In this document: positions 1 through 43,837 of the stretch, one piece after another | Numbering within the stretch: position 1 is the stretch's first letter | Layout: every line of letters begins with the position of its first letter | Virus record (IMG/VR): IMGVR_UViG_3300020205_001455 | Coordinates: 1-43,837 of that record | Source: a virus | Direction: 5' to 3' (one strand) | Length of the DNA: 43,837 nucleotides | Notes under the pieces: model-generated | Seen by the model: the letters and a program-made list of their open reading frames with translations, nothing else | What the model was told of the DNA's origin: nothing | Databases searched by the model: none | Position numbers and translations under genes: made by a program

Positions 1-1597
1 CATAGAGTGTGCCGAGTTTGATTGAACCAGGAGTTTCTAGGGCAAGGTCGGTGAGGTAGTTAAACTTGAATGCATTGTCGGCACCAAGATCCAATCCATC
101 TCCTGCAAAAGATACACTTGTATCCCCCCATGCAATAACACCCGCAGCACTTCCCTTGACTGTTGCGGGGGGTTTGCTAGACAAATTAAATGTCTTGTTG
201 TCGGCACCCGTCATTGTGAGTGTGAGGTTGCCGCTGACTGTGAGACCCAATGCACCTGTGATGCCATTGATAGTTGCAACATAATTTCCTGTTATGCCGC
301 TAACCGAACCAGTACCACCACCACCCGAACTGTTGATCGTGATAGAGTTATTTTCGGGATCTGTCGTTAGAACAATATTTGTTCCTGCAACAAGCGTAAG
401 TGTTTCCTTATCATATTGAACAGCAGTCAGCCCCGACTGACCTGACACAGATATAAACTTGAACGCCTCGCCAAGACCACCACCACCGTCATAGAGAATC
501 GGTGAGCCACCCATCGGCTTGATTTTAGAAAGATCAATTGATAGGTGCTTATTGGCTTTGTCAAGTTTTAGCGGATACTGAACAGATAGAATACCCGAGC
601 CACCCGTGCTGCCTCTTTCGCCTCTTTCACCTTGTTCGCCTTGATTACCATCGTCGCCCCTGTCGCCCTTTTCACCGCGTTCACCCCGAGAACCTACAAG
701 CCCATTCTCTCCTGCCACTCCTTGAATTCCCTGAGTGCCTCGTTCCCCTTGGTCTCCCGTGTCTCCCTTGTCTCCCCTATCGCCCTTCTCGCCTCTTTCT
801 CCGTCCTCTCCATCCGATCCTCGTTCGCCTTGGTCTCCCTTATCTCCTTTGGCACCCTGAAGTCCTTGTGAACCGATATCTCCCCGTTCACCCTTCTCTC
901 CTTTTTCCCCTTGAAGACCTGAAACTCCCCGTTCGCCTTGGGAGCCTTGTGATCCCGCTGCTCCCTCTTCACCTTTTTCGCCCTGATCGCCTTTTTCGCC
1001 TTTTTCGCCATCGGTGCCCCTTTCGCCTTGAGTACCAGGTGATCCGTGTTCGCCTTGTTCACCCTGATCGCCTTGTTCACCTTGTTCGCCCCGATCCCCT
1101 TTATCGCCTTTTTCGCCCCGATCACCCTTATCGCCTTTAGCCCCCTTGGGGCCTCTGATGCCAGGGATACCATCCTCGCCTTGGATGGTCTTTATGACAT
1201 CGGGTGAACGGTTGCGCCGTGCCTCAGCAAGAACTTCTCTTGCCTTTGGTGTTCTAACCTCGGGTGTCGGTTGTGGTTTTACTTTCTCTGCCTGAGTCTT
1301 TGAAGCGTCCTCTAGCAGAATGAAAGATTCATCAAGGATATGCTTTCCACCCTTTAGGACAATCGGGTTACCGTTGCCATCAAAGAAGCATGCTTCGCCA
1401 ATTCCCTTGTAGCGATATACCTTGCCACCCTCACACGCCTTCGCGGGGGCGTATGTGAATACAGAACCCGCCTCATAATCCATGAGTGGGCGAACGAGCA
1501 TGACTTGTGTACCTGTGGCAATGCCCGAACTCAGTCGAACGAATTCAACTGATCCACCTTCGTCGGAATTGATATATTCGTTAAATCTATTCGCCAT
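1..1597 (-). CDS. Collagen-like tail-fibre or virion protein (3' end outside window)
   Basis: The frame is open from the ATG at 1597 (MANRFNEYINSDEGG) to the window edge, 532 codons. Residues about 1-140 form a non-repetitive N-terminal domain. Residues about 145-330 are a long run of Gly-X-Y triplets rich in GDKGE and GERGE, the signature of a collagen triple helix. A Gly/Ser/Thr-rich C-terminal region with beta-type repeats follows, as in phage fibre tips. Collagen-like repeats are common in phage tail fibres, where they form trimeric rods. A CTAAATA late-promoter-like motif lies about 31 bases upstream. The overlapping Lys/Arg-rich and Leu-rich frames in this stretch are shadows of the repeat. 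The exact role (tail fibre, head fibre or decoration) cannot be decided because the C-terminus is missing. Confidence 0.88.
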   Translation of the reverse strand, partial: MANRFNEYINSDEGGSVEFVRLSSGIATGTQVMLVRPLMDYEAGSVFTYAPAKACEGGKVYRYKGIGEACFFDGNGNPIVLKGGKHILDESFILLEDASKTQAEKVKPQPTPEVRTPKAREVLAEARRNRSPDVIKTIQGEDGIPGIRGPKGAKGDKGDRGEKGDKGDRGEQGEQGDQGEQGEHGSPGTQGERGTDGEKGEKGDQGEKGEEGAAGSQGSQGERGVSGLQGEKGEKGERGDIGSQGLQGAKGDKGDQGERGSDGEDGERGEKGDRGDKGDTGDQGERGTQGIQGVAGENGLVGSRGERGEKGDRGDDGNQGEQGERGERGSTGGSGILSVQYPLKLDKANKHLSIDLSKIKPMGGSPILYDGGGGLGEAFKFISVSGQSGLTAVQYDKETLTLVAGTNIVLTTDPENNSITINSSGGGGTGSVSGITGNYVATINGITGALGLTVSGNLTLTMTGADNKTFNLSSKPPATVKGSAAGVIAWGDTSVSFAGDGLDLGADNAFKFNYLTDLALETPGSIKLGTLY

Positions 1598-1627
1598 CGC
1601 AAACCCATGGGGGGGCAGTTTACGAGG

Positions 1628-1634
1628 TATTTAG
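1628..1634 (-). promoter_or_regulatory. Late-promoter-like CTAAATA motif upstream of the collagen-like gene
   Basis: CTAAATA on the minus strand lies between the thyX stop and the fibre start at 1597. T4 late promoters consist only of a TATAAATA -10 element, and variants of it drive late genes in related phages. The same heptamer precedes other virion-type genes here (2585, 6568, 11657). Confidence 0.5.
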
Positions 1635-1641
1635 GGTGACC

Positions 1642-2322
1642 CTACTTGTCTGCTAGTGCCTTCCAAGAGATAGGAAACAATGGTTCGATAAGAGAGGAAA
1701 TAGAATTTGCATATTGCTGAACTTCCCATTGAGCATGGGGATCGGAGCGCAACTTGTAAACTCTAGCATACGCAGCGAGACTTCCTGTCCACCACCACTC
1801 GGTATAGGTTCCTTGTGGCAGTACGAATCGTGCCTGTTCGGGGGCGATTCCCTGATCGATCAGAAGGTTGTAACAATTAATCGCCTTATGAATGCTTTCG
1901 TAGTATGCCTGATCCAATGTTTCTAATTTAGATACATCTTCAACAAACCCTTCGCTTCCCTGCTTTGCGTTTTGAGTTGGCTTTGTGCGCCATAGGGGCT
2001 TGTAGACTTCAGGTGCATCCGTAACATAACGGCGAGAGACTTCGTTTTCTACGAATCCCTGTTTATGCTTGAAGAGTTGTGTGCGTATAGAGATCGGTGC
2101 CTTGATCCGCAGAGTGATCTGTGGATGTGCAAAGGGAGTCCAATGATTGTGCTTGGCAAGATACTGAATCAGTTTCTCATCACGCACCCCGAACTCTTCA
2201 CTTTCTTTATTGAAAGAAACGCGGGCGGCATTTGCAACCGTTAAGTCATCACCCATGTGAGAGACATATTGAACAAATCCCACCCCATCCAAGACGGGGA
2301 TCGATTCACGAATCGCTTCCAT
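1642..2322 (-). CDS. thyX: Flavin-dependent thymidylate synthase ThyX
   Basis: The 226-residue product matches ThyX in length and motif. Residues 80-99 carry the ThyX signature region: R80, then KHKQGFVENEVSRRY, a variant of RHRxxxxNexSxRY that binds FAD and dUMP. ThyX makes dTMP from dUMP using methylene-tetrahydrofolate and NAD(P)H. It would raise thymidine supply for phage replication together with the dUTPase at 33.5-34.1 kb. A good ribosome site (AGGAG, spacing 7) precedes the ATG. The second position of the motif uses Lys instead of Arg (KHK for RHR), a conservative change. Confidence 0.93.
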   Translation of the reverse strand: MEAIRESIPVLDGVGFVQYVSHMGDDLTVANAARVSFNKESEEFGVRDEKLIQYLAKHNHWTPFAHPQITLRIKAPISIRTQLFKHKQGFVENEVSRRYVTDAPEVYKPLWRTKPTQNAKQGSEGFVEDVSKLETLDQAYYESIHKAINCYNLLIDQGIAPEQARFVLPQGTYTEWWWTGSLAAYARVYKLRSDPHAQWEVQQYANSISSLIEPLFPISWKALADK

Positions 2323-2326
2323 TTAC

Positions 2327-2566
2327 TTACTCCTGTTCAGGTTCGCTGTTGCTGATGCCAATAGTTCCACGAACTTCTGGCTTCATCGATTCGATCCGCT
2401 CTCCCACTTTTTGATAGAGGTGAGCATAGATCGCTTCTTTTGCTTCACTTGCTTTTCCATCCATGACCAAGTCGATGATTGTCGGAACATCTCCCACAAC
2501 ATCATCACTATCGTCAGCGGTATCTACTTCAATATCCATGATTTCGTCATTTTCTTCAGGGTTCAT
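2327..2566 (-). CDS. Small acidic protein, probable prohead core scaffold (gp67-like)
   Basis: The start at 2566 (MNPEENDEIMD) is chosen because GGAGGA lies 7 bases upstream; an in-frame ATG at 2581 has no ribosome site. The 79-residue product has a very acidic N-terminal third, then an amphipathic segment (PTIIDLVMDGKASEAKEAIY and on) of roughly 40 residues. T4 gp67, a prohead core protein, pairs a similar short helical domain with an acidic tail, although in the opposite order. A CTAAATA late motif 19 bases upstream of the start supports virion or assembly timing. The gp67 assignment is an inference from size, composition and helix pattern. Confidence 0.5.
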   Translation of the reverse strand: MNPEENDEIMDIEVDTADDSDDVVGDVPTIIDLVMDGKASEAKEAIYAHLYQKVGERIESMKPEVRGTIGISNSEPEQE

Positions 2567-2583
2567 TTCAGAGTCCTCCATGG

Positions 2584-3609
2584 CTATTTAGCCCACTTCT
2601 TGAGTGCAATATGACCTGCTAATCCTGAATACGAATTTCGCATGATATCATGTAAAATATTGGATCTTCCGTGTCCTGATAGCACCATGTCATTGATGTC
2701 TTTTAGCCCACGAAAACGCTCAGACCAAACACAAACCATATGACCGTCTTCCAATAGACGCTCCATAGCCTCCACGACTTGTTTGTTGCGAGGCTCATTG
2801 TCCAAGGCATAGATTAGGTTTGACTCCTTGAGTCCATCGGGAATATTTGTGGCATCTGAAAGACCCACCATGGCAACACAGTTTTCTAAGAACAGACTAT
2901 CCAATGGGCCTTCCACTACAATGACTTGTTTCTTAGGATCGCATCTGTCCAATCCGTACCATGTCTTTCCTGCATCCTTGTCTGCCTTAACAGTCAAATA
3001 TCGAATGCTATTTCGATCAGGCTTGCCGCTGCCAACGATCCGTCCCTGTGCACCAACAACTTTGCCATCTGTGTCCATGATGGGAATTACAATTCGCTCA
3101 TCGTCTCCTGCCTGTACATCGGGATCAATGTTCTTTGCCCACTCGCCGTAGTTCTCTGAAAAGTAAAGATGACTGAGACTTTCCTTGGGCAATCGTCTCT
3201 TGTGTGCCCACATAACAGCGGGGTGATCGTTGGGCAGGGAATCTAATCGGGGCAGTAATGTTAGTATCTTATCTTCCCTACGCACGGGTGTGTGTACGGG
3301 CGTAGGTGTGTGTGTATGCCCGTGCGAGACTCCCGTTTCCTTCAGTACTTCGAATGTGTACTGCCTGTAGAGATTTGGATCAAGACTCTTGAGCAGCCAA
3401 CTTATGGTTGCGCTGTAATCGCAGTTGTGACACTTGCATGAGAAAGACCCCTTCCGCTCATAGATGTAAAAGCGAGCCTTGCTTTTGTTCTTTTGGCTAT
3501 CACCACACATAGGGCAGCGACACACCGCAAGACTCTGCTTCTTCCATTGAAAGCGGTCTAGGCGTGGTGACAGCAAATTGATGTACTTTGTATCAATGTG
3601 AATGGGCAT
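2584..3609 (-). CDS. 61: DNA primase, T4 gp61-like
   Basis: The 341-residue product has an N-terminal zinc ribbon: C32-x2-C35 (CRCPMCGDS) and C60-x2-C63 (CKCHNC), used by T4-type primases to read the priming trinucleotide. A TOPRIM segment with VVEGPLDSLFL follows near residue 215; its Glu and the later DN pair (ALDNE) are expected metal ligands. Length equals that of T4 gp61 (342). It would act with the gp41 helicase encoded at 11.8-13.2 kb. A TTGACA-17-TATGCT promoter ends only about 13 bases before the ATG and no ribosome site is visible, so the transcript may be leaderless. Confidence 0.93.
   Translation of the reverse strand: MPIHIDTKYINLLSPRLDRFQWKKQSLAVCRCPMCGDSQKNKSKARFYIYERKGSFSCKCHNCDYSATISWLLKSLDPNLYRQYTFEVLKETGVSHGHTHTPTPVHTPVRREDKILTLLPRLDSLPNDHPAVMWAHKRRLPKESLSHLYFSENYGEWAKNIDPDVQAGDDERIVIPIMDTDGKVVGAQGRIVGSGKPDRNSIRYLTVKADKDAGKTWYGLDRCDPKKQVIVVEGPLDSLFLENCVAMVGLSDATNIPDGLKESNLIYALDNEPRNKQVVEAMERLLEDGHMVCVWSERFRGLKDINDMVLSGHGRSNILHDIMRNSYSGLAGHIALKKWAK
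2585..2591 (-). promoter_or_regulatory. Late-promoter-like CTAAATA motif overlapping the primase stop
   Basis: CTAAATA on the minus strand overlaps the TAG stop of the primase gene. It sits 19 bases upstream of the gp67-like start at 2566, which leaves room for an mRNA start and the GGAGGA ribosome site. It could separate late transcription of the small acidic gene from early primase transcription. Confidence 0.45.
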
Positions 3610-3621
3610 TAGATCTTAGAC

Positions 3622-3650
3622 AGCATACCCGATGGGTTGCTGAGTGTCAA
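3622..3650 (-). promoter_or_regulatory. Sigma70-type early promoter for primase
   Basis: TTGACA (3650-3645), a 17-base spacer and TATGCT (3627-3622) read on the minus strand. The expected mRNA start near 3615 leaves about 6 bases before the ATG at 3609. This fits host RNA polymerase and early expression. Confidence 0.8.
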
Positions 3651-3672
3651 GCAAAATGACTAAGTCCGATTA

Positions 3673-3695
3673 AAGTTATATAAATTTTATAACTT
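3673..3695. repeat. AT-rich inverted repeat in the primase upstream gap
   Basis: AAGTTATA and its reverse complement TATAACTT are separated by 7 bases. A second pair, AGAATCT (3721) and AGATTCT (3751), lies further upstream. The gap 3610-3781 holds no gene. The repeats could be a weak terminator for the gene ending at 3782 or an operator for the primase promoter. Confidence 0.4.
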
Positions 3696-3781
3696 GACCA
3701 ATGTGAAAATCGACTAATATAGAATCTTATGAATCTGCTTAAAAATTAAGAGATTCTTATTGACTTTAGTATAGATAGCAG

Positions 3782-4378
3782 TTACAGTTTTCGCTTCAGT
3801 TTCTTGTTGAGTTCTTTGGTCTTCTTCAAGTTACGAGCGAAATACAGTCCTCGTTTTCCTGGTGGCTCTTGTCCAGGTGATACTCCCGCAATGTTTCCAC
3901 CACCAACATTGTTGACGGGTGCATCCTCTTGAACTGATTCTATCGTGAATATCTTATTCGCATGACGATAGATTGGGTGTCCTAAAAACTCATCGCATGG
4001 TAGAAGTTCATGCTCAAGAACAATCGGTGATGCCCAATTAGAAATGCGATATGTGCCCATTGGTATGGCAATTGGTTCGGCATTTTCGACAATTGTTCGG
4101 TGTGCCAATCCTCGCTTGTTCAACTCTTCGATTACTAGTTCTTCTACTGCACCCTCGGGCATGTCATCGGCACAATATTCGCGGATCTTGTATCCGTGTT
4201 CTGCAATAGATGATGGTCGATAAGACCAAGACCAAATTGTGAATGGATCTCCTGCTTCAATCTGTTGACGCAACTTATAAACATAGTTCTCAAACATGTT
4301 CATGCTTTTCGGAAAATCAGCCCATGGGCATGACATAAGATGCTTGAATCGCTGTGTTATCATAAGTTCGATGTTCAT
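3782..4378 (-). CDS. Conserved T4-like phage protein of unknown function
   Basis: The 198-residue product has no catalytic motif that I recognise. The C-terminal third contains NNVGGGNIAGVSPGQEPPG followed by a strongly basic tail (KKTKELNKKLKRKL). Gly-rich segments of this NNVGGG-IAG kind recur in virion-associated proteins of marine T4-like phages, from memory. The start overlaps the stop of the preceding gene by one base (TGATG), so the two are translationally coupled. The neighbourhood (structural genes to the right) suggests a virion or assembly role, but this is inference. Confidence 0.7.
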   Translation of the reverse strand: MNIELMITQRFKHLMSCPWADFPKSMNMFENYVYKLRQQIEAGDPFTIWSWSYRPSSIAEHGYKIREYCADDMPEGAVEELVIEELNKRGLAHRTIVENAEPIAIPMGTYRISNWASPIVLEHELLPCDEFLGHPIYRHANKIFTIESVQEDAPVNNVGGGNIAGVSPGQEPPGKRGLYFARNLKKTKELNKKLKRKL

Positions 4379-4767
4379 CAGATGCTCCGTAATCGATTGA
4401 TGATTTCTTTATCCATTGCAACATTCACAACATTAATATCAAGATGAAACCTCGGTTGAGTGTCGGGGAGGTATTCCAAAAATACAAGGAATGTCTTGAG
4501 TATGTAGTGCAAGTCTTCGTCAATTTTGAAGAACAGGAGTCGTGTACCTGCTTCAACGCCAAAGACATTGCAGAATGTGATGATATGGTTGAGTATAAGT
4601 CGATCTCGTAAAACTGCCGACTTCTTGTATCGTCTAAAAAGACGCTTTAAGTATACGATGCGAGCGAGATCCTCTTCAAACTCTTTGATCCCCATGCAAT
4701 GAGGATTGTCGTAGTTTTTCATCGCATATCGAACATAGTTCTCATCAGTCAGGCTGTTGCCTATCAT
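4378..4767 (-). CDS. Conserved T4-like phage protein, mostly helical
   Basis: The 129-residue product is rich in helix-forming residues and has a hydrophobic central segment (LLFFKIDEDLHYILKTFLVFLEYL), but no clear membrane helix or motif. Proteins of this size and pattern (N-terminal FEEDL-R--YLKRL and C-terminal DINVVN) occur in aquatic T4-like phages without a known function. It sits directly downstream of the leader-bearing virion-type gene at 4786-5280 and is coupled to the gene ending at 3782. The ribosome site is weak. Confidence 0.7.
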   Translation of the reverse strand: MIGNSLTDENYVRYAMKNYDNPHCMGIKEFEEDLARIVYLKRLFRRYKKSAVLRDRLILNHIITFCNVFGVEAGTRLLFFKIDEDLHYILKTFLVFLEYLPDTQPRFHLDINVVNVAMDKEIINRLRSI

Positions 4768-4785
4768 TACAAAACGCCATGGCTA

Positions 4786-5280
4786 TCAGCCGTTGGGGAC
4801 AATCATCGCGTGGACTTGAGTAAGTCCGCTTGGCAACTTGTGAGTTTCTACTCGCAAGGCAAGACCATGACCAAGCATTGGAACGATTCCATCATCGTGT
4901 TTGGTATCGTATGTCGTACCGTCTGATCCAAATACGCCACCAAAACGGACGAGGGGAAGAAGTTCCTCTGTCTGTGTGGAGAGGCGCATGGCACAGTCAC
5001 GATCCATGTGGAAGTCGAGACCAACCATCTGAAGCCGACCCTGTGCTTGTTTTAGGGCAGACACAGGATCAATGTATGGCTTGGCAGATAGCGCACCGAG
5101 ATAGGTGTTGATACGAGCAATCGCTGCATTGGAAAGAGAAGACAGATTAATATCGGTGCCATCAAGAGCATTGTCGCCATCCTGTGGGCCAACACGCGCC
5201 CGTGTTCCTGCCATATCAAATGGCGCACCATAGGCGTTTGCCTCTGTAATTGTCTTTTTCAGTTCTTTGAACGATCTCAT
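4786..5280 (-). CDS. Virion-type protein with candidate capsid-targeting leader
   Basis: The 164-residue product begins MRSFKELKKTITE|ANAYG. The (L/I)-x-E|A junction equals the T4 prohead protease (gp21) cut site, as in gp23, and the basic MKxF-type start resembles the capsid-targeting sequence of T4 internal proteins. The rest is Gly/Asp-rich with beta character and no recognised domain. AGGAG precedes the ATG and the gene follows 11 bases after the structural gene at 5292, so the two are probably co-transcribed late. An internal head protein is the likely role; a neck or capsid-lining protein is possible. Confidence 0.72.
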   Translation of the reverse strand: MRSFKELKKTITEANAYGAPFDMAGTRARVGPQDGDNALDGTDINLSSLSNAAIARINTYLGALSAKPYIDPVSALKQAQGRLQMVGLDFHMDRDCAMRLSTQTEELLPLVRFGGVFGSDGTTYDTKHDDGIVPMLGHGLALRVETHKLPSGLTQVHAMIVPNG

Positions 5281-5291
5281 ATTAACTCCTA

Positions 5292-6080
5292 TCAGGACGC
5301 GGTTGCACCGAAGAACACGCTGAATGTGGTATCGGCAGTTGCACTTGCAGCATCGGTAACGCGCAAGGTGACATTGTATGGGCCGCTGTTTGCAGACGCG
5401 CCTTGTGTGTTGATCTTGAAGACGGCAATATTGTTGTTTGCACCTGATGTTGGGCCGAAGAATGTCTCGTATACACTCACGGGAACATTCGTAACAGTCA
5501 ACAAGTTTGCGCCCTGAATGATATTTCCACGAGCACCAAAATTATCAGCAATTTCGCTGAAAGTGAGATTCTGTGTGGAATTGCTGTCATTTGCAACAAC
5601 TTTGATATAGGCAGTTTGACCACCCAAGAAGTTGAGTGTAGAAACACCATACGCATTAACTGCATAACTTCCGTATCCTGCACCTGTTCCCGTGACAGAG
5701 TTGGCAAAAGAAAGTCCAAGACCATCAAAACCGCCCGCAGTCGCGCTGTCCCCGCTGAATGGGCATGTGAAGTATGGAAGATAATTTGGCGTATCGCTTG
5801 CATTCGCAAGTCCACCAGTTGCCGAGATACGGTTCGCATAGAACGAACTCGTAATACCCGTGTTCGATGGATCCATTGGCATGGCAACGAGAAGTTCCAT
5901 GAATGGGGTTGAGAAGGTAAGCGAGGTAGCACCCGCAACACCCGCCAACTGACCGCCTAGGGATGTGCCGTCAAGGGGAAGTTCCCATCCAGCAACGGTG
6001 CGAATGCAGCGAACTTTTTGCGATGCGTTCAGCCATGTGGGCTTGGATTCTTCTCTGTCTCTGTTGTTCCAAAGTGCCAT
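5292..6080 (-). CDS. Virion structural protein with Ig-like/cadherin-like C-terminus
   Basis: The 262-residue product starts MALWNNRDREESKPTWLN and then CIRTVAGWELP, an N-terminal block I associate with structural proteins of aquatic T4-like phages. The remainder is low in Lys/Cys and rich in Gly, Ser, Thr and Asn, typical of exposed beta-sandwich domains. The last 50 residues (YNVTLRVTDAASATADTTF) look like a cadherin/PKD-type strand pattern. A capsid decoration or other surface protein is plausible. GAGGAG precedes the ATG, with an ATAAATA late motif 25 bases upstream. Confidence 0.75.
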   Translation of the reverse strand: MALWNNRDREESKPTWLNASQKVRCIRTVAGWELPLDGTSLGGQLAGVAGATSLTFSTPFMELLVAMPMDPSNTGITSSFYANRISATGGLANASDTPNYLPYFTCPFSGDSATAGGFDGLGLSFANSVTGTGAGYGSYAVNAYGVSTLNFLGGQTAYIKVVANDSNSTQNLTFSEIADNFGARGNIIQGANLLTVTNVPVSVYETFFGPTSGANNNIAVFKINTQGASANSGPYNVTLRVTDAASATADTTFSVFFGATAS

Positions 6081-6104
6081 TGGTGGTTTCTCCTCTGTGC
6101 TTTC

Positions 6105-6111
6105 TATTTAT
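6105..6111 (-). promoter_or_regulatory. T4-type late promoter element ATAAATA
   Basis: GATAAATAG on the minus strand is the closest match in this region to the T4 late TATAAATA element. It overlaps the stop of the gene at 6108 and lies 25 bases before the structural gene start at 6080, followed by a GAGGAG ribosome site. Confidence 0.55.
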
Positions 6112-6545
6112 CCGCCGATTTTCGGTGTGTTCTTGCCTTTGCCCGCCAGACCATCGTTGGTACCAAGATTGGACTTAGAAGTCGGCTTGGCAGTCTTACC
6201 AGCAACAGCGGCAGGGGTTTCTAATTCGTTTGCTTTGTGAGATGGATTTGTAACTTTTCCTGCGGGAACGACAGCAATCTTTCCCTCAAGATGAAGTTTA
6301 ACTACTTTAGCAAAATCATTTGCTTCTTTAGTTGTACCGCGACAACCACAATCCCGCACAGCCTCATTAAAGAGGGTAACGAGGGTATTGCGCTGATCCT
6401 CTAATACAATATCACCCGATATGGCTTTGGCGGCTTCTGCTGCCTTCTCGCCCAAGCAAGGACTGATATCGACATCGTTACGATGCTCGTTGAGGAAATT
6501 GGTGATGTCTGCGATTACCTTAGAATTGAATGGATTGTGAAACAT
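6108..6545 (-). CDS. Unknown virion-region protein
   Basis: The 145-residue product begins MFHNPFNSKVIADITNFLNE and has two halves. Residues 1-85 are helical with a small Cys pair (DCGCRG). The C-terminal 50 residues are a low-complexity Ala/Gly/Lys/Thr/Asn tail, probably disordered. I do not recognise the family. AGGAGAT precedes the ATG and a CTAAATA motif lies 23 bases upstream, so it appears to be its own late unit between the packaged-enzyme operon and the structural gene at 5292. Confidence 0.65.
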   Translation of the reverse strand: MFHNPFNSKVIADITNFLNEHRNDVDISPCLGEKAAEAAKAISGDIVLEDQRNTLVTLFNEAVRDCGCRGTTKEANDFAKVVKLHLEGKIAVVPAGKVTNPSHKANELETPAAVAGKTAKPTSKSNLGTNDGLAGKGKNTPKIGG

Positions 6546-6567
6546 GATATCTCCTGTTGATACTGTT

Positions 6568-6574
6568 TATTTAG
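6568..6574 (-). promoter_or_regulatory. Late-promoter-like CTAAATA motif
   Basis: GCTAAATAAAC on the minus strand lies 23 bases before the ATG at 6545, with an AGGAGAT ribosome site between them. Same heptamer and spacing range as at 1628, 2585 and 11657. Confidence 0.5.
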
Positions 6575-6583
6575 CGATATGAG

Positions 6584-6844
6584 TTAGCCGCCTTTTGCCT
6601 TCTTCCAAAGATCAGCATCTGCGGTCTTGCGTGTCTTGCCCCCCACAATAAAAGAATTCACTCTTGCAAACGCCCATTGATGGCTTGTTGCACCTGGTCG
6701 ATGTCCACTTTTCCATGCAGCCATTCCTCTATCATAGACCTTTTTTAGAATGCCGTATGGAAGCCCGCTTGCCTTTGCTTTCTTTTCGAGAGCGGTGATG
6801 CGGGCTTCCGTGATGTCTTTTGTGAGAGACTTATAGTTTTTCAT
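6584..6844 (-). CDS. Small DUF5824-like protein with capsid-targeting-type leader
   Basis: The 86-residue product begins MKNYKSLTKDITE|ARITA, an (I)xE|A junction after a basic leader, as in T4 internal proteins. The body (GMAAWKSGHRPGATSHQWAF, then ARVNSFIVGG) matches the small phage family DUF5824 as I remember it; its function is unknown. The sequence is strongly basic, which would suit packaging with DNA. The ATG overlaps the stop of the 1199-residue gene (ATGA), so the two are made from one late message. Confidence 0.75.
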   Translation of the reverse strand: MKNYKSLTKDITEARITALEKKAKASGLPYGILKKVYDRGMAAWKSGHRPGATSHQWAFARVNSFIVGGKTRKTADADLWKKAKGG

Positions 6845-9800
6845 GACTTCTTTTCGGGATTATATCCCCATACCTTGAGTGCAAGTAACTTACGGGTGGG
6901 GCGACCTTTCTCGTCTCTCATCGCACCTTTTGCCCCCTTCATTCGATTTATAAAGTTAACTTGTTTTCCTGCCCATTCCCAATCATTAGGAGTCCACTTC
7001 TCTTTTGGTGTATCAAGCATTCGAATGATAGCACGGGCTGAATCGCGACCGCTTGTGATCTTTTTTCCATCTGCTCCCGCTTTTCCTGCTTCTTTACGGG
7101 ATAGACCTGCCTCTTCGCCCCCATCAGAATCAAGGAAAGATTCAATTTCTTTGCCTGACATGTTTACCAATTTTTGCCACTCCTTGTATAAGGATGACTT
7201 TTCTTCTTCGGACTTGTCTTCACCCAATCGCTCACGCTCACCAGGAGTGTCGTGCTTGTAGGTCTTTACAATTTCATCGCTGCCAATGAGAAGTGGTTTT
7301 CTTTTACCAATAGCAGTCCATTGCATTACACTATTGATTTTTTTTGATTCGTCAAGCCAACGGTCTGTTGTTTCGACTTCTTCACCATGCATCTTCCATG
7401 TAGTTGCATAAAAAACATCTTTCCATCGGTTACCATATCGCTTTTGGAATTCCTTCTTGATCTTTTCTTTCTTAGAGAATCTACGCGCAGAACCGCTAGG
7501 TGGACTAACTTCTAACAATAGAAAATCGAAGTCCTCGTTGATGTCGGTCTTCGGTTGGTCATTTCCAATCTCGCTGTTTCTTAGATCCTTGAGATGATCG
7601 ATGTATACTCGAATCAGTTGTGCAGACTCGTGCATGTTGCGGAGAAGGCATCTTTCCTCATATGCAATACTCATTCGAATCTTACCGTTATTGGTTTCAT
7701 CGGAGGTATCAATGTTTGTAAGACGCTCCATTGTCTCGTCATGCTCATATCCATTCTTGAGTGCTTTCAACTGACCCTTTTTTGCCAATTTCTTGTATAG
7801 GGTGCTATACTTAGAAGACTTGGTCTCGATATCCTTCTCATCAGGATTGACAAATTCCCATGATTGTGGATCATCATCGGACATCGTTTTTCGCTTTTCA
7901 AGTTTCTTCTTTCGGAGTTCTGCTTCCGCCTTACTCAAACCAGAAACATACTTCTTTGGAAGACCCGATTCCTTGTCCTTCGGGCTTTCCTTGGTCTTGC
8001 CCGTCTTTGTCTTGAATTTCATTCCTTTAGTGACATCGGCTTCGATAATGGGATCGCCTTCCACCTCATCACCCATCCCAAGGAAAGGCATAATCTTAAT
8101 TCCACCAACCATAATTTTGTTGAAGAAAGTCATGTCGATACCGCCCGATGTTATGATCTTGTCGATCAATTTGGAAAGTATCTTGCCAAATTTGTTTTCG
8201 TTGGCGAATGTAGCAATCGTCATTCCTGCTCCACTTGCTTTACGAGCCTGAGTTATAATTTCAGTTCTGGTTTTCGATACTTCTTTTCTGAACTCTTCAG
8301 GCGTGAGTGTTTTCTTCTTGTTTACCAATGCAAATATTTTTGTTGTTACAGCAGGAGTCCGAATCAACTCAACAACCGCCTTGGCTGCATCCTTGGTTGC
8401 CATTTCTGACAGTTCCTCTTCCTCCTCCTCGTCACCCTTGCGCTTGGATTTGACATCGGGTTGTGGATAGATTGCTTCTGCGGGATCGACAACCATGCCT
8501 GTCTTGCTGAGAAACTGCAATCCGATCAGTACCTTGGTTGACATGTGACTGCGATCACCTAGGCTGAACTTGATGTTTGAGTATTTCTTGCCGTGGAAAT
8601 CAATGTCCATGAGCACCACCAACCGCTTCTTTTCACCGATACCGCTCTTGACTGTAATGCGACTGACAATCTTCTTTGTTACTTTCTTACCGTTAGACAA
8701 TTTGAAAGTGACTGTGTGGTTGCCATTGTCCTTGATGTCTTCGGCATGGATCATGTTATATCCACTATTGCCTGTGTCAATCTTGGCAGTATATTCAACA
8801 CCATCGATGATTACATCTTCTCGCACCGCTAGATTTGAGAACAACTTCCAATGTGCTTTGTTGAGAATGTATTCGACAAAGTCCTCTACAAGTTCCTCGC
8901 CCTTGACATTGTCCTTGCCTTTGCCATCTTCGTAATATCGATAGTAGATATTACCACTACCTGGACTTGCATTCATCTCGATGATATATGGCTTGCCCTG
9001 ATTTATAACATGGTCGATCCCAACATAATAGCACTTACTGACTCTTGCAGCCCGCTCCACCAACTTTATTTCCTCGTCAGAAAGTTGGAAAGACCCACCC
9101 TTTGAACCACGGGCGATATTGGTGCGGAAGTCTTTTGGTGCCTTGTCTCTCTTGGCACACGCAAAGATCTTTCCATTAAGCACAATACTACGAACATCGT
9201 TCTTGAAGTCGGGTAGGAACTCCTGAATGATTATTTCTACCTTATACTTCCACAGAGTCTGAAGCACCGATTTTAGACTCTCCATGCTTTCGATCTTGGA
9301 GACACCGATTCCCTCCGCGCCCGTGAGAGTCTTGACAATGATCGGGAACTTACCACCAACTTCCTTGACTGCTGTTTCGATGTTTTCTTCGTTGGCAACA
9401 AACGCCGTGCGTGGCTGTGGCAACTCATGCTTGTTGAGAGCAATCGCTGTCTCCAACTTATTGGCACATAGTTCCATACCACCACGCTCATTGACCATGA
9501 ACACACCGTTGTTCTGTAGAATGGTCATGATTGCAACACCAATATCGCTATTCATCACACCACCGCGAACGATGGCTACGGTATTGCTCGGTGAGATTGT
9601 ACAATCCTTGCCTTCACCATCATAGTTCTTGATGACAATCTTCTTCGAGGCAACATTTGAAATCTCTATTTGAGCCTTCGATGTCTTGATTGCATAGAAC
9701 TCAATCTTACGCCGCTTACAAATTGATTCTACTTTTTCAACCGTGTCACTCAGATCCTTCTCTGATGATGTAAGAGCAATAATACACACTTTATCGTCGC

Positions 9801-10440
9801 CATCTTTGGCTTCCGTGACATATTCTTCCTTCAGGTTTAGACCTTTGCGGACATCCGAATACATCTTCTTCTTAATTGCAATATCGCTTCCAGGAACACC
9901 TGTAGCAAATTTTGCAAAGTCATTATCGAAGGCTGCTGCTCTCATCTTAGATGCCGACATTCCCTGTACGCTCTGTGAATCATCATCTCGTACATCTCCC
10001 GCCTGTACCACTTCAAAATTGTCGAAGGAATACTTTCGCTTCTTGGGATCGCGATCAGCAGTCTTCCCCTTATACTTCGAGATATTCTTGAAGTTCTCTA
10101 CTTGATCGCTTCCCGCAACCATGATAATGTTTTTGTATCCCAACTCACAGACATACAACACAGCAGAGTATGGATCTATTGCTTTGTTCAATGGGAACTT
10201 AGCCTTCGGGAAGAACTTTTTCAAGTACTCCACCTTCTGCTTGTGTGTCAATGGATTCTTCTTAGCATCCTGTGAAGCAGATGCAAAGATGAAGTGATCA
10301 GCATTGCGCTTCGATGCTTCGGAAAGAACTTTATCAACGAGCACACCATGACCGATTGTTGGCGGGTTCATGCGACCGAATGCAATAACAACTGTATCCT
10401 TCTTTGGTGCTTCTGTGAGATGTCGTGTAAAGTTCTTCAT
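6841..10440 (-). CDS. 1199-residue multidomain protein: nucleotidyltransferase, RimK-like ATP-grasp, RimB-like retropepsin, phage domains
   Basis: Residues 1-11 are MKNFTRHLTE|A, a capsid-targeting-type leader with the exact LTE|A cut site of T4 gp23. Residues 17-200 are a cytidylyltransferase-fold enzyme (GRMNPPTIGH at 22-31; MSASKMR at 161-167). Residues 217-530 resemble RimK-type ATP-grasp ligases, with a VKTLTGAEGIGV loop near 369-380 and IIEMNASPGSGN at 486-497. Residues 543-655 resemble RimB/PF05618 retropepsin-like proteins, with active-site D555-T-G and a KVLIGLQFL end motif. An acidic linker follows. Residues 680-1199 hold basic, mostly helical phage domains ending in a DUF6321-like segment (GRPTRKLLALKVWGYNP). 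Possible prohead-protease sites fall between domains (E210|A, E679|M, E800|A, E977|V). RimK adds glutamates to ribosomal protein S6; the phage substrate is unknown. Confidence 0.85.
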   Translation of the reverse strand: MKNFTRHLTEAPKKDTVVIAFGRMNPPTIGHGVLVDKVLSEASKRNADHFIFASASQDAKKNPLTHKQKVEYLKKFFPKAKFPLNKAIDPYSAVLYVCELGYKNIIMVAGSDQVENFKNISKYKGKTADRDPKKRKYSFDNFEVVQAGDVRDDDSQSVQGMSASKMRAAAFDNDFAKFATGVPGSDIAIKKKMYSDVRKGLNLKEEYVTEAKDGDDKVCIIALTSSEKDLSDTVEKVESICKRRKIEFYAIKTSKAQIEISNVASKKIVIKNYDGEGKDCTISPSNTVAIVRGGVMNSDIGVAIMTILQNNGVFMVNERGGMELCANKLETAIALNKHELPQPRTAFVANEENIETAVKEVGGKFPIIVKTLTGAEGIGVSKIESMESLKSVLQTLWKYKVEIIIQEFLPDFKNDVRSIVLNGKIFACAKRDKAPKDFRTNIARGSKGGSFQLSDEEIKLVERAARVSKCYYVGIDHVINQGKPYIIEMNASPGSGNIYYRYYEDGKGKDNVKGEELVEDFVEYILNKAHWKLFSNLAVREDVIIDGVEYTAKIDTGNSGYNMIHAEDIKDNGNHTVTFKLSNGKKVTKKIVSRITVKSGIGEKKRLVVLMDIDFHGKKYSNIKFSLGDRSHMSTKVLIGLQFLSKTGMVVDPAEAIYPQPDVKSKRKGDEEEEEELSEMATKDAAKAVVELIRTPAVTTKIFALVNKKKTLTPEEFRKEVSKTRTEIITQARKASGAGMTIATFANENKFGKILSKLIDKIITSGGIDMTFFNKIMVGGIKIMPFLGMGDEVEGDPIIEADVTKGMKFKTKTGKTKESPKDKESGLPKKYVSGLSKAEAELRKKKLEKRKTMSDDDPQSWEFVNPDEKDIETKSSKYSTLYKKLAKKGQLKALKNGYEHDETMERLTNIDTSDETNNGKIRMSIAYEERCLLRNMHESAQLIRVYIDHLKDLRNSEIGNDQPKTDINEDFDFLLLEVSPPSGSARRFSKKEKIKKEFQKRYGNRWKDVFYATTWKMHGEEVETTDRWLDESKKINSVMQWTAIGKRKPLLIGSDEIVKTYKHDTPGERERLGEDKSEEEKSSLYKEWQKLVNMSGKEIESFLDSDGGEEAGLSRKEAGKAGADGKKITSGRDSARAIIRMLDTPKEKWTPNDWEWAGKQVNFINRMKGAKGAMRDEKGRPTRKLLALKVWGYNPEKKS

Positions 10441-11639
10441 GGATCGTTTATCTTTCGATTCTGTCTACTAAACCGCAGACGATTGACCAACTTAACCGCA
10501 GTTCCTGTACGGACGATTACAATCCCCTCGGGATCAGTTGGGCGAATACCATCAGCATCCATGAAGAAGTGACCGAGAGCAGAGACCGCATACATTTTGG
10601 CAAGGATGATTTCCTTGACTTTAGAGATCTTGTTGTGCAGTTCAAACATGTCGGAAAATTGACCATCATAAGCATCGATGAAAGCGATCAAATCATTTAA
10701 GGCGGCTTCTTTGGCCTGTTTGCCCTTCTCAGTCTTCAGTTTATTTATTTCTTTTTCCAATTTAGTCTTAATATACAGTTTCAAACCACCCGATGTGAAA
10801 CTTGTGAGACCGCCGTTGATGGTACTATTGATATAAGGAAGCAGCATTGGCATGAGGTCTTTACGGGCTAGCAGAGTCTTCAGGAAGGGCTTTACCTTCT
10901 TGGCTAGGGCTTCACACTCAGAGATGCTCCGAATCGCGGTATCGCCTTCTCCACCCTTCAGAAGGGCAGGAGTCAAATCGTAGATGTTCGGGTCTGTAAA
11001 CCAAACATCGGGATGTTGTTTGAGTTGATTTGCATTAAAATTGAAGGAGGTTGCCCGTATATCGGCAAGTGTCTTCCCCGAATACTCTGTATGGAATGCG
11101 ATTCCAATCTTTGCAGCCCCAACCCGTTTGCCGATTTCGCTATCTTTTGGAACGGTGTATAAAATTGTGTTAGGCTGAAATCCAATATGCGGTTGACCGT
11201 TGATGGTCAGACTCTTCTTGGAATTGCCAACGAACATTAAGTCGCCCTGTAGTATGGTTTTGATTCCAATTTTTGAAAGATATTTTAAGCATTCGACTAA
11301 CTTATCTGCCAAGTCCTTTATCTCAAATCCCTTGCGAATTTCTTGTTCGGTGTGGAATACCTTTTGAACTTCCTTACCGAAAATTCCTTTAATTGCGACA
11401 AAAAACTTCTTGTTCTCGGGATGAATACCACATATGACGGCAGGTTTGCCATCCCATTTTGTGGACATTCCCAATGATGTGCTGCCCGTCTTTAGGCTCT
11501 GTACAATGTCCTTCATGAAGGCAATTGAATTGTCCAGTCCACTACCGCCACGAAGAAGCATGAGATCTTCAATGTGATCTAAATGTTTATTTGTTTCTGT
11601 TTGCTCCATGAGGGGAAGCAATTGTTTAAATGACAGCAT
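10437..11639 (-). CDS. Nucleotidyltransferase/ligase-fold protein with candidate capsid-targeting leader
   Basis: The start at 11639 (MLSFKQLLPLMEQTETN) is chosen because AGGAG lies close upstream; the longer frame runs through the tRNA-Ile gene. The 400-residue product has a KWDGKPAV motif near residue 63, matching motif I (KxDG) of ATP/NAD ligases and capping enzymes. ILQGDLMF near 130 resembles motif III, and DPEGIVIV with a following VKLV near 380 resembles motifs IV and V. Homologous proteins of unknown function (DUF6267-like, from memory) occur in aquatic T4-like phages. The leader contains LME|Q, a possible prohead cut. It heads the late operon with the 1199-residue and 86-residue genes. 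A repair ligase delivered with the genome is one reading; no activity is proven. Confidence 0.75.
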   Translation of the reverse strand: MLSFKQLLPLMEQTETNKHLDHIEDLMLLRGGSGLDNSIAFMKDIVQSLKTGSTSLGMSTKWDGKPAVICGIHPENKKFFVAIKGIFGKEVQKVFHTEQEIRKGFEIKDLADKLVECLKYLSKIGIKTILQGDLMFVGNSKKSLTINGQPHIGFQPNTILYTVPKDSEIGKRVGAAKIGIAFHTEYSGKTLADIRATSFNFNANQLKQHPDVWFTDPNIYDLTPALLKGGEGDTAIRSISECEALAKKVKPFLKTLLARKDLMPMLLPYINSTINGGLTSFTSGGLKLYIKTKLEKEINKLKTEKGKQAKEAALNDLIAFIDAYDGQFSDMFELHNKISKVKEIILAKMYAVSALGHFFMDADGIRPTDPEGIVIVRTGTAVKLVNRLRFSRQNRKINDP

Positions 11640-11656
11640 CGGGATCTCCTGCGCTG

Positions 11657-11663
11657 TATTTAG
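11657..11663 (-). promoter_or_regulatory. Late-promoter-like CTAAATA motif for the packaged-enzyme operon
   Basis: ACTAAATAC on the minus strand sits 18 bases before the ATG at 11639 and just downstream of tRNA-Ile, so it can start a late message covering 11639 to 6584. Confidence 0.5.
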
Positions 11664-11675
11664 TCTCGTTTGAAA

Positions 11676-11750
11676 TGGGCGGGGCGGGAGTCGAACCCGC
11701 ATGAGCGCACTTATAAGGTGCGACCTTTTACCACTATCAGGCACCCGCCC
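11676..11750 (-). tRNA. tRNA-Ile (anticodon UAU)
   Basis: Acceptor GGGCGGG pairs with CCCGCCC; the T arm is GCGGG-TTCGACT-CCCGC. The anticodon stem CGCAC/GTGCG encloses CTTATAA, giving anticodon TAT, which reads the AUA codon. The 3' CCA is not encoded. The gene sits between gp41 and the late operon. Confidence 0.92.
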
Positions 11751-11757
11751 GTGAAAT

Positions 11758-13191
11758 TTATGACCAACCTTTTGTGTTGGGCTTGTCTCGCCCGTACCCA
11801 CCCGTGCGTCTGTGTGCGCCCCCGCCCCCGTGTGCGTGAGGGGTATCATCGTCATCTGTATCAACAGCCCCACCACCCTGAATCAACTGTTGTTGAGAAT
11901 CGTCCACATCAAATAACTTCATTTTGGCACGGTCTATGCCAATAACAAATTTACGATTTGCAACGATGTCATTGTATCGGTTCTTCAACTGCTTCACCAT
12001 TACTTGACCCAACTCATCCAATTGCTCGGTAGCAATTAAGGCAAACATGAAATCGGCAGTAGCGGGTAGACCAAACGACTCAGATGTGTCTGTGAGTTCA
12101 ACATCTGTATTACCAAAGCCCGAACGATTGGTCTGTGTGGCGGTGAAGATGGGAACACCAACCTCGACAGCCAAGCCACGAAGTTCCTCTGCAATCGCCT
12201 TGACATAGGTGTATGAATTGACATTTCCATTTGCCTTGAAGCGCGAAGATGCACAGATGTTCAAGTAGTCGATAAAGATGACATCAGGCTTGAAGTTCTT
12301 CTTCAGGCGCAATTCATCCAACAAATGACGGAAATGGTTTGAATTGGCAGATGCGGTGGGGTACTCCTTGATCAGGAGTTTCCCCGTGATACCCATGGTC
12401 ACCTTGGCAAGCCGCTTGGCATAGATCTCCATGGGCAACTTCTTGAGATCATCCAAGGTGATGTCCATGAGGTTCGCATCGATCCGCTCTGCGATTCGCT
12501 CCTCTGCCATCTCACAGGTGATGTACAGTACATTCTTACTCTGAGATAGGTAGTTCGCAGCATGGTGATACATGAACAGACTCTTGCCCACGCCCGTACC
12601 CGCGAGGATAACATTGAGAGTCTTGTCAGGCACACCACCGTTCGTGATCTTGTTGAAGTAGTCAAGATCGAATGGGGTCTTCTTCTCCACGCGATGGTAG
12701 AAGTCATATCGCTTCTCTGCATCTTCAATAAAATCGTGACCGATATGTTCATCGAATGAAACGCTAAGAGCCTGTGTGAGAATCTCTGGAATCGCGTTCT
12801 TGGAGCGACCCTTCGCTTTCTTTTCATCAAGCAGTTCGATGGATTCCATCAGCGCATTATATACAGCCTTATCCTTACAGAACTTTTCGGTCTGATCGAC
12901 AAGCCACTCCTCGTCAGGTTCTTCTACAGATTTCTCTAGGCATTCAACCAACTTAACACACTCGTCAAACTCACCTTGCGAGAGACCATCCTGCTGATTC
13001 AGAATAATGTTTAATGCTTCGCGTGTGGGTGCTGTGGCATACTTCTCGATGAATTCAGATACGCTGTTGAACAGTCGTTTTTCACAAGGATCGTGAAAGT
13101 ATTCTTGTCTGAGAAACGGCTGTACTCGCCGTGTAAAGTCGGGTCGGTGAAGAAGGCTGCGTAAGATGATAAGTTCGATTTTGTCTGTCAT
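11758..13191 (-). CDS. 41: Replicative DNA helicase, T4 gp41-like (DnaB family)
   Basis: The product of about 477 residues has an N-terminal DnaB-type helical domain and a RecA-type motor with Walker A GTGVGKS at about 198-204 and Walker B VIFIDYLN near residue 310. The ATQTNRSG segment near 355 matches motif H4 of the family. The C-terminus is a Gly/His/Asp-rich tail. It unwinds the lagging-strand template and partners gp61 primase. ATGs also exist at 13203 and 13200, but the TATAAT box of the promoter overlaps these, so the ATG at 13191 is the first that can be in the message. Confidence 0.94.
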   Translation of the reverse strand: MTDKIELIILRSLLHRPDFTRRVQPFLRQEYFHDPCEKRLFNSVSEFIEKYATAPTREALNIILNQQDGLSQGEFDECVKLVECLEKSVEEPDEEWLVDQTEKFCKDKAVYNALMESIELLDEKKAKGRSKNAIPEILTQALSVSFDEHIGHDFIEDAEKRYDFYHRVEKKTPFDLDYFNKITNGGVPDKTLNVILAGTGVGKSLFMYHHAANYLSQSKNVLYITCEMAEERIAERIDANLMDITLDDLKKLPMEIYAKRLAKVTMGITGKLLIKEYPTASANSNHFRHLLDELRLKKNFKPDVIFIDYLNICASSRFKANGNVNSYTYVKAIAEELRGLAVEVGVPIFTATQTNRSGFGNTDVELTDTSESFGLPATADFMFALIATEQLDELGQVMVKQLKNRYNDIVANRKFVIGIDRAKMKLFDVDDSQQQLIQGGGAVDTDDDDTPHAHGGGGAHRRTGGYGRDKPNTKGWS

Positions 13192-13201
13192 GGATTCCAT
13201 C

Positions 13202-13230
13202 ATTATACCACATTAACACACAAAAAGCAA
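13202..13230 (-). promoter_or_regulatory. Sigma70-type early promoter for gp41
   Basis: TTGCTT (13230-13225), a 17-base spacer and a consensus TATAAT (13207-13202) on the minus strand. The predicted mRNA start near 13195 is about 4 bases before the ATG at 13191, so the transcript would be almost leaderless. Confidence 0.72.
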
Positions 13231-13292
13231 GGGGATAAATCAAGGCTTTCGATAGATCCAACAGCCCCCAATTAATCTTTTTTGTTTCTTCC

Positions 13293-14036
13293 TCATGTGT
13301 ACAGTCTGCGTCTCACATCTTCAATTGCATTTGGTGGTAGTTCACCGCAAGCAATAAGGCATGGATCGATTTTGTTCTGGTGGTTTGTGATGTCTTTCTT
13401 CGTGTATACACAAGTGCCATGTTTGTAGGTTAAGAAACTCAAGATGCTTTGGTCATGTCTGTGATCCCTGAATTCGGGGTAGTTAGGAAGACCTCGGCTG
13501 TTCGGAAGATCGGTGATAATCCTAGGATCACATGCGTACCGCAACCACTCCTCTACAAATGCTATTGCAAATGGAGTCTTCCTACAAACAAAACTACTTG
13601 CTATCCGCTGCGGCGAATTGCGAATCACATCGTTATCCATGCCCATCAGCACAAAAGCATCTCTCTTAGTATACATGCCATTCGTGAAGCACTCACCAAA
13701 AGTCATCACCCCTTTCTCTCCGATGGCATCTGCTTCTCCAAGAATCAAATCCCACGGGTTGGCACAAAAGTAGAATCCCGAATCTGTGTACATTAGCCAA
13801 TCTGTTTCACGCATCTCCTTGAGATATCGAAGAATCAGATATGGCTTCCAAATCCAGTATCCTGCTCCTCTTGGCTGAGGAAGGGTATAGGAGTTGTTAG
13901 AAATGAACTCTTGATCCAAGTCTTTTAATCCGTGTGAGATTGAAGTGTCGAACCCACCCCTGCTTAGAGCGGTTTCGCTGTTCAGTTTTTGAACCTCTAG
14001 GTATCTGACATGGGCGTAGTTAATATGAATCTTCAT
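13293..14036 (-). CDS. Glycosyltransferase-like protein, tandem copy 2
   Basis: The start at 14036 (MKIHINYAH) is set by AAGGA 8 bases upstream and by alignment to its paralogue at 14048-14749. The 247-residue product contains PRGAGYWIWKPYLIL (about residues 55-69) and DWLMYTDSG (about 78-86). A GAGYW-WKPY block followed by a DxD/DSG segment is typical of a GT-A-type family found in capsule and LPS clusters. The likely job is transfer of one sugar in the glycan built by this cassette. It closes the cassette, 89 bases before gp41. Acceptor and donor are unknown. Confidence 0.75.
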   Translation of the reverse strand: MKIHINYAHVRYLEVQKLNSETALSRGGFDTSISHGLKDLDQEFISNNSYTLPQPRGAGYWIWKPYLILRYLKEMRETDWLMYTDSGFYFCANPWDLILGEADAIGEKGVMTFGECFTNGMYTKRDAFVLMGMDNDVIRNSPQRIASSFVCRKTPFAIAFVEEWLRYACDPRIITDLPNSRGLPNYPEFRDHRHDQSILSFLTYKHGTCVYTKKDITNHQNKIDPCLIACGELPPNAIEDVRRRLYT

Positions 14037-14047
14037 GGTGTAATTCC

Positions 14048-14749
14048 TTATACAGGATTGCGAGTGTGATAAATGCAATGATCTGTTGGGTTGCTGTACT
14101 GTGTAATGTCAGACTTCTCCCACACATAGGTGCCGTGCTTGATTGTGAGAAGGCTCATGATGCTCTGATCGTGACGATGGTCTTTGAATGAGGGATAATT
14201 GGGAAGCCCCTGTGTGTTAGGCAAATCGCTGATAATCCTAGGATCCTGTGCGTACTTTAGCCACTCGTCCACAAAAGCAATCGAAAAGGGAGTCTTCTTA
14301 CAAACAAAAACGCTTGCCATTCTTTGTCCCGAATCCGTGTATTTTGGCTCATCCAATCCCATGAGTACAAACGCATCTCTTTTGCACAGTTCCTTGTTTA
14401 ATCCACAGCAATTGAAAGTCATAATACCCTTGTCACCAATCTCAGACTCAACAGAGGCAACCCAATCCCAAGGGTTTCTTACGAAGTACATCCCTGAATC
14501 TGTGTACATCAGCCAATCTTCACTACCCATCTTCTCCATTATCTTACGAATCAGGTATGGTTTCCACACCCAATATCCCGCCCCTCTCGCTTGAGAGAGC
14601 GTGTATCTGTTTCCATTGACAAACTCTTCGTCTAGGTCTTTGATGTCATATGGAATTGAGATGTCGAATCCATGTTCTAATGCAGAAGCACAGCATTTTT
14701 GCTGTGAGTTAAGGTACCTTCCATGTGCGTAGTTGATATGAATCTTCAT
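14048..14749 (-). CDS. Glycosyltransferase-like protein, tandem copy 1
   Basis: The 233-residue product is a close paralogue of the next gene. Both start MKIHINYAH-RYL and share RGAGYW-WKPYLI, DWLMYTDSG, KRDAFVLMG and LPN-GLPNYP-F-DHRHDQSI. The DSG/DxD-like acid pair and the WKPY block suggest a GT-A glycosyltransferase fold. The ATG overlaps the stop of the epimerase gene (ATGA). The pair most likely arose by tandem duplication and may transfer different sugars. Confidence 0.75.
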   Translation of the reverse strand: MKIHINYAHGRYLNSQQKCCASALEHGFDISIPYDIKDLDEEFVNGNRYTLSQARGAGYWVWKPYLIRKIMEKMGSEDWLMYTDSGMYFVRNPWDWVASVESEIGDKGIMTFNCCGLNKELCKRDAFVLMGLDEPKYTDSGQRMASVFVCKKTPFSIAFVDEWLKYAQDPRIISDLPNTQGLPNYPSFKDHRHDQSIMSLLTIKHGTYVWEKSDITQYSNPTDHCIYHTRNPV

Positions 14750-15528
14750 AGTGTAGTTTGACTTTTCAAAATTGAATCGTAAGTGTTTTTGAGACCCTGA
14801 TAAAAGCCGATTAACGGAACATCTAGTTTCAGTTCCTGTCCACAGTAGAACGAGATTCCACCTTCTTGAACATCGATTGGTACTTCATGGCTTCCCAATC
14901 GATTGATCTGTGCTGCAATGTCTGTCAGGGAGTGTTTTTCCCTGTATGAACAATTAACTTCCTTCGGTGGCTCTCTATCAACCAAGTACTTATGTACCAC
15001 AGAGACCAAGTCTTTCATATAGAAGAAGTCCATGATCTTATCTTTTTGGATCTTCATTGGTTCATGCCGAACACATCGATTGATGTTGGCTTTGATAAAT
15101 CGGGTAGGCAATTCATTCTCATCAAACACGCCAAAAATTCTGATGTTGTAACAGTTTGGTGTCTCTTTGATTGAGTTTGCAATCACCCTCTTGCTCAGAC
15201 CATATGGAGTCTCGGGTGCGAATGTCTCGGCACCCGAACCAAGTCCAATCAGGCGGGAGAAATGATCTTTACACGACAGTAGGTTATAGTGCATCAAAAG
15301 GTTTTGCTCAAGAACGGTTTCAGAATCCGACTTCAATCTGCTCCCACCCGCGATTGCTGTGTGGATAACAGCATCGAACTGTTTGCCATCAAACCATTCT
15401 CTCATAGCCTTTCCGTCCGTAAGGTCAAAATCAAGGCGAGTGATGGTGGTGATCTGATAGCGAGACTCTAAAGAGCGGTGTATGGATTTTCCAACATAGC
15501 CATTTCCACCTGTGATCAGAATCTTCAT
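14746..15528 (-). CDS. NAD-dependent epimerase/reductase (extended SDR)
   Basis: The 260-residue product begins MKILITGGNGYVGKS, the GxxGxxG Rossmann motif of extended short-chain dehydrogenases. The catalytic YGLSK (Y-x3-K) lies near residue 109. It is shorter than most sugar epimerases (about 310) and ends soon after the substrate domain. In this cassette it could reduce or epimerise the 4-keto sugar left by the dehydratase and the RfbH-like enzyme. It is translationally coupled to genes on both sides. Confidence 0.82.
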   Translation of the reverse strand: MKILITGGNGYVGKSIHRSLESRYQITTITRLDFDLTDGKAMREWFDGKQFDAVIHTAIAGGSRLKSDSETVLEQNLLMHYNLLSCKDHFSRLIGLGSGAETFAPETPYGLSKRVIANSIKETPNCYNIRIFGVFDENELPTRFIKANINRCVRHEPMKIQKDKIMDFFYMKDLVSVVHKYLVDREPPKEVNCSYREKHSLTDIAAQINRLGSHEVPIDVQEGGISFYCGQELKLDVPLIGFYQGLKNTYDSILKSQTTL

Positions 15529-15920
15529 GGGGTTGTACTCAAGAGTTTGCGAAGATGCAGCAATGATGTACCCATCTGATCTGCTGTGCCAAAAGACAAG
15601 GCAAGGTCATCGATGTAAATGTCCGCGATTATTTTTGGGCTGTATCCCGATAACTTTGCCCGTTCTTTCTCGGGCAAATTTTTGTTGACAGCGTCAAATG
15701 ATAGACCTCTTTGGCGACACCACTCAATCGCCTCCGTCAGAGACTTGTATTTCTCGTTGTCCCCTCTGTTAGTCCAAAGTACCAACTTATGTCCCTCTGA
15801 CTGTAGTTTCAAGAGCAGGGACAACAGTTCTTTGTGCTTTTCCTTCTGCTCCCCGATGTCGGGAAATCCATATTCACACAAGGTTCCATCAAAATCAACG
15901 GCGATTACTAGGCTCTTCAC
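15525..15920 (-). CDS. HAD-superfamily phosphatase
   Basis: The 131-residue product begins with a GTG codon (VKSLVIAVDFDGTLCE) that overlaps the preceding stop (GTGA). HAD motif I is DFDGT at residues 9-13, motif II is LWTNRG near 50 and motif III/IV ends in DIYIDD near 108-113. Such small cap-less HADs dephosphorylate sugar phosphates or related small molecules. Its position inside the sugar cassette suggests a sugar-phosphate or keto-acid sugar phosphate as substrate, by inference. Confidence 0.82.
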   Translation of the reverse strand: MKSLVIAVDFDGTLCEYGFPDIGEQKEKHKELLSLLLKLQSEGHKLVLWTNRGDNEKYKSLTEAIEWCRQRGLSFDAVNKNLPEKERAKLSGYSPKIIADIYIDDLALSFGTADQMGTSLLHLRKLLSTTP

Positions 15921-17083
15921 TTATCAACCTCCTGATTATTCACATCGACAAGACTCTTTGCCATCGCGTATGCGTGTTTGATGGCTGATTGATTCCGAAA
16001 GAAGTCATCATGCACGATGAATTCCTCCACAATATCTCGCGCATATGTTCCAATTGCAACACCATTGATCCGAACACCGACCATGTCAGCAAGTTGCTTG
16101 CTCAACGCATTCGTTCCACCCGACAGAACAATAGGAACAATACTTGGTTCCGAGACCTCTTTGTATATCTTTTTGGCAGCAATCATCTGCTTGCCGATGC
16201 GATCTTTTTCCCGCTTCTTGTTCAGTTTCATGTTGAACTTTTTGTTGATAACATCGGCACATGCAACAGCCTGTAGAGTAGTGTTGTAATCGTTCTCACC
16301 ACCACTCATGGGATAACCATCTGCTTGAATAAGCAGTCTGTCTCCCGCGACTTTGCGTGCCTCTTCGATTCTGTGTTCCAAACGAAGATTGCCCAAATTC
16401 AAACGATCTAGGCACATCGAATTGTAATTAGATGTGTTGATGTGATTGATCAGTTTCCATTCGTCCATGGTGATATCGTTTTCACCAACGGCAGCATGCA
16501 GTTCAAAGAGTTCGGCACCAGCCTTCATGCACCTTGGAAGAAGATCTAGAAGTTCTCTTGCGTTGTGACGATAAGAGATGACTTCCGCTTTTGGGCAAAT
16601 ATTGCTGCACTTTCCACAGCCGATACAAAGATCCTTGATAACGATTTCTTTTGACTGATCCTCATTCTCAAAACTGCCGCTCAACTCCTTGAATACATCT
16701 AGTCTGAGGATGAAATCCTTTGGTATGGCATCGGTTGGGCAAACAGGAATGCACAGGCTGCACCCGATGCATGTGGTTGGATCGATGTAGGATTTCCGAA
16801 CATGGTGGTCACCAGGCATTCCCACACTAACCATGATGTATGGTCGAACGCCAATTTGGATACCATTCTCGGATGCATATTCATAGGCAAGATCGATCCC
16901 ATCTACCGCACTAGCAACTACATCCACATTAGCAGACACATCAAGAATTTTTGCACCCGCTAGGGTATAGACGAATGCAAGTTTCTTGACTTGAACTTTG
17001 TCTTCGTTTCCCGCACCACAGATCATTTTAAAGCATTTCTGCTTCCGAATGATCGATTGAAGAATTTCAAAACGCTCGTTCAT
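15917..17083 (-). CDS. LdpA-like protein with two [4Fe-4S] clusters
   Basis: The 388-residue product has an N-terminal block, FKMICGAGNEDKVQVKKLAF, then VYTLAGAKILDVSANVDVV, that matches the start of cyanobacterial LdpA (light-dependent period) proteins as I recall them. Two ferredoxin-type sets follow: C105-x2-C108-x2-C111-x3-C115-P and C153-x2-C156-x2-C159-x3-C163-P. The C-terminal half resembles a TIM-barrel-like region (LIQADGYPMSGG; IVLSGGTNALS). LdpA senses redox state and affects the circadian clock in cyanobacteria. Here the operon position, between a TPP enzyme and a HAD phosphatase, points instead to electron transfer or catalysis in sugar synthesis. It is the most unusual member of the cassette. 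Confidence 0.72.
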   Translation of the reverse strand: MNERFEILQSIIRKQKCFKMICGAGNEDKVQVKKLAFVYTLAGAKILDVSANVDVVASAVDGIDLAYEYASENGIQIGVRPYIMVSVGMPGDHHVRKSYIDPTTCIGCSLCIPVCPTDAIPKDFILRLDVFKELSGSFENEDQSKEIVIKDLCIGCGKCSNICPKAEVISYRHNARELLDLLPRCMKAGAELFELHAAVGENDITMDEWKLINHINTSNYNSMCLDRLNLGNLRLEHRIEEARKVAGDRLLIQADGYPMSGGENDYNTTLQAVACADVINKKFNMKLNKKREKDRIGKQMIAAKKIYKEVSEPSIVPIVLSGGTNALSKQLADMVGVRINGVAIGTYARDIVEEFIVHDDFFRNQSAIKHAYAMAKSLVDVNNQEVDK

Positions 17084-17093
17084 TTGTTGTGCC

Positions 17094-18881
17094 TCATGGA
17101 ATAGAAACGATCATCTCGGACTTCAATTCTTCGTCAGACAGAAAGGGTGCCATGTCGTGTAGACCACCTTGAGTTCCGTTTGGCTTGAATGCCTGTGCGG
17201 GGAGAACATCAAGAGTATCCTGACTGATCAACTCAACAATCAGGGGCTTGTCTTGTCTTAGAATCCATGGCATTTTTTCGTCAAGTTGTTCGTTGTTTTC
17301 TACGCGGACATAGTCGATTTCAAATGCCGCCGCAATCTTTGCGATGTCCGCAAAATACACACCCGTGCTATTGCTGACACCGTGTAACCTTCCACCAAAA
17401 AACTTTGTCTGTGTTTGCTTGATGCTCATGTATCCATCGTTGTTAACGACGAGGATTTTCACAGGAATGTTGTTCTTCCTGATGACAGCCAACTCCTGCA
17501 TGTTCGTGTGAAAACTGCCTTCACCAATACAAGCAATAATGTTGTGGTTTGGGGATGCAAAGTGAATTCCAACTACGGCTGGAACTGCATATCCCATGTC
17601 GCCCTGTGCTGCCTGTACCATGTATTTCTGTCCCTGCTTCAACTTCAAGTTAGTTGAGCAAATATAACATGGCTGACCCGCGTCCGCAACAACAATGTCG
17701 CAGGATTTCATATTTTGATTGAGGCTTTCCACAATTTCGTACAGGTTCAACCCACGAACATCAGGTCTGTGAACTTCGGGAATGTAGATGGGCCATTTGT
17801 CTTTCCAGTAAGAACACTTCTTTGCCCACCACGACACATCCCAATTTTCAGATCTAGTCTCGTTCGCCGCGACAAAAAAATCAGCAACATTTCCATTGAT
17901 CGCAACATCAACATTGAATGTTTTCTTTCCAAGTTCACTCTTGTCAATGTCGATCATGATCTTTTTGCTATGTGGGCTAAAAGACTTTGCATCATATCCA
18001 ATGTGCGTGACATTCATCGAACTGCCCAAGATGATCAGGCAGTCTGAATTCTGAACTGCAAAGTTTGCACATCGATTTCCTTTGATTCCCATCATCCCGA
18101 TGTTTTGTGGGTGATCGTACTCAATCAAATCTCGGGTCAAGAAGTTGGTGACAAAGGGCACACCGTACAGGTCAACAAATTTTCTGAACTGATCTGTACT
18201 TTTGCTGTGTGCGATACCCGCGCCCGCGATGATTACAGGTCTGTTCGACTGAAATACAATCTCCTTCAGGGCGGTTTTGATCTGACTGATGGATGTGCTT
18301 GCTTCTTGTTCCTCTTCAGGAATGTACAGATCGTACTCGGTTGGCATGGGGGCAGTTTGAATATTCGATGGCACATCGATCCAAACAGGCCCTGCTCTTC
18401 CCGATGATGCAATGTAAATTGCCTTTTCCAGTTCATACGCAAGGCGACTCACATCTTCGATCAGTACAGCATACTTGGTCATGTTCTTGGCTGTATTGAC
18501 AATGTCATGTTCCTGTATCCCGTACTTGCGTAGATTGAGTCCGCGAGTCTTGTTGATGTATGACGCAATGTCGGTGAGTTTGGTGTTCCCGCTAAGGAAC
18601 AGAACAGGGACACTCTCCTGCCATGCATTCAGACAACTCGTTAGTGCGTTCGTCCCCCCACAGCCTGTCGTGACATTGACAACGGCAAGCCGTTTGTTTG
18701 TTCTTGCAGAACCTACCGCTGCGTGACCCGCACCTTGCTCATGGTGAAATGGGATGTACTGAATGTTTGGATTGCAGATAAACCCATCGTTGAGTCCACC
18801 ACAACCGCCGCCTACCATTCCGTAGACATGGGTAACACCTTCTCGCTCAAGTCGCTGTGTGATATAGTCACAAACTCTCAT
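17094..18881 (-). CDS. Thiamine-diphosphate-dependent enzyme, acetolactate-synthase-like
   Basis: The 595-residue product has the full three-domain layout of TPP enzymes. The catalytic Glu is E48 in FHHEQGAGHAA. The central domain has AGAGIAHS near 219-226. The TPP motif runs from GEGSF (453-457) to VVNND (478-482). Family members decarboxylate pyruvate-like 2-keto acids and add the fragment to an acceptor. In dideoxysugar pathways the YerE-type enzyme adds a two-carbon branch to a 3,6-dideoxy-4-ketosugar, and the RfbH-like gene nearby makes this attractive, but phylogeny was not tested. AGGAA precedes the ATG. Confidence 0.85.
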   Translation of the reverse strand: MRVCDYITQRLEREGVTHVYGMVGGGCGGLNDGFICNPNIQYIPFHHEQGAGHAAVGSARTNKRLAVVNVTTGCGGTNALTSCLNAWQESVPVLFLSGNTKLTDIASYINKTRGLNLRKYGIQEHDIVNTAKNMTKYAVLIEDVSRLAYELEKAIYIASSGRAGPVWIDVPSNIQTAPMPTEYDLYIPEEEQEASTSISQIKTALKEIVFQSNRPVIIAGAGIAHSKSTDQFRKFVDLYGVPFVTNFLTRDLIEYDHPQNIGMMGIKGNRCANFAVQNSDCLIILGSSMNVTHIGYDAKSFSPHSKKIMIDIDKSELGKKTFNVDVAINGNVADFFVAANETRSENWDVSWWAKKCSYWKDKWPIYIPEVHRPDVRGLNLYEIVESLNQNMKSCDIVVADAGQPCYICSTNLKLKQGQKYMVQAAQGDMGYAVPAVVGIHFASPNHNIIACIGEGSFHTNMQELAVIRKNNIPVKILVVNNDGYMSIKQTQTKFFGGRLHGVSNSTGVYFADIAKIAAAFEIDYVRVENNEQLDEKMPWILRQDKPLIVELISQDTLDVLPAQAFKPNGTQGGLHDMAPFLSDEELKSEMIVSIP

Positions 18882-18896
18882 TTGTTCCTGCCTTAG

Positions 18897-19637
18897 TTAG
18901 GTTCGACCGATGATAGCGGCTTTTCTCTTCTTGTCCGACATTACCGATGCTTCTGTACTCAAGAGTCGTCTTTCAAGGTTAGCCAATTCAAACTTAAGCG
19001 CGTGTTCAATCGTGCCTGTGTGAATGAACTTATCGACAGACATGACAACTTTTCTTGTTTCGACATAGTCAATCAGGTCGTATAGTTCCTCGTCTGAGAC
19101 CAAGGTTTCAACAGTTCCCCTACTGACATTGCCACCCATCGTGACCTTTAGTCCACGGGACTTGGCTTCGTGGGCCACTTTCTTTACCATGGAGATCGTC
19201 TTTTCAGATTCCACACTAGTGCCTCCATATGAGGCAGTCAGATCGTTTCTGCCAATGGTTACTTCGGTCAGGAGGTTTCCTGCTTTGATGATGCCAACAA
19301 CATTGTCAACCGCTGTAATCGTTTCGATTGTTACACCAATGTGTTCAAAATGATTCGGCGGAACCATGTTCATGAACTTTTGCATCGCAAATGGCGACTC
19401 TATCATCGGTACAACCACAGAAGTCACACCGATGTTTACGAGATATTGCAAGTTGGTCTTGGCTTCACTACCGCCAATCTTGATCAAGTAGTCAAGGTTG
19501 TTCTTTGCAGAGAGAATTGCTTCTCTTGCAACTTCAGTTTCTGTAAGACCCTCTGCCTCCATCTCTCCCTTGAGAGAGACAAAGCCAAACAGTTCCTTGC
19601 CTTCACGAAGAATCTTGTCGATGCTGCTTTCGCTCAT
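18897..19637 (-). CDS. HpcH/HpaI aldolase/citrate-lyase-like protein
   Basis: The start at 19637 (MSESSIDKIL) has AAGGA 8 bases upstream; ATGs at 19679, 19673 and 19655 are alternatives without one. The 246-residue product resembles the TIM-barrel HpcH/HpaI family: VVVPMIESPFA near 77-87 supplies the E of the metal site, and TIGRNDLTASYG near 127-138 supplies the conserved Asp. These enzymes cleave or form C-C bonds with pyruvate or an acyl donor. The partner TPP enzyme suggests a branched or keto-acid-derived sugar, by inference. Confidence 0.75.
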   Translation of the reverse strand: MSESSIDKILREGKELFGFVSLKGEMEAEGLTETEVAREAILSAKNNLDYLIKIGGSEAKTNLQYLVNIGVTSVVVPMIESPFAMQKFMNMVPPNHFEHIGVTIETITAVDNVVGIIKAGNLLTEVTIGRNDLTASYGGTSVESEKTISMVKKVAHEAKSRGLKVTMGGNVSRGTVETLVSDEELYDLIDYVETRKVVMSVDKFIHTGTIEHALKFELANLERRLLSTEASVMSDKKRKAAIIGRT

Positions 19638-19672
19638 TTCAAATATCCTTTTCATTTTAAATATTTCTTTCA

Positions 19673-20629
19673 TTACCAAACGAACTTGTTCTTATAGTGC
19701 TTAATGATTCCGCTTAGTTCTTGGTCAAATACAGCCCGAGGTGACCAACCCAATTTCCTGATCTTAGAATCATCAAGTGAGTACCGAAGATCCTGCCCAA
19801 CTCTAGAACAGGTCACATCTATGTAGTCGTTGATGTTGAAGTCTTTTGTCCCCAACAACTCGACAAGAATCTTTCTGACCGTCTCTAGATTGGTCTGTTC
19901 AAACCCACCCGAGATGTTGTATATCTCGTTCTTGATCCCACTCTCCACGACCTTGACAACACCCTCTGCCGTGTCCGCTGCATGAAGCCATGTACGCACA
20001 GGAGTGCCGTTGTTGTGAAGGGGAACCTTTCTGCCAAGGTGAAGATACTTGCATGTTTTGGGAATCAATTTCTCTACATATTGACCGATTCCATAGTTGT
20101 TCGTGGGGCGAACAATGATATAGGGGATGTTGTATGTCCTGCCCCATGCCACGATCAACATGTCAGCAGCAGCCTTGGTAGCAGAGTATGGATTCGAAGG
20201 CTTGAGAATGTCTCCCTCATGGTGGGCACCGTCAACGATGTCACCGTAGACTTCGTCTGTGCTGAAATGAAGAAGGATTGGAACCTTTCCACTTTCCTGC
20301 CTGTAGTTTCGCATCAGATTGAGAATGGTATGGACTCCATCGATATTAGACTTGACGAAATCGTCGCTGTTGACGATTGAGTTCCCAACATGGGTCTCGG
20401 CTGCGGTGTTGATAATGTAGTCGCAGTCATAGAGGAACTTCAAGTCATTGATGTCGCAATGGACAAACGAAAAGTTCTTATGCTTTTTGAATTCCTCAAG
20501 CAAATCCTCGTTTGCAGCATATGTGATCTTGTCAACGCCCTTGACATACCACCCCTTCTCTAAGCAGAGTCGGGTTACATATGAGCCAATGAAGCCCAAG
20601 CATCCTGTTATATAGACAATCTTGACCAT
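19673..20629 (-). CDS. NDP-glucose 4,6-dehydratase (RfbB-like)
   Basis: The 318-residue product is an extended SDR. The NAD site is TGCLGFIGS at residues 8-16, the catalytic triad set is STDEVYG (123-129) with Y148-SATK152. The STDE sequence separates 4,6-dehydratases from epimerases, since the acid pair performs the dehydration. It converts an NDP-hexose to the 4-keto-6-deoxy sugar, the usual substrate of the RfbH-like enzyme encoded next upstream. Sequence does not decide dTDP versus CDP sugar. GAGG precedes the ATG. No NDP-glucose synthase gene is in the window. Confidence 0.88.
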   Translation of the reverse strand: MVKIVYITGCLGFIGSYVTRLCLEKGWYVKGVDKITYAANEDLLEEFKKHKNFSFVHCDINDLKFLYDCDYIINTAAETHVGNSIVNSDDFVKSNIDGVHTILNLMRNYRQESGKVPILLHFSTDEVYGDIVDGAHHEGDILKPSNPYSATKAAADMLIVAWGRTYNIPYIIVRPTNNYGIGQYVEKLIPKTCKYLHLGRKVPLHNNGTPVRTWLHAADTAEGVVKVVESGIKNEIYNISGGFEQTNLETVRKILVELLGTKDFNINDYIDVTCSRVGQDLRYSLDDSKIRKLGWSPRAVFDQELSGIIKHYKNKFVW

Positions 20630-20642
20630 GGTTTCCTCTTTT

Positions 20643-21977
20643 TCAATCTACAACATCAAGACGAACACGCTTCTTGGTAAAGAAGTCATCGACTGTCTTC
20701 TCAATGTAGTCCATCTGCTCAGGGGTGATTACAGGGCTAGTGCCAAGGAAGAAGGTATCCGTAGTCACCTTCCTTGCATTGGGATAGTTCTTGATGACCT
20801 CCTGCTGATTCATCATACCCGCGTATGCGGGCTGTAGCATGATGTTTCCCGCAAAGTAAGGACGAGTCTGTATCTTGTTCTCCTCCAAGTAGTCTACGAT
20901 GTCCTTGCGCTTGAATGGACAACCGTCCTTGAGCGTGAGTGGGAAAGCAAACCACGCGGGATCAGAATACTCGGTTGCCCGTGGGATGATGAAATGCTCC
21001 TCATACTTGGAGAAGATATCACAGAGCCGCTTGTAGTTTCGTTTTCTCATATCGATGATTTGGGGCAGTCTCTTCAACTGAACTAGCCCCATCGCAGCCT
21101 GTTGATCTGTCGGCTTCAGATTGTAGCCGATCTCGTCGTACACATACTTATGGTCGAAGATCTCATCGGGTAGGGCAGGGAGCCAGTTTGAGAACCGCTT
21201 CTTGCACGAACCATTCTTCAGGAAGTTTGCCTTCTGTCCTACGCAATAACAGCCTCGTCCCCACTCGCGGAAACTGCGTGTCACGATCTCCTGTTCGTGA
21301 GTCTTACATGCAACAAAACCACCTTCGCCCATTGTGATGTGATGAGCAGGATAGAACGAGCAACTTGCAAACTCACCGAAAGATCCAAGCGGCTTACCCT
21401 TGTAGGTACTGCCCAATGCATCACAGCAGTCTTCAAGAAGGATGAGACTGTATCGATCAACAATCTCCATCAAGCGATCCATATTGGGCGGATTGCCTAG
21501 GACATGTGCAAAGGTAATGACCCTACATCCCTGCTTTGCCTTTTCCTCCACTTGATCAATGTTCAGGTTGAGAGTGTCTATATCAATGTCAACAAAGACA
21601 GGCTCAAACCCAACTTGGAAGATGGGATTAATAGTGGTAGGGAACCCTGCTATAGGAGTGATGACCTTGGTTCCCTTGGGGAGATTGTACAGTCTCTTCG
21701 ATGTCAGGGCTGACATCATGATTAGATTTGAACTGCTTCCGCTGTTAGTGAGGATTCCGTAATCCTTTCCCATCAACTTGGGAAACTGACCCTCAAAGCG
21801 AATTCCATTCTGACCCAACACTAACCAACCCTCAAGAAGAGTCTTGACAGATTCGGTGTACTCTTCTGTCCCGAAGAACGGGCCTGCATACTGCACCCAA
21901 TCTTTTCCCGCCTCCCATGTCTTCGAACTTTGCTTCGCTGCGATGAACTCTTGTACTGCCTTCAGAATGTCTTCCAT
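20643..21977 (-). CDS. rfbH: RfbH/DdhC-type iron-sulfur PLP 3-dehydrase (E1)
   Basis: The start at 21977 (MEDILKAVQEF) has AGAGGA upstream. The 444-residue product is an aspartate-aminotransferase-fold enzyme in which the PLP lysine is replaced by His (H212 in SFYPAHHITMGEGG), the hallmark of CDP-4-keto-6-deoxyglucose 3-dehydrase. The [2Fe-2S] ligands are present: C185-x57-C243-x-C245, then C258. The first spacing equals that of the Yersinia E1 enzyme; the last (x12 rather than x7) reflects a five-residue insertion before KKRF. E1 removes the C3 hydroxyl and needs electrons from an E3 reductase, which is not encoded here. Confidence 0.9.
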   Translation of the reverse strand: MEDILKAVQEFIAAKQSSKTWEAGKDWVQYAGPFFGTEEYTESVKTLLEGWLVLGQNGIRFEGQFPKLMGKDYGILTNSGSSSNLIMMSALTSKRLYNLPKGTKVITPIAGFPTTINPIFQVGFEPVFVDIDIDTLNLNIDQVEEKAKQGCRVITFAHVLGNPPNMDRLMEIVDRYSLILLEDCCDALGSTYKGKPLGSFGEFASCSFYPAHHITMGEGGFVACKTHEQEIVTRSFREWGRGCYCVGQKANFLKNGSCKKRFSNWLPALPDEIFDHKYVYDEIGYNLKPTDQQAAMGLVQLKRLPQIIDMRKRNYKRLCDIFSKYEEHFIIPRATEYSDPAWFAFPLTLKDGCPFKRKDIVDYLEENKIQTRPYFAGNIMLQPAYAGMMNQQEVIKNYPNARKVTTDTFFLGTSPVITPEQMDYIEKTVDDFFTKKRVRLDVVD

Positions 21978-21993
21978 GATTTCCTCTTGCCTA

Positions 21994-22827
21994 CTAGTGT
22001 ATCCCCATTCCCCAATCATTCAAGTTGGGAATGTTGTATTTTACAATACTTTCTTTGATGAACTGATACTTATAATTGTTCTCAATAGATTGAGTGCTAT
22101 AGATGTCGGGTCTCACCTTGAGTGGAAACGGGAATGGTTCTGCTTGCCAGTTGAAATTGCTGACTGATCGGTCATACTCGGTGCAGTCAATTATCTTTGC
22201 CTGAAACTTTGTGTGGTTAACATAATCAACAATCTTCCAATAGTACTGTTTAAGGGCAACAGCCTTCTTGTCTACCCATGCAATATGTGCAATGAAAAGA
22301 TTTGGCATGTTGACCCACAGTTGGTTGGCGGGTACAGGAAGATGCTCAGAGTGCATTTGCAAATGCCTGAATGTTGCCCTCTCCGAATAGGATCCAATCC
22401 TGTCCATCCAATTGATACGCCAAGCCCCATCAACCCTGACTTCAGATTGGTTCAGGTATTGAATCCACAGCGAATGAAAAAGGGTGTCTTTATGCGCGTC
22501 CATCAAGGCAGACAGTTGCTCCTTATTCATAGCACCATCAATATACTCGTCGGTGTCCAAACATACAATCTTACCCGAAAACTTCAGAGCCTCGTCATAA
22601 AGACGCTGACGATCATTTGATTCGATGTCAAGTTTGTCACTAGATCTGTCTGTTTCAAGGACAGATAAGATATTGTACTTTACCGCATTTTCTCTTAGAA
22701 ACTCAGAAGTTCCATCGGTAGCCCCATCGACCATAAAAACAAAGCCATCTGCATATTGCTGCCAAACAGGAAGCATTTCCTTGATTAGGAACAACTCGTC
22801 TCTTGTTTTGGTGATCTGTACAATCAT
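21994..22827 (-). CDS. Glycosyltransferase-2-like protein
   Basis: The 277-residue product begins MIVQITKTRDELFLIKEM, then FMVDGATDGTSEFL (about 31-44) and VCLDTDEYIDG (about 88-98). The D-G-x-x-D-G-T pattern and the DTDEY (DxD-type) motif fit a GT-A glycosyltransferase of the Glyco_tranf_2_4 class. The tail has a hydrophobic WVNMPNLFIAHIAWV segment. The ATG overlaps the stop of the methyltransferase gene. It probably adds one residue to the glycan. Confidence 0.78.
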   Translation of the reverse strand: MIVQITKTRDELFLIKEMLPVWQQYADGFVFMVDGATDGTSEFLRENAVKYNILSVLETDRSSDKLDIESNDRQRLYDEALKFSGKIVCLDTDEYIDGAMNKEQLSALMDAHKDTLFHSLWIQYLNQSEVRVDGAWRINWMDRIGSYSERATFRHLQMHSEHLPVPANQLWVNMPNLFIAHIAWVDKKAVALKQYYWKIVDYVNHTKFQAKIIDCTEYDRSVSNFNWQAEPFPFPLKVRPDIYSTQSIENNYKYQFIKESIVKYNIPNLNDWGMGIH

Positions 22828-23486
22828 TTTGGGGCACCAATCTTCTTCATGATGACAAATCCACTATAGAAGTGAACCCATTCGATCTCGCCTGTTTTTC
22901 CATCCATGTTGGAGATCACACGCTTGAAGAAAGAATCCATATCTTCACGCTTGTTATTGAAGTCAACGCCTTGGTTGAATTGCATTCCAGGCCATTGACC
23001 GCGAACGATGTGGTTCTTTAGATCCTCTCCATAGTAGGTGCATCCCGTGTCTTCGATGATGTAAAGACCGCCATGCTTTACATGAGAGAAGAGCAAGTCG
23101 AAGGACTTAAGGGTCAGTTCGTTGACATGGGAACCATCGTCTAGAACAACATCAAACTGCCCCCCTGCATCGTTGCAGACAGCCTGAGTGATTTGTGGAT
23201 CGCTCTGACTGCCAATGTAGATCTTGATACGATCAGATTGCGATGCCTTGCATCTTGGGTCGATGTCGATTCCATAGATTGTCGAATTTGGGAAGTACTC
23301 CCGCCACATTCTATGAGAACAGCCGTCCCGAACACCGATCTCAAGGATGTTCATAGGCAACTCCCTGATCCCGTTCAGATACCTGTGGTATATGTCTAAG
23401 TAAGACGAACCTGCAAATCCGTGGTTTGGGTCGTGCTTATCCGTCTGATGCTTTGCGCCGATTTCATGTAGTAATGTCTTGTTCAT
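22824..23486 (-). CDS. SAM-dependent O-methyltransferase (MycE/TylF-like class)
   Basis: The 220-residue product contains a class I methyltransferase site: NILEIGVRDGCSHRMW near residue 46 (motif I), IYGIDIDPRC near 70 and FDVVLDDGSH near 111-120. The N-terminal GAKHQTDK--NHGF-SYLD-YHRY block is shared with sugar O-methyltransferases such as mycinamicin MycE, from memory. The DDGSH acid pair would bind Mg. It likely methylates a hydroxyl of the deoxysugar or of the finished glycan. Confidence 0.82.
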   Translation of the reverse strand: MNKTLLHEIGAKHQTDKHDPNHGFAGSSYLDIYHRYLNGIRELPMNILEIGVRDGCSHRMWREYFPNSTIYGIDIDPRCKASQSDRIKIYIGSQSDPQITQAVCNDAGGQFDVVLDDGSHVNELTLKSFDLLFSHVKHGGLYIIEDTGCTYYGEDLKNHIVRGQWPGMQFNQGVDFNNKREDMDSFFKRVISNMDGKTGEIEWVHFYSGFVIMKKIGAPK

Positions 23487-24079
23487 CGTGTTACCTGTTG
23501 GTTGTGGGTTTCTTCAAAAGTCTTGCTGCACTTGTAGTTGTAGATCACTCCGTCAATCCATTCTTCCTTCTTGAGGAAATTGCGAATGCCCATACTGAAT
23601 GAGCGATCTTCGCCGCTATTCCATGGTGGGAAGCCAACCTGAACTGCAATTGATCTACGAACTGCGTTCAGGTGATTTGGTGGTCGATAGTATACCTTGC
23701 CCTCATGATCGTCGATCCATTGTGTGTACCGCAGAGAGTGGATGAATGGACGGCTGTAACCATCCGAGAAGACGATCTCGCCTGTCAGGGACGAGCAGTC
23801 GGGGTTCTTTGTCAGGGCATTCAGGACTTTTTCGATGTAATCAGGGCTGGCCATGTCATCATCATCTACAAAGGAAACATACTCGCCTGTCGATTGTGTG
23901 AGCAGCATGTTACGCTTCTGTCCGATGGTCATCTGCCTGTTGTCAGACAGCGACAGCACTTCTACATTGCGTTTACCGATCTGATTTGATAGTTCGGCTT
24001 TTAGTTGCTCAAGTTTGGGCTTCCGCTCATCTAGGGTCGGAATCAGGATGGAAAGTTTATGCATTGGTCGCCAAGACAT
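23483..24079 (-). CDS. Family 2 glycosyltransferase
   Basis: The 198-residue product reads MSWRPMHKLSILIPTLDERK, then QKRNMLLTQSTGEYVSFVDD and DDMASPDYI. The SILIPT start, the stretch before GEYVSFVDDDD (DxD) and the ED/GEDRSF acid near residue 160 are standard GT2 features. The ATG at 24079 is kept because AGGAG lies 6-7 bases upstream; a second ATG at 24064 lacks one. The gene overlaps the end of its upstream neighbour by 23 bases. Confidence 0.85.
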   Translation of the reverse strand: MSWRPMHKLSILIPTLDERKPKLEQLKAELSNQIGKRNVEVLSLSDNRQMTIGQKRNMLLTQSTGEYVSFVDDDDMASPDYIEKVLNALTKNPDCSSLTGEIVFSDGYSRPFIHSLRYTQWIDDHEGKVYYRPPNHLNAVRRSIAVQVGFPPWNSGEDRSFSMGIRNFLKKEEWIDGVIYNYKCSKTFEETHNQQVTR

Positions 24080-24785
24080 TCTTGATCTCCTCGGGCTTTA
24101 GGTCAAAGTTTCGTGAAAGACGCTCCTCAAAAAGCGGCTTGTCGTGTGCATACATTTCGGGAGACTCGTTCCGCGCATGGAGCGCATCAGGAGTCGTAGC
24201 CCCCACCCATTGATGCTGAATGATGACATGGTCAATGAATACAACTTTACCAAGCATCTTGGCTACCTCCGTGAACTCATTGTCGCAGAACACAGACTTA
24301 TAGCCAGGGTAGTAAAGGTATCCAAAGCGTTCGAAATACTTACGCCCCAAGATGGATAGGGTAATCAACTTGTCGCCTCCCGAGAAGCCATCGTTGAACC
24401 ACAACACACCATCCGTATCGGGGAAGTATGTTTTCATTGCCCGTGCAATCACATCGTCATAGCCACCCAACACAGGGATCATATCATCGGATGCAAGTAG
24501 AATGACATCGGGGTTTAAGCGACGAACTACATCCAAGTCAGCATTGATCGCTGAAATCTTGCCCGTTGAATTACCACAGACAATATGCAAGCGACCATCT
24601 AGTTGCGAGTTCAATCGATTGAACAGAGACCACATGTTCTCGTTGTTCATGGATGGATCGTCATGGTCGAATGATATCACGAAATGTACATCATGCATTC
24701 CCGATAGAAAATTGATGTACTTATCAAGTACACCCACAAACTTTTGTGGTCTACCTCTTGTGGGGAATTTAATCACCATTCTCAT
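24057..24785 (-). CDS. GT-A glycosyltransferase-like protein
   Basis: The 242-residue product begins MRMVIKFPTRGRPQKF, a variant of the GT2 opening, with VHFVISFDHDD near 34-44 and DVILLASDDMIP near 93-104 (DD as the DxD-type metal motif). The C-terminal half has FNDGFSGGD and DNEFTEVAKM. Proteins of this kind are frequent in phage and capsule clusters. AGGAG precedes the start. It is the first gene of the cassette in transcription order after the 178-residue gene. Confidence 0.75.
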   Translation of the reverse strand: MRMVIKFPTRGRPQKFVGVLDKYINFLSGMHDVHFVISFDHDDPSMNNENMWSLFNRLNSQLDGRLHIVCGNSTGKISAINADLDVVRRLNPDVILLASDDMIPVLGGYDDVIARAMKTYFPDTDGVLWFNDGFSGGDKLITLSILGRKYFERFGYLYYPGYKSVFCDNEFTEVAKMLGKVVFIDHVIIQHQWVGATTPDALHARNESPEMYAHDKPLFEERLSRNFDLKPEEIKNVLATNA

Positions 24786-25318
24786 TCTTCGGTCTCCTTA
24801 TTTGGATCGCCTTCATCGAGATCAACAAATTCAACAACTGCATTCCCCGAGTAGTCGGAGGCATATTGCTTGGCACGATTATACAGGGAAGTGTCTACTT
24901 CTTTAACATATCTCATGAAGTTAAGTGCAAAATTTTGAATTGCTTCGTCAACAAGTTGCTGCTCTTCCTCTGTCATATCGTCATCATCGCTGTCGATATT
25001 GGGATCCTCGTCTCCGTAGTCTCGTTCATCTGTCTGCTCTGACTTTGGAATATCGATTTGACACTCTTCGCCAAGTTCTTTCATCGAACACCGAAAGAGC
25101 ATGGCGGGAGTTCCATCGCCAACCCATGCACCAATAGAATTGTGTTCGATCCACTCGACTGCTTCGTCTTCCTGCATCCCATCTCTCTCCATAAGAATAT
25201 CCATGCAGCGACTATAGTCATAGATTGCAATAGGAATCGATTGACCACATCTACGGAGAATGCCGAGGAAAGCCTTTTCAAACCCATCAAAAAGCATTGT
25301 CTTATCTTCTTTGCTCAT
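24782..25318 (-). CDS. Conserved phage protein of unknown function, acidic
   Basis: The 178-residue product has a conserved N-terminal half, FDGFEKAFLGILRRCGQ, then AIYDYSRCMDILMERDGM and a WIEHNSIGAWVGDGTP block. From memory this domain is widespread in unrelated phages and has no assigned function. The C-terminal half is strongly acidic with a DSDDDD run. It lies directly after uvsX (one base gap), and its ATG has GAAGG upstream. The genes it travels with are replication genes, so a role in DNA metabolism is possible. Confidence 0.75.
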   Translation of the reverse strand: MSKEDKTMLFDGFEKAFLGILRRCGQSIPIAIYDYSRCMDILMERDGMQEDEAVEWIEHNSIGAWVGDGTPAMLFRCSMKELGEECQIDIPKSEQTDERDYGDEDPNIDSDDDDMTEEEQQLVDEAIQNFALNFMRYVKEVDTSLYNRAKQYASDYSGNAVVEFVDLDEGDPNKETEE

Positions 25319-25319
25319 G

Positions 25320-26375
25320 TTATACCTTCGCAGTTGGAGTTACTTCTGAAGCCTCTTCTTCAATATCGTTTCCATAACAGAATTCCTTCTTCACAGCCTC
25401 CTCAAGTTTTACCATAACATCAGCGGTAAAGAACTTTTCAGGGTTCTTGAGAATCTGATTCTCAAACACAGTCTTCCCACTTCCAACATCAATCTTTGTA
25501 CTGACCTTGGTAAAGATTCCGTGCTTGATGGCAATGTCAAGAAGTCCGTAATACTCATTCAATCCCGTGTCATAATTCAACTGTACATCCACGGTCTTAT
25601 CCTGCTTGGTTTTACGGCTCTTGTATGTCTTGCAATGAATGATACTTCCCACAACCTCATTGTCTACCTTATCCTTCTTCTTGCTCAGGTAGATGATTGT
25701 GGAAGCGGCATACTTCAAGCCACCACCACCACCCATTTCCTTTGTTGGGAAATATGAACCCACAACATCGTAAGTGTGGTTGGTCATTACGAGAGGAACA
25801 CATGCATGTCCCAACTTGATGGTGAGCACACGGAAGGTAGCCTTGACTGCCTGTGCCCGTGTCATGTCTCGCGTGTCTTTCCCTGCCGCCGTATCGGTCA
25901 TCTCTTTGGTTGTACTCAACATTCCCAATGAGTCCAATACAACAAGCATAGGAGGACGATCATCCTTATTGGTTTCGAGATACTTATCTACAGATGAGAT
26001 GCATTGTTGGCGAAACTCTTCTACTGTAGCAACGGGCAGTACTGCCACTCGCGTACCGTCTACGCCACGACTTTCAAGCAAATCACTCGTAACTGCTTGC
26101 TCTGAATCGAAATACAGCACCATTGCTTTAGGATTGCTTGCAAGAAACTCTCGCACAATATTCATTGCAAAGTATGTCTTGCCTGTGGCTTGTTCTCCCG
26201 CAAGTGCCACGATCTTGTTGTTTGGGATGCCACCATAAAGCGACCCACTCAACAGAGCATTGAATGCATATGCTCCCGTGGAGATATAAGACTCGGTGTC
26301 GCTCCCTTCAATTCCATCGGATGCGATGCCACCATAGATGTTACCAGACGCTTTAAGAATATCTTTCAGATTCAT
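25320..26375 (-). CDS. uvsX: Recombinase UvsX (RecA family)
   Basis: The 351-residue product is a RecA-type strand-exchange ATPase with Walker A GEQATGKT at 60-67 and Walker B PPMLVVLDSLGM near 145. TNHTYDVVGSYFPTKEMGGGGGLKY carries the DNA-binding loop 2 region with its Gly-rich end; only its start is quoted as motif (TNHTYDVVGSYFP). Length fits T4 UvsX (391) with shorter ends. It drives recombination-dependent replication and repair. It has its own sigma70-type promoter and a GAGG ribosome site. Confidence 0.94.
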   Translation of the reverse strand: MNLKDILKASGNIYGGIASDGIEGSDTESYISTGAYAFNALLSGSLYGGIPNNKIVALAGEQATGKTYFAMNIVREFLASNPKAMVLYFDSEQAVTSDLLESRGVDGTRVAVLPVATVEEFRQQCISSVDKYLETNKDDRPPMLVVLDSLGMLSTTKEMTDTAAGKDTRDMTRAQAVKATFRVLTIKLGHACVPLVMTNHTYDVVGSYFPTKEMGGGGGLKYAASTIIYLSKKKDKVDNEVVGSIIHCKTYKSRKTKQDKTVDVQLNYDTGLNEYYGLLDIAIKHGIFTKVSTKIDVGSGKTVFENQILKNPEKFFTADVMVKLEEAVKKEFCYGNDIEEEASEVTPTAKV

Positions 26376-26410
26376 TGTGTATACCTCACTTGGTTGGGTT
26401 GATTTGGCTT

Positions 26411-26439
26411 ATCTTACACTAATCCATCAGGCTTGTCAA
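26411..26439 (-). promoter_or_regulatory. Sigma70-type early promoter for uvsX
   Basis: TTGACA (26439-26434), a 17-base spacer and TAAGAT (26416-26411) on the minus strand. A leader of about 30 bases with a GAGG ribosome site leads to the ATG at 26375. The -10 and -35 boxes lie at the very end of the deacetylase gene. Confidence 0.8.
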
Positions 26440-27187
26440 ATATATCTGCCCCATATTTGCAGAGTGTTTCAAAGGTTTCGTATGCATATCCAACTTCGTT
26501 TAAAGTCTTTAGTACTTGTTCCAACTCCTCCCGCGTGACATACGCCTCCGCGTGGGTGCCCATGTGTGCCCTCGCGTCCACAGGACGGATGTCGTGGAAG
26601 ACGATGCTGATGCCTCTCTGTGCCTCTGCGGTCTCTCGTAGCCCCTCTAGGACGCGCTGTAGCCAACCATTGCAGATCAGGACTTCCCTTGGCTCCTCTT
26701 CCTTGCCTAGCCTGTTTGGACTGAAGAACATCCTTTTTCCCGAATAGAAATGACTTTCGTTTCCAGGACGCACATAGCAAAAGAATGGACTAACCGCAGA
26801 GTAAAGAGTCTCATCAAAGTGTGAATATGGAAATGCAAAATGAGTTGGCTTGAATCCCGCTCCTGCCATGTCTTCCATTGCGGGAAGAACCTCATCATCA
26901 ATATATTTTTCAATGTTATATCTTCGGGAATATGCCAATGCATCCTTATGAGTCTTGCTGTGGCACCCAATCACATGTCCGTCCTCGCGCAGTTCCTTTA
27001 ACATCTGAAGGTCATCAACTGTCAGCATATGAAACGAATCAACATAAAACACAACCTTTGCGCTGTACTTTTTGAACAGGTCGCGACACGCATGCCAATT
27101 CGATACCGAGTGGTCATCGAAGCAAAGGTGTACATGCGGATACTTGATCTTATCCTCAGCGAGGAATGAAAGGAAAGCGTGTGTCAT
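26414..27187 (-). CDS. Polysaccharide deacetylase (NodB-like)
   Basis: The 257-residue product shows the carbohydrate esterase 4 pattern. HLCFDDHSVSNW near residue 21 is motif I (usually TFDDG), with both Asp residues present. VIGCHSKTH near 93-101 is motif II (HSxTH), giving the two zinc His ligands. FAFPYSHFDET near 132 is motif III (RxPY-like). Enzymes of this class remove N- or O-acetyl groups from glycans. It could edit host surface polysaccharide or the phage-made glycan. No ribosome site is seen; a CTAAATA motif ends 7 bases before the ATG. Confidence 0.82.
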   Translation of the reverse strand: MTHAFLSFLAEDKIKYPHVHLCFDDHSVSNWHACRDLFKKYSAKVVFYVDSFHMLTVDDLQMLKELREDGHVIGCHSKTHKDALAYSRRYNIEKYIDDEVLPAMEDMAGAGFKPTHFAFPYSHFDETLYSAVSPFFCYVRPGNESHFYSGKRMFFSPNRLGKEEEPREVLICNGWLQRVLEGLRETAEAQRGISIVFHDIRPVDARAHMGTHAEAYVTREELEQVLKTLNEVGYAYETFETLCKYGADIFDKPDGLV

Positions 27188-27194
27188 GGCACTA

Positions 27195-27201
27195 TATTTA
27201 G
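27195..27201 (-). promoter_or_regulatory. CTAAATA motif immediately upstream of the deacetylase
   Basis: CTAAATA on the minus strand, just after the gp43 stop, ends 7 bases before the ATG at 27187. If it acts as a late -10 element, the message would begin at or near the ATG. Its closeness to the start makes coincidence possible. Confidence 0.35.
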
Positions 27202-27202
27202 G

Positions 27203-29749
27203 TTAGGCAAATAGACCTTCCAAAGACCCCTGCTCCTTTACTTTCCAACCGATACAGGTCAGGATGTTTGAAAGAGGTTCCACGAAAGCCTTGTTGAACT
27301 GTGTCTCGCGGTCAATGAATGTATTGATTCCAAACTCCTCAGGAAAGGTAGCAGGAAACGAAAGCACCTTTTCACGAATTGGATTCGGCACTTTCAGTTC
27401 AACATACTTGATCTTCTCACCGTTACGGATCAGGGGATACTTCTTTGACAGACCCATCTTCTTGATCCAATGGTTGTATACAAGCGAACCCTTAACATGC
27501 ATCGGAGTTCCCTTCTTATAAATGCTTGCCGCATCAGTATAGTTATCCAAACCGTTGCAGCCACGGGGGAACGATATGTCATAGATCGGTAGGGAAATGA
27601 ACTCGTCGTGAAACTTCTCCACAAAAGAGTGCAACGCACCCTCATCAGCAGTCAGTATCAACTTGATCGCTTCCTTGAGCCGTGTTCGAACAATCTGTGG
27701 TGTAGATGAACGAGCAGTTTCGATGCCCATGATCTTCAGGTCGGGATCATCCATGTACACATTGTCTTCACCAAGGTGTACAGCAAGCATATATCGCTTC
27801 TTAGCCGTGAACACCCCCTTTGCCGCGATGGCTTCGCGCTTCATCGACATCCGATTCGCATAGCCATTCATTCGACTCAACAACTGCTCGTACCACTTAT
27901 TGATCTTTGGGGAGATCACATCATTACAGAAATTGTCCACCATCTCGGTGGTCTTCTTCTTGTCCTTCTTGGGAAAAGCCTTGGCGACAAGGGGGCCAAG
28001 CCTTAGGTATACAGAGTCAGTATCCACAGCAATGACATAGTCTTCGTCTTTGGTACCGCAAGCCTTGTTGAGAAAGCGGTTTAAGTGGTTTTCTGCCCAA
28101 CGAATCGACAACTGCCCCGACACGGTGATCGCCTCTGCCATGCTGAGGTTGTAGTAACGGCAGTACTGATTTCCCAAAGCACCGAACGCGCTGTTTAATT
28201 GAACCTTACGCACCAATTGAAAGTTGTGATACTTTGATACTTCCTTTTTCTTGGCGGCAACTGCGGACGCATTGGCATTGACCCCCTCGGTCTTCAGCCA
28301 CCCTTTAGCATCAAGCATTCGATTCTTATATTCTTTGCGTTGAGCATACATCGTATCCATGAGTTCAGGAAGAAAGCCGCGAATGTCTTTGCGATACATC
28401 GTACCATTTGCAGCAACACATATATCTCGCTCCTTTGCCATGGACAAGAAGCCCTCCAAAGAGGGATCTAACCCCTCCATTAGCAAAGAGTCGATTGACA
28501 TAGCGGGAACCCGCTCAGACAAGATTGTCTCGGGACTTAGATTGTACTGCATTATCAAGTGGGGATATAGGGAGTCCAAATCCAATGAGACTACCCATTC
28601 ATGCTCACCGATAAGTGGAGACTTAACATAGGCACCCTCAAATTGAGTGTCTTTGTTGTTCCCACCCGCCCTTGATGGAATTGCCGTCTTCTTGGTTCGA
28701 AGATGGTTGTATATGATACTGTCCCACATGCGTACCTGTGAAAACACATCACCAAAGTTACTCCGTGCGCTGTATGCAAGTGCCTGAGCCAATTCAATCA
28801 GCCGCATCTTGTCTTCCAACTTGCAGACAAGCACGGTATCCTTGATGTTATACTCCATGAACCTTTGAAAGTCCTTGCGGTACAAGTCAGTCAGGGTACC
28901 AACATCAGAATAATCCATCTTCGTCTCACCGAGTTCAACAGAAGCAATGTGCTGCAACTTGTATGACTCGGGGGTGATGAATGTAAATTTCTTGTATAAG
29001 TCCATGTAGTCAAGGACGGTGATTCCTGAAAACTCGTATACCATGTTCTTGCGATCCATGACATAGACATCACGAGAACGGTACTCGCCCCATGGAGACA
29101 ATCGCTTCGCAGACTTGGAACCAAGTACCCGTTCAATGCGGCGGCACAGATACGGCATGTCGAACATGTTAACATTCCATCCCGTCACAATGTCACAATC
29201 CAAGGACTCCCATACATCCAAGAAACCATGTAGCAACTGACGCTCGTCTGCGTATTGGTGTGCCTCTACTCCCTCGGGGGCGGTGAACTGACCCAATCCA
29301 AATGCATGAGTTTCTTTTCCCTGCACAATCGTAATTGCGTTGACTCTCTCAGACGCTTCCTCAGGAGTAGCAAATCCGTTTTCACTCTCCACCTCAATAT
29401 CAATATATGAAATACGAATTAAGGTGGGATCATACTCAAGTTCACCCTCGCTGCCATAGTTCTCTGCGATGAACTGATACTGAGAATCGATGTCGCCATA
29501 TACCGCGAACCCGTTTACATCAGCATACTTCTTGATGAACTCCCGTGCCTCAAACATGTTTTCAAAGTCAACAGGATCGACCCTGTTACCATCGATGGTG
29601 TGCCACGAATCGGGCTTGACCTTCTTGGTAGGGACGAACAGGGTGGGTCGGAAGGTGAGAGATTCGTGCACACGCTTGCCATGCTTGTCATAGCCGCGAT
29701 GCAGGAGTCTCCCCCCCTTGGTAACGACATTGGTGTAAAATGGATTCAC
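27203..29749 (-). CDS. 43: DNA polymerase, T4 gp43-like (family B)
   Basis: The 848-residue product has all family B landmarks. The exonuclease motifs are D117-x-E119 (YIDIEVES), WNVNMFDMPY (191-200) and NIKDTVLV (301-308). The polymerase motifs are A, DLDSLYP (390-396), B, KVQLNSAFG (515-523), and C, DTDS (576-579). The C-terminus (LEGLFA) is of the type that docks on the sliding clamp in T4. The start codon is GTG, overlapping the stop of the co-chaperonin gene (GTGA). Length is close to T4 gp43 (898). Confidence 0.96.
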   Translation of the reverse strand: MNPFYTNVVTKGGRLLHRGYDKHGKRVHESLTFRPTLFVPTKKVKPDSWHTIDGNRVDPVDFENMFEAREFIKKYADVNGFAVYGDIDSQYQFIAENYGSEGELEYDPTLIRISYIDIEVESENGFATPEEASERVNAITIVQGKETHAFGLGQFTAPEGVEAHQYADERQLLHGFLDVWESLDCDIVTGWNVNMFDMPYLCRRIERVLGSKSAKRLSPWGEYRSRDVYVMDRKNMVYEFSGITVLDYMDLYKKFTFITPESYKLQHIASVELGETKMDYSDVGTLTDLYRKDFQRFMEYNIKDTVLVCKLEDKMRLIELAQALAYSARSNFGDVFSQVRMWDSIIYNHLRTKKTAIPSRAGGNNKDTQFEGAYVKSPLIGEHEWVVSLDLDSLYPHLIMQYNLSPETILSERVPAMSIDSLLMEGLDPSLEGFLSMAKERDICVAANGTMYRKDIRGFLPELMDTMYAQRKEYKNRMLDAKGWLKTEGVNANASAVAAKKKEVSKYHNFQLVRKVQLNSAFGALGNQYCRYYNLSMAEAITVSGQLSIRWAENHLNRFLNKACGTKDEDYVIAVDTDSVYLRLGPLVAKAFPKKDKKKTTEMVDNFCNDVISPKINKWYEQLLSRMNGYANRMSMKREAIAAKGVFTAKKRYMLAVHLGEDNVYMDDPDLKIMGIETARSSTPQIVRTRLKEAIKLILTADEGALHSFVEKFHDEFISLPIYDISFPRGCNGLDNYTDAASIYKKGTPMHVKGSLVYNHWIKKMGLSKKYPLIRNGEKIKYVELKVPNPIREKVLSFPATFPEEFGINTFIDRETQFNKAFVEPLSNILTCIGWKVKEQGSLEGLFA

Positions 29750-30024
29750 TCAGATTCCTTACGGTCAACTGCGAGGATGTTGTCTTGGTTGATGATATCA
29801 CAACCGCCCCATCCACGCCCACCGCCCTTGGTAATGTCCCACAGAACCCTGTCCCCAACCTTGATATCCTCGGTCACCTTGTCCCCCACACCAACCACCT
29901 TGCTCCAAATATTTGGGTTGGTGATCTTCTCCTTATAGATGATTCCCGATTCGGTCTTCTTTTCCTTACCGAAACCCTCAGTCTGTACCGAAACCCATTT
30001 ACCGATTGTTTTGAATTTACTCAT
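29746..30024 (-). CDS. GroES-like co-chaperonin (gp31-type)
   Basis: The 92-residue product has the Cpn10 pattern: IGKWVSVQTE at the N-terminus, a mobile-loop-like ESGIIYKEKITNPNIW, then KVVGVGDKVTEDIKVGDRVL and VLWD, and NQDNILAV at the C-terminus. T4 gp31 replaces GroES and enlarges the GroEL cage for folding the capsid protein. The loop here carries GIIY-type hydrophobics expected to contact GroEL. The ATG overlaps the stop of the Mom-like gene. Confidence 0.82.
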   Translation of the reverse strand: MSKFKTIGKWVSVQTEGFGKEKKTESGIIYKEKITNPNIWSKVVGVGDKVTEDIKVGDRVLWDITKGGGRGWGGCDIINQDNILAVDRKESE

Positions 30025-30953
30025 GCGCCCCTTTGTTTTGGATAGTGTGGTGTCTTGTTGCGGGTCTCGAACTCTTTGCGGAGTTTCTTTGTCTCTGCCT
30101 TGGTTGTGCCAAGTACATAAGCATACTTGTGCTTCGATGGCATGTCAACAGAAACCGATTTCGATTGCTTCAATTTACTGTGAGATCTTAGTGCAGCCTC
30201 AATTATAGGGGGGACATTCGTCCAAAGCATTCCCTTATTGTCACACCAAGACTTGTCCCATTCGATTCCCAACTCTTTTGCGTATTTTCTATATGCGCTT
30301 CTTTGGCGAAAGAAACGGTCGGAAACGATTCTCCCTGTATATGGATTCACATATCGCGTAGTTGTGCCTGAATTATTTCCAAGATAATAGAAGTTACATG
30401 CCTGATATATGGTTCCAATTTCCTTAGCAGTTGGATCTGAATACGCGGTGAATAAACGATATTGTGTATTCTTCACCATCCATCCGATATTCCACATTAG
30501 GAATGCGGATGCAAGATTCTTTGGACTCCATGAGATACATGCGCCCCTGCTGATGAGGCGTTCGATGTTCTTCGTGTCCTCGCCAAGCAATTTGCTAAAT
30601 GCATTGGGAAGATTCATAAGAGTGACACCTGCAAGGATGTCCTTACCCATGAGACCTTGATTCGGATCATGGTAATATGCACCAAACCAATGGGTTGTGT
30701 ATTGAGATAGATTGCCTAGCCACTCATGCCGTTCGATGAAGGCTGTGGCATCCTGTCGATCTTGCTGTGTGGTTAGTGGTCGGAAATGAAAGTCAGCAGC
30801 GGTAAGAGTCTTAATACACTCGGGATCGATACCACTCTCCACGATGTCCTGTGGAAGATTGTTTACGCGGATGTCGTACTGCCAACAATGATCTTTGTCA
30901 TAGTTCTTAGCGCGTTCAATGATATCGATAGCAGATCGTTTTTTCTTACTCAT
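30021..30953 (-). CDS. Mom-like/GNAT-fold protein, possible DNA adenine modification enzyme
   Basis: The 310-residue product has a central domain reading HWFGAYYHDP, ILAGVTLMNLPNAF, LISRGACISWSPKNLASAF and EIGTIYQACNFYYLG. This order, a strand with G-V, then S-G-A and GTIYQACN, resembles phage Mu Mom, which converts adenine to N6-methylcarbamoyl-adenine and has a GNAT-like fold. The C-terminus is basic. It sits directly beside two DNA methyltransferase genes, which supports a DNA-modification role. I cannot exclude another GNAT activity. Confidence 0.6.
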   Translation of the reverse strand: MSKKKRSAIDIIERAKNYDKDHCWQYDIRVNNLPQDIVESGIDPECIKTLTAADFHFRPLTTQQDRQDATAFIERHEWLGNLSQYTTHWFGAYYHDPNQGLMGKDILAGVTLMNLPNAFSKLLGEDTKNIERLISRGACISWSPKNLASAFLMWNIGWMVKNTQYRLFTAYSDPTAKEIGTIYQACNFYYLGNNSGTTTRYVNPYTGRIVSDRFFRQRSAYRKYAKELGIEWDKSWCDNKGMLWTNVPPIIEAALRSHSKLKQSKSVSVDMPSKHKYAYVLGTTKAETKKLRKEFETRNKTPHYPKQRGA

Positions 30954-31825
30954 TCCATGATGTCCAAAAGGCTCGGCTTGATCTTGTCTGCAATTCGATC
31001 CTCTGCGATCTTTATATAATCAGGATTCAATTCAGTCCCAATATAATTCCGTCCGTTCTTCAAAGCCACCACAGCAGTTGTTCCGCTGCCTGTGAATGGG
31101 TCAAACACCGTTCCGTCCTGTGGACATCCTGCAAGCACACACGGCAAGATCAGGTTTTCAGGGTATACCGCAAAGTGTGCGCCCTTGTAGCCCTTCGCGT
31201 TCACCGTCCACACGGATCGCTTGTTCTTCTTTTCTTGACCATACACAGCGGGTTCCTTCACGGCTTCGTGATCGTAGTAGTAGTGGGGCTTCTTGGACAG
31301 CAGGAAAATATACTCATGCGACTTGGTGCAGCGGTCTGCCACGCTTTCAGGCATGGGGTTCGGCTTGCTCCAAATAATGTCTTGACGCAGATACCACCCG
31401 TCTGCCTGTAGCGCAAGTGCAACGCGCCACGGAATACCAATAAGGTCTTTCGATTTCAATCCATCAGGAACTTTGGTGATAGATCGCATTCCTCCCGCCA
31501 AATATGTTGCTTTTTGTCCTACCTTCATTTTGTGAATGGTATTCCTCATTGAGTCCACACCACCGCCATTCCTTGCGTAACTATCCCCAAGGTTCAACCA
31601 CAGCGTACCGTCATCACGCAGGATACGGCGCACCTCACGGAACACCTCCACCATCTTCTGTACATAGCCATCAACGGTGTCCTCCTGACCAATCTCTGTA
31701 TCCCCTCCATCATATGAACGGAGTCCGAAATAAGGAGGTGATGTAATGCAAGTCTGAACGCATTTATCGGATAGCGTCTTCATGCCTTCAATACAGTCGC
31801 CAAGAATAATATGGTGTGTGTTCAT
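30950..31825 (-). CDS. DNA methyltransferase (beta-type, SPPY), tandem copy 2
   Basis: The 291-residue product begins MNTHHIILGDCIEGM and has the catalytic motif IV TSPPYFGLR near residue 33. SAM-binding motif I, FDPFTGSGTTA, lies near the C-terminus (about 242-252), the order of beta-class amino-methyltransferases. TSPPY is most often seen in N4-cytosine enzymes, but N6-adenine use also occurs. The target-recognition segment around 85-190 differs from that of its paralogue, so the site may differ. The ATG overlaps the stop of copy 1 (ATGA). Confidence 0.88.
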   Translation of the reverse strand: MNTHHIILGDCIEGMKTLSDKCVQTCITSPPYFGLRSYDGGDTEIGQEDTVDGYVQKMVEVFREVRRILRDDGTLWLNLGDSYARNGGGVDSMRNTIHKMKVGQKATYLAGGMRSITKVPDGLKSKDLIGIPWRVALALQADGWYLRQDIIWSKPNPMPESVADRCTKSHEYIFLLSKKPHYYYDHEAVKEPAVYGQEKKNKRSVWTVNAKGYKGAHFAVYPENLILPCVLAGCPQDGTVFDPFTGSGTTAVVALKNGRNYIGTELNPDYIKIAEDRIADKIKPSLLDIME

Positions 31826-32790
31826 TCCATGATGTCCATTAGACTCGGCTTGATCTCGTCTGCAATTCGATCCTCTGCGATCTTTATATACTCGGGATTC
31901 AGTTCGGTGCCGATGTAATTGCGCCCGTTCTTCAGGGCAACCACAGCAGTTGTTCCGCTGCCTGTGAACGGATCAAACACCGTGCCTCCTGCGGGGCATC
32001 CTGCAAGCACACACGGCGTTACTAGTTCTTCGGGGTATACCGCAAAGTGTGCGCCCTTGTAGCCCTTCGCGTTCACCGTCCACACCGAACGCTTGTTGCG
32101 GGAAACACCATTTCCCAAAGTGTGAGAAAATCCCTTCCCCTTGGCTAGGCTCGAATTGTGACCAATTTCTTGCGTTCCGCTTCCTGCTCCTGCCGCTTTT
32201 CTCTTTTCCCAACTATCGACTGATCTATCCTGAGCAGGTTCCTTCACGGCTTCGTGATCGTAGTAGTAGTGGGGCTTCTTGGACAGCAGGAAGATATACT
32301 CATGCGACTTCGTGCATCGGTCTTCCATACTTTCAGGCATGGGGTTTGGCTTGCTCCAAATAATGTCTTGACGCAGATACCACCCGTCTGCTTGTAGCGC
32401 AAACGCCACACGCCATGGAATACCAATCAAGTCCTTGGTCTTCAGACCCACCTGATCCTTACGGTTTGCAGGAATAAAATCGGTGGGCATACTACGAGCG
32501 TTCCCGTTGGCTACCGTCTGCGGGGGTGGGGCACAGTTCTTTGCGCTCATGTACGAGTCACCAAGGTTCAACCACAGCGTACCGTCATCACGCAGGATAC
32601 GGCGCACCTCGCGGAACACCTCCACCATCTTCTGCACATAGCCCTCAACGGTTTCCTCTTGACCGATCTCGGCTTCTCCTCCTTGGTAATCACGCAAGCC
32701 GAAGTACGGTGGAGATGTAATGCAAGTCTGAACGCATTTGTCGGATAGCGTCTTCATGCCCTCTATACAATCGCCAAGAATAATGTGATG
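30958..32790 (-). repeat. Diverged tandem duplication of the methyltransferase genes
   Basis: DNA of the two methyltransferase genes is nearly identical over long stretches, for example around the GGCTTCTTGGACAGCAGGAA block (near 31288 and 32274) and around the SPPY codons, while two internal stretches are unrelated. Recombination between the copies could delete one gene. Confidence 0.8.
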
Positions 32791-32799
32791 TGTGTTCAC
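31822..32799 (-). CDS. DNA methyltransferase (beta-type, SPPY), tandem copy 1
   Basis: The start is taken as GTG at 32799, giving (M)NTHHIILGDCIEGM as in copy 2 and a GTGA overlap with the lysozyme-like gene stop; an ATG at 32826 would add nine residues. The 325-residue product carries TSPPYFGLR near residue 33 and FDPFTGSGTTA near the C-terminus. It differs from copy 2 mainly in the segments near residues 75-115 and 195-235 (an insertion with KRKAAGAGSGTQE). The pair is a recent tandem duplication. Confidence 0.88.
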   Translation of the reverse strand: MNTHHIILGDCIEGMKTLSDKCVQTCITSPPYFGLRDYQGGEAEIGQEETVEGYVQKMVEVFREVRRILRDDGTLWLNLGDSYMSAKNCAPPPQTVANGNARSMPTDFIPANRKDQVGLKTKDLIGIPWRVAFALQADGWYLRQDIIWSKPNPMPESMEDRCTKSHEYIFLLSKKPHYYYDHEAVKEPAQDRSVDSWEKRKAAGAGSGTQEIGHNSSLAKGKGFSHTLGNGVSRNKRSVWTVNAKGYKGAHFAVYPEELVTPCVLAGCPAGGTVFDPFTGSGTTAVVALKNGRNYIGTELNPEYIKIAEDRIADEIKPSLMDIME

Positions 32800-33218
32800 T
32801 TCATTTCTTTCTGTATCTTCTTCCAATACTTTATGGTTGCTCTCTTGGTGTAACCCTTGGGGCCTCCATTATGGATTCGGGCGAGTTGCTCAACAGTCGC
32901 AGTAGTGGAACCGTATCGTTTGAGGTATGCTCTGACAACTCTTTTGGCGTACTCAGGATTGAAGCAGTCCTTGTACGATCCTCCGAGCGATTTGTCGAAG
33001 TCAACCGCATCCTGCCAGTACACTCGGTGGATCTGATAGATTCCAATCGCAGCACCTCCGTCCCCAATAGCATTCGGATCGTTCTTCGACTCCACCCGTG
33101 CCAATGCAGGAAGAAGTCGGTTGATGGTATCCGTGCTGTCTGCATTAGTAAGTCTGCACGGTAATAGGAGGGTCGTAAAGAGGATGACCGATGAGAGAAT
33201 TTGGCATGATGGATTCAT
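32796..33218 (-). CDS. Exported lysozyme/lytic-transglycosylase-like endolysin
   Basis: The start at 33218 (MNPSCQILSSVILF) has AAGGAG 7 bases upstream; an upstream in-frame start lacks a site. The 140-residue product has an N-terminal hydrophobic segment (residues 7-21) like a signal peptide or SAR anchor. The catalytic core reads ALARVESKNDPNAIGDGGA, then IGIYQIH, the E43-SxxxP-A-G-GIYQI pattern of SLT/lysozyme-fold enzymes. RIHNGGPKGY and YWKK follow near the end. It probably cuts peptidoglycan during lysis, exported by the host Sec system. The gene overlaps its upstream neighbour by 74 bases. Confidence 0.8.
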   Translation of the reverse strand: MNPSCQILSSVILFTTLLLPCRLTNADSTDTINRLLPALARVESKNDPNAIGDGGAAIGIYQIHRVYWQDAVDFDKSLGGSYKDCFNPEYAKRVVRAYLKRYGSTTATVEQLARIHNGGPKGYTKRATIKYWKKIQKEMK

Positions 33219-33540
33219 GTGTTTGCTCCTTCTTTGATTGAAGATATGCATAGAACAGGACTGAGTAGTTAATCAGATCAAGGCAAGTGTCCTCTACAGA
33301 CTCGTCCTTGACCTCTAGGGTGCCCGATTCAACAAACGAACTAAGACGAGACATCTTGTCAGTCATTCGAACAAGCATTCCCGCCTCGGTCTTACAAATG
33401 CCCATTGACTCACAGCGAGTGAAATTTGCAAATGGTTCATCACCGCCCTTTCCCGCATAATCCGAGTTCTTCTTCTGCATCAAGGTATAAGCCTTGCCAC
33501 ATAGATTCTTATGAGACGCAAGCAATTCATCACGATCCAT
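33145..33540 (-). CDS. Nmad1/DUF1599-like protein
   Basis: The 131-residue product matches the pattern of the DUF1599 family, also named nucleotide modification associated domain 1: KKNSDYAG, then FANF, LVRMTDKMSRLSSFVESG and VEDTCLDLINYSVL. The conserved acidic and Lys residues in helices suggest an all-alpha NTP-pyrophosphatase-like fold. The name reflects frequent neighbours in phage DNA-modification clusters, which fits this site next to two methyltransferases and a Mom-like gene. It may act on nucleotides rather than DNA. Confidence 0.75.
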   Translation of the reverse strand: MDRDELLASHKNLCGKAYTLMQKKNSDYAGKGGDEPFANFTRCESMGICKTEAGMLVRMTDKMSRLSSFVESGTLEVKDESVEDTCLDLINYSVLFYAYLQSKKEQTHESIMPNSLIGHPLYDPPITVQTY

Positions 33541-33542
33541 TA

Positions 33543-34082
33543 TTAAGCCTTTCCTGTTGAGCCGAAGCCACCACTACGATCTGTCTTTCCCTTAACTTCA
33601 TCGGCAATCTGCACTATGTTTGTGTAGATTTTTTCGACAATTTCCCCTTGGCAGATACGGTCTCCATGGGTTATGCGGATATTCACGCTGCTTGTATTAG
33701 TTACAGGCACCATGAGTTGATGGGTATAATCAGAGTCAATAATACCCTCACAATTTGAAAGCATCAAACCTCCCTTGAGCGCAAGACCCGAGCGCATGTG
33801 TAAGCGCACGGAGTAGCCCTCAGGAATGTCTAGGATGAGTTGGGTTGGGAGTAGTGCTCGTTCGTTCGGTCTGATAACGATGGCAGCATCCTTGATGCCC
33901 TGCACATCGTCTACGAACGCAAAGGACTTGTAGTTGACGCTGTTGGCTCCCCACATGTCCACCTCGCGCTTGCCCGCAGGTAGACACACACGCACATCAA
34001 AGCATGCCGAGTGTTCGGTGGCATATGCGGGTAGGAACGCATCGGGATGCAACATGTAGCAGCCAAGGGTCGCTTGTTTCAT
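33543..34082 (-). CDS. dut: dUTPase
   Basis: The product (179 residues from MKQATLGCYMLHPDAFLP) has the trimeric dUTPase motifs: ATEHSACFDVRV (I), RSGLALK (II), GIIDSDYTHQLMVPVTN (III), a GDRICQ segment (IV) and RSGGFGSTG at the C-terminus (V). It hydrolyses dUTP to dUMP, the substrate of ThyX. A TTG at 34139 and an ATG at 34103 also exist in frame. The TTG is really the -35 box of the promoter and cannot be in the message; the ATG at 34103 would give a leaderless product. Confidence 0.93.
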   Translation of the reverse strand: MKQATLGCYMLHPDAFLPAYATEHSACFDVRVCLPAGKREVDMWGANSVNYKSFAFVDDVQGIKDAAIVIRPNERALLPTQLILDIPEGYSVRLHMRSGLALKGGLMLSNCEGIIDSDYTHQLMVPVTNTSSVNIRITHGDRICQGEIVEKIYTNIVQIADEVKGKTDRSGGFGSTGKA

Positions 34083-34110
34083 TGTGTAGATCTCACTTTG
34101 CATTAGACGA

Positions 34111-34139
34111 AGTATACTGCTAAGTTCCCTCGCCGTCAA
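34111..34139 (-). promoter_or_regulatory. Sigma70-type early promoter for dUTPase, inside the end of regA
   Basis: TTGACG (34139-34134), a 17-base spacer and TATACT (34116-34111) on the minus strand. The -35 box lies inside the last codons of regA. The predicted mRNA start is about 34104, next to an ATG at 34103. Confidence 0.72.
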
Positions 34140-34548
34140 CTGCTTTCTTGCGAACTCCGATGCGATATTTGGGAATCAGTTCCCACTCTTTCTTCTCGCC
34201 AAACGGAAGAATCTTGAAGTGGGAGATCGGACACACAGGTTCTTTGGTAACAGTCGAATTTACAATCTTTACTAGACCCCATTGTTCAAGCAGATTTGAA
34301 ATTGTGTTACGCCGAGCCTTATCAGATTCGCTGAAGTCATTGGCAAGACCATCAAGCATGAACAACTCCTTGAAGTGGACAATATAATACTTGCCTCTTT
34401 TATGGAGTATGTGGCACGACTGATAGAGTTTCCGTTCCGTTTTGGACGAAATACCTATGCGAGTTAGCGTCTCTTTTACCTTCAAAAAATTATCTGCTGA
34501 AGGAAGGGTTACTTCAACTAGGTTGTTCACGATGTCTTCTATGTTCAC
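34120..34548 (-). CDS. regA: Translational repressor RegA
   Basis: The 142-residue product is a clear RegA homologue: FLKVKETLTRIGIS, LYQSCHILHKRGKYYIVHFK and KEWELIPKYRIG match the T4 protein closely. RegA binds the start region of many early mRNAs, including those of 44, 45 and 62, and blocks ribosomes. The start codon is GTG at 34548; the T4 start aligns near residue 11, so this protein has an N-terminal extension of about ten residues. T4 order 45-44-62-regA is kept here, with one extra gene. Confidence 0.96.
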   Translation of the reverse strand: MNIEDIVNNLVEVTLPSADNFLKVKETLTRIGISSKTERKLYQSCHILHKRGKYYIVHFKELFMLDGLANDFSESDKARRNTISNLLEQWGLVKIVNSTVTKEPVCPISHFKILPFGEKKEWELIPKYRIGVRKKAVDGEGT

Positions 34549-34579
34549 GATTCATGCTTTCCATGATTGTTAATCAGGA

Positions 34580-34975
34580 TTATTTAGCATTAGAACCGCC
34601 TCTGCTATTCAGAAGAACATCCAACCTTTCACTTGGCAGTAAACGAATGTATTCGATTGCTCGTTTTCTCCCAACTTTGTAGGCAAGCATGACAGCCTCT
34701 ACAAGTGACTCATTGGCTTCATCTGCCTTGACCCACTTGTCAAACCGCTTACGCTTGCGGATAGAGTTATACAAATAGTCATACTGCATTCGCTTATCGG
34801 TAAGCGGCATACAGTTCATCTCGTTGGCATATAGGATGGTATCAGGGCTGAAAGATAGCCCCCGATTGACAACAAATGGAACATAGTCTCGCTCCGCATC
34901 GGGGCTGAGATTCATCATGTTTCCTGTCTTTTCGTTGATGCTCTTAATGTAGTCAAATGGGCTAAGTTTTGTCAT
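34580..34975 (-). CDS. 62: Clamp loader small subunit, T4 gp62-like
   Basis: The 131-residue product begins MTKLSPFDYIKSINEKTGNM and sits in the T4 slot between gp44 and regA. The segment MPLTDKRMQYDYLYNSIRKR and KRFDKWVK is characteristic of gp62. It is shorter than T4 gp62 (187), as in other aquatic T4-like phages. With four gp44 subunits it opens the gp45 clamp and loads it on DNA. The ATG overlaps the stop of the unknown gene upstream (ATGA). Confidence 0.85.
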   Translation of the reverse strand: MTKLSPFDYIKSINEKTGNMMNLSPDAERDYVPFVVNRGLSFSPDTILYANEMNCMPLTDKRMQYDYLYNSIRKRKRFDKWVKADEANESLVEAVMLAYKVGRKRAIEYIRLLPSERLDVLLNSRGGSNAK

Positions 34976-35700
34976 GATAAATCCAAGCCTTCAATGTCAA
35001 AGTCTTCTGACTTTACACTTATGATTAGTCGCACAGGGATGTAAATCCACTTGCGTTTCTTGATGTCAAACACACTATGGAGATAGAATTGGTCATACGC
35101 ATTTGACCCATGGTACCTGTCAATGAGAGGAGCCTCAACAAAATCTTTTCCAACAACACAAATGCGATGTGAAATCTTTGTCTTGATTCTCTTGCCACTC
35201 ATATCTTCATATTCAATATCAATATGGTTGGGATATATCTTTTCCATCAGACTATCCAACCACTCTGCAAGCATGACATCTGTCATACCTGTGATATCAA
35301 AGTATGTCCCCAATCCACCATTTCCCGTCTCATCGCTGTGCTTCTTAGCCACCTTCATGGAGAAATATGTCTTGCGCTCACGCAGGAACGCCTGACGGGC
35401 ACTCTCACACTCCTTGACAAAATCGGTATACTTATACTTCAAGTCTAGTCGCTTATTGATCTTGGAGACTTTCTCCAATTCAGAATCAGTAATCACGCTT
35501 GATATGAGGATAATTTTTTCCAAAGGATTTATTACCTCGCTTGGAGATGCAGACCGAAGGGTGTCAAACTCCTCCCAAAACTTGGAGTTGACTTCAGCAG
35601 TCATCGATGTCTTAAATTCATCGATATAATTCTGAATGTTGTATCGCTTGCCAATCTCATGGATCGTGATGGACAAGTCGTTGAGGCTGTTTACTACCAC
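34972..35700 (-). CDS. Unknown protein inserted between clamp-loader genes 44 and 62
   Basis: The start is taken as GTG at 35700 because a purine run AGGGAAGGGGGG lies about 7 bases upstream; an ATG at 35745 overlaps the end of gp44 and has no ribosome site. The product of about 242 residues has a helical N-terminal half (EFKTSMTAEVNSKFWEEF; ERKTYFSMKVAKK) and a beta-rich C-terminal half (ICVVGKDFVEAPLIDRYH; WIYIPVRLIISV). I recognise no family. T4 has no gene at this place. Coupling to gp62 suggests co-expression with the clamp loader, perhaps as an accessory factor. Confidence 0.72.
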   Translation of the reverse strand: MVVNSLNDLSITIHEIGKRYNIQNYIDEFKTSMTAEVNSKFWEEFDTLRSASPSEVINPLEKIILISSVITDSELEKVSKINKRLDLKYKYTDFVKECESARQAFLRERKTYFSMKVAKKHSDETGNGGLGTYFDITGMTDVMLAEWLDSLMEKIYPNHIDIEYEDMSGKRIKTKISHRICVVGKDFVEAPLIDRYHGSNAYDQFYLHSVFDIKKRKWIYIPVRLIISVKSEDFDIEGLDLS

Positions 35701-35726
35701 ATTATGCCCCCCTTCCCTGTCTGTAT

Positions 35727-36659
35727 TTATGCTTTGAAGGTACATTCAGATGCCAACGCAATACAACAAGCGGCTAAGTTAATTTCCTGATCTGCCGCAA
35801 AGGCAGCACGGTGCTGATATTCGGATAGTGTCAGAACCGCCTGTGGAATTGCAGCCGACTGTAGGGTGTCCAAGAGGGTTTCGTATATCTTTCTGAATAC
35901 ATGTGCTGTATCTCGGTCAGAGTTGTCAATCACCCACTTGCGAATTTCAATGAAGTTTTTTGTCTTCAGAGCCTTGACAAGACTCTCGGTACTCACATCA
36001 GATGCAACTAGAATTCCCGTATCGATAGAACCTGATATCGAATATCTTTGAATCTCGTTGAGAACACGCCGAAAGTCGGGGAAGTGCTGAATTATCAACT
36101 CTGCCAACACTCGCTCTTCATACTCGATTGATTCAGTCTCAAGAATCATCTTTGTCCGAGACAAGAACTGCTTCGCCATCTTTGGCTTTTCTTTCGCAGG
36201 GATCTTGAAGTCAATGCATGTACAGCGACTGTGCAATGGTTCTATGATCCGATGCTTAAAGTTACATGTCAAGATGAATCGGCAGTTCTTTGCAAACTCT
36301 TCAATGAATCCACGCAAAGCAGGTTGTGTAGATTGAGGATTTAGATAGTCAGCCTCGTCAAGGATGACAACTTTTGCACCACCACCAAGCGATACAGCAG
36401 ATGCAAATTGCCGAATACGAGTCCGCAATGTATCGATACCACCATCCTCCGATGCATTGATGAACAGAACATCCCTGCCCAATTCATCGCAGATGGCGCG
36501 GGCTACGGTTGTCTTTCCGCACCCCGCGCCACCCGACAGTATCATATTAGGGATATCACCTGACTTAACGATATCCCCAAAGGTGTCGGTAAGTCCTTCA
36601 GGAAGTACACAATCTGCCACCGTCCGTGGACGGTATTTTTCTACAAGTAGGTCATTCAT
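35727..36659 (-). CDS. 44: Clamp loader large subunit, T4 gp44-like (AAA+)
   Basis: The start at 36659 (MNDLLVEKYRPRTV) follows the gp45 stop by 5 bases; a longer in-frame form overlaps gp45 and lacks support. The 310-residue product has Walker A GGAGCGKT (43-50), Walker B VVILDEADYL near 103 and the SRC motif LHSRCTCIDF near 155 that supplies the arginine finger. The EKYRP opening is typical of clamp loader subunits. It powers loading of gp45 with gp62. Confidence 0.94.
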   Translation of the reverse strand: MNDLLVEKYRPRTVADCVLPEGLTDTFGDIVKSGDIPNMILSGGAGCGKTTVARAICDELGRDVLFINASEDGGIDTLRTRIRQFASAVSLGGGAKVVILDEADYLNPQSTQPALRGFIEEFAKNCRFILTCNFKHRIIEPLHSRCTCIDFKIPAKEKPKMAKQFLSRTKMILETESIEYEERVLAELIIQHFPDFRRVLNEIQRYSISGSIDTGILVASDVSTESLVKALKTKNFIEIRKWVIDNSDRDTAHVFRKIYETLLDTLQSAAIPQAVLTLSEYQHRAAFAADQEINLAACCIALASECTFKA

Positions 36660-36664
36660 GTTTT

Positions 36665-37363
36665 TTAACTCTTGGAGGTGGTACTGTCGGATTCCATTGC
36701 TACCCAATAGTTGACGGGCACAGATGAACCGTTGAACTTTGCAACACGCTTCTCTGCAAGTTGAACATCATAATCACCTTGGATCATCTTCAAGTTTTCT
36801 ACCTTGAACCAAAACTTGAACGAGAGATCGTTGGCATTCTCACCCACCGATAGACTCCAACTATGAGCAGTTGGATCCTTCTTGTCACAGATCCGAATAC
36901 AGACACCACTATCACATGATTCAACACACATGTCAGGTGCTTGAAGAACCGAAGCAGCCTTGATGATAGAAGCAAGATCTGAACTGCTAAGATGGAAAGA
37001 AACAAACTCCTTCGGCATGTTGATCTTCTTGTCAGCCTTGGTCAGCAATTGTGGGTCGCTGTAGAAGTACTTGACTGAAGCATTGCTGCCCGATGAATTA
37101 ATAGTGACAAAGTTCTCGTTGAACTCAAACTCGGGATCCTTGAAGAGGCTGATCGTAGAGAGAAACTTAGCCATGTCCCAAATACCAAACTCGGTGTCGA
37201 ACTCCTCGCTAATTGTAGCCTCTGCAAGGATAGTCATTGACGGAGACACGGTGATTAGTGTCTTGCCCTGCTTCACATGGAGATTGCTGTTGATCGATGC
37301 AAAGTTCTTGAGAATGTTGAGTGTGTCGGGAGAAATCTTGATCTTGTTCATGGTCGCGCTCAT
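36665..37363 (-). CDS. 45: Sliding clamp, T4 gp45-like
   Basis: The 232-residue product (MSATMNKIKISPDTLNILKN) equals T4 gp45 in length (228) and pattern, with the end segment YWVAMESD. It forms a trimeric ring that tethers gp43 and, in T4, also activates late transcription with gp33 and gp55. That second role matters here because CTAAATA-type late motifs precede several virion genes. AAGGAGG lies upstream of the ATG and a TTGACT-16-TATGAT promoter lies before it. Confidence 0.93.
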   Translation of the reverse strand: MSATMNKIKISPDTLNILKNFASINSNLHVKQGKTLITVSPSMTILAEATISEEFDTEFGIWDMAKFLSTISLFKDPEFEFNENFVTINSSGSNASVKYFYSDPQLLTKADKKINMPKEFVSFHLSSSDLASIIKAASVLQAPDMCVESCDSGVCIRICDKKDPTAHSWSLSVGENANDLSFKFWFKVENLKMIQGDYDVQLAEKRVAKFNGSSVPVNYWVAMESDSTTSKS

Positions 37364-37399
37364 AGTGTAGAAGCCTCCTTGGCTTAGGTTGTTTGACTA

Positions 37400-37427
37400 A
37401 TCATAGCCTGTGTAATTTCAAAGTCAA
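37400..37427 (-). promoter_or_regulatory. Sigma70-type early promoter for the 45-44-62-regA unit
   Basis: TTGACT (37427-37422), a 16-base spacer and TATGAT (37405-37400) on the minus strand. The predicted start near 37393 gives a 30-base leader with AAGGAGG. The -35 box overlaps the last codons of the protease gene. Confidence 0.72.
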
Positions 37428-38128
37428 GTGGGGAACAAAGATAGTTGTCCCGATTGTTCAAGATCGTTGATTATTGTTTTGATTGGAACGACATATAGCA
37501 TGTTTGACAGTCGATTCGTTCTCACGACAATACCAATACATTTTCCTGTATTCACATCGAAAATGCCACCACCACTTGATCCATGTGTACCATTGCAAGT
37601 CACCATAAAATGCTTGTCGCTATTCCAAGGAACAATTCGATTCCGATTGGCAATGATACCTTCGCTTAATGTATTCTCCTCTCCCAATGGTGAACCACAA
37701 GCGTATACGCCGTCTCCCACCCGTGGGGACAAGGACATGAAGGTTGTTCCAACCCTGATGCGCCAAGTATCCCCCACGGGTTGAAGGATTGCCCAATCGG
37801 AATTGGTCTCATACGCAATCACATTGGCTTGCCATGTTTCCACCATTAGTTCATTATCAGGATTTGTTTGAGAGATTAGGTAAAATCCTTTACCATCTCC
37901 TATGACATGTGCCGCCGTGAGAACAAACATTTTACCGTTGTTCTCGTAGATAACTCCCGACCCGATTGATATTTCTTCCCCTACACACGCATGGATTACA
38001 ACGGTGTTGTTCAACACCCTTTCAATGACAGTCTCTGCCGCATCCTTGCGGTTTATTGGCGATGGGTTCAACGCAATTCCCAAAATGAGAATCGCAGCAG
38101 CCACGAAACCAAACATCTTGTTTCCCAT
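37424..38128 (-). CDS. Exported trypsin-like serine protease
   Basis: The 234-residue product starts MGNKMFGFVAAAILILGIAL, a signal peptide or single membrane anchor. The chymotrypsin-fold triad is visible: H74 in LTAAHVIG, D111 in NSDWAIL and S185 in HGSSGGGIF. The layout resembles the protease domain of DegP/HtrA without PDZ domains. It would act in the periplasm or at the membrane. GGAGG lies upstream of the ATG and an ATAAATA motif 37 bases upstream, so late expression is likely. Possible roles are host envelope change, lysis or virion maturation; none is shown. Confidence 0.85.
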   Translation of the reverse strand: MGNKMFGFVAAAILILGIALNPSPINRKDAAETVIERVLNNTVVIHACVGEEISIGSGVIYENNGKMFVLTAAHVIGDGKGFYLISQTNPDNELMVETWQANVIAYETNSDWAILQPVGDTWRIRVGTTFMSLSPRVGDGVYACGSPLGEENTLSEGIIANRNRIVPWNSDKHFMVTCNGTHGSSGGGIFDVNTGKCIGIVVRTNRLSNMLYVVPIKTIINDLEQSGQLSLFPT

Positions 38129-38164
38129 GGGTCACCTCCACGAGGGGTTCGTTTGCCCAAAGGT

Positions 38165-38171
38165 TATTTAT
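38165..38171 (-). promoter_or_regulatory. T4-type late promoter element ATAAATA upstream of the protease
   Basis: TGATAAATAACC on the minus strand lies 37 bases before the protease ATG at 38128, with GGAGGTG between. It is one of the two closest matches to T4 TATAAATA in the window. Confidence 0.5.
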
Positions 38172-38209
38172 CATTATGTTTTAGTATTGTGGTCTGAAAA
38201 TATATGAAA

Positions 38210-38284
38210 TGACCCCAAGGGGATTTGAACCCCTGTTACCTCCGTGAAAGGGAGGTGTCCTAGACCAGGCTAGACGATGGGGCC
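38210..38284 (-). tRNA. tRNA-Glu (anticodon UUC)
   Basis: Acceptor GGCCCCA pairs with TGGGGTC (one G-U pair); the T arm is AGGGG-TTCAAAT-CCCCT. The anticodon loop CTTTCAC gives TTC between CCTCC and GGAGG. The 3' CCA is not encoded. Confidence 0.93.
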
Positions 38285-38292
38285 AAAAGAAA

Positions 38293-38314
38293 TGGGGGGA
38301 GAGAACTCCCCCCA
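38293..38314 (-). terminator. Rho-independent terminator candidate
   Basis: A perfect 9-bp stem TGGGGGGAG/CTCCCCCCA with a 4-base loop is followed on the minus strand by ATTTCTTTT. It ends the message of the membrane protein gene and lies just upstream of tRNA-Glu. Confidence 0.7.
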
Positions 38315-38340
38315 AGGTAGTTACATCATATGGGTGGCGG

Positions 38341-38646
38341 TTACCGAGTCTTCTTGGTTTCTAGTTCAGACATTCGATCTTCCATGTCTCCGATGTGTCT
38401 CCAAATTTCCTGCTGCCGTTCGCGTTCATTGTATTCAACAATGGCGTTTGTCATGCGTTCTTTGGCAGAGACAACAGCATTTCCTGCGAGGTTAACAATT
38501 GCTCCTACACCGAACAGATAGAGTGCCATAGGCATCTTACTATCAAACACACACCATACTGCACCCGCAGTTGCGGCAAGCCCAACGACAATCAGAATGT
38601 TGCCAAGATCAATGTTCTCAAGCAGTCCCTTTTCTCTTCTAATCAT
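38341..38646 (-). CDS. Small membrane protein with coiled-coil tail
   Basis: The start at 38646 (MIRREKGLLENIDLG) has AAGGAA 8 bases upstream; an in-frame ATG at 38745 has no clear site. The 101-residue product has two predicted membrane helices (ILIVVGLAATAGAVWCVF and ALYLFGVGAIVNLAG). A charged, heptad-like C-terminus follows (ERQQEIWRHIGDMEDRMSEL). Two helices plus a charged tail also fit some holins, but no link to the lysozyme-like gene, 5 kb away, is visible. Confidence 0.72.
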   Translation of the reverse strand: MIRREKGLLENIDLGNILIVVGLAATAGAVWCVFDSKMPMALYLFGVGAIVNLAGNAVVSAKERMTNAIVEYNERERQQEIWRHIGDMEDRMSELETKKTR

Positions 38647-38704
38647 ATCAAAGTTCCTTTCATGGAATGGAGTATACGGCACCAAAACGGTGCTTAATGG
38701 AATT

Positions 38705-38732
38705 AGTCTACCTGAATTTCTACTTAAGTCAA
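38705..38732 (-). promoter_or_regulatory. Sigma70-type promoter candidate for the membrane protein gene
   Basis: TTGACT (38732-38727), a 16-base spacer and TAGACT (38710-38705) on the minus strand, about 60 bases before the ATG at 38646. A further TATACT at 38676-38671 has no good -35 partner. Confidence 0.5.
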
Positions 38733-38741
38733 TCAAATTTT

Positions 38742-39146
38742 TCATATGACTGTCAGGGAACAGTATGCTTTATTGGGCGTTCCTCGGTAGTATCCAAAGA
38801 TCAAAAGATGTCTCTTGTTCTGCTTACCACCACGAATGATAATCCCGTACTTTATGATTCGCTGACCCATTGTCCGCTGCCAACTATTACTTGCAGCATA
38901 TGCAGTAATTGCGCTTCTCATGGAAGTCTCAATTGTTCCTTTGAAGAAGTAGCCCTTCGTGGAGCCACCCCAAACATTTGATTCTTTCATCAGTTCAACA
39001 AGTTCAAGAATTTCCTTGTATCCCTTGCTGTCCGACTTTCCGTTCTTCCCCAACTTGGTAGCAAGTAACGCCTTCATCGCGCCCGAGGGGGCGCATGTGC
39101 GTGTGCGACACGCGGTCACGCGGGCATTGTTGCGAGGTGAAGCCAT
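38742..39146 (-). CDS. Unknown basic protein
   Basis: The 134-residue product (MASPRNNARVTACRTRTCAP) is basic throughout. Residues 50-134 (ELVELMKESNVWGGSTKGYF, then YGIIIRGGKQNKRHLLIFGYY) look folded, while the N-terminus is Arg-rich. A later ATG (MKALLATKLGKNG) could be the real start but has no clear ribosome site either. I do not recognise the family. It overlaps the start of its upstream neighbour by one base. Confidence 0.6.
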   Translation of the reverse strand: MASPRNNARVTACRTRTCAPSGAMKALLATKLGKNGKSDSKGYKEILELVELMKESNVWGGSTKGYFFKGTIETSMRSAITAYAASNSWQRTMGQRIIKYGIIIRGGKQNKRHLLIFGYYRGTPNKAYCSLTVI

Positions 39147-39559
39147 TAGTTAATCTTGCTTGCCTTCGCCTTTTTTGCCTTGCTGATCTTGGTTTTTGTT
39201 GCGGGCATTTCCATAAGTTGTTCTGCTTCTGCAAATCCCTTAATGTAATATGCGGTGAGTTTCCCCGAGCGATTCCTACCATCTACATCGGTGAGAATTT
39301 TAAGCATATTGGATGCAGTCATTACATTGTCTGCCAATCGCTGTAATTCAGTTTTCATGAACTTGAAACGATTTGAATACGGAAGAGTTCCTGCACCTCG
39401 AAATACTACAATCGGCTCATCGGGATTCGTGATGTCGATATAGTTCAGAGAAACCATTCCCGAAATTGCAGGGATGGCTGTTGTGTCTTTAGGTTCCTCT
39501 ACCAATATCTTTTTGATATCGTTGACAAGTGGGTTGTTGAATCGGTCTTCCATATCCAC
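39146..39559 (-). CDS. Unknown protein with basic tail
   Basis: The start is taken as GTG at 39559, with GAAGG 7 bases upstream; an ATG at 39553 is close behind. The 137-residue product has a mixed alpha/beta body (GMVSLNYIDITNPDEPIVVF; DVDGRNRSGKLTAYYIKGF) and ends in a Lys/Ala-rich tail (KTKISKAKKAKASK). It may bind nucleic acid, judged only from charge. Stop and start codons of the flanking genes are adjacent or overlapping. Confidence 0.6.
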   Translation of the reverse strand: MDMEDRFNNPLVNDIKKILVEEPKDTTAIPAISGMVSLNYIDITNPDEPIVVFRGAGTLPYSNRFKFMKTELQRLADNVMTASNMLKILTDVDGRNRSGKLTAYYIKGFAEAEQLMEMPATKTKISKAKKAKASKIN

Positions 39560-39562
39560 TAT

Positions 39563-40153
39563 TTAGCCTTCGTCTTGCTCAGGAAGCAATTCATATCCAA
39601 TCCGAGAAGCACAGTCTTCGCATAAAGTCTTCACCCAAGATGCATTCTCGCGCCCACAGGCAGTACCAAGACTTCCACAAATTTCGCAAACGCCACCCGA
39701 TAGTTTCTCGGTCATATCAACCAAACCGTAAATCCGCTCATTTCCACCACTATGGTAGAATCGGAGACTCCCGAATTTCTCCTTCATCTGAAGGATCCGA
39801 AACGGATTGTCGCCCTCAGCGAGGGATGGATCGCGTTCAATCTCGCGGTCGATGGCTCCAACTAGATTTTCAATCAGGGTGTCCCATCCGTATCCGAACT
39901 CCCAATAAACAGTTCCGACAGATTGTTCAGGATTGTCGGTCTTGGTGCCGCTTCCGAATACTCGGGGGTATCGGGTCTCGATGTCTTCTCTGCGCTTCTC
40001 TTGGGTGAGTACAAGTTCTCCACAGAGTTTGTTGACTGCCCCAACGATGATGGGGTCTGTAGAGCCGTTTCGACTTCCTCCTCCTCCTGCTTGAACCTCA
40101 CCGCCCTGTAGTTGGTCTTCGACGCGCTCTTCTTGTGTATCTCGTTCAGCCAT
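39563..40153 (-). CDS. Conserved protein with C-terminal zinc-binding motif
   Basis: The 196-residue product has AAGGAT 6 bases before its ATG. The N-terminal 45 residues are low-complexity (GEVQAGGGGSRNGS). The body follows a pattern common in phage and bacterial hypothetical proteins: a EFGYGWDTLIENL block, QMKEKFGSLRFYHSGG and CEICGS, then WVKTLCEDCA. The four Cys (CxxC and CxxC) probably bind zinc. The first 280 bases overlap the end of the gene at 39874-40278 in another frame. Confidence 0.72.
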   Translation of the reverse strand: MAERDTQEERVEDQLQGGEVQAGGGGSRNGSTDPIIVGAVNKLCGELVLTQEKRREDIETRYPRVFGSGTKTDNPEQSVGTVYWEFGYGWDTLIENLVGAIDREIERDPSLAEGDNPFRILQMKEKFGSLRFYHSGGNERIYGLVDMTEKLSGGVCEICGSLGTACGRENASWVKTLCEDCASRIGYELLPEQDEG

Positions 40154-40278
40154 TTTGTATCCTTTTCTGCATCTGATTCGCTACTGTAAACACAGACAAC
40201 ACGACCATGGTCTATTAGATAACCATCATCGGTATTGTGATGAAAAACCTTTACTGCCCAGAGTTTTGGTTTCGCCAC
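39874..40278 (-). CDS. Unknown protein, overlapping gene with its downstream neighbour
   Basis: The start is GTG at 40278 with AAGGAG 8 bases upstream. The 134-residue product has a convincing N-terminal half (KPKLWAVKVFHHNTDDGYLI, then CVYSSESDAEKDTKWLNEI) that resembles small phage proteins with an amphipathic beta/alpha unit. The C-terminal half is Ser/Thr/Pro-rich and is encoded within the 280 bases shared with the next gene. It starts inside the last codons of the gene ending at 40251. Confidence 0.6.
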   Translation of the reverse strand: MAKPKLWAVKVFHHNTDDGYLIDHGRVVCVYSSESDAEKDTKWLNEIHKKSASKTNYRAVRFKQEEEEVETALQTPSSLGQSTNSVENLYSPKRSAEKTSRPDTPEYSEAAPRPTILNNLSELFIGSSDTDGTP

Positions 40279-40583
40279 TTCTTAGTCTCCTTAAGCCCGC
40301 GCTTATTGTAATTTATAGAAACAAGAACGCTTGCAACAGGACGGGCATTCTCATCGATAGGAGTCGGGGTTGGGAATGGTTCGACAGAAACAATTTCTCC
40401 AATATCGAAAAACGATTCGCCTACCATATAGAACGGGCCGCCTTCGAAGTCGAACATATCTTCTCCTCCACGAGAATATAAAGACTCTCCCGTTATCTTG
40501 AAAACTCCCCTGTCGGGATCGATCAAAACTACCGAACGAGGTACTCCGTATCTACTATTGATTTTGAATGAGTATTCTTCCAT
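40251..40583 (-). CDS. Unknown small protein with its own promoter
   Basis: The 110-residue product (MEEYSFKINSRYGVPRSVVL) is beta-rich with FKITGESLYSRGGEDMFDFE and VSVEPFPTPTPID. No family is recognised. A TTGACT-17-TATACT promoter ends 7 bases before the ATG at 40583, so the predicted mRNA start coincides with the A of the ATG. No ribosome site is possible, and the gene is the clearest candidate for a leaderless message in the window. Confidence 0.62.
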   Translation of the reverse strand: MEEYSFKINSRYGVPRSVVLIDPDRGVFKITGESLYSRGGEDMFDFEGGPFYMVGESFFDIGEIVSVEPFPTPTPIDENARPVASVLVSINYNKRGLKETKKWRNQNSGQ

Positions 40584-40590
40584 TTGATAC

Positions 40591-40619
40591 AGTATACTCC
40601 ATGTTGAGGATTAAGTCAA
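40591..40619 (-). promoter_or_regulatory. Sigma70-type promoter abutting the start at 40583
   Basis: TTGACT (40619-40614), a 17-base spacer and TATACT (40596-40591) on the minus strand. The expected start is about 40584, one base from the ATG. Confidence 0.72.
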
Positions 40620-40662
40620 GTCAACTTTGTGATTTCAAATGTGCCGTTATTCTGCATCATAA

Positions 40663-40734
40663 AGCCATCTATCGGATTTGAACCGATGACCTGTTCATTA
40701 CAAGTGAACTGCACTACCTCTGTGCTAAGATGGC
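40663..40734 (-). tRNA. tRNA-Thr (anticodon UGU)
   Basis: Acceptor GCCATCT pairs with AGATGGC; the T arm is ATCGG-TTCAAAT-CCGAT. The anticodon loop CTTGTAA between GTTCA and TGAAC gives TGT. No encoded CCA. Confidence 0.92.
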
Positions 40735-40739
40735 GGGAA

Positions 40740-40821
40740 TGGGAGAAGAGGGATTCGAACCCCCGAAGGCTATGCCGCTTGATTTACAGTCAAGCCTCGT
40801 TGTCCACTTGAGTATTCTCCC
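40740..40821 (-). tRNA. tRNA-Tyr (anticodon GUA)
   Basis: Acceptor GGGAGAA pairs with TTCTCCC. The loop CTGTAAA between CTTGA and TCAAG gives GTA. A long variable arm (about GGCATAGCC) is present, as expected for bacterial-type tRNA-Tyr. Confidence 0.93.
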
Positions 40822-40826
40822 CAAAA

Positions 40827-40898
40827 CTGGTTCGGAAGGATTCGAACCTTCAGCCGTCCCGTTAACAGCGGGATGCACTACCGTTGTGCTACGAACCA
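40827..40898 (-). tRNA. tRNA-Asn (anticodon GUU)
   Basis: Acceptor TGGTTCG pairs with CGAACCA. The loop CTGTTAA between TCCCG and CGGGA gives GTT. The T arm is GAAGG-TTCGAAT-CCTTC. Confidence 0.92.
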
Positions 40899-41049
40899 AA
40901 ATGTGATGAGGATTTTTGATTACCATACTGCGACCACATCAGAACGCTATGAACGGCAAATCTCTCATGATCCCGTGCCGATTCGGGGGGTTTGCTTTAC
41001 TCTACAAAGACCGTTCTTCGGAATTATAGTGCAGAGACAAGAGATAAAA
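40899..41049. other. 151-base gap inside the tRNA array, no gene seen
   Basis: The stretch between tRNA-Asn and tRNA-Gly has no convincing open frame and no cloverleaf that I can draw. A small CCGAAGAACGG hairpin is present. It may be a spacer, a decayed tRNA or an unknown small RNA. Confidence 0.5.
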
Positions 41050-41121
41050 AGCGAATGGTGGGATTTGAACCCACGACCATCGGTTTGGAAAACCGAGACT
41101 CTGCCGCTGAGTTACATTCGC
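41050..41121 (-). tRNA. tRNA-Gly (anticodon UCC)
   Basis: Acceptor GCGAATG pairs with CATTCGC; the T arm is GTGGG-TTCAAAT-CCCAC. The loop TTTCCAA between TCGGT and ACCGA gives TCC. Confidence 0.92.
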
Positions 41122-41129
41122 ATACCTAA

Positions 41130-41482
41130 TGGAGTCGGGGGGAATCGAACCCCCGTGATGTCATGCTTACTGTGCTGCCTACTACGCTAATATCCATCAC
41201 TTTATTCAGACCCGCCGCTGATGGCGACTTAGCGGATCAGATTTGGAGCCTTTATTCTCGGTCTTTATTGGCACTCCCATTCCTAAAGACCCATCCTTTG
41301 TTTTACCCAATCATCCTAAAGGAGTCGGATGATCGAGTGCGTCAGGCTGCGAGAGCCAAACGGCGTGACTGCTTCTTATTGAATTTGGCAGTTGTTATTT
41401 CCATACGAGTTTAAGAGCCTAGCATGGTTCCTCTTAGCGCATCACACATCAGTCTTCATGCATTCGATACCTGTTCGACCCC
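41130..41482 (-). ncRNA. ssrA: Transfer-messenger RNA (tmRNA, ssrA)
   Basis: The 353-base RNA has tRNA-like ends: 5' GGGGTCG pairs with 3' CGACTCC (one G-U), and the T arm is GGGGG-TTCGATT-CCCCC. In between, 41389-41342 encodes a tag that ends RLALAA followed by TGA. With GCC as resume codon the tag is AKFNKKQSRRLALAA, whose LALAA end is the classic ClpXP/ClpAP degradation signal. tmRNA with SmpB rescues stalled ribosomes and marks the unfinished protein. The resume codon (GCC versus ACT just before it) is inferred. A TTGACA-16-TACAAT promoter lies just upstream. tmRNA genes are rare in phages. Confidence 0.9.
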
Positions 41483-41504
41483 GAAGTAATTTACTACATT
41501 GATG

Positions 41505-41532
41505 ATTGTATCATGTTCTCCCGATTTGTCAA
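41505..41532 (-). promoter_or_regulatory. Sigma70-type promoter for tmRNA and tRNA array
   Basis: TTGACA (41532-41527), a 16-base spacer and TACAAT (41510-41505) on the minus strand. The mRNA start would be near 41498, about 16 bases before the mature tmRNA 5' end, so a short leader must be trimmed. Confidence 0.75.
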
Positions 41533-41534
41533 GA

Positions 41535-41900
41535 TCATTTTAGACGAAGTAGATACTTTGTTTTGTTTAGTGAACCGACTATCTCGTCTCTAATATTCAA
41601 AAGATCAGTATCCTCAGGCTTAACGATTGCTGGGAGATCCTTCATCATATATGCAATTGCACTATCAATGATAGCAACACATCCATTGTTATCTTTATAA
41701 TTCGCCACAGTCAGTTTGTAATCACCCTTGGCGGTTGGAACTCCATTGCGACCTGAGAAGGTCTCAACGAATGTATCGATGCTACCATCAAGACTTTCAT
41801 ACAACTTGCCCAAAGCCTGATGCTCGGCATATGACTTGGTCTGCCAATGAAGGACTCGGATTTGTGCCTGAAGGGTAAGTAGGGTAGTGATGATGTTCAT
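41535..41900 (-). CDS. DUF5856-like, ferritin/Dps-like protein
   Basis: The 121-residue product (MNIITTLLTLQAQIRVLHWQ) has the LL-LQ-Q--VLHWQT--YAEH-ALGKLYESL--SIDTFVE pattern of the phage family DUF5856, related to Dps/ferritin four-helix proteins (HW-x-T-xx-Y-x-xH at the N-terminus). Dps proteins bind iron and protect DNA. Key metal ligands cannot be confirmed by eye. The start follows the upstream stop by a few bases, within a CTAAATA sequence. Confidence 0.75.
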   Translation of the reverse strand: MNIITTLLTLQAQIRVLHWQTKSYAEHQALGKLYESLDGSIDTFVETFSGRNGVPTAKGDYKLTVANYKDNNGCVAIIDSAIAYMMKDLPAIVKPEDTDLLNIRDEIVGSLNKTKYLLRLK

Positions 41901-41908
41901 GCCCTTAT

Positions 41909-42151
41909 TTAGTCTTCTGAAGCATCTTCTGTCAGGTACTGCTCAACATCCTGCTTCATCTTCTGAATGTCTTGCTTTGCTTCTTCGAGAATCTTTACAG
42001 ATGCTTCCCGATATCCAACACCATATTCGCTCCAATAGACTGCGTCATCGGTAGTAGCACAGCCCCATGCTTCGGGACATGCCTTGGGCTTCCCCCCATA
42101 CCGATCAGCCCATCCATCGCGATATCCCTTGCCAGGAATATAGTTACTCAT
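41909..42151 (-). CDS. Small protein with RMF-like motif
   Basis: The 80-residue product reads KGYRDGWADRYGGKPKACPE, then VYWSEYGVGYREA. Ribosome modulation factor has the same order: GYQxG, then C-P, then a W-GGWREA end. The C-terminal third is a charged helix (KILEEAKQDIQKMKQDVEQY). The link to RMF is suggestive only, since RMF-like motifs are short. The ATG overlaps the stop of the AbrB-like gene (ATGA). Confidence 0.62.
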   Translation of the reverse strand: MSNYIPGKGYRDGWADRYGGKPKACPEAWGCATTDDAVYWSEYGVGYREASVKILEEAKQDIQKMKQDVEQYLTEDASED

Positions 42152-42525
42152 GTGGTCTTTCCTTTCTTTTTATTTCGGATTTGGCGGGTAACCTGAATAC
42201 ACCCGTTCCTTACCCGAATGTCAAGAGGAGTGCCTACTCGAATTTTTAACTTACGACATACCTCAGGAGGAATGCGAATGTAACACTTCTTCTCACTTGT
42301 TTCTTTTCCCGTAGTTTCATCCAAGTCAAAGAACATAGACTCTTCGATTGGGACTACCCATGAAGTGGGCGGCTTTTCATTTCTCTTTTGCTTGGGTTGT
42401 GTATCAGGGGGCGCAATATTTTTGATAGGCTGCTTCCCAAAGATATCATCAAAGTTCTTATCAAACTGAGTCTTATCGATTGGGCGATATACATCTCCCT
42501 TACCAGCACCGTTGTTACCTTGCAT
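42148..42525 (-). CDS. AbrB/SpoVT-like DNA-binding protein with N-terminal phage motif
   Basis: The start at 42525 (MQGNNGAGKGDVYRP) has AAGGA 6 bases upstream; the longer frame runs into tRNA-Leu. The 125-residue product starts with GKGDVYRPIDKTQFDKNFDD, then IFGK, a short block frequent in phage proteins. The C-terminal domain IRIPPEVCRKLKIRVGTPL, then DIRVRNGCIQV, matches the SpoVT/AbrB swapped-hairpin fold used by transition regulators and antitoxins. It may regulate phage or host promoters. The tail is Lys-rich. Confidence 0.7.
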   Translation of the reverse strand: MQGNNGAGKGDVYRPIDKTQFDKNFDDIFGKQPIKNIAPPDTQPKQKRNEKPPTSWVVPIEESMFFDLDETTGKETSEKKCYIRIPPEVCRKLKIRVGTPLDIRVRNGCIQVTRQIRNKKKGKTT

Positions 42526-42543
42526 AATAATTCCTTTCATCAA

Positions 42544-42616
42544 TGACGAAGATGGGAGTCGAACCCACACTTTGTTGATTTTAAATCAACTGTCTCTGCC
42601 TTTGGACTACTTCGTC
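42544..42616 (-). tRNA. tRNA with anticodon UAA (Leu), short variable loop
   Basis: Acceptor GACGAAG pairs with CTTCGTC; the T arm is GTGGG-TTCGACT-CCCAT (one G-U). The loop TTTAAAA between GTTGA and TCAAC gives TAA. The variable region is only five bases, unlike the long arm normal for tRNA-Leu. Its 5' end overlaps the stop codon of the gene at 42607. Confidence 0.82.
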
Positions 42617-43224
42617 ATATTATTCATGAGATGCCGTAGCCATGCCGTGTTAAATGTGTCAGCCTCTTGGTATGCCTCAAACACGAATGGCTTGCCCTTC
42701 ATGCGGCTGTAGAACTGACTGACCTTCATGGGCTTGAAATCTCCGACAGAGATCTCTTTGCCCATACCTGGAAACTCCACGGCGTTTCCGTCTTCATCCT
42801 TGTCTTGTGTGCCAATCAACATTCCCTTGCCATCGAACGACTTGTATAGAATGGAGTCTTGGTCATACTTCGTTCCGAACTTCTTGAGGATGCCCTTCAA
42901 CTTGCCGTTGTCGTTGCCCTTCTCGCCAATGACGAGGAACGCCTGTTCCTTCACATCCTTGGAGACCTCGGAGCCATAGCCTTCGATGTAGCGTCCTTCG
43001 ACCTTGTAGAAGCCGAACCCCGCAGAGCGAATCTCCCCCTGAAGTTGTGCGTTCCGCTTCTTGTTCTCGGATACGGGATAGCGACCGCGATAGGCGGTGA
43101 TGATCCCGATGTTGCGCTCCTGCGTGTGCTGCCATAGGCGAACGAGCGATGCCTCGTCAAGGATCTGCATACTGCTTACTTCGTTCGCTGTCTCTGTTAG
43201 ATTCTTTGTAATGTCTTTGTCCAT
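42607..43224 (-). CDS. Conserved phage protein, DUF3293-like
   Basis: The 205-residue product begins MDKDITKNLTETANEVSSMQ and contains NIGIITAYRGRYPVSENKKR, a block with following GFGFYKVEGRYIEGYGSE that recalls DUF3293 proteins. Function is unknown. AAAGG 6 bases before the ATG supports the start. LTE|T at residues 9-12 could be a prohead-protease site, as in its neighbour at 43235, but the leader lacks the MKxF pattern. The stop codon lies inside the tRNA-Leu 5' end. Confidence 0.68.
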   Translation of the reverse strand: MDKDITKNLTETANEVSSMQILDEASLVRLWQHTQERNIGIITAYRGRYPVSENKKRNAQLQGEIRSAGFGFYKVEGRYIEGYGSEVSKDVKEQAFLVIGEKGNDNGKLKGILKKFGTKYDQDSILYKSFDGKGMLIGTQDKDEDGNAVEFPGMGKEISVGDFKPMKVSQFYSRMKGKPFVFEAYQEADTFNTAWLRHLMNNMTK

Positions 43225-43234
43225 GCTGTGCCTT

Positions 43235-43771
43235 TCAATAGCCTAACTTCTTTAGCGCAGCGATTGTCTCTGCTGTACTCTTATGCTTGATCCCGATGCC
43301 ACCACGGGCTTGCCATTCTTTGATGTTCCTTCCCCAATCATCGATGAGGATATTAGGCACACCATTTACAATGGCAAACTTTTCCTTATCTCTTCGTATG
43401 ACAATATGATTCATTGCGGGTTTGGGATCTAGGTGCTTGTCGATCCAACGAATCTTATCCTGCTTCGAGTTTGGTTGCCATGTATTCGTATGTGCAGACA
43501 AAATGTTTGGATTGTGCTTAGAGATATATCTCCACAACACTTTACCATCTGCTGTCCATGGGAGTGTCGCAAACAGGTGTGGATGCTCCTTGTCGATCCG
43601 TGACTTGAGTGGGTCGATATGAGAATCAAAGTTCGTGTTGTTCAGATCTTTTATCCCATAAAGTTTAGCAATTCCACCAATGATATCCACCAAGACACCG
43701 TCCATGTCACAGTAGATCTCTCCCTTGGGGGCTTCGTTCAGGTGGTGTAGAAATGATTTCATGTCAGACAT
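43235..43771 (-). CDS. HAD-fold nucleotidase-like protein with capsid-targeting leader
   Basis: The 178-residue product starts MSDMKSFLHHLNE|APKGE; the inner ATG at 43762 gives the typical MKSF leader. L-N-E|A is a prohead-protease-type junction. The body has HAD motif I YCDMDGVLVD (residues 19-28), motif II ILSAHTNTW near 92, and NILIDDWGRNI near 146-156 as motif IV. This pattern fits 5'(3')-deoxyribonucleotidases of the NT5C type. It may be packaged in the head. No ribosome site is visible before either ATG. The CTAAATA motif ends at the start codon. Confidence 0.75.
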   Translation of the reverse strand: MSDMKSFLHHLNEAPKGEIYCDMDGVLVDIIGGIAKLYGIKDLNNTNFDSHIDPLKSRIDKEHPHLFATLPWTADGKVLWRYISKHNPNILSAHTNTWQPNSKQDKIRWIDKHLDPKPAMNHIVIRRDKEKFAIVNGVPNILIDDWGRNIKEWQARGGIGIKHKSTAETIAALKKLGY

Positions 43772-43777
43772 ATTTAG
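43771..43777 (-). promoter_or_regulatory. CTAAATA motif at the start of the HAD gene
   Basis: ACTAAATATG on the minus strand. If it is a late -10 element, the mRNA would begin about at the inner ATG at 43762, leaving no leader. Coincidence is possible. Confidence 0.35.
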
Positions 43778-43783
43778 TCGAAA

Positions 43784-43837
43784 TGCTCTCGGTGGGGGTC
43801 GAACCCACGACTCTCAGATTAAAAGTCTGATACTCTA
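43784..43837 (-). tRNA. tRNA-Lys (anticodon UUU), 5' part outside window
   Basis: The 3' half is present: anticodon stem TCAGA/TCTGA with loop CTTTTAA (TTT), T arm GTGGG-TTCGACC-CCCAC and acceptor CGAGAGC with A. The 5' acceptor and D arm are cut by the window edge. Confidence 0.88.

What the first reader, a model, noticed from the sequence alone, without database searches (positions are those of the whole stretch)
6841..10440. Giant fusion of nucleotidyltransferase, RimK-like ligase and RimB-like retropepsin
Seen: GRMNPPTIGH, an ATP-grasp core ending IIEMNASPGSGN, and a DTG aspartic-protease-type motif with KVLIGLQFL in one chain. Known: bacterial rimK (S6 glutamate ligase) and rimB (retropepsin-like) often lie together and tune the ribosome. 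Inferred: a phage protein that both adds and removes amino acids on a host target, perhaps the ribosome, soon after injection. A fusion with a CTP/ATP transferase and phage domains appears unusual.
Basis: partly seen in the sequence, partly recalled or inferred. Interest (0 to 1): 0.85.

Follow-up and report, generated by a model that had tools for sequence, protein, structure and literature searches.

The report
Virion-targeted phage triple enzyme fusion
A freshwater T4-like phage encodes one large protein joining a nucleotidyltransferase, a RimK-type amino-acid ligase and a RimB-type protease, and its front end matches the signal that T4 uses to load proteins into its head, so it is probably carried in the virus particle to act as soon as infection begins.

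Summary
HIGH-type nucleotidyltransferase (14-207), RimK-family ATP-grasp ligase (217-535) and PF05618 retropepsin (541-656) lie in one chain with intact catalytic motifs. The fusion is no assembly artefact: at least 80 IMG/VR contigs encode it, while no annotated phage record covers 80% of it.

New here: residues 1-10 (MKNFTRHLTE|A) look like the T4 capsid-targeting sequence with its gp21 cleavage site. That element recurs on homologues of both halves, including a RimK-RimB protein and a lone RimK in other phages, and is enriched at N-termini (14 proteins against 0.85 in shuffles). Published mass spectrometry detected homologues of each half in virions: the NTase (T4-GC190, S-SM1) and RimK-RimB (YerA41). 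Head packaging and injection is the best-supported reading. Ribosomal S6 as target is untested.

Also unreported: a Glu6-8 tract directly follows the RimB domain. RimB needs at least 6 contiguous Glu and cuts internal runs. In the one relative genome surveyed whole that has the tract, the only other protein with one is the gp22 head scaffold, so self-cleavage or scaffold cleavage is testable. New variant of a known kind.

The parts
6841..10440 (-). 1199-aa NTase-RimK-retropepsin fusion protein
10411..10440 (-). residues 1-10, MKNFTRHLTE|A: capsid-targeting-like N-terminus with gp21-like site
   Evidence: same layout as T4 ipIII MKTYQEFIAE|A
9820..10401 (-). residues 14-207, HIGH-superfamily nucleotidyltransferase (PPAT/NMNAT fold)
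8836..9792 (-). residues 217-535, RimK-family ATP-grasp ligase
8473..8820 (-). residues 541-656, PF05618 retropepsin-like domain, DTG at 555-557
8413..8430 (-). residues 671-676, Glu6 tract (GDEEEEEELSE)
7306..8412 (-). residues 677-1045, variable linker with interchangeable short modules
7780..7959 (-). residues 828-887, first half of DUF5824 (weak match)
6844..7305 (-). residues 1046-1199, conserved DUF3140/DUF6321-like tail
6584..6844 (-). 86-aa second half of DUF5824, ATGA overlap with the fusion, N-terminus MKNYKSLTKDITE|A
10437..11639 (-). DUF6267 gene, ATGA overlap with the fusion start, N-terminus MLSFKQLLPLMEQ
4786..5280 (-). 164-aa protein with the same kind of N-terminus (MRSFKELKKTITE|A)

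Best explanation
It is a cargo protein of the phage head. The first ten residues act as a T4-type capsid-targeting sequence: they place the protein in the prohead core and are cut off after Glu10 by the gp21-type prohead protease. The matured enzyme is stored with the DNA and injected. In the cell it works as a self-contained protein-tailing machine: the RimK-type ATP-grasp domain adds amino acids (probably glutamate) to the C-terminus of a target protein and the fused retropepsin domain trims such tails, while the NTase domain performs an adenylyl transfer on a small nucleotide-like substrate. Shown: the domains, their intact motifs, conservation of the fusion and of the N-terminal element, and virion detection (published) of homologues of both halves. 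Inferred: packaging of this protein, injection, activity, and the identity of the target (ribosomal S6 or another host protein).
For: N-termini share the layout [FY]xx[FYH][LIVF]xE: T4 ipIII, cyanophage NTases, Mosig RimK-RimB, Melnitz lone RimK, and DUF6267 proteins of Melnitz and C48C1. T4 gp23 and gp24 carry [LI]xE|[AS] exactly where gp21 is reported to cut (65 and 10 residues removed), and ipIII has it at residue 10. In the fusion family [LI]xE[AS] occurs at 4.6 per 100 aa in residues 1-15 against 0.19 in the core. In the window and two relatives 14 proteins carry the N-terminal motif against a shuffle mean of 0.85 (maximum 4 in 500 shuffles). Relatives encode gp21 (PF03420) and gp23, and their gp23 has YLRE|S or YLKE|A near residue 47. 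The NTase orthologue T4-GC190 was detected by MS in S-SM1 virions (PMC3037559) and S-SM1's own GC190 begins MKKFSAFLNEA. The YerA41 RimK-RimB protein is marked LC-MS particle-associated (PMC7354516; homology).
Against: No virion of this phage group has been analysed. The YerA41 homologue lacks the N-terminal motif, so it may enter particles another way or be a contaminant. Some family members lack the motif (L050 ISER, L033, L064). Stand-alone RimK proteins of cyanophages also lack it. The surveys and one search used N-terminal peptides among their search patterns, so their uniformity is partly selected. Substrates are unknown.
Confidence: 0.66

Rival explanations
1. The retropepsin domain acts during head assembly: it cuts polyglutamate tracts, its own (from residue 671) and that of the scaffold gp22, thereby separating the enzyme core from its tail and helping to clear the scaffold; RimK could then extend the Glu-ended C-terminus left behind.
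For: Glu6-8 directly after the retropepsin in 39 of 84 loci and in no other of 1584 ORFs there. Mixed GAA/GAG codons that differ between relatives, so kept at protein level. RimB needs at least 6 contiguous Glu and cuts internal tracts (PMC11957791). In genome G001 the only two proteins with Glu>=6 are the fusion and gp22. gp22 of most of the clade has Glu7-11. In the three contigs holding both genes the tracts are both present (G001, G005) or both absent (G003). T4 gp22 and four cyanophage gp22 proteins have no run of six.
Against: Only three contigs allow the paired comparison and they are related. The domain is not a RimB equivalog by score. Some fusions have no tract. Acidic tracts may serve other roles in scaffolds.
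Confidence: 0.2
2. Ordinary cytoplasmic host-takeover enzyme made during infection and not packaged: RimK-RimB tunes ribosomal S6 or another host protein, and the NTase supports NAD or CoA metabolism. The N-terminal motif is a coincidence or serves folding.
For: The gene lies among replication genes (helicase, DNA polymerase, primase; read). YerA41's homologue is a middle gene. Cyanophage stand-alone RimK lacks the motif.
Against: The motif recurs on unrelated cargo, is enriched and fits the gp21 cut site. Homologues of both halves were found in virions.
Confidence: 0.17
3. Core-resident structural or scaffold-associated protein: the domains bind nucleotides but mainly help head assembly, and the Glu tract is a core-association motif shared with gp22.
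For: Shared Glu tracts in gp22 and the fusion; T4-GC190 listed as virion structural protein.
Against: Catalytic residues of all three domains are conserved (NTase second motif nearly so), which structural use would not require.
Confidence: 0.1

Closest known systems
RimK / RimB of Pseudomonas and bacterial RimBK hybrids (PMC11957791)
   Same: ATP-grasp glutamate ligase plus PF05618 retropepsin acting as a pair; naturally fused in some bacteria
   Different: Bacterial hybrid has RimB at the N-terminus; here the order is RimK then retropepsin, with an NTase, a capsid-targeting-like N-terminus and an internal Glu tract; scores far below the RimB and RimK equivalog cut-offs
RimK-RimB proteins of Pelagibacter phage Mosig and Yersinia phages YerA41/GN1
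   Same: Same domain order, about 29% identity over the ligase and protease, catalytic positions kept; Mosig has the N-terminal motif; YerA41's is particle-associated
   Different: No NTase, no C-terminal tail and no Glu tract
Cyanophage core 'cytidyltransferase' T4-GC190 / PHROG 395 and 3041
   Same: Homologous NTase domain with capsid-targeting-like N-terminus; next to DUF6267 in syn9; virion protein in S-SM1
   Different: No ligase or protease domain; different C-terminal parts
T4 internal proteins IPI-III and Alt
   Same: N-terminal targeting peptide cut by gp21, injected proteins acting on the host
   Different: T4 IPs are small inhibitors, Alt an ADP-ribosyltransferase; none carries these enzymes
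Polyvalent proteins of phages (PMC5512222)
   Same: Large multidomain, multi-enzyme, predicted packaged proteins
   Different: The words RimK and retropepsin do not occur in that paper's text; no polyvalent hallmark domain was found by Pfam here

Membership tests
RimK-family alpha-L-glutamate ligases (TIGR00768) | Score over the curated family cut-off | tested here: met
   146.6 bits against 143.4; PF08443 105.4 against 21
RimK-family alpha-L-glutamate ligases (TIGR00768) | ATP-grasp metal/ATP ligand positions conserved | tested here: met
   D476, E488, N490 and K370 invariant; aligned to E. coli and Pseudomonas RimK
S6-modifying RimK equivalog (PRK10446) | Score over the equivalog cut-off | tested here: not met
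   71 bits against 331
S6-modifying RimK equivalog (PRK10446) | Adds glutamate to ribosomal S6 | not testable with these tools
   needs biochemistry
PF05618 retropepsin-like family | Score over gathering cut-off and DTG catalytic motif | tested here: met
   37.2 against 27; D555-T-G invariant in 19 sequences incl. Mosig and YerA41; profile hits 9g58/9g59/2pma
RimB equivalog (NF052261) | Score over the equivalog cut-off | tested here: not met
   29.8 against 200; RloA3 model 37.5 against 210
Cytidylyltransferase-like Pfam PF01467 | Score over gathering cut-off | tested here: not met
   19.1 against 21; C48C1, Melnitz and syn9 homologues pass
HIGH-superfamily adenylyltransferase fold (PPAT/NMNAT) | Fold match over most of the domain | tested here: met
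   model pLDDT 86; Z 12.7-14.2, rmsd mostly 2.5-3.3 A over 142-160 residues; motifs GRxNPPTxGH and SASKMR
T4-type internal (head-targeted) proteins | N-terminal targeting peptide ending [LI]xE|[AS] | tested here: met
   MKNFTRHLTE|A
T4-type internal (head-targeted) proteins | gp21-type prohead protease encoded by the phage | tested here: inconclusive
   present in relatives G001, G003, G005; the window is a 43.8 kb fragment without it
T4-type internal (head-targeted) proteins | Protein found in the virion, processed | not testable with these tools
   only homologues: S-SM1 T4-GC190 and YerA41 g112
Polyvalent proteins | Hallmark polyvalent domains | tested here: inconclusive
   none reported by Pfam; class is defined by architecture as well

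The most novel reading that the evidence does not exclude
A packaged phage enzyme whose retropepsin domain recognises polyglutamate tracts built into phage proteins: its own linker and the head scaffold gp22. It would be a second protease of head maturation that also sets free the ligase core, whose new Glu-ended C-terminus RimK could then extend.
Probability: 0.18. Interest if true: 0.88.

Novelty: new variant of a known kind. Interest (0 to 1): 0.66.

Why it matters
RimK-like ligases in phages have been annotated for years as possible ribosome modifiers without a testable setting. The N-terminal element, the virion data on homologues and the Glu tract turn this into direct experiments: is a protein-tailing enzyme delivered with phage DNA, and does a retropepsin act in a phage head? 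The targeting motif also offers a simple way to list candidate injected proteins in the very abundant aquatic T4-like phages, where effectors are almost unknown.

Tried and rejected
Plus-strand reading of the coordinates: no open frame, rejected. Defence-system models: no match. Bacterial origin of the fusion: the one genome-contig scan gave only four distant relatives, none with the NTase matched. A ribosomal link through phage-encoded S21 (present in Mosig): none in ten contigs of this group. Slippage as cause of the Glu tract: rejected, codons are mixed and differ between relatives. AlphaFold model of RimK-RimB: mean pLDDT 60, so its Foldseek matches (RimK 7qys/7qyr) are only supportive; sequence profiles were used instead. 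Extending the paired gp22/fusion comparison: 20 of 23 fusion contigs gave no gp22 match, and 11 gp22 contigs gave no fusion match. Other [LI]xE sites in the linker (679, 800, 977) as extra gp21 sites: density only 3-fold above core, left open.

Full report
Observation. The ORF at 6841-10440 is on the minus strand and encodes 1199 aa. It overlaps the upstream DUF6267 gene and the downstream 86-aa DUF5824 gene by ATGA at both ends, which suggests that the three genes are translationally coupled. The window is a 43.8 kb fragment of an unnamed virus; its gene content is T4-like (DnaB helicase, family B polymerase, RecA-like protein, clamp and loader, read from the translations).

Domains. Residues 14-207 match the phage 'cytidyltransferase' families PHROG 3041 and 395 and fold as a PPAT/NMNAT-type adenylyltransferase (AlphaFold pLDDT 86; VIA-align Z 12.7-14.2, rmsd mostly 2.5-3.3 A over 142-160 residues). 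PPAT and NMNAT rows differ by little over 1 in Z, so the substrate cannot be told. Residues 217-535 are a RimK-family ligase over the NCBIfam family cut-off, with the D476/E488/N490 and K370 positions invariant in all members and in Mosig and YerA41. Residues 541-656 are a PF05618 retropepsin-like domain over the Pfam cut-off, with invariant DTG, matching solved structures 9g58, 9g59 and 2pma by profile. It does not reach the RimB equivalog cut-off, so I call it RimB-like, not RimB.

Distribution. Eighty IMG/VR loci were kept; complete members are about 780-1390 aa, with the first ~665 residues conserved and the rest variable apart from a conserved tail in most. Short modules in the linker recur at different places in different members and in NTase or NTase-neighbour proteins of other phages. 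Among 50,697 phage records none covers 80% of the protein. RimK-RimB without NTase occurs in phages Mosig and YerA41/GN1, a lone RimK in Melnitz and some cyanophages.

Head targeting. The N-terminus MKNFTRHLTE|A has the layout of T4 ipIII MKTYQEFIAE|A, and its LTE|A equals the T4 gp23 cut site at residue 65 (cut positions from PMC9958956). The same element heads cyanophage NTases whose NTase domain starts only after residue 80, the Mosig RimK-RimB protein and the Melnitz RimK protein. Thus three different RimK architectures in three phage groups carry it. In 509 proteins of the window and two relatives, 14 have the motif with Glu at or before residue 16, against 0.85 in shuffled N-termini (maximum 4 in 500 shuffles). 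Start sites there were called by a simple script, so some are uncertain. The relatives encode gp21 and gp23. Published MS found the NTase orthologue T4-GC190 in S-SM1 virions (PMC3037559); the S-SM1 gene is labelled GC190 and begins MKKFSAFLNEA. YerA41's RimK-RimB homologue is marked as particle-associated (PMC7354516); I matched its g112 to the record's YerA41_066 by name, neighbours and the record's 'structural protein' label, not by sequence from the paper. Many T-even internal proteins were themselves listed by this signal (PMC12373910).

Glutamate tract. Residues 671-676 are Glu6, 6-8 Glu in most of the main clade, and no other ORF of at least 100 aa in the 84 loci has such a run. Codons are mixed and differ between relatives. 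Pseudomonas RimB cleaves when six or more contiguous Glu are present, also inside proteins (PMC11957791). In G001 the only other protein with a run is the head scaffold gp22, whose relatives mostly carry Glu7-11 at the same place. Fusion and gp22 agree in the three contigs that hold both; the T4 and four cyanophage gp22 proteins checked have no run of six. This is a correlation with three points; it is the most interesting open lead.

Conclusion. The best-supported mechanism is delivery in the virion of an enzyme that ligates and trims amino acids on protein tails; the ribosome remains a guess. Steps shown: domains, motifs, conservation, N-terminal element, virion presence of homologues. Steps inferred: packaging of this protein, injection, catalysis, target.

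Noticed in passing
window 41127-41482 (-): A phage-encoded tmRNA (Rfam RF00023, 103.8 bits; ARAGORN tag AKFNKKQSRRLALAA) within a tRNA array.
   Followed up: partly
window 42607-43224 (-): S-adenosylmethionine lyase family protein (PF23780, E=1e-10), a known type of anti-restriction enzyme.
   Followed up: no
window 30950-32826 (-): Two adjacent, closely similar N6_N4 DNA methylase genes.
   Followed up: no
window 15917-19679 (-): TPP enzyme, ferredoxin/LdpA-like and HpcH/HpaI aldolase genes in a row beside sugar-nucleotide genes: an unexplained metabolic cluster.
   Followed up: no
window 37424-38128 (-): Trypsin-like serine protease gene (PF13365, E=7e-20) in a phage.
   Followed up: no
window 6584-6844 and 7780-7959 (-): DUF5824 is split between the fusion and the next gene; phage C48C1 shows the first half in its NTase without RimK, so the split may predate the fusion.
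   Followed up: partly
L088 15176-16273 (G001): Scaffold gp22 with a conserved Glu7-11 tract in this clade, absent in the T4 and four cyanophage gp22 proteins checked.
   Followed up: partly
window 10437-11639 (-): DUF6267 neighbour has a KWDG stretch that recalls ligase motif I and a capsid-targeting-like N-terminus; it sits next to the NTase in several phages.
   Followed up: no

Follow-up and report, generated by a model that had tools for sequence, protein, structure and literature searches.

A sugar cassette at the uvsX-gp41 site of an uncultured phage and its probable role in making C4-branched 3,6-dideoxyhexoses

Results and discussion

Organisation of the locus

The window, i.e. the whole stretch of viral DNA analysed here (43,837 nucleotides), contains at 13293-24785 a cassette of 13 open reading frames (ORFs), all on the minus strand, overlapping or tightly packed, and every one of them open. 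According to the ORF list, neighbouring ORFs overlap by up to 31 bases or are separated by at most 15. The cassette and its surroundings comprise the following features:

11758..13203, minus: gp41-type helicase, right-hand cassette boundary (Pfam DnaB_C, 3.8e-18)
13293..14078, minus: c1, paralogue of c2, GT-A-like via its homology to c2 (ORF; similar to c2 in alignment A3)
14048..14749, minus: c2, predicted GT-A glycosyltransferase (structure model, Foldseek and VIA)
14746..15528, minus: c3, SDR reductase/epimerase (Pfam Epimerase, 1.7e-21)
15525..15920, minus: c4, HAD phosphatase (NCBIfam BT0820-type HAD, 2e-26, under its cut-off)
15917..17083, minus: c5, LdpA-like, a TIM barrel into which a 2x[4Fe-4S] ferredoxin domain is inserted (Fer4, LdpA_C)
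17094..18881, minus: c6, YerE-like ThDP carboligase (three TPP domains; best PDB match 8rph)
18897..19679, minus: c7, HpcH/HpaI-superfamily aldolase-like protein (Pfam HpcH_HpaI)
19673..20629, minus: c8, RmlB-like NDP-glucose 4,6-dehydratase (TIGR01181, 294 bits)
20643..22019, minus: c9, RfbH/E1 PMP- and [2Fe-2S]-type 3-dehydrase (NF011936; PDB 3bcx)
21994..22827, minus: c10, probable GT-A glycosyltransferase (PF13704, sub-threshold)
22824..23486, minus: c11, SAM methyltransferase (PF13578 just below cut-off; phrog_21658 methyltransferase, 1.1e-28)
23483..24079, minus: c12, GT2 glycosyltransferase (PF00535, 2.9e-10; phrog_14775)
24057..24785, minus: c13, glycosyltransferase-like (phrog_14945, a phage glycosyltransferase PHROG, 2.9e-16)
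24782..25318, minus: small gene between cassette and uvsX (phrog_13182, unknown function, 4.6e-25; 89% in L002)
25320..26375, minus: uvsX-type recombinase, left-hand boundary (Pfam RecA, 2.7e-13)
24701..26500, minus: tract of high DNA identity to L002 (150-column windows, MAFFT alignment)

An earlier note on this DNA had described a sugar cassette inserted between helicase and recombinase genes, and this is confirmed, gp41 and uvsX flanking the 13 ORFs. Its count of the separating genes needs a small correction: the 13 coupled cassette ORFs are there, but the gap of ~12 kb holds 14 ORFs, as the small gene also intervenes. The named families (dehydratase, RfbH-like, ThDP, aldolase-like, LdpA-like, HAD, SDR epimerase and methyltransferase) were all matched. 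With the TTG start reported for c1, this ORF and c2 share 31 bases; the true start of c1 may instead be an internal ATG. A promoter scan gave no excess over shuffled sequences (21 vs 25.3), and a terminator scan gave a slight one (15 vs 11.9).

The uvsX-gp41 interval in related viruses

Of 80 uvsX loci from related viruses, 76 have gp41 at a distance below 0.8 kb from uvsX and no cassette, so that the counter-case raised in the earlier note, one conserved cassette in all relatives, does not hold. L002 and L003 carry another sugar cassette at the same site, and in L026 and L044 gp41 is only partial, at the locus ends. At the thresholds used, RfbH, the RmlB-like dehydratase, the SDR, the LdpA-like protein and any type of ThDP enzyme were found in 0/80 of these loci. 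The tract 24701..26500 is mostly 92-99% identical to L002, with one 150-column window at 77%, and the surrounding region is mostly 65-80% identical. Judged by this alignment, the cassette edge is a site of recent homologous exchange.

Core deoxysugar enzymes

In the case of c8, TIGR01181 scores 294.2 bits, compared to 72 for CDP-glucose dehydratase. This lies under the RmlB equivalog cut-off of 365.1 bits, with strong family-level matches. The type of dehydratase suggests dTDP as the sugar nucleotide. c9 scores 478.3 bits with NF011936, above the RfbH equivalog cut-off of 423, and aligns with the solved E1 structure 3bcx at 3.6e-114. A histidine at the position of the aminotransferase lysine and four cluster cysteines are kept in 81/81 phage RfbH sequences. 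At the level of sequence comparison, the gene identities and the catalytic residues of c9 are established. The YxxxK motif of c3 is likewise kept in all 54 slot loci that have c3.

An E3-type NAD-binding reductase (PF00175) was absent in 10/10 phage records searched, which are possibly fragments, and a sugar nucleotidyltransferase was absent in six of the ten. On these counts, both would have to come from the host.

The ThDP enzyme c6

All three Pfam ThDP domains (N, M and C) are present in c6, and the catalytic glutamate is found in 27/27 full-length ThDP proteins of the slot described below. The closest PDB match is 8rph (280 bits); acetolactate synthase scores 208. The ThDP motif of 8rph is CDG, as reported for the YerE-like enzyme JanthE; in c6 it is GEG, GDG being usual. 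GEG was tried as a mark of slots with an LdpA-like gene and rejected: it held in 5/5 of the slot set and failed on more loci, GDG occurring in 3/9 LdpA contigs that have a YerE-like enzyme and GEG in two loci (L082, L083) without an LdpA-like gene. The YerE-like enzyme ErwE prefers 4-hydroxy-2-oxo acids as substrates (PMC12247030).

The top NCBIfam matches of c6 are acetolactate synthases, and it could thus be an ordinary enzyme of amino-acid metabolism, the cassette product then being a plain 3,6-dideoxyhexose. We regard this as very unlikely. Those acetolactate synthase matches, among the ones listed, all fall under the NCBIfam cut-off, 8rph is nearer, and c6 is co-encoded with a 3-deoxygenation route to a 4-keto sugar. 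In many loci a ThDP enzyme sits between dehydratase and reductase, and the position of c6 is elsewhere taken by two other carboligase superfamilies. A plain acetolactate synthase identity was therefore rejected on score order and gene context.

An exchangeable slot between dehydratase and reductase

We defined the slot as the segment between c8 and c3. The census covered 57 slots, i.e. the window and 56 of 80 RfbH loci, the other 24 having no c8-to-c3 slot by this rule. YerE-like enzymes occupy 30 slots, split transketolases 12 and split ketoacid-dehydrogenase E1 enzymes 12, the families being confirmed on representatives; the remaining three are of other kinds. The three ThDP superfamilies of this census, and they alone, are named as using ketone acceptors (PMC12247030). 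In L147 and L148 the slot has an HpcH-like gene alone, and in L188 one E1 subunit only is seen.

On the RfbH tree, slot type switches nearly as often as expected by chance (at least 14 changes, compared to a shuffled mean of 15.7). The close relatives L110-L113 have the edges and core of the window cassette but differ in the slot; L112 and L113 have flanks that are 86% and 90% identical around different slots. Reverse scans starting from the split subunits recovered the dehydratase in 71/80 split-transketolase and 74/80 split-E1 loci, compared to 0/80 of the uvsX loci. A complete ThDP enzyme is lacking in 14/81 RfbH loci, most of them short or ending near the cassette; L175 has RfbH and room for a ThDP enzyme, yet none was found.

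Donor-making genes (HpcH/HpaI, KPHMT, NeuB and HMGL/DmpG were counted) accompany 26/30 YerE slots and 0/24 split slots (Fisher 1.5e-11, with counts that are not independent across loci). L127 belongs to the contig of L091, and L189 to that of L084. As several loci are near copies, the contrast is also given after merging: 22/26 vs 0/17 (Fisher 1.4e-8). L110 was scored without a donor gene because the ORF caller missed its HpcH-like gene, for which tblastn shows a match. In L130 the reading frames for the ThDP enzyme and the aldolase are both fragmented. L165 carries a 4-hydroxy-2-oxovalerate aldolase and an acetaldehyde dehydrogenase, gene types that both occur also in L173. Both slot exchange and the donor-gene association are thus read directly from the gene content of the loci.

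Candidate donor genes of the window

c7 matches Pfam HpcH_HpaI with 35.2 bits (cut-off 25) and, by profile, HpcH aldolases in the PDB. The HpcH/HpaI catalytic set is presumably a metal-binding Glu and Asp plus an Arg. In alignment A2 the candidate residues Glu119 and Asp146 are invariant, and Lys67 stands at the position expected to hold the Arg.

In the case of c5, the LdpA equivalog scores 130.2 bits with a cut-off of 450, which implies a related architecture only. Its model is an aldolase-type TIM barrel with a poorly predicted ferredoxin part, and since the fold search returned many tied TIM barrels, no reaction can be read from the fold. LdpA-like genes are accompanied by a YerE-like enzyme on 9 contigs and by a CMP-sugar-acid cytidylyltransferase on 9 contigs, and by both in none of the loci covered. 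No LdpA-like match was found in annotated phages and plasmids, and a genome-contig scan with alignment A1 gave only 3 loci, from two patterns. Together, the three proteins that accompany c6 in the window slot, HpcH-like c7, c5 with its LdpA-like Fe-S barrel and the HAD protein c4, probably make the keto-acid donor. The part of c5 in this synthesis is a proposed one, and the LdpA-like module offers a starting point for tracing a keto-acid route not yet described.

Proposed pathway

We propose that the cassette probably makes an NDP-linked C4-branched 3,6-dideoxyhexose and passes it to its own soluble glycosyltransferases, with the slot setting the branch. All reactions are deduced from the encoded sequences. 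c8 would give a 4-keto-6-deoxyhexose, from which c9 (E1) would remove O-3. c6 would then decarboxylate an alpha-keto acid and attach the acyl unit that is left to the ketone at C4, and c3 would reduce the new branch ketone. A methylation by c11 is possible, and c10, c12, c13, c1 and c2 would carry out transfer. The keto acid may come from c7, c5 and c4: TIM-barrel proteins would catalyse a condensation of the aldol or enolpyruvate type, and dephosphorylation would follow. In other phages, a split transketolase would yield a hydroxyacetyl branch, a split ketoacid-dehydrogenase E1 an acetyl branch, and a YerE-like enzyme would work with a different keto-acid maker.

The earlier note had seen a route from an NDP-hexose to a methylated deoxysugar and its transfer. 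The path from 4-keto-6-deoxyhexose to 3,6-dideoxy sugar and the transferases stand, but C4 branching was overlooked: the ThDP, aldolase-like, LdpA-like and HAD genes are no side detail and together form the variable C4-branching slot. The expected product is therefore a C4-branched sugar, not just a methylated deoxysugar.

For cyanophage LPS genes, a role as non-functional filler for headful packaging has been suggested (PMC3037559). Such a role is extremely improbable for the present cassette, whose ORFs are all open and tightly packed, with catalytic residues kept across 81 phage RfbH sequences and chemically coherent slot contents.

Relation to known systems

Branching at C4 of a 3,6-dideoxy-4-keto sugar by a YerE-like enzyme is shared with the routes to yersiniose A (YerE, Yersinia pseudotuberculosis) and erwiniose (ErwE, Pectobacterium) (PMC12247030). 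The window cassette differs in being phage-borne, in an RmlB-like instead of a CDP-type dehydratase, in the keto-acid-making genes of its slot, and in having no nucleotidyltransferase or E3 reductase of its own. Split transketolases, proposed for miharamycin and amipurimycin, and alpha-KADH2 branching enzymes belong to the same two superfamilies as the split enzymes of the phages and have been put forward as branching keto sugars (PMC12247030); those described are bacterial, whereas the phage versions occupy the YerE-type slot. Large sugar cassettes are known as LPS clusters of the T4-like cyanophages P-SSM2, S-SSM7 and S-SM2, but these lie near hli03/phoH and tRNAs (PMC3037559), whereas the window cassette lies at uvsX-gp41, with C4-branching content and an exchangeable slot. 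The cultured Synechococcus phage S-H68 has, among sugar genes, an RfbH annotated as CDP-4-dehydro-6-deoxy-D-glucose 3-dehydratase, but this is only 43% identical and no ThDP enzyme is named among the 24 features listed. Among open-licence papers, titles and the opening parts of abstracts describe neither phage branched sugars nor a phage YerE.

We lean towards the joint reading that uncultured phages hold a combinatorial branched-sugar system, with a conserved 3,6-dideoxy-4-ketohexose core and a slot for three ThDP superfamilies, the YerE type being paired with a matching keto-acid maker; that many of their auxiliary metabolic genes are sugar-branching genes; and that the LdpA-like barrel acts in a new keto-acid synthesis. 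If true, many viral transketolase, pyruvate dehydrogenase E1 and acetolactate synthase "auxiliary metabolic genes" would be sugar-branching genes, likewise those for ketopantoate hydroxymethyltransferase and hydroxyoxovalerate aldolase, and LdpA-like keto-acid synthesis would also serve CMP-activated sugar acids. PMC3877843 assigns viral pyruvate dehydrogenase E1 to the TCA cycle and viral transketolase to the pentose phosphate pathway. Virome surveys would gain another reading, as phage split E1 and transketolase genes were found here mainly in sugar cassettes, though the genes of that survey may differ. A vague sugar cassette thereby becomes a specific, testable pathway. Exchange of the branch-making enzyme with the rest of the cassette kept resembles serotype switching, and the phage slots offer many natural enzyme variants with candidate donors attached.

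Glycosylated target and transfer genes

Tentatively, we favour a virion protein as the target of the sugar; something other than virion protein, DNA or host surface glycan appears quite unlikely. Decoration of phage DNA against restriction, as an elaborate analogue of T4 glucosylation in which slot swaps evade enzymes that recognise modified DNA, is somewhat unlikely. The cassette does lie among replication genes, with Mom-like and DNA methyltransferase genes nearby, and phage LC53 is also variable in the uvsX-polymerase region, whose T4 counterpart extends to the beta-glucosyltransferase gene (PMC10132071). Phage glycosyltransferases modifying DNA are noted as well (PMC12619734). Against this, RfbH cassettes also occur in loci lacking uvsX or gp41, and the thymidylate-synthase/hydroxymethylase superfamily (PF00303) is absent in 10/11 records, possibly fragments, including the window and a 147.6-kb relative. 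The single match, in G281, is full-length but may represent an ordinary thymidylate synthase. No cassette protein matched a DNA alpha- or beta-glucosyltransferase family in general family searches.

Bacterial surface polysaccharides are a known source of yersiniose and erwiniose, and clusters of LPS genes exist in T4-like cyanophages (PMC3037559). The sugar could accordingly be placed on a host surface polysaccharide during infection, e.g. as a superinfection block, by a captured cluster of O-antigen type. This is unlikely in our view, because no cassette protein is membrane-spanning (no 19-residue window above 1.44, Kyte-Doolittle) and the cassette thus encodes neither a flippase nor a polymerase nor a lipid-carrier transferase. 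In addition, the phage RfbH proteins, which were selected for their similarity to the window, cluster together in the tree and are separate from 13 bacterial RfbH, and hence no recent capture from the sampled bacterial class is indicated. The sample was restricted to the class to which the Thioglobus genome belongs and comprised 274 genomes, 14 of them with matches. The best bacterial RfbH is at most 46% identical, so that within this sample a recent origin of the cassette from an O-antigen cluster of bacteria is not supported.

For transfer, the earlier note had claimed five glycosyltransferase-like proteins. This holds in part: c12 passes Pfam and c13 matches a PHROG, c10 has a sub-threshold Pfam match only, and c1 and c2 match no family. 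The c2 model (pLDDT 68.8) nevertheless resembles GT-A enzymes, which are its best matches by both Foldseek and VIA (Z 12.5, rmsd 3.3, 177 aligned). Of 82 loci searched, 51 have a c10 match with an identity of at least 35%, and c10 adjoins RfbH in many phage loci.

Cassette layout and gene identities

The cassette is read here as a predicted phage pathway to a C4-branched 3,6-dideoxyhexose. The earlier note had counted 13 genes between gp41 and uvsX of this 43,837-base virus record; 13 cassette genes were indeed found, all on the minus strand, together with one extra small ORF in the same interval. We refer to these genes as c1 (nearest gp41) to c13 (nearest uvsX), and c3 to c9 were assigned by family searches.

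11758-13203: gp41, cassette flank
13293-24785, minus strand: cassette, c1 to c13
c3: SDR
c4: HAD phosphatase
c5: LdpA-like double [4Fe-4S] protein
c6: three-domain ThDP enzyme
c7: HpcH/HpaI-superfamily protein
c8: RmlB-like dehydratase
c9: RfbH, over the equivalog cut-off
c11: methyltransferase
c12: GT2 enzyme
c13: phage glycosyltransferase family member
25320-26375: uvsX, opposite flank

Family searches gave no match for c1 and c2. In the case of c2, the top structural matches of a model (mean pLDDT 68.8) were GT-A glycosyltransferases; PBCV-1 capsid glycosyltransferase entries came first (Z 12.5, rmsd 3.3-3.4 over 177 aligned positions), in a tie with further GT-A enzymes. The modelled fold suggests that c2 is GT-A-like, and fold likeness alone proves no function.

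Insertion site and exchange at the cassette edge

T4-like phages are known to carry sugar clusters (PMC3037559), and the uvsX-polymerase interval varies in a T4-like phage (PMC10132071). A viral scan with uvsX returned 180 relatives, 80 of which were kept. In 76 of these 80, the locus included both uvsX and gp41, separated by under 0.8 kb (median 47 bases), so that an insertion here is unusual. Two loci (L026, L044) had only a partial gp41 at the locus end, and in two others (L002, L003) a different sugar cassette occupies the site. In the L002 record the distance from uvsX to gp41 is 12.2 kb, with homologues of c13 and c12 (82% and 77%) followed by other sugar genes. At the thresholds used, none of the 80 loci contained RfbH, the RmlB-like gene, the SDR, LdpA-like or YerE-like genes, or the split ThDP types. 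The alternative cassette of L002 has its own RfbH-like protein (14914-16128; 198 bits, below the cut-off) with His at the aminotransferase Lys position.

At the protein level uvsX does not differ between the window and L002, and the DNA from window position 26500 to 24700 matches L002 at mostly 92-99% identity (one 150-column alignment segment, 77%), amid neighbouring stretches of mostly 65-80%. L110, a nearer relative, is 90% identical to the window in the polymerase and 95% in RfbH but only 61% in uvsX. Altogether this indicates that the cassette edge was exchanged; uvsX could have served as the homologous anchor. The interval from uvsX to the DNA polymerase contains a polysaccharide deacetylase-like gene (PF01522, 26414-27187), as it does in L002 and L110.

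A second recent exchange is indicated in the tRNA/tmRNA region, where a 2-kb tract (40654-42627) is 95.6% identical to the L002 record and its neighbours 67-78%. A tmRNA gene lies amid the tRNA genes there (41130-41482, tag AKFNKKQSRRLALAA; ARAGORN and Rfam).

Predicted chemistry of c9 and c6

c9 aligned over its full length with the solved E1 structure 3bcx (3.6e-114). One His, which we take to be catalytic, and four Cys, presumably the cluster ligands, are retained in 81/81 phage sequences. c6 scored 280 bits against 8rph, the next match being an acetolactate synthase (208 bits). The ThDP motif of 8rph reads CDG, as reported for the YerE-like enzyme JanthE, and 8rph is probably JanthE itself. 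According to the same source (PMC12247030), YerE attaches a pyruvate-derived unit to CDP-3,6-dideoxy-4-keto-glucose, ErwE prefers 4-hydroxy-2-oxo acids, and the use of ketone acceptors is known for just three ThDP superfamilies.

Three enzyme types in one slot

When c9 was the query of a viral scan, 163 relatives came up, of which 80 were kept. The exchangeable segment between c8 and c3, here called the slot, was delimited in the window and in 56 of these 80 loci. YerE-like enzymes occupied it in 30 cases; 12 loci had a split transketolase there, another 12 a split ketoacid-dehydrogenase E1, and 3 had some other content. The families were confirmed on representatives (Pfam, NCBIfam). The split transketolase, as in L114, and the split E1, as in L112, would be expected to give hydroxyacetyl and acetyl branches respectively. 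The proposed donor genes belong to keto-acid-forming families: HpcH/HpaI, NeuB, ketopantoate hydroxymethyltransferase and HMGL/hydroxyoxovalerate aldolase. One was present in 26/30 YerE slots and in 0/24 split-enzyme slots. Fisher values for this contrast (1.5e-11; in the merged set 1.4e-8, 22/26 vs 0/17) overstate the evidence because the rows are related. In one locus (L165) the ThDP enzyme stands alongside acetaldehyde dehydrogenase and 4-hydroxy-2-oxovalerate aldolase; the product of this pair would be one of ErwE's preferred donors. In some of the slots of L110, L111, L134, L143 and L152, 3-dehydroquinate-synthase-like and short SDR genes adjoin the YerE-like gene, both confirmed by Pfam in L111.

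On a 47-row RfbH tree, slot type requires at least 14 changes, against a possible minimum of 2 and a mean of 15.7 for shuffled labels. Pairs of near-identical RfbH proteins were found with differing slots. L112 and L113, for example, have RfbH proteins 99.8% identical and DNA flanks 86% (3.1 kb) and 90% (3.4 kb) identical on either side of different slots.

In two further viral scans the split subunits alone served as queries, with 80 loci each.

Genes found in the loci of the split-subunit scans
Gene; split transketolase; split E1
Partner subunit; 80/80; 79/80
RmlB-like dehydratase; 71/80; 74/80
c3-like SDR; 79/80; 71/80
RfbH; 40/80; 51/80
Donor gene; 2/80; 6/80

All six split-E1 loci with donor genes also contain a YerE-like gene. 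Because the queries came from RfbH loci, these scans inform on these subfamilies and not on transketolase and dehydrogenase genes of viruses at large. In PMC3877843, pyruvate dehydrogenase E1 and transketolase of viruses were interpreted as central metabolism. The finding carries a broad, testable reinterpretation of viral genes; no published description of this predicted phage system was found in titles and abstract openings of the open-licence literature.

The LdpA-like module

The LdpA-like module was found in 20 loci on 19 contigs (L091 and L127 being one contig), with near copies among them (L098 with L105, L176 with L177). Nine contigs combine it with a YerE-like enzyme and no NeuA/KdsB-kind cytidylyltransferase, nine show the reverse, and the contig of L104 stops too early to classify. 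From this split, the module may make a keto acid, which would go to the ThDP enzyme or else to CMP activation. The c5 model has the fold of an aldolase-type TIM barrel with a poorly predicted ferredoxin insert. Its best structural match (Z 17.7, rmsd 2.8 over 209 aligned positions) is tied with many others, and the reaction is not readable from the model.

Origin of RfbH and target of the sugar

RfbH-like matches occurred in 14 of 274 genomes of one bacterial class, at 32-46% identity. The phage proteins cluster together (54 phage vs 13 bacterial rows, support 99/97), a result limited by long branches and by the single bacterial class in the comparison. One bacterial fragment, L197, lies beside split transketolase genes.

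As candidate targets we rank virion protein first, then DNA, then host surface. No membrane span was seen in any of the cassette proteins, and a thymidylate-synthase/hydroxymethylase gene was absent from 10 of 11 phage records. Host help appears to be needed, since an E3-type domain was absent from 10/10 phage records and a sugar nucleotidyltransferase from 6/10.

Elsewhere in the window, a Mom-like DNA modification protein adjoins an N4/N6 DNA methyltransferase (30021-31825), and a 1199-residue protein (6841-10440) with a cytidyltransferase-like N-terminus matches the ribosomal-protein-S6 glutaminyl transferase family. ARAGORN placed a tRNA-Ile(tat) at 11676-11750, within an ORF at 10437-11876; it is absent from Rfam matches at the gathering score.
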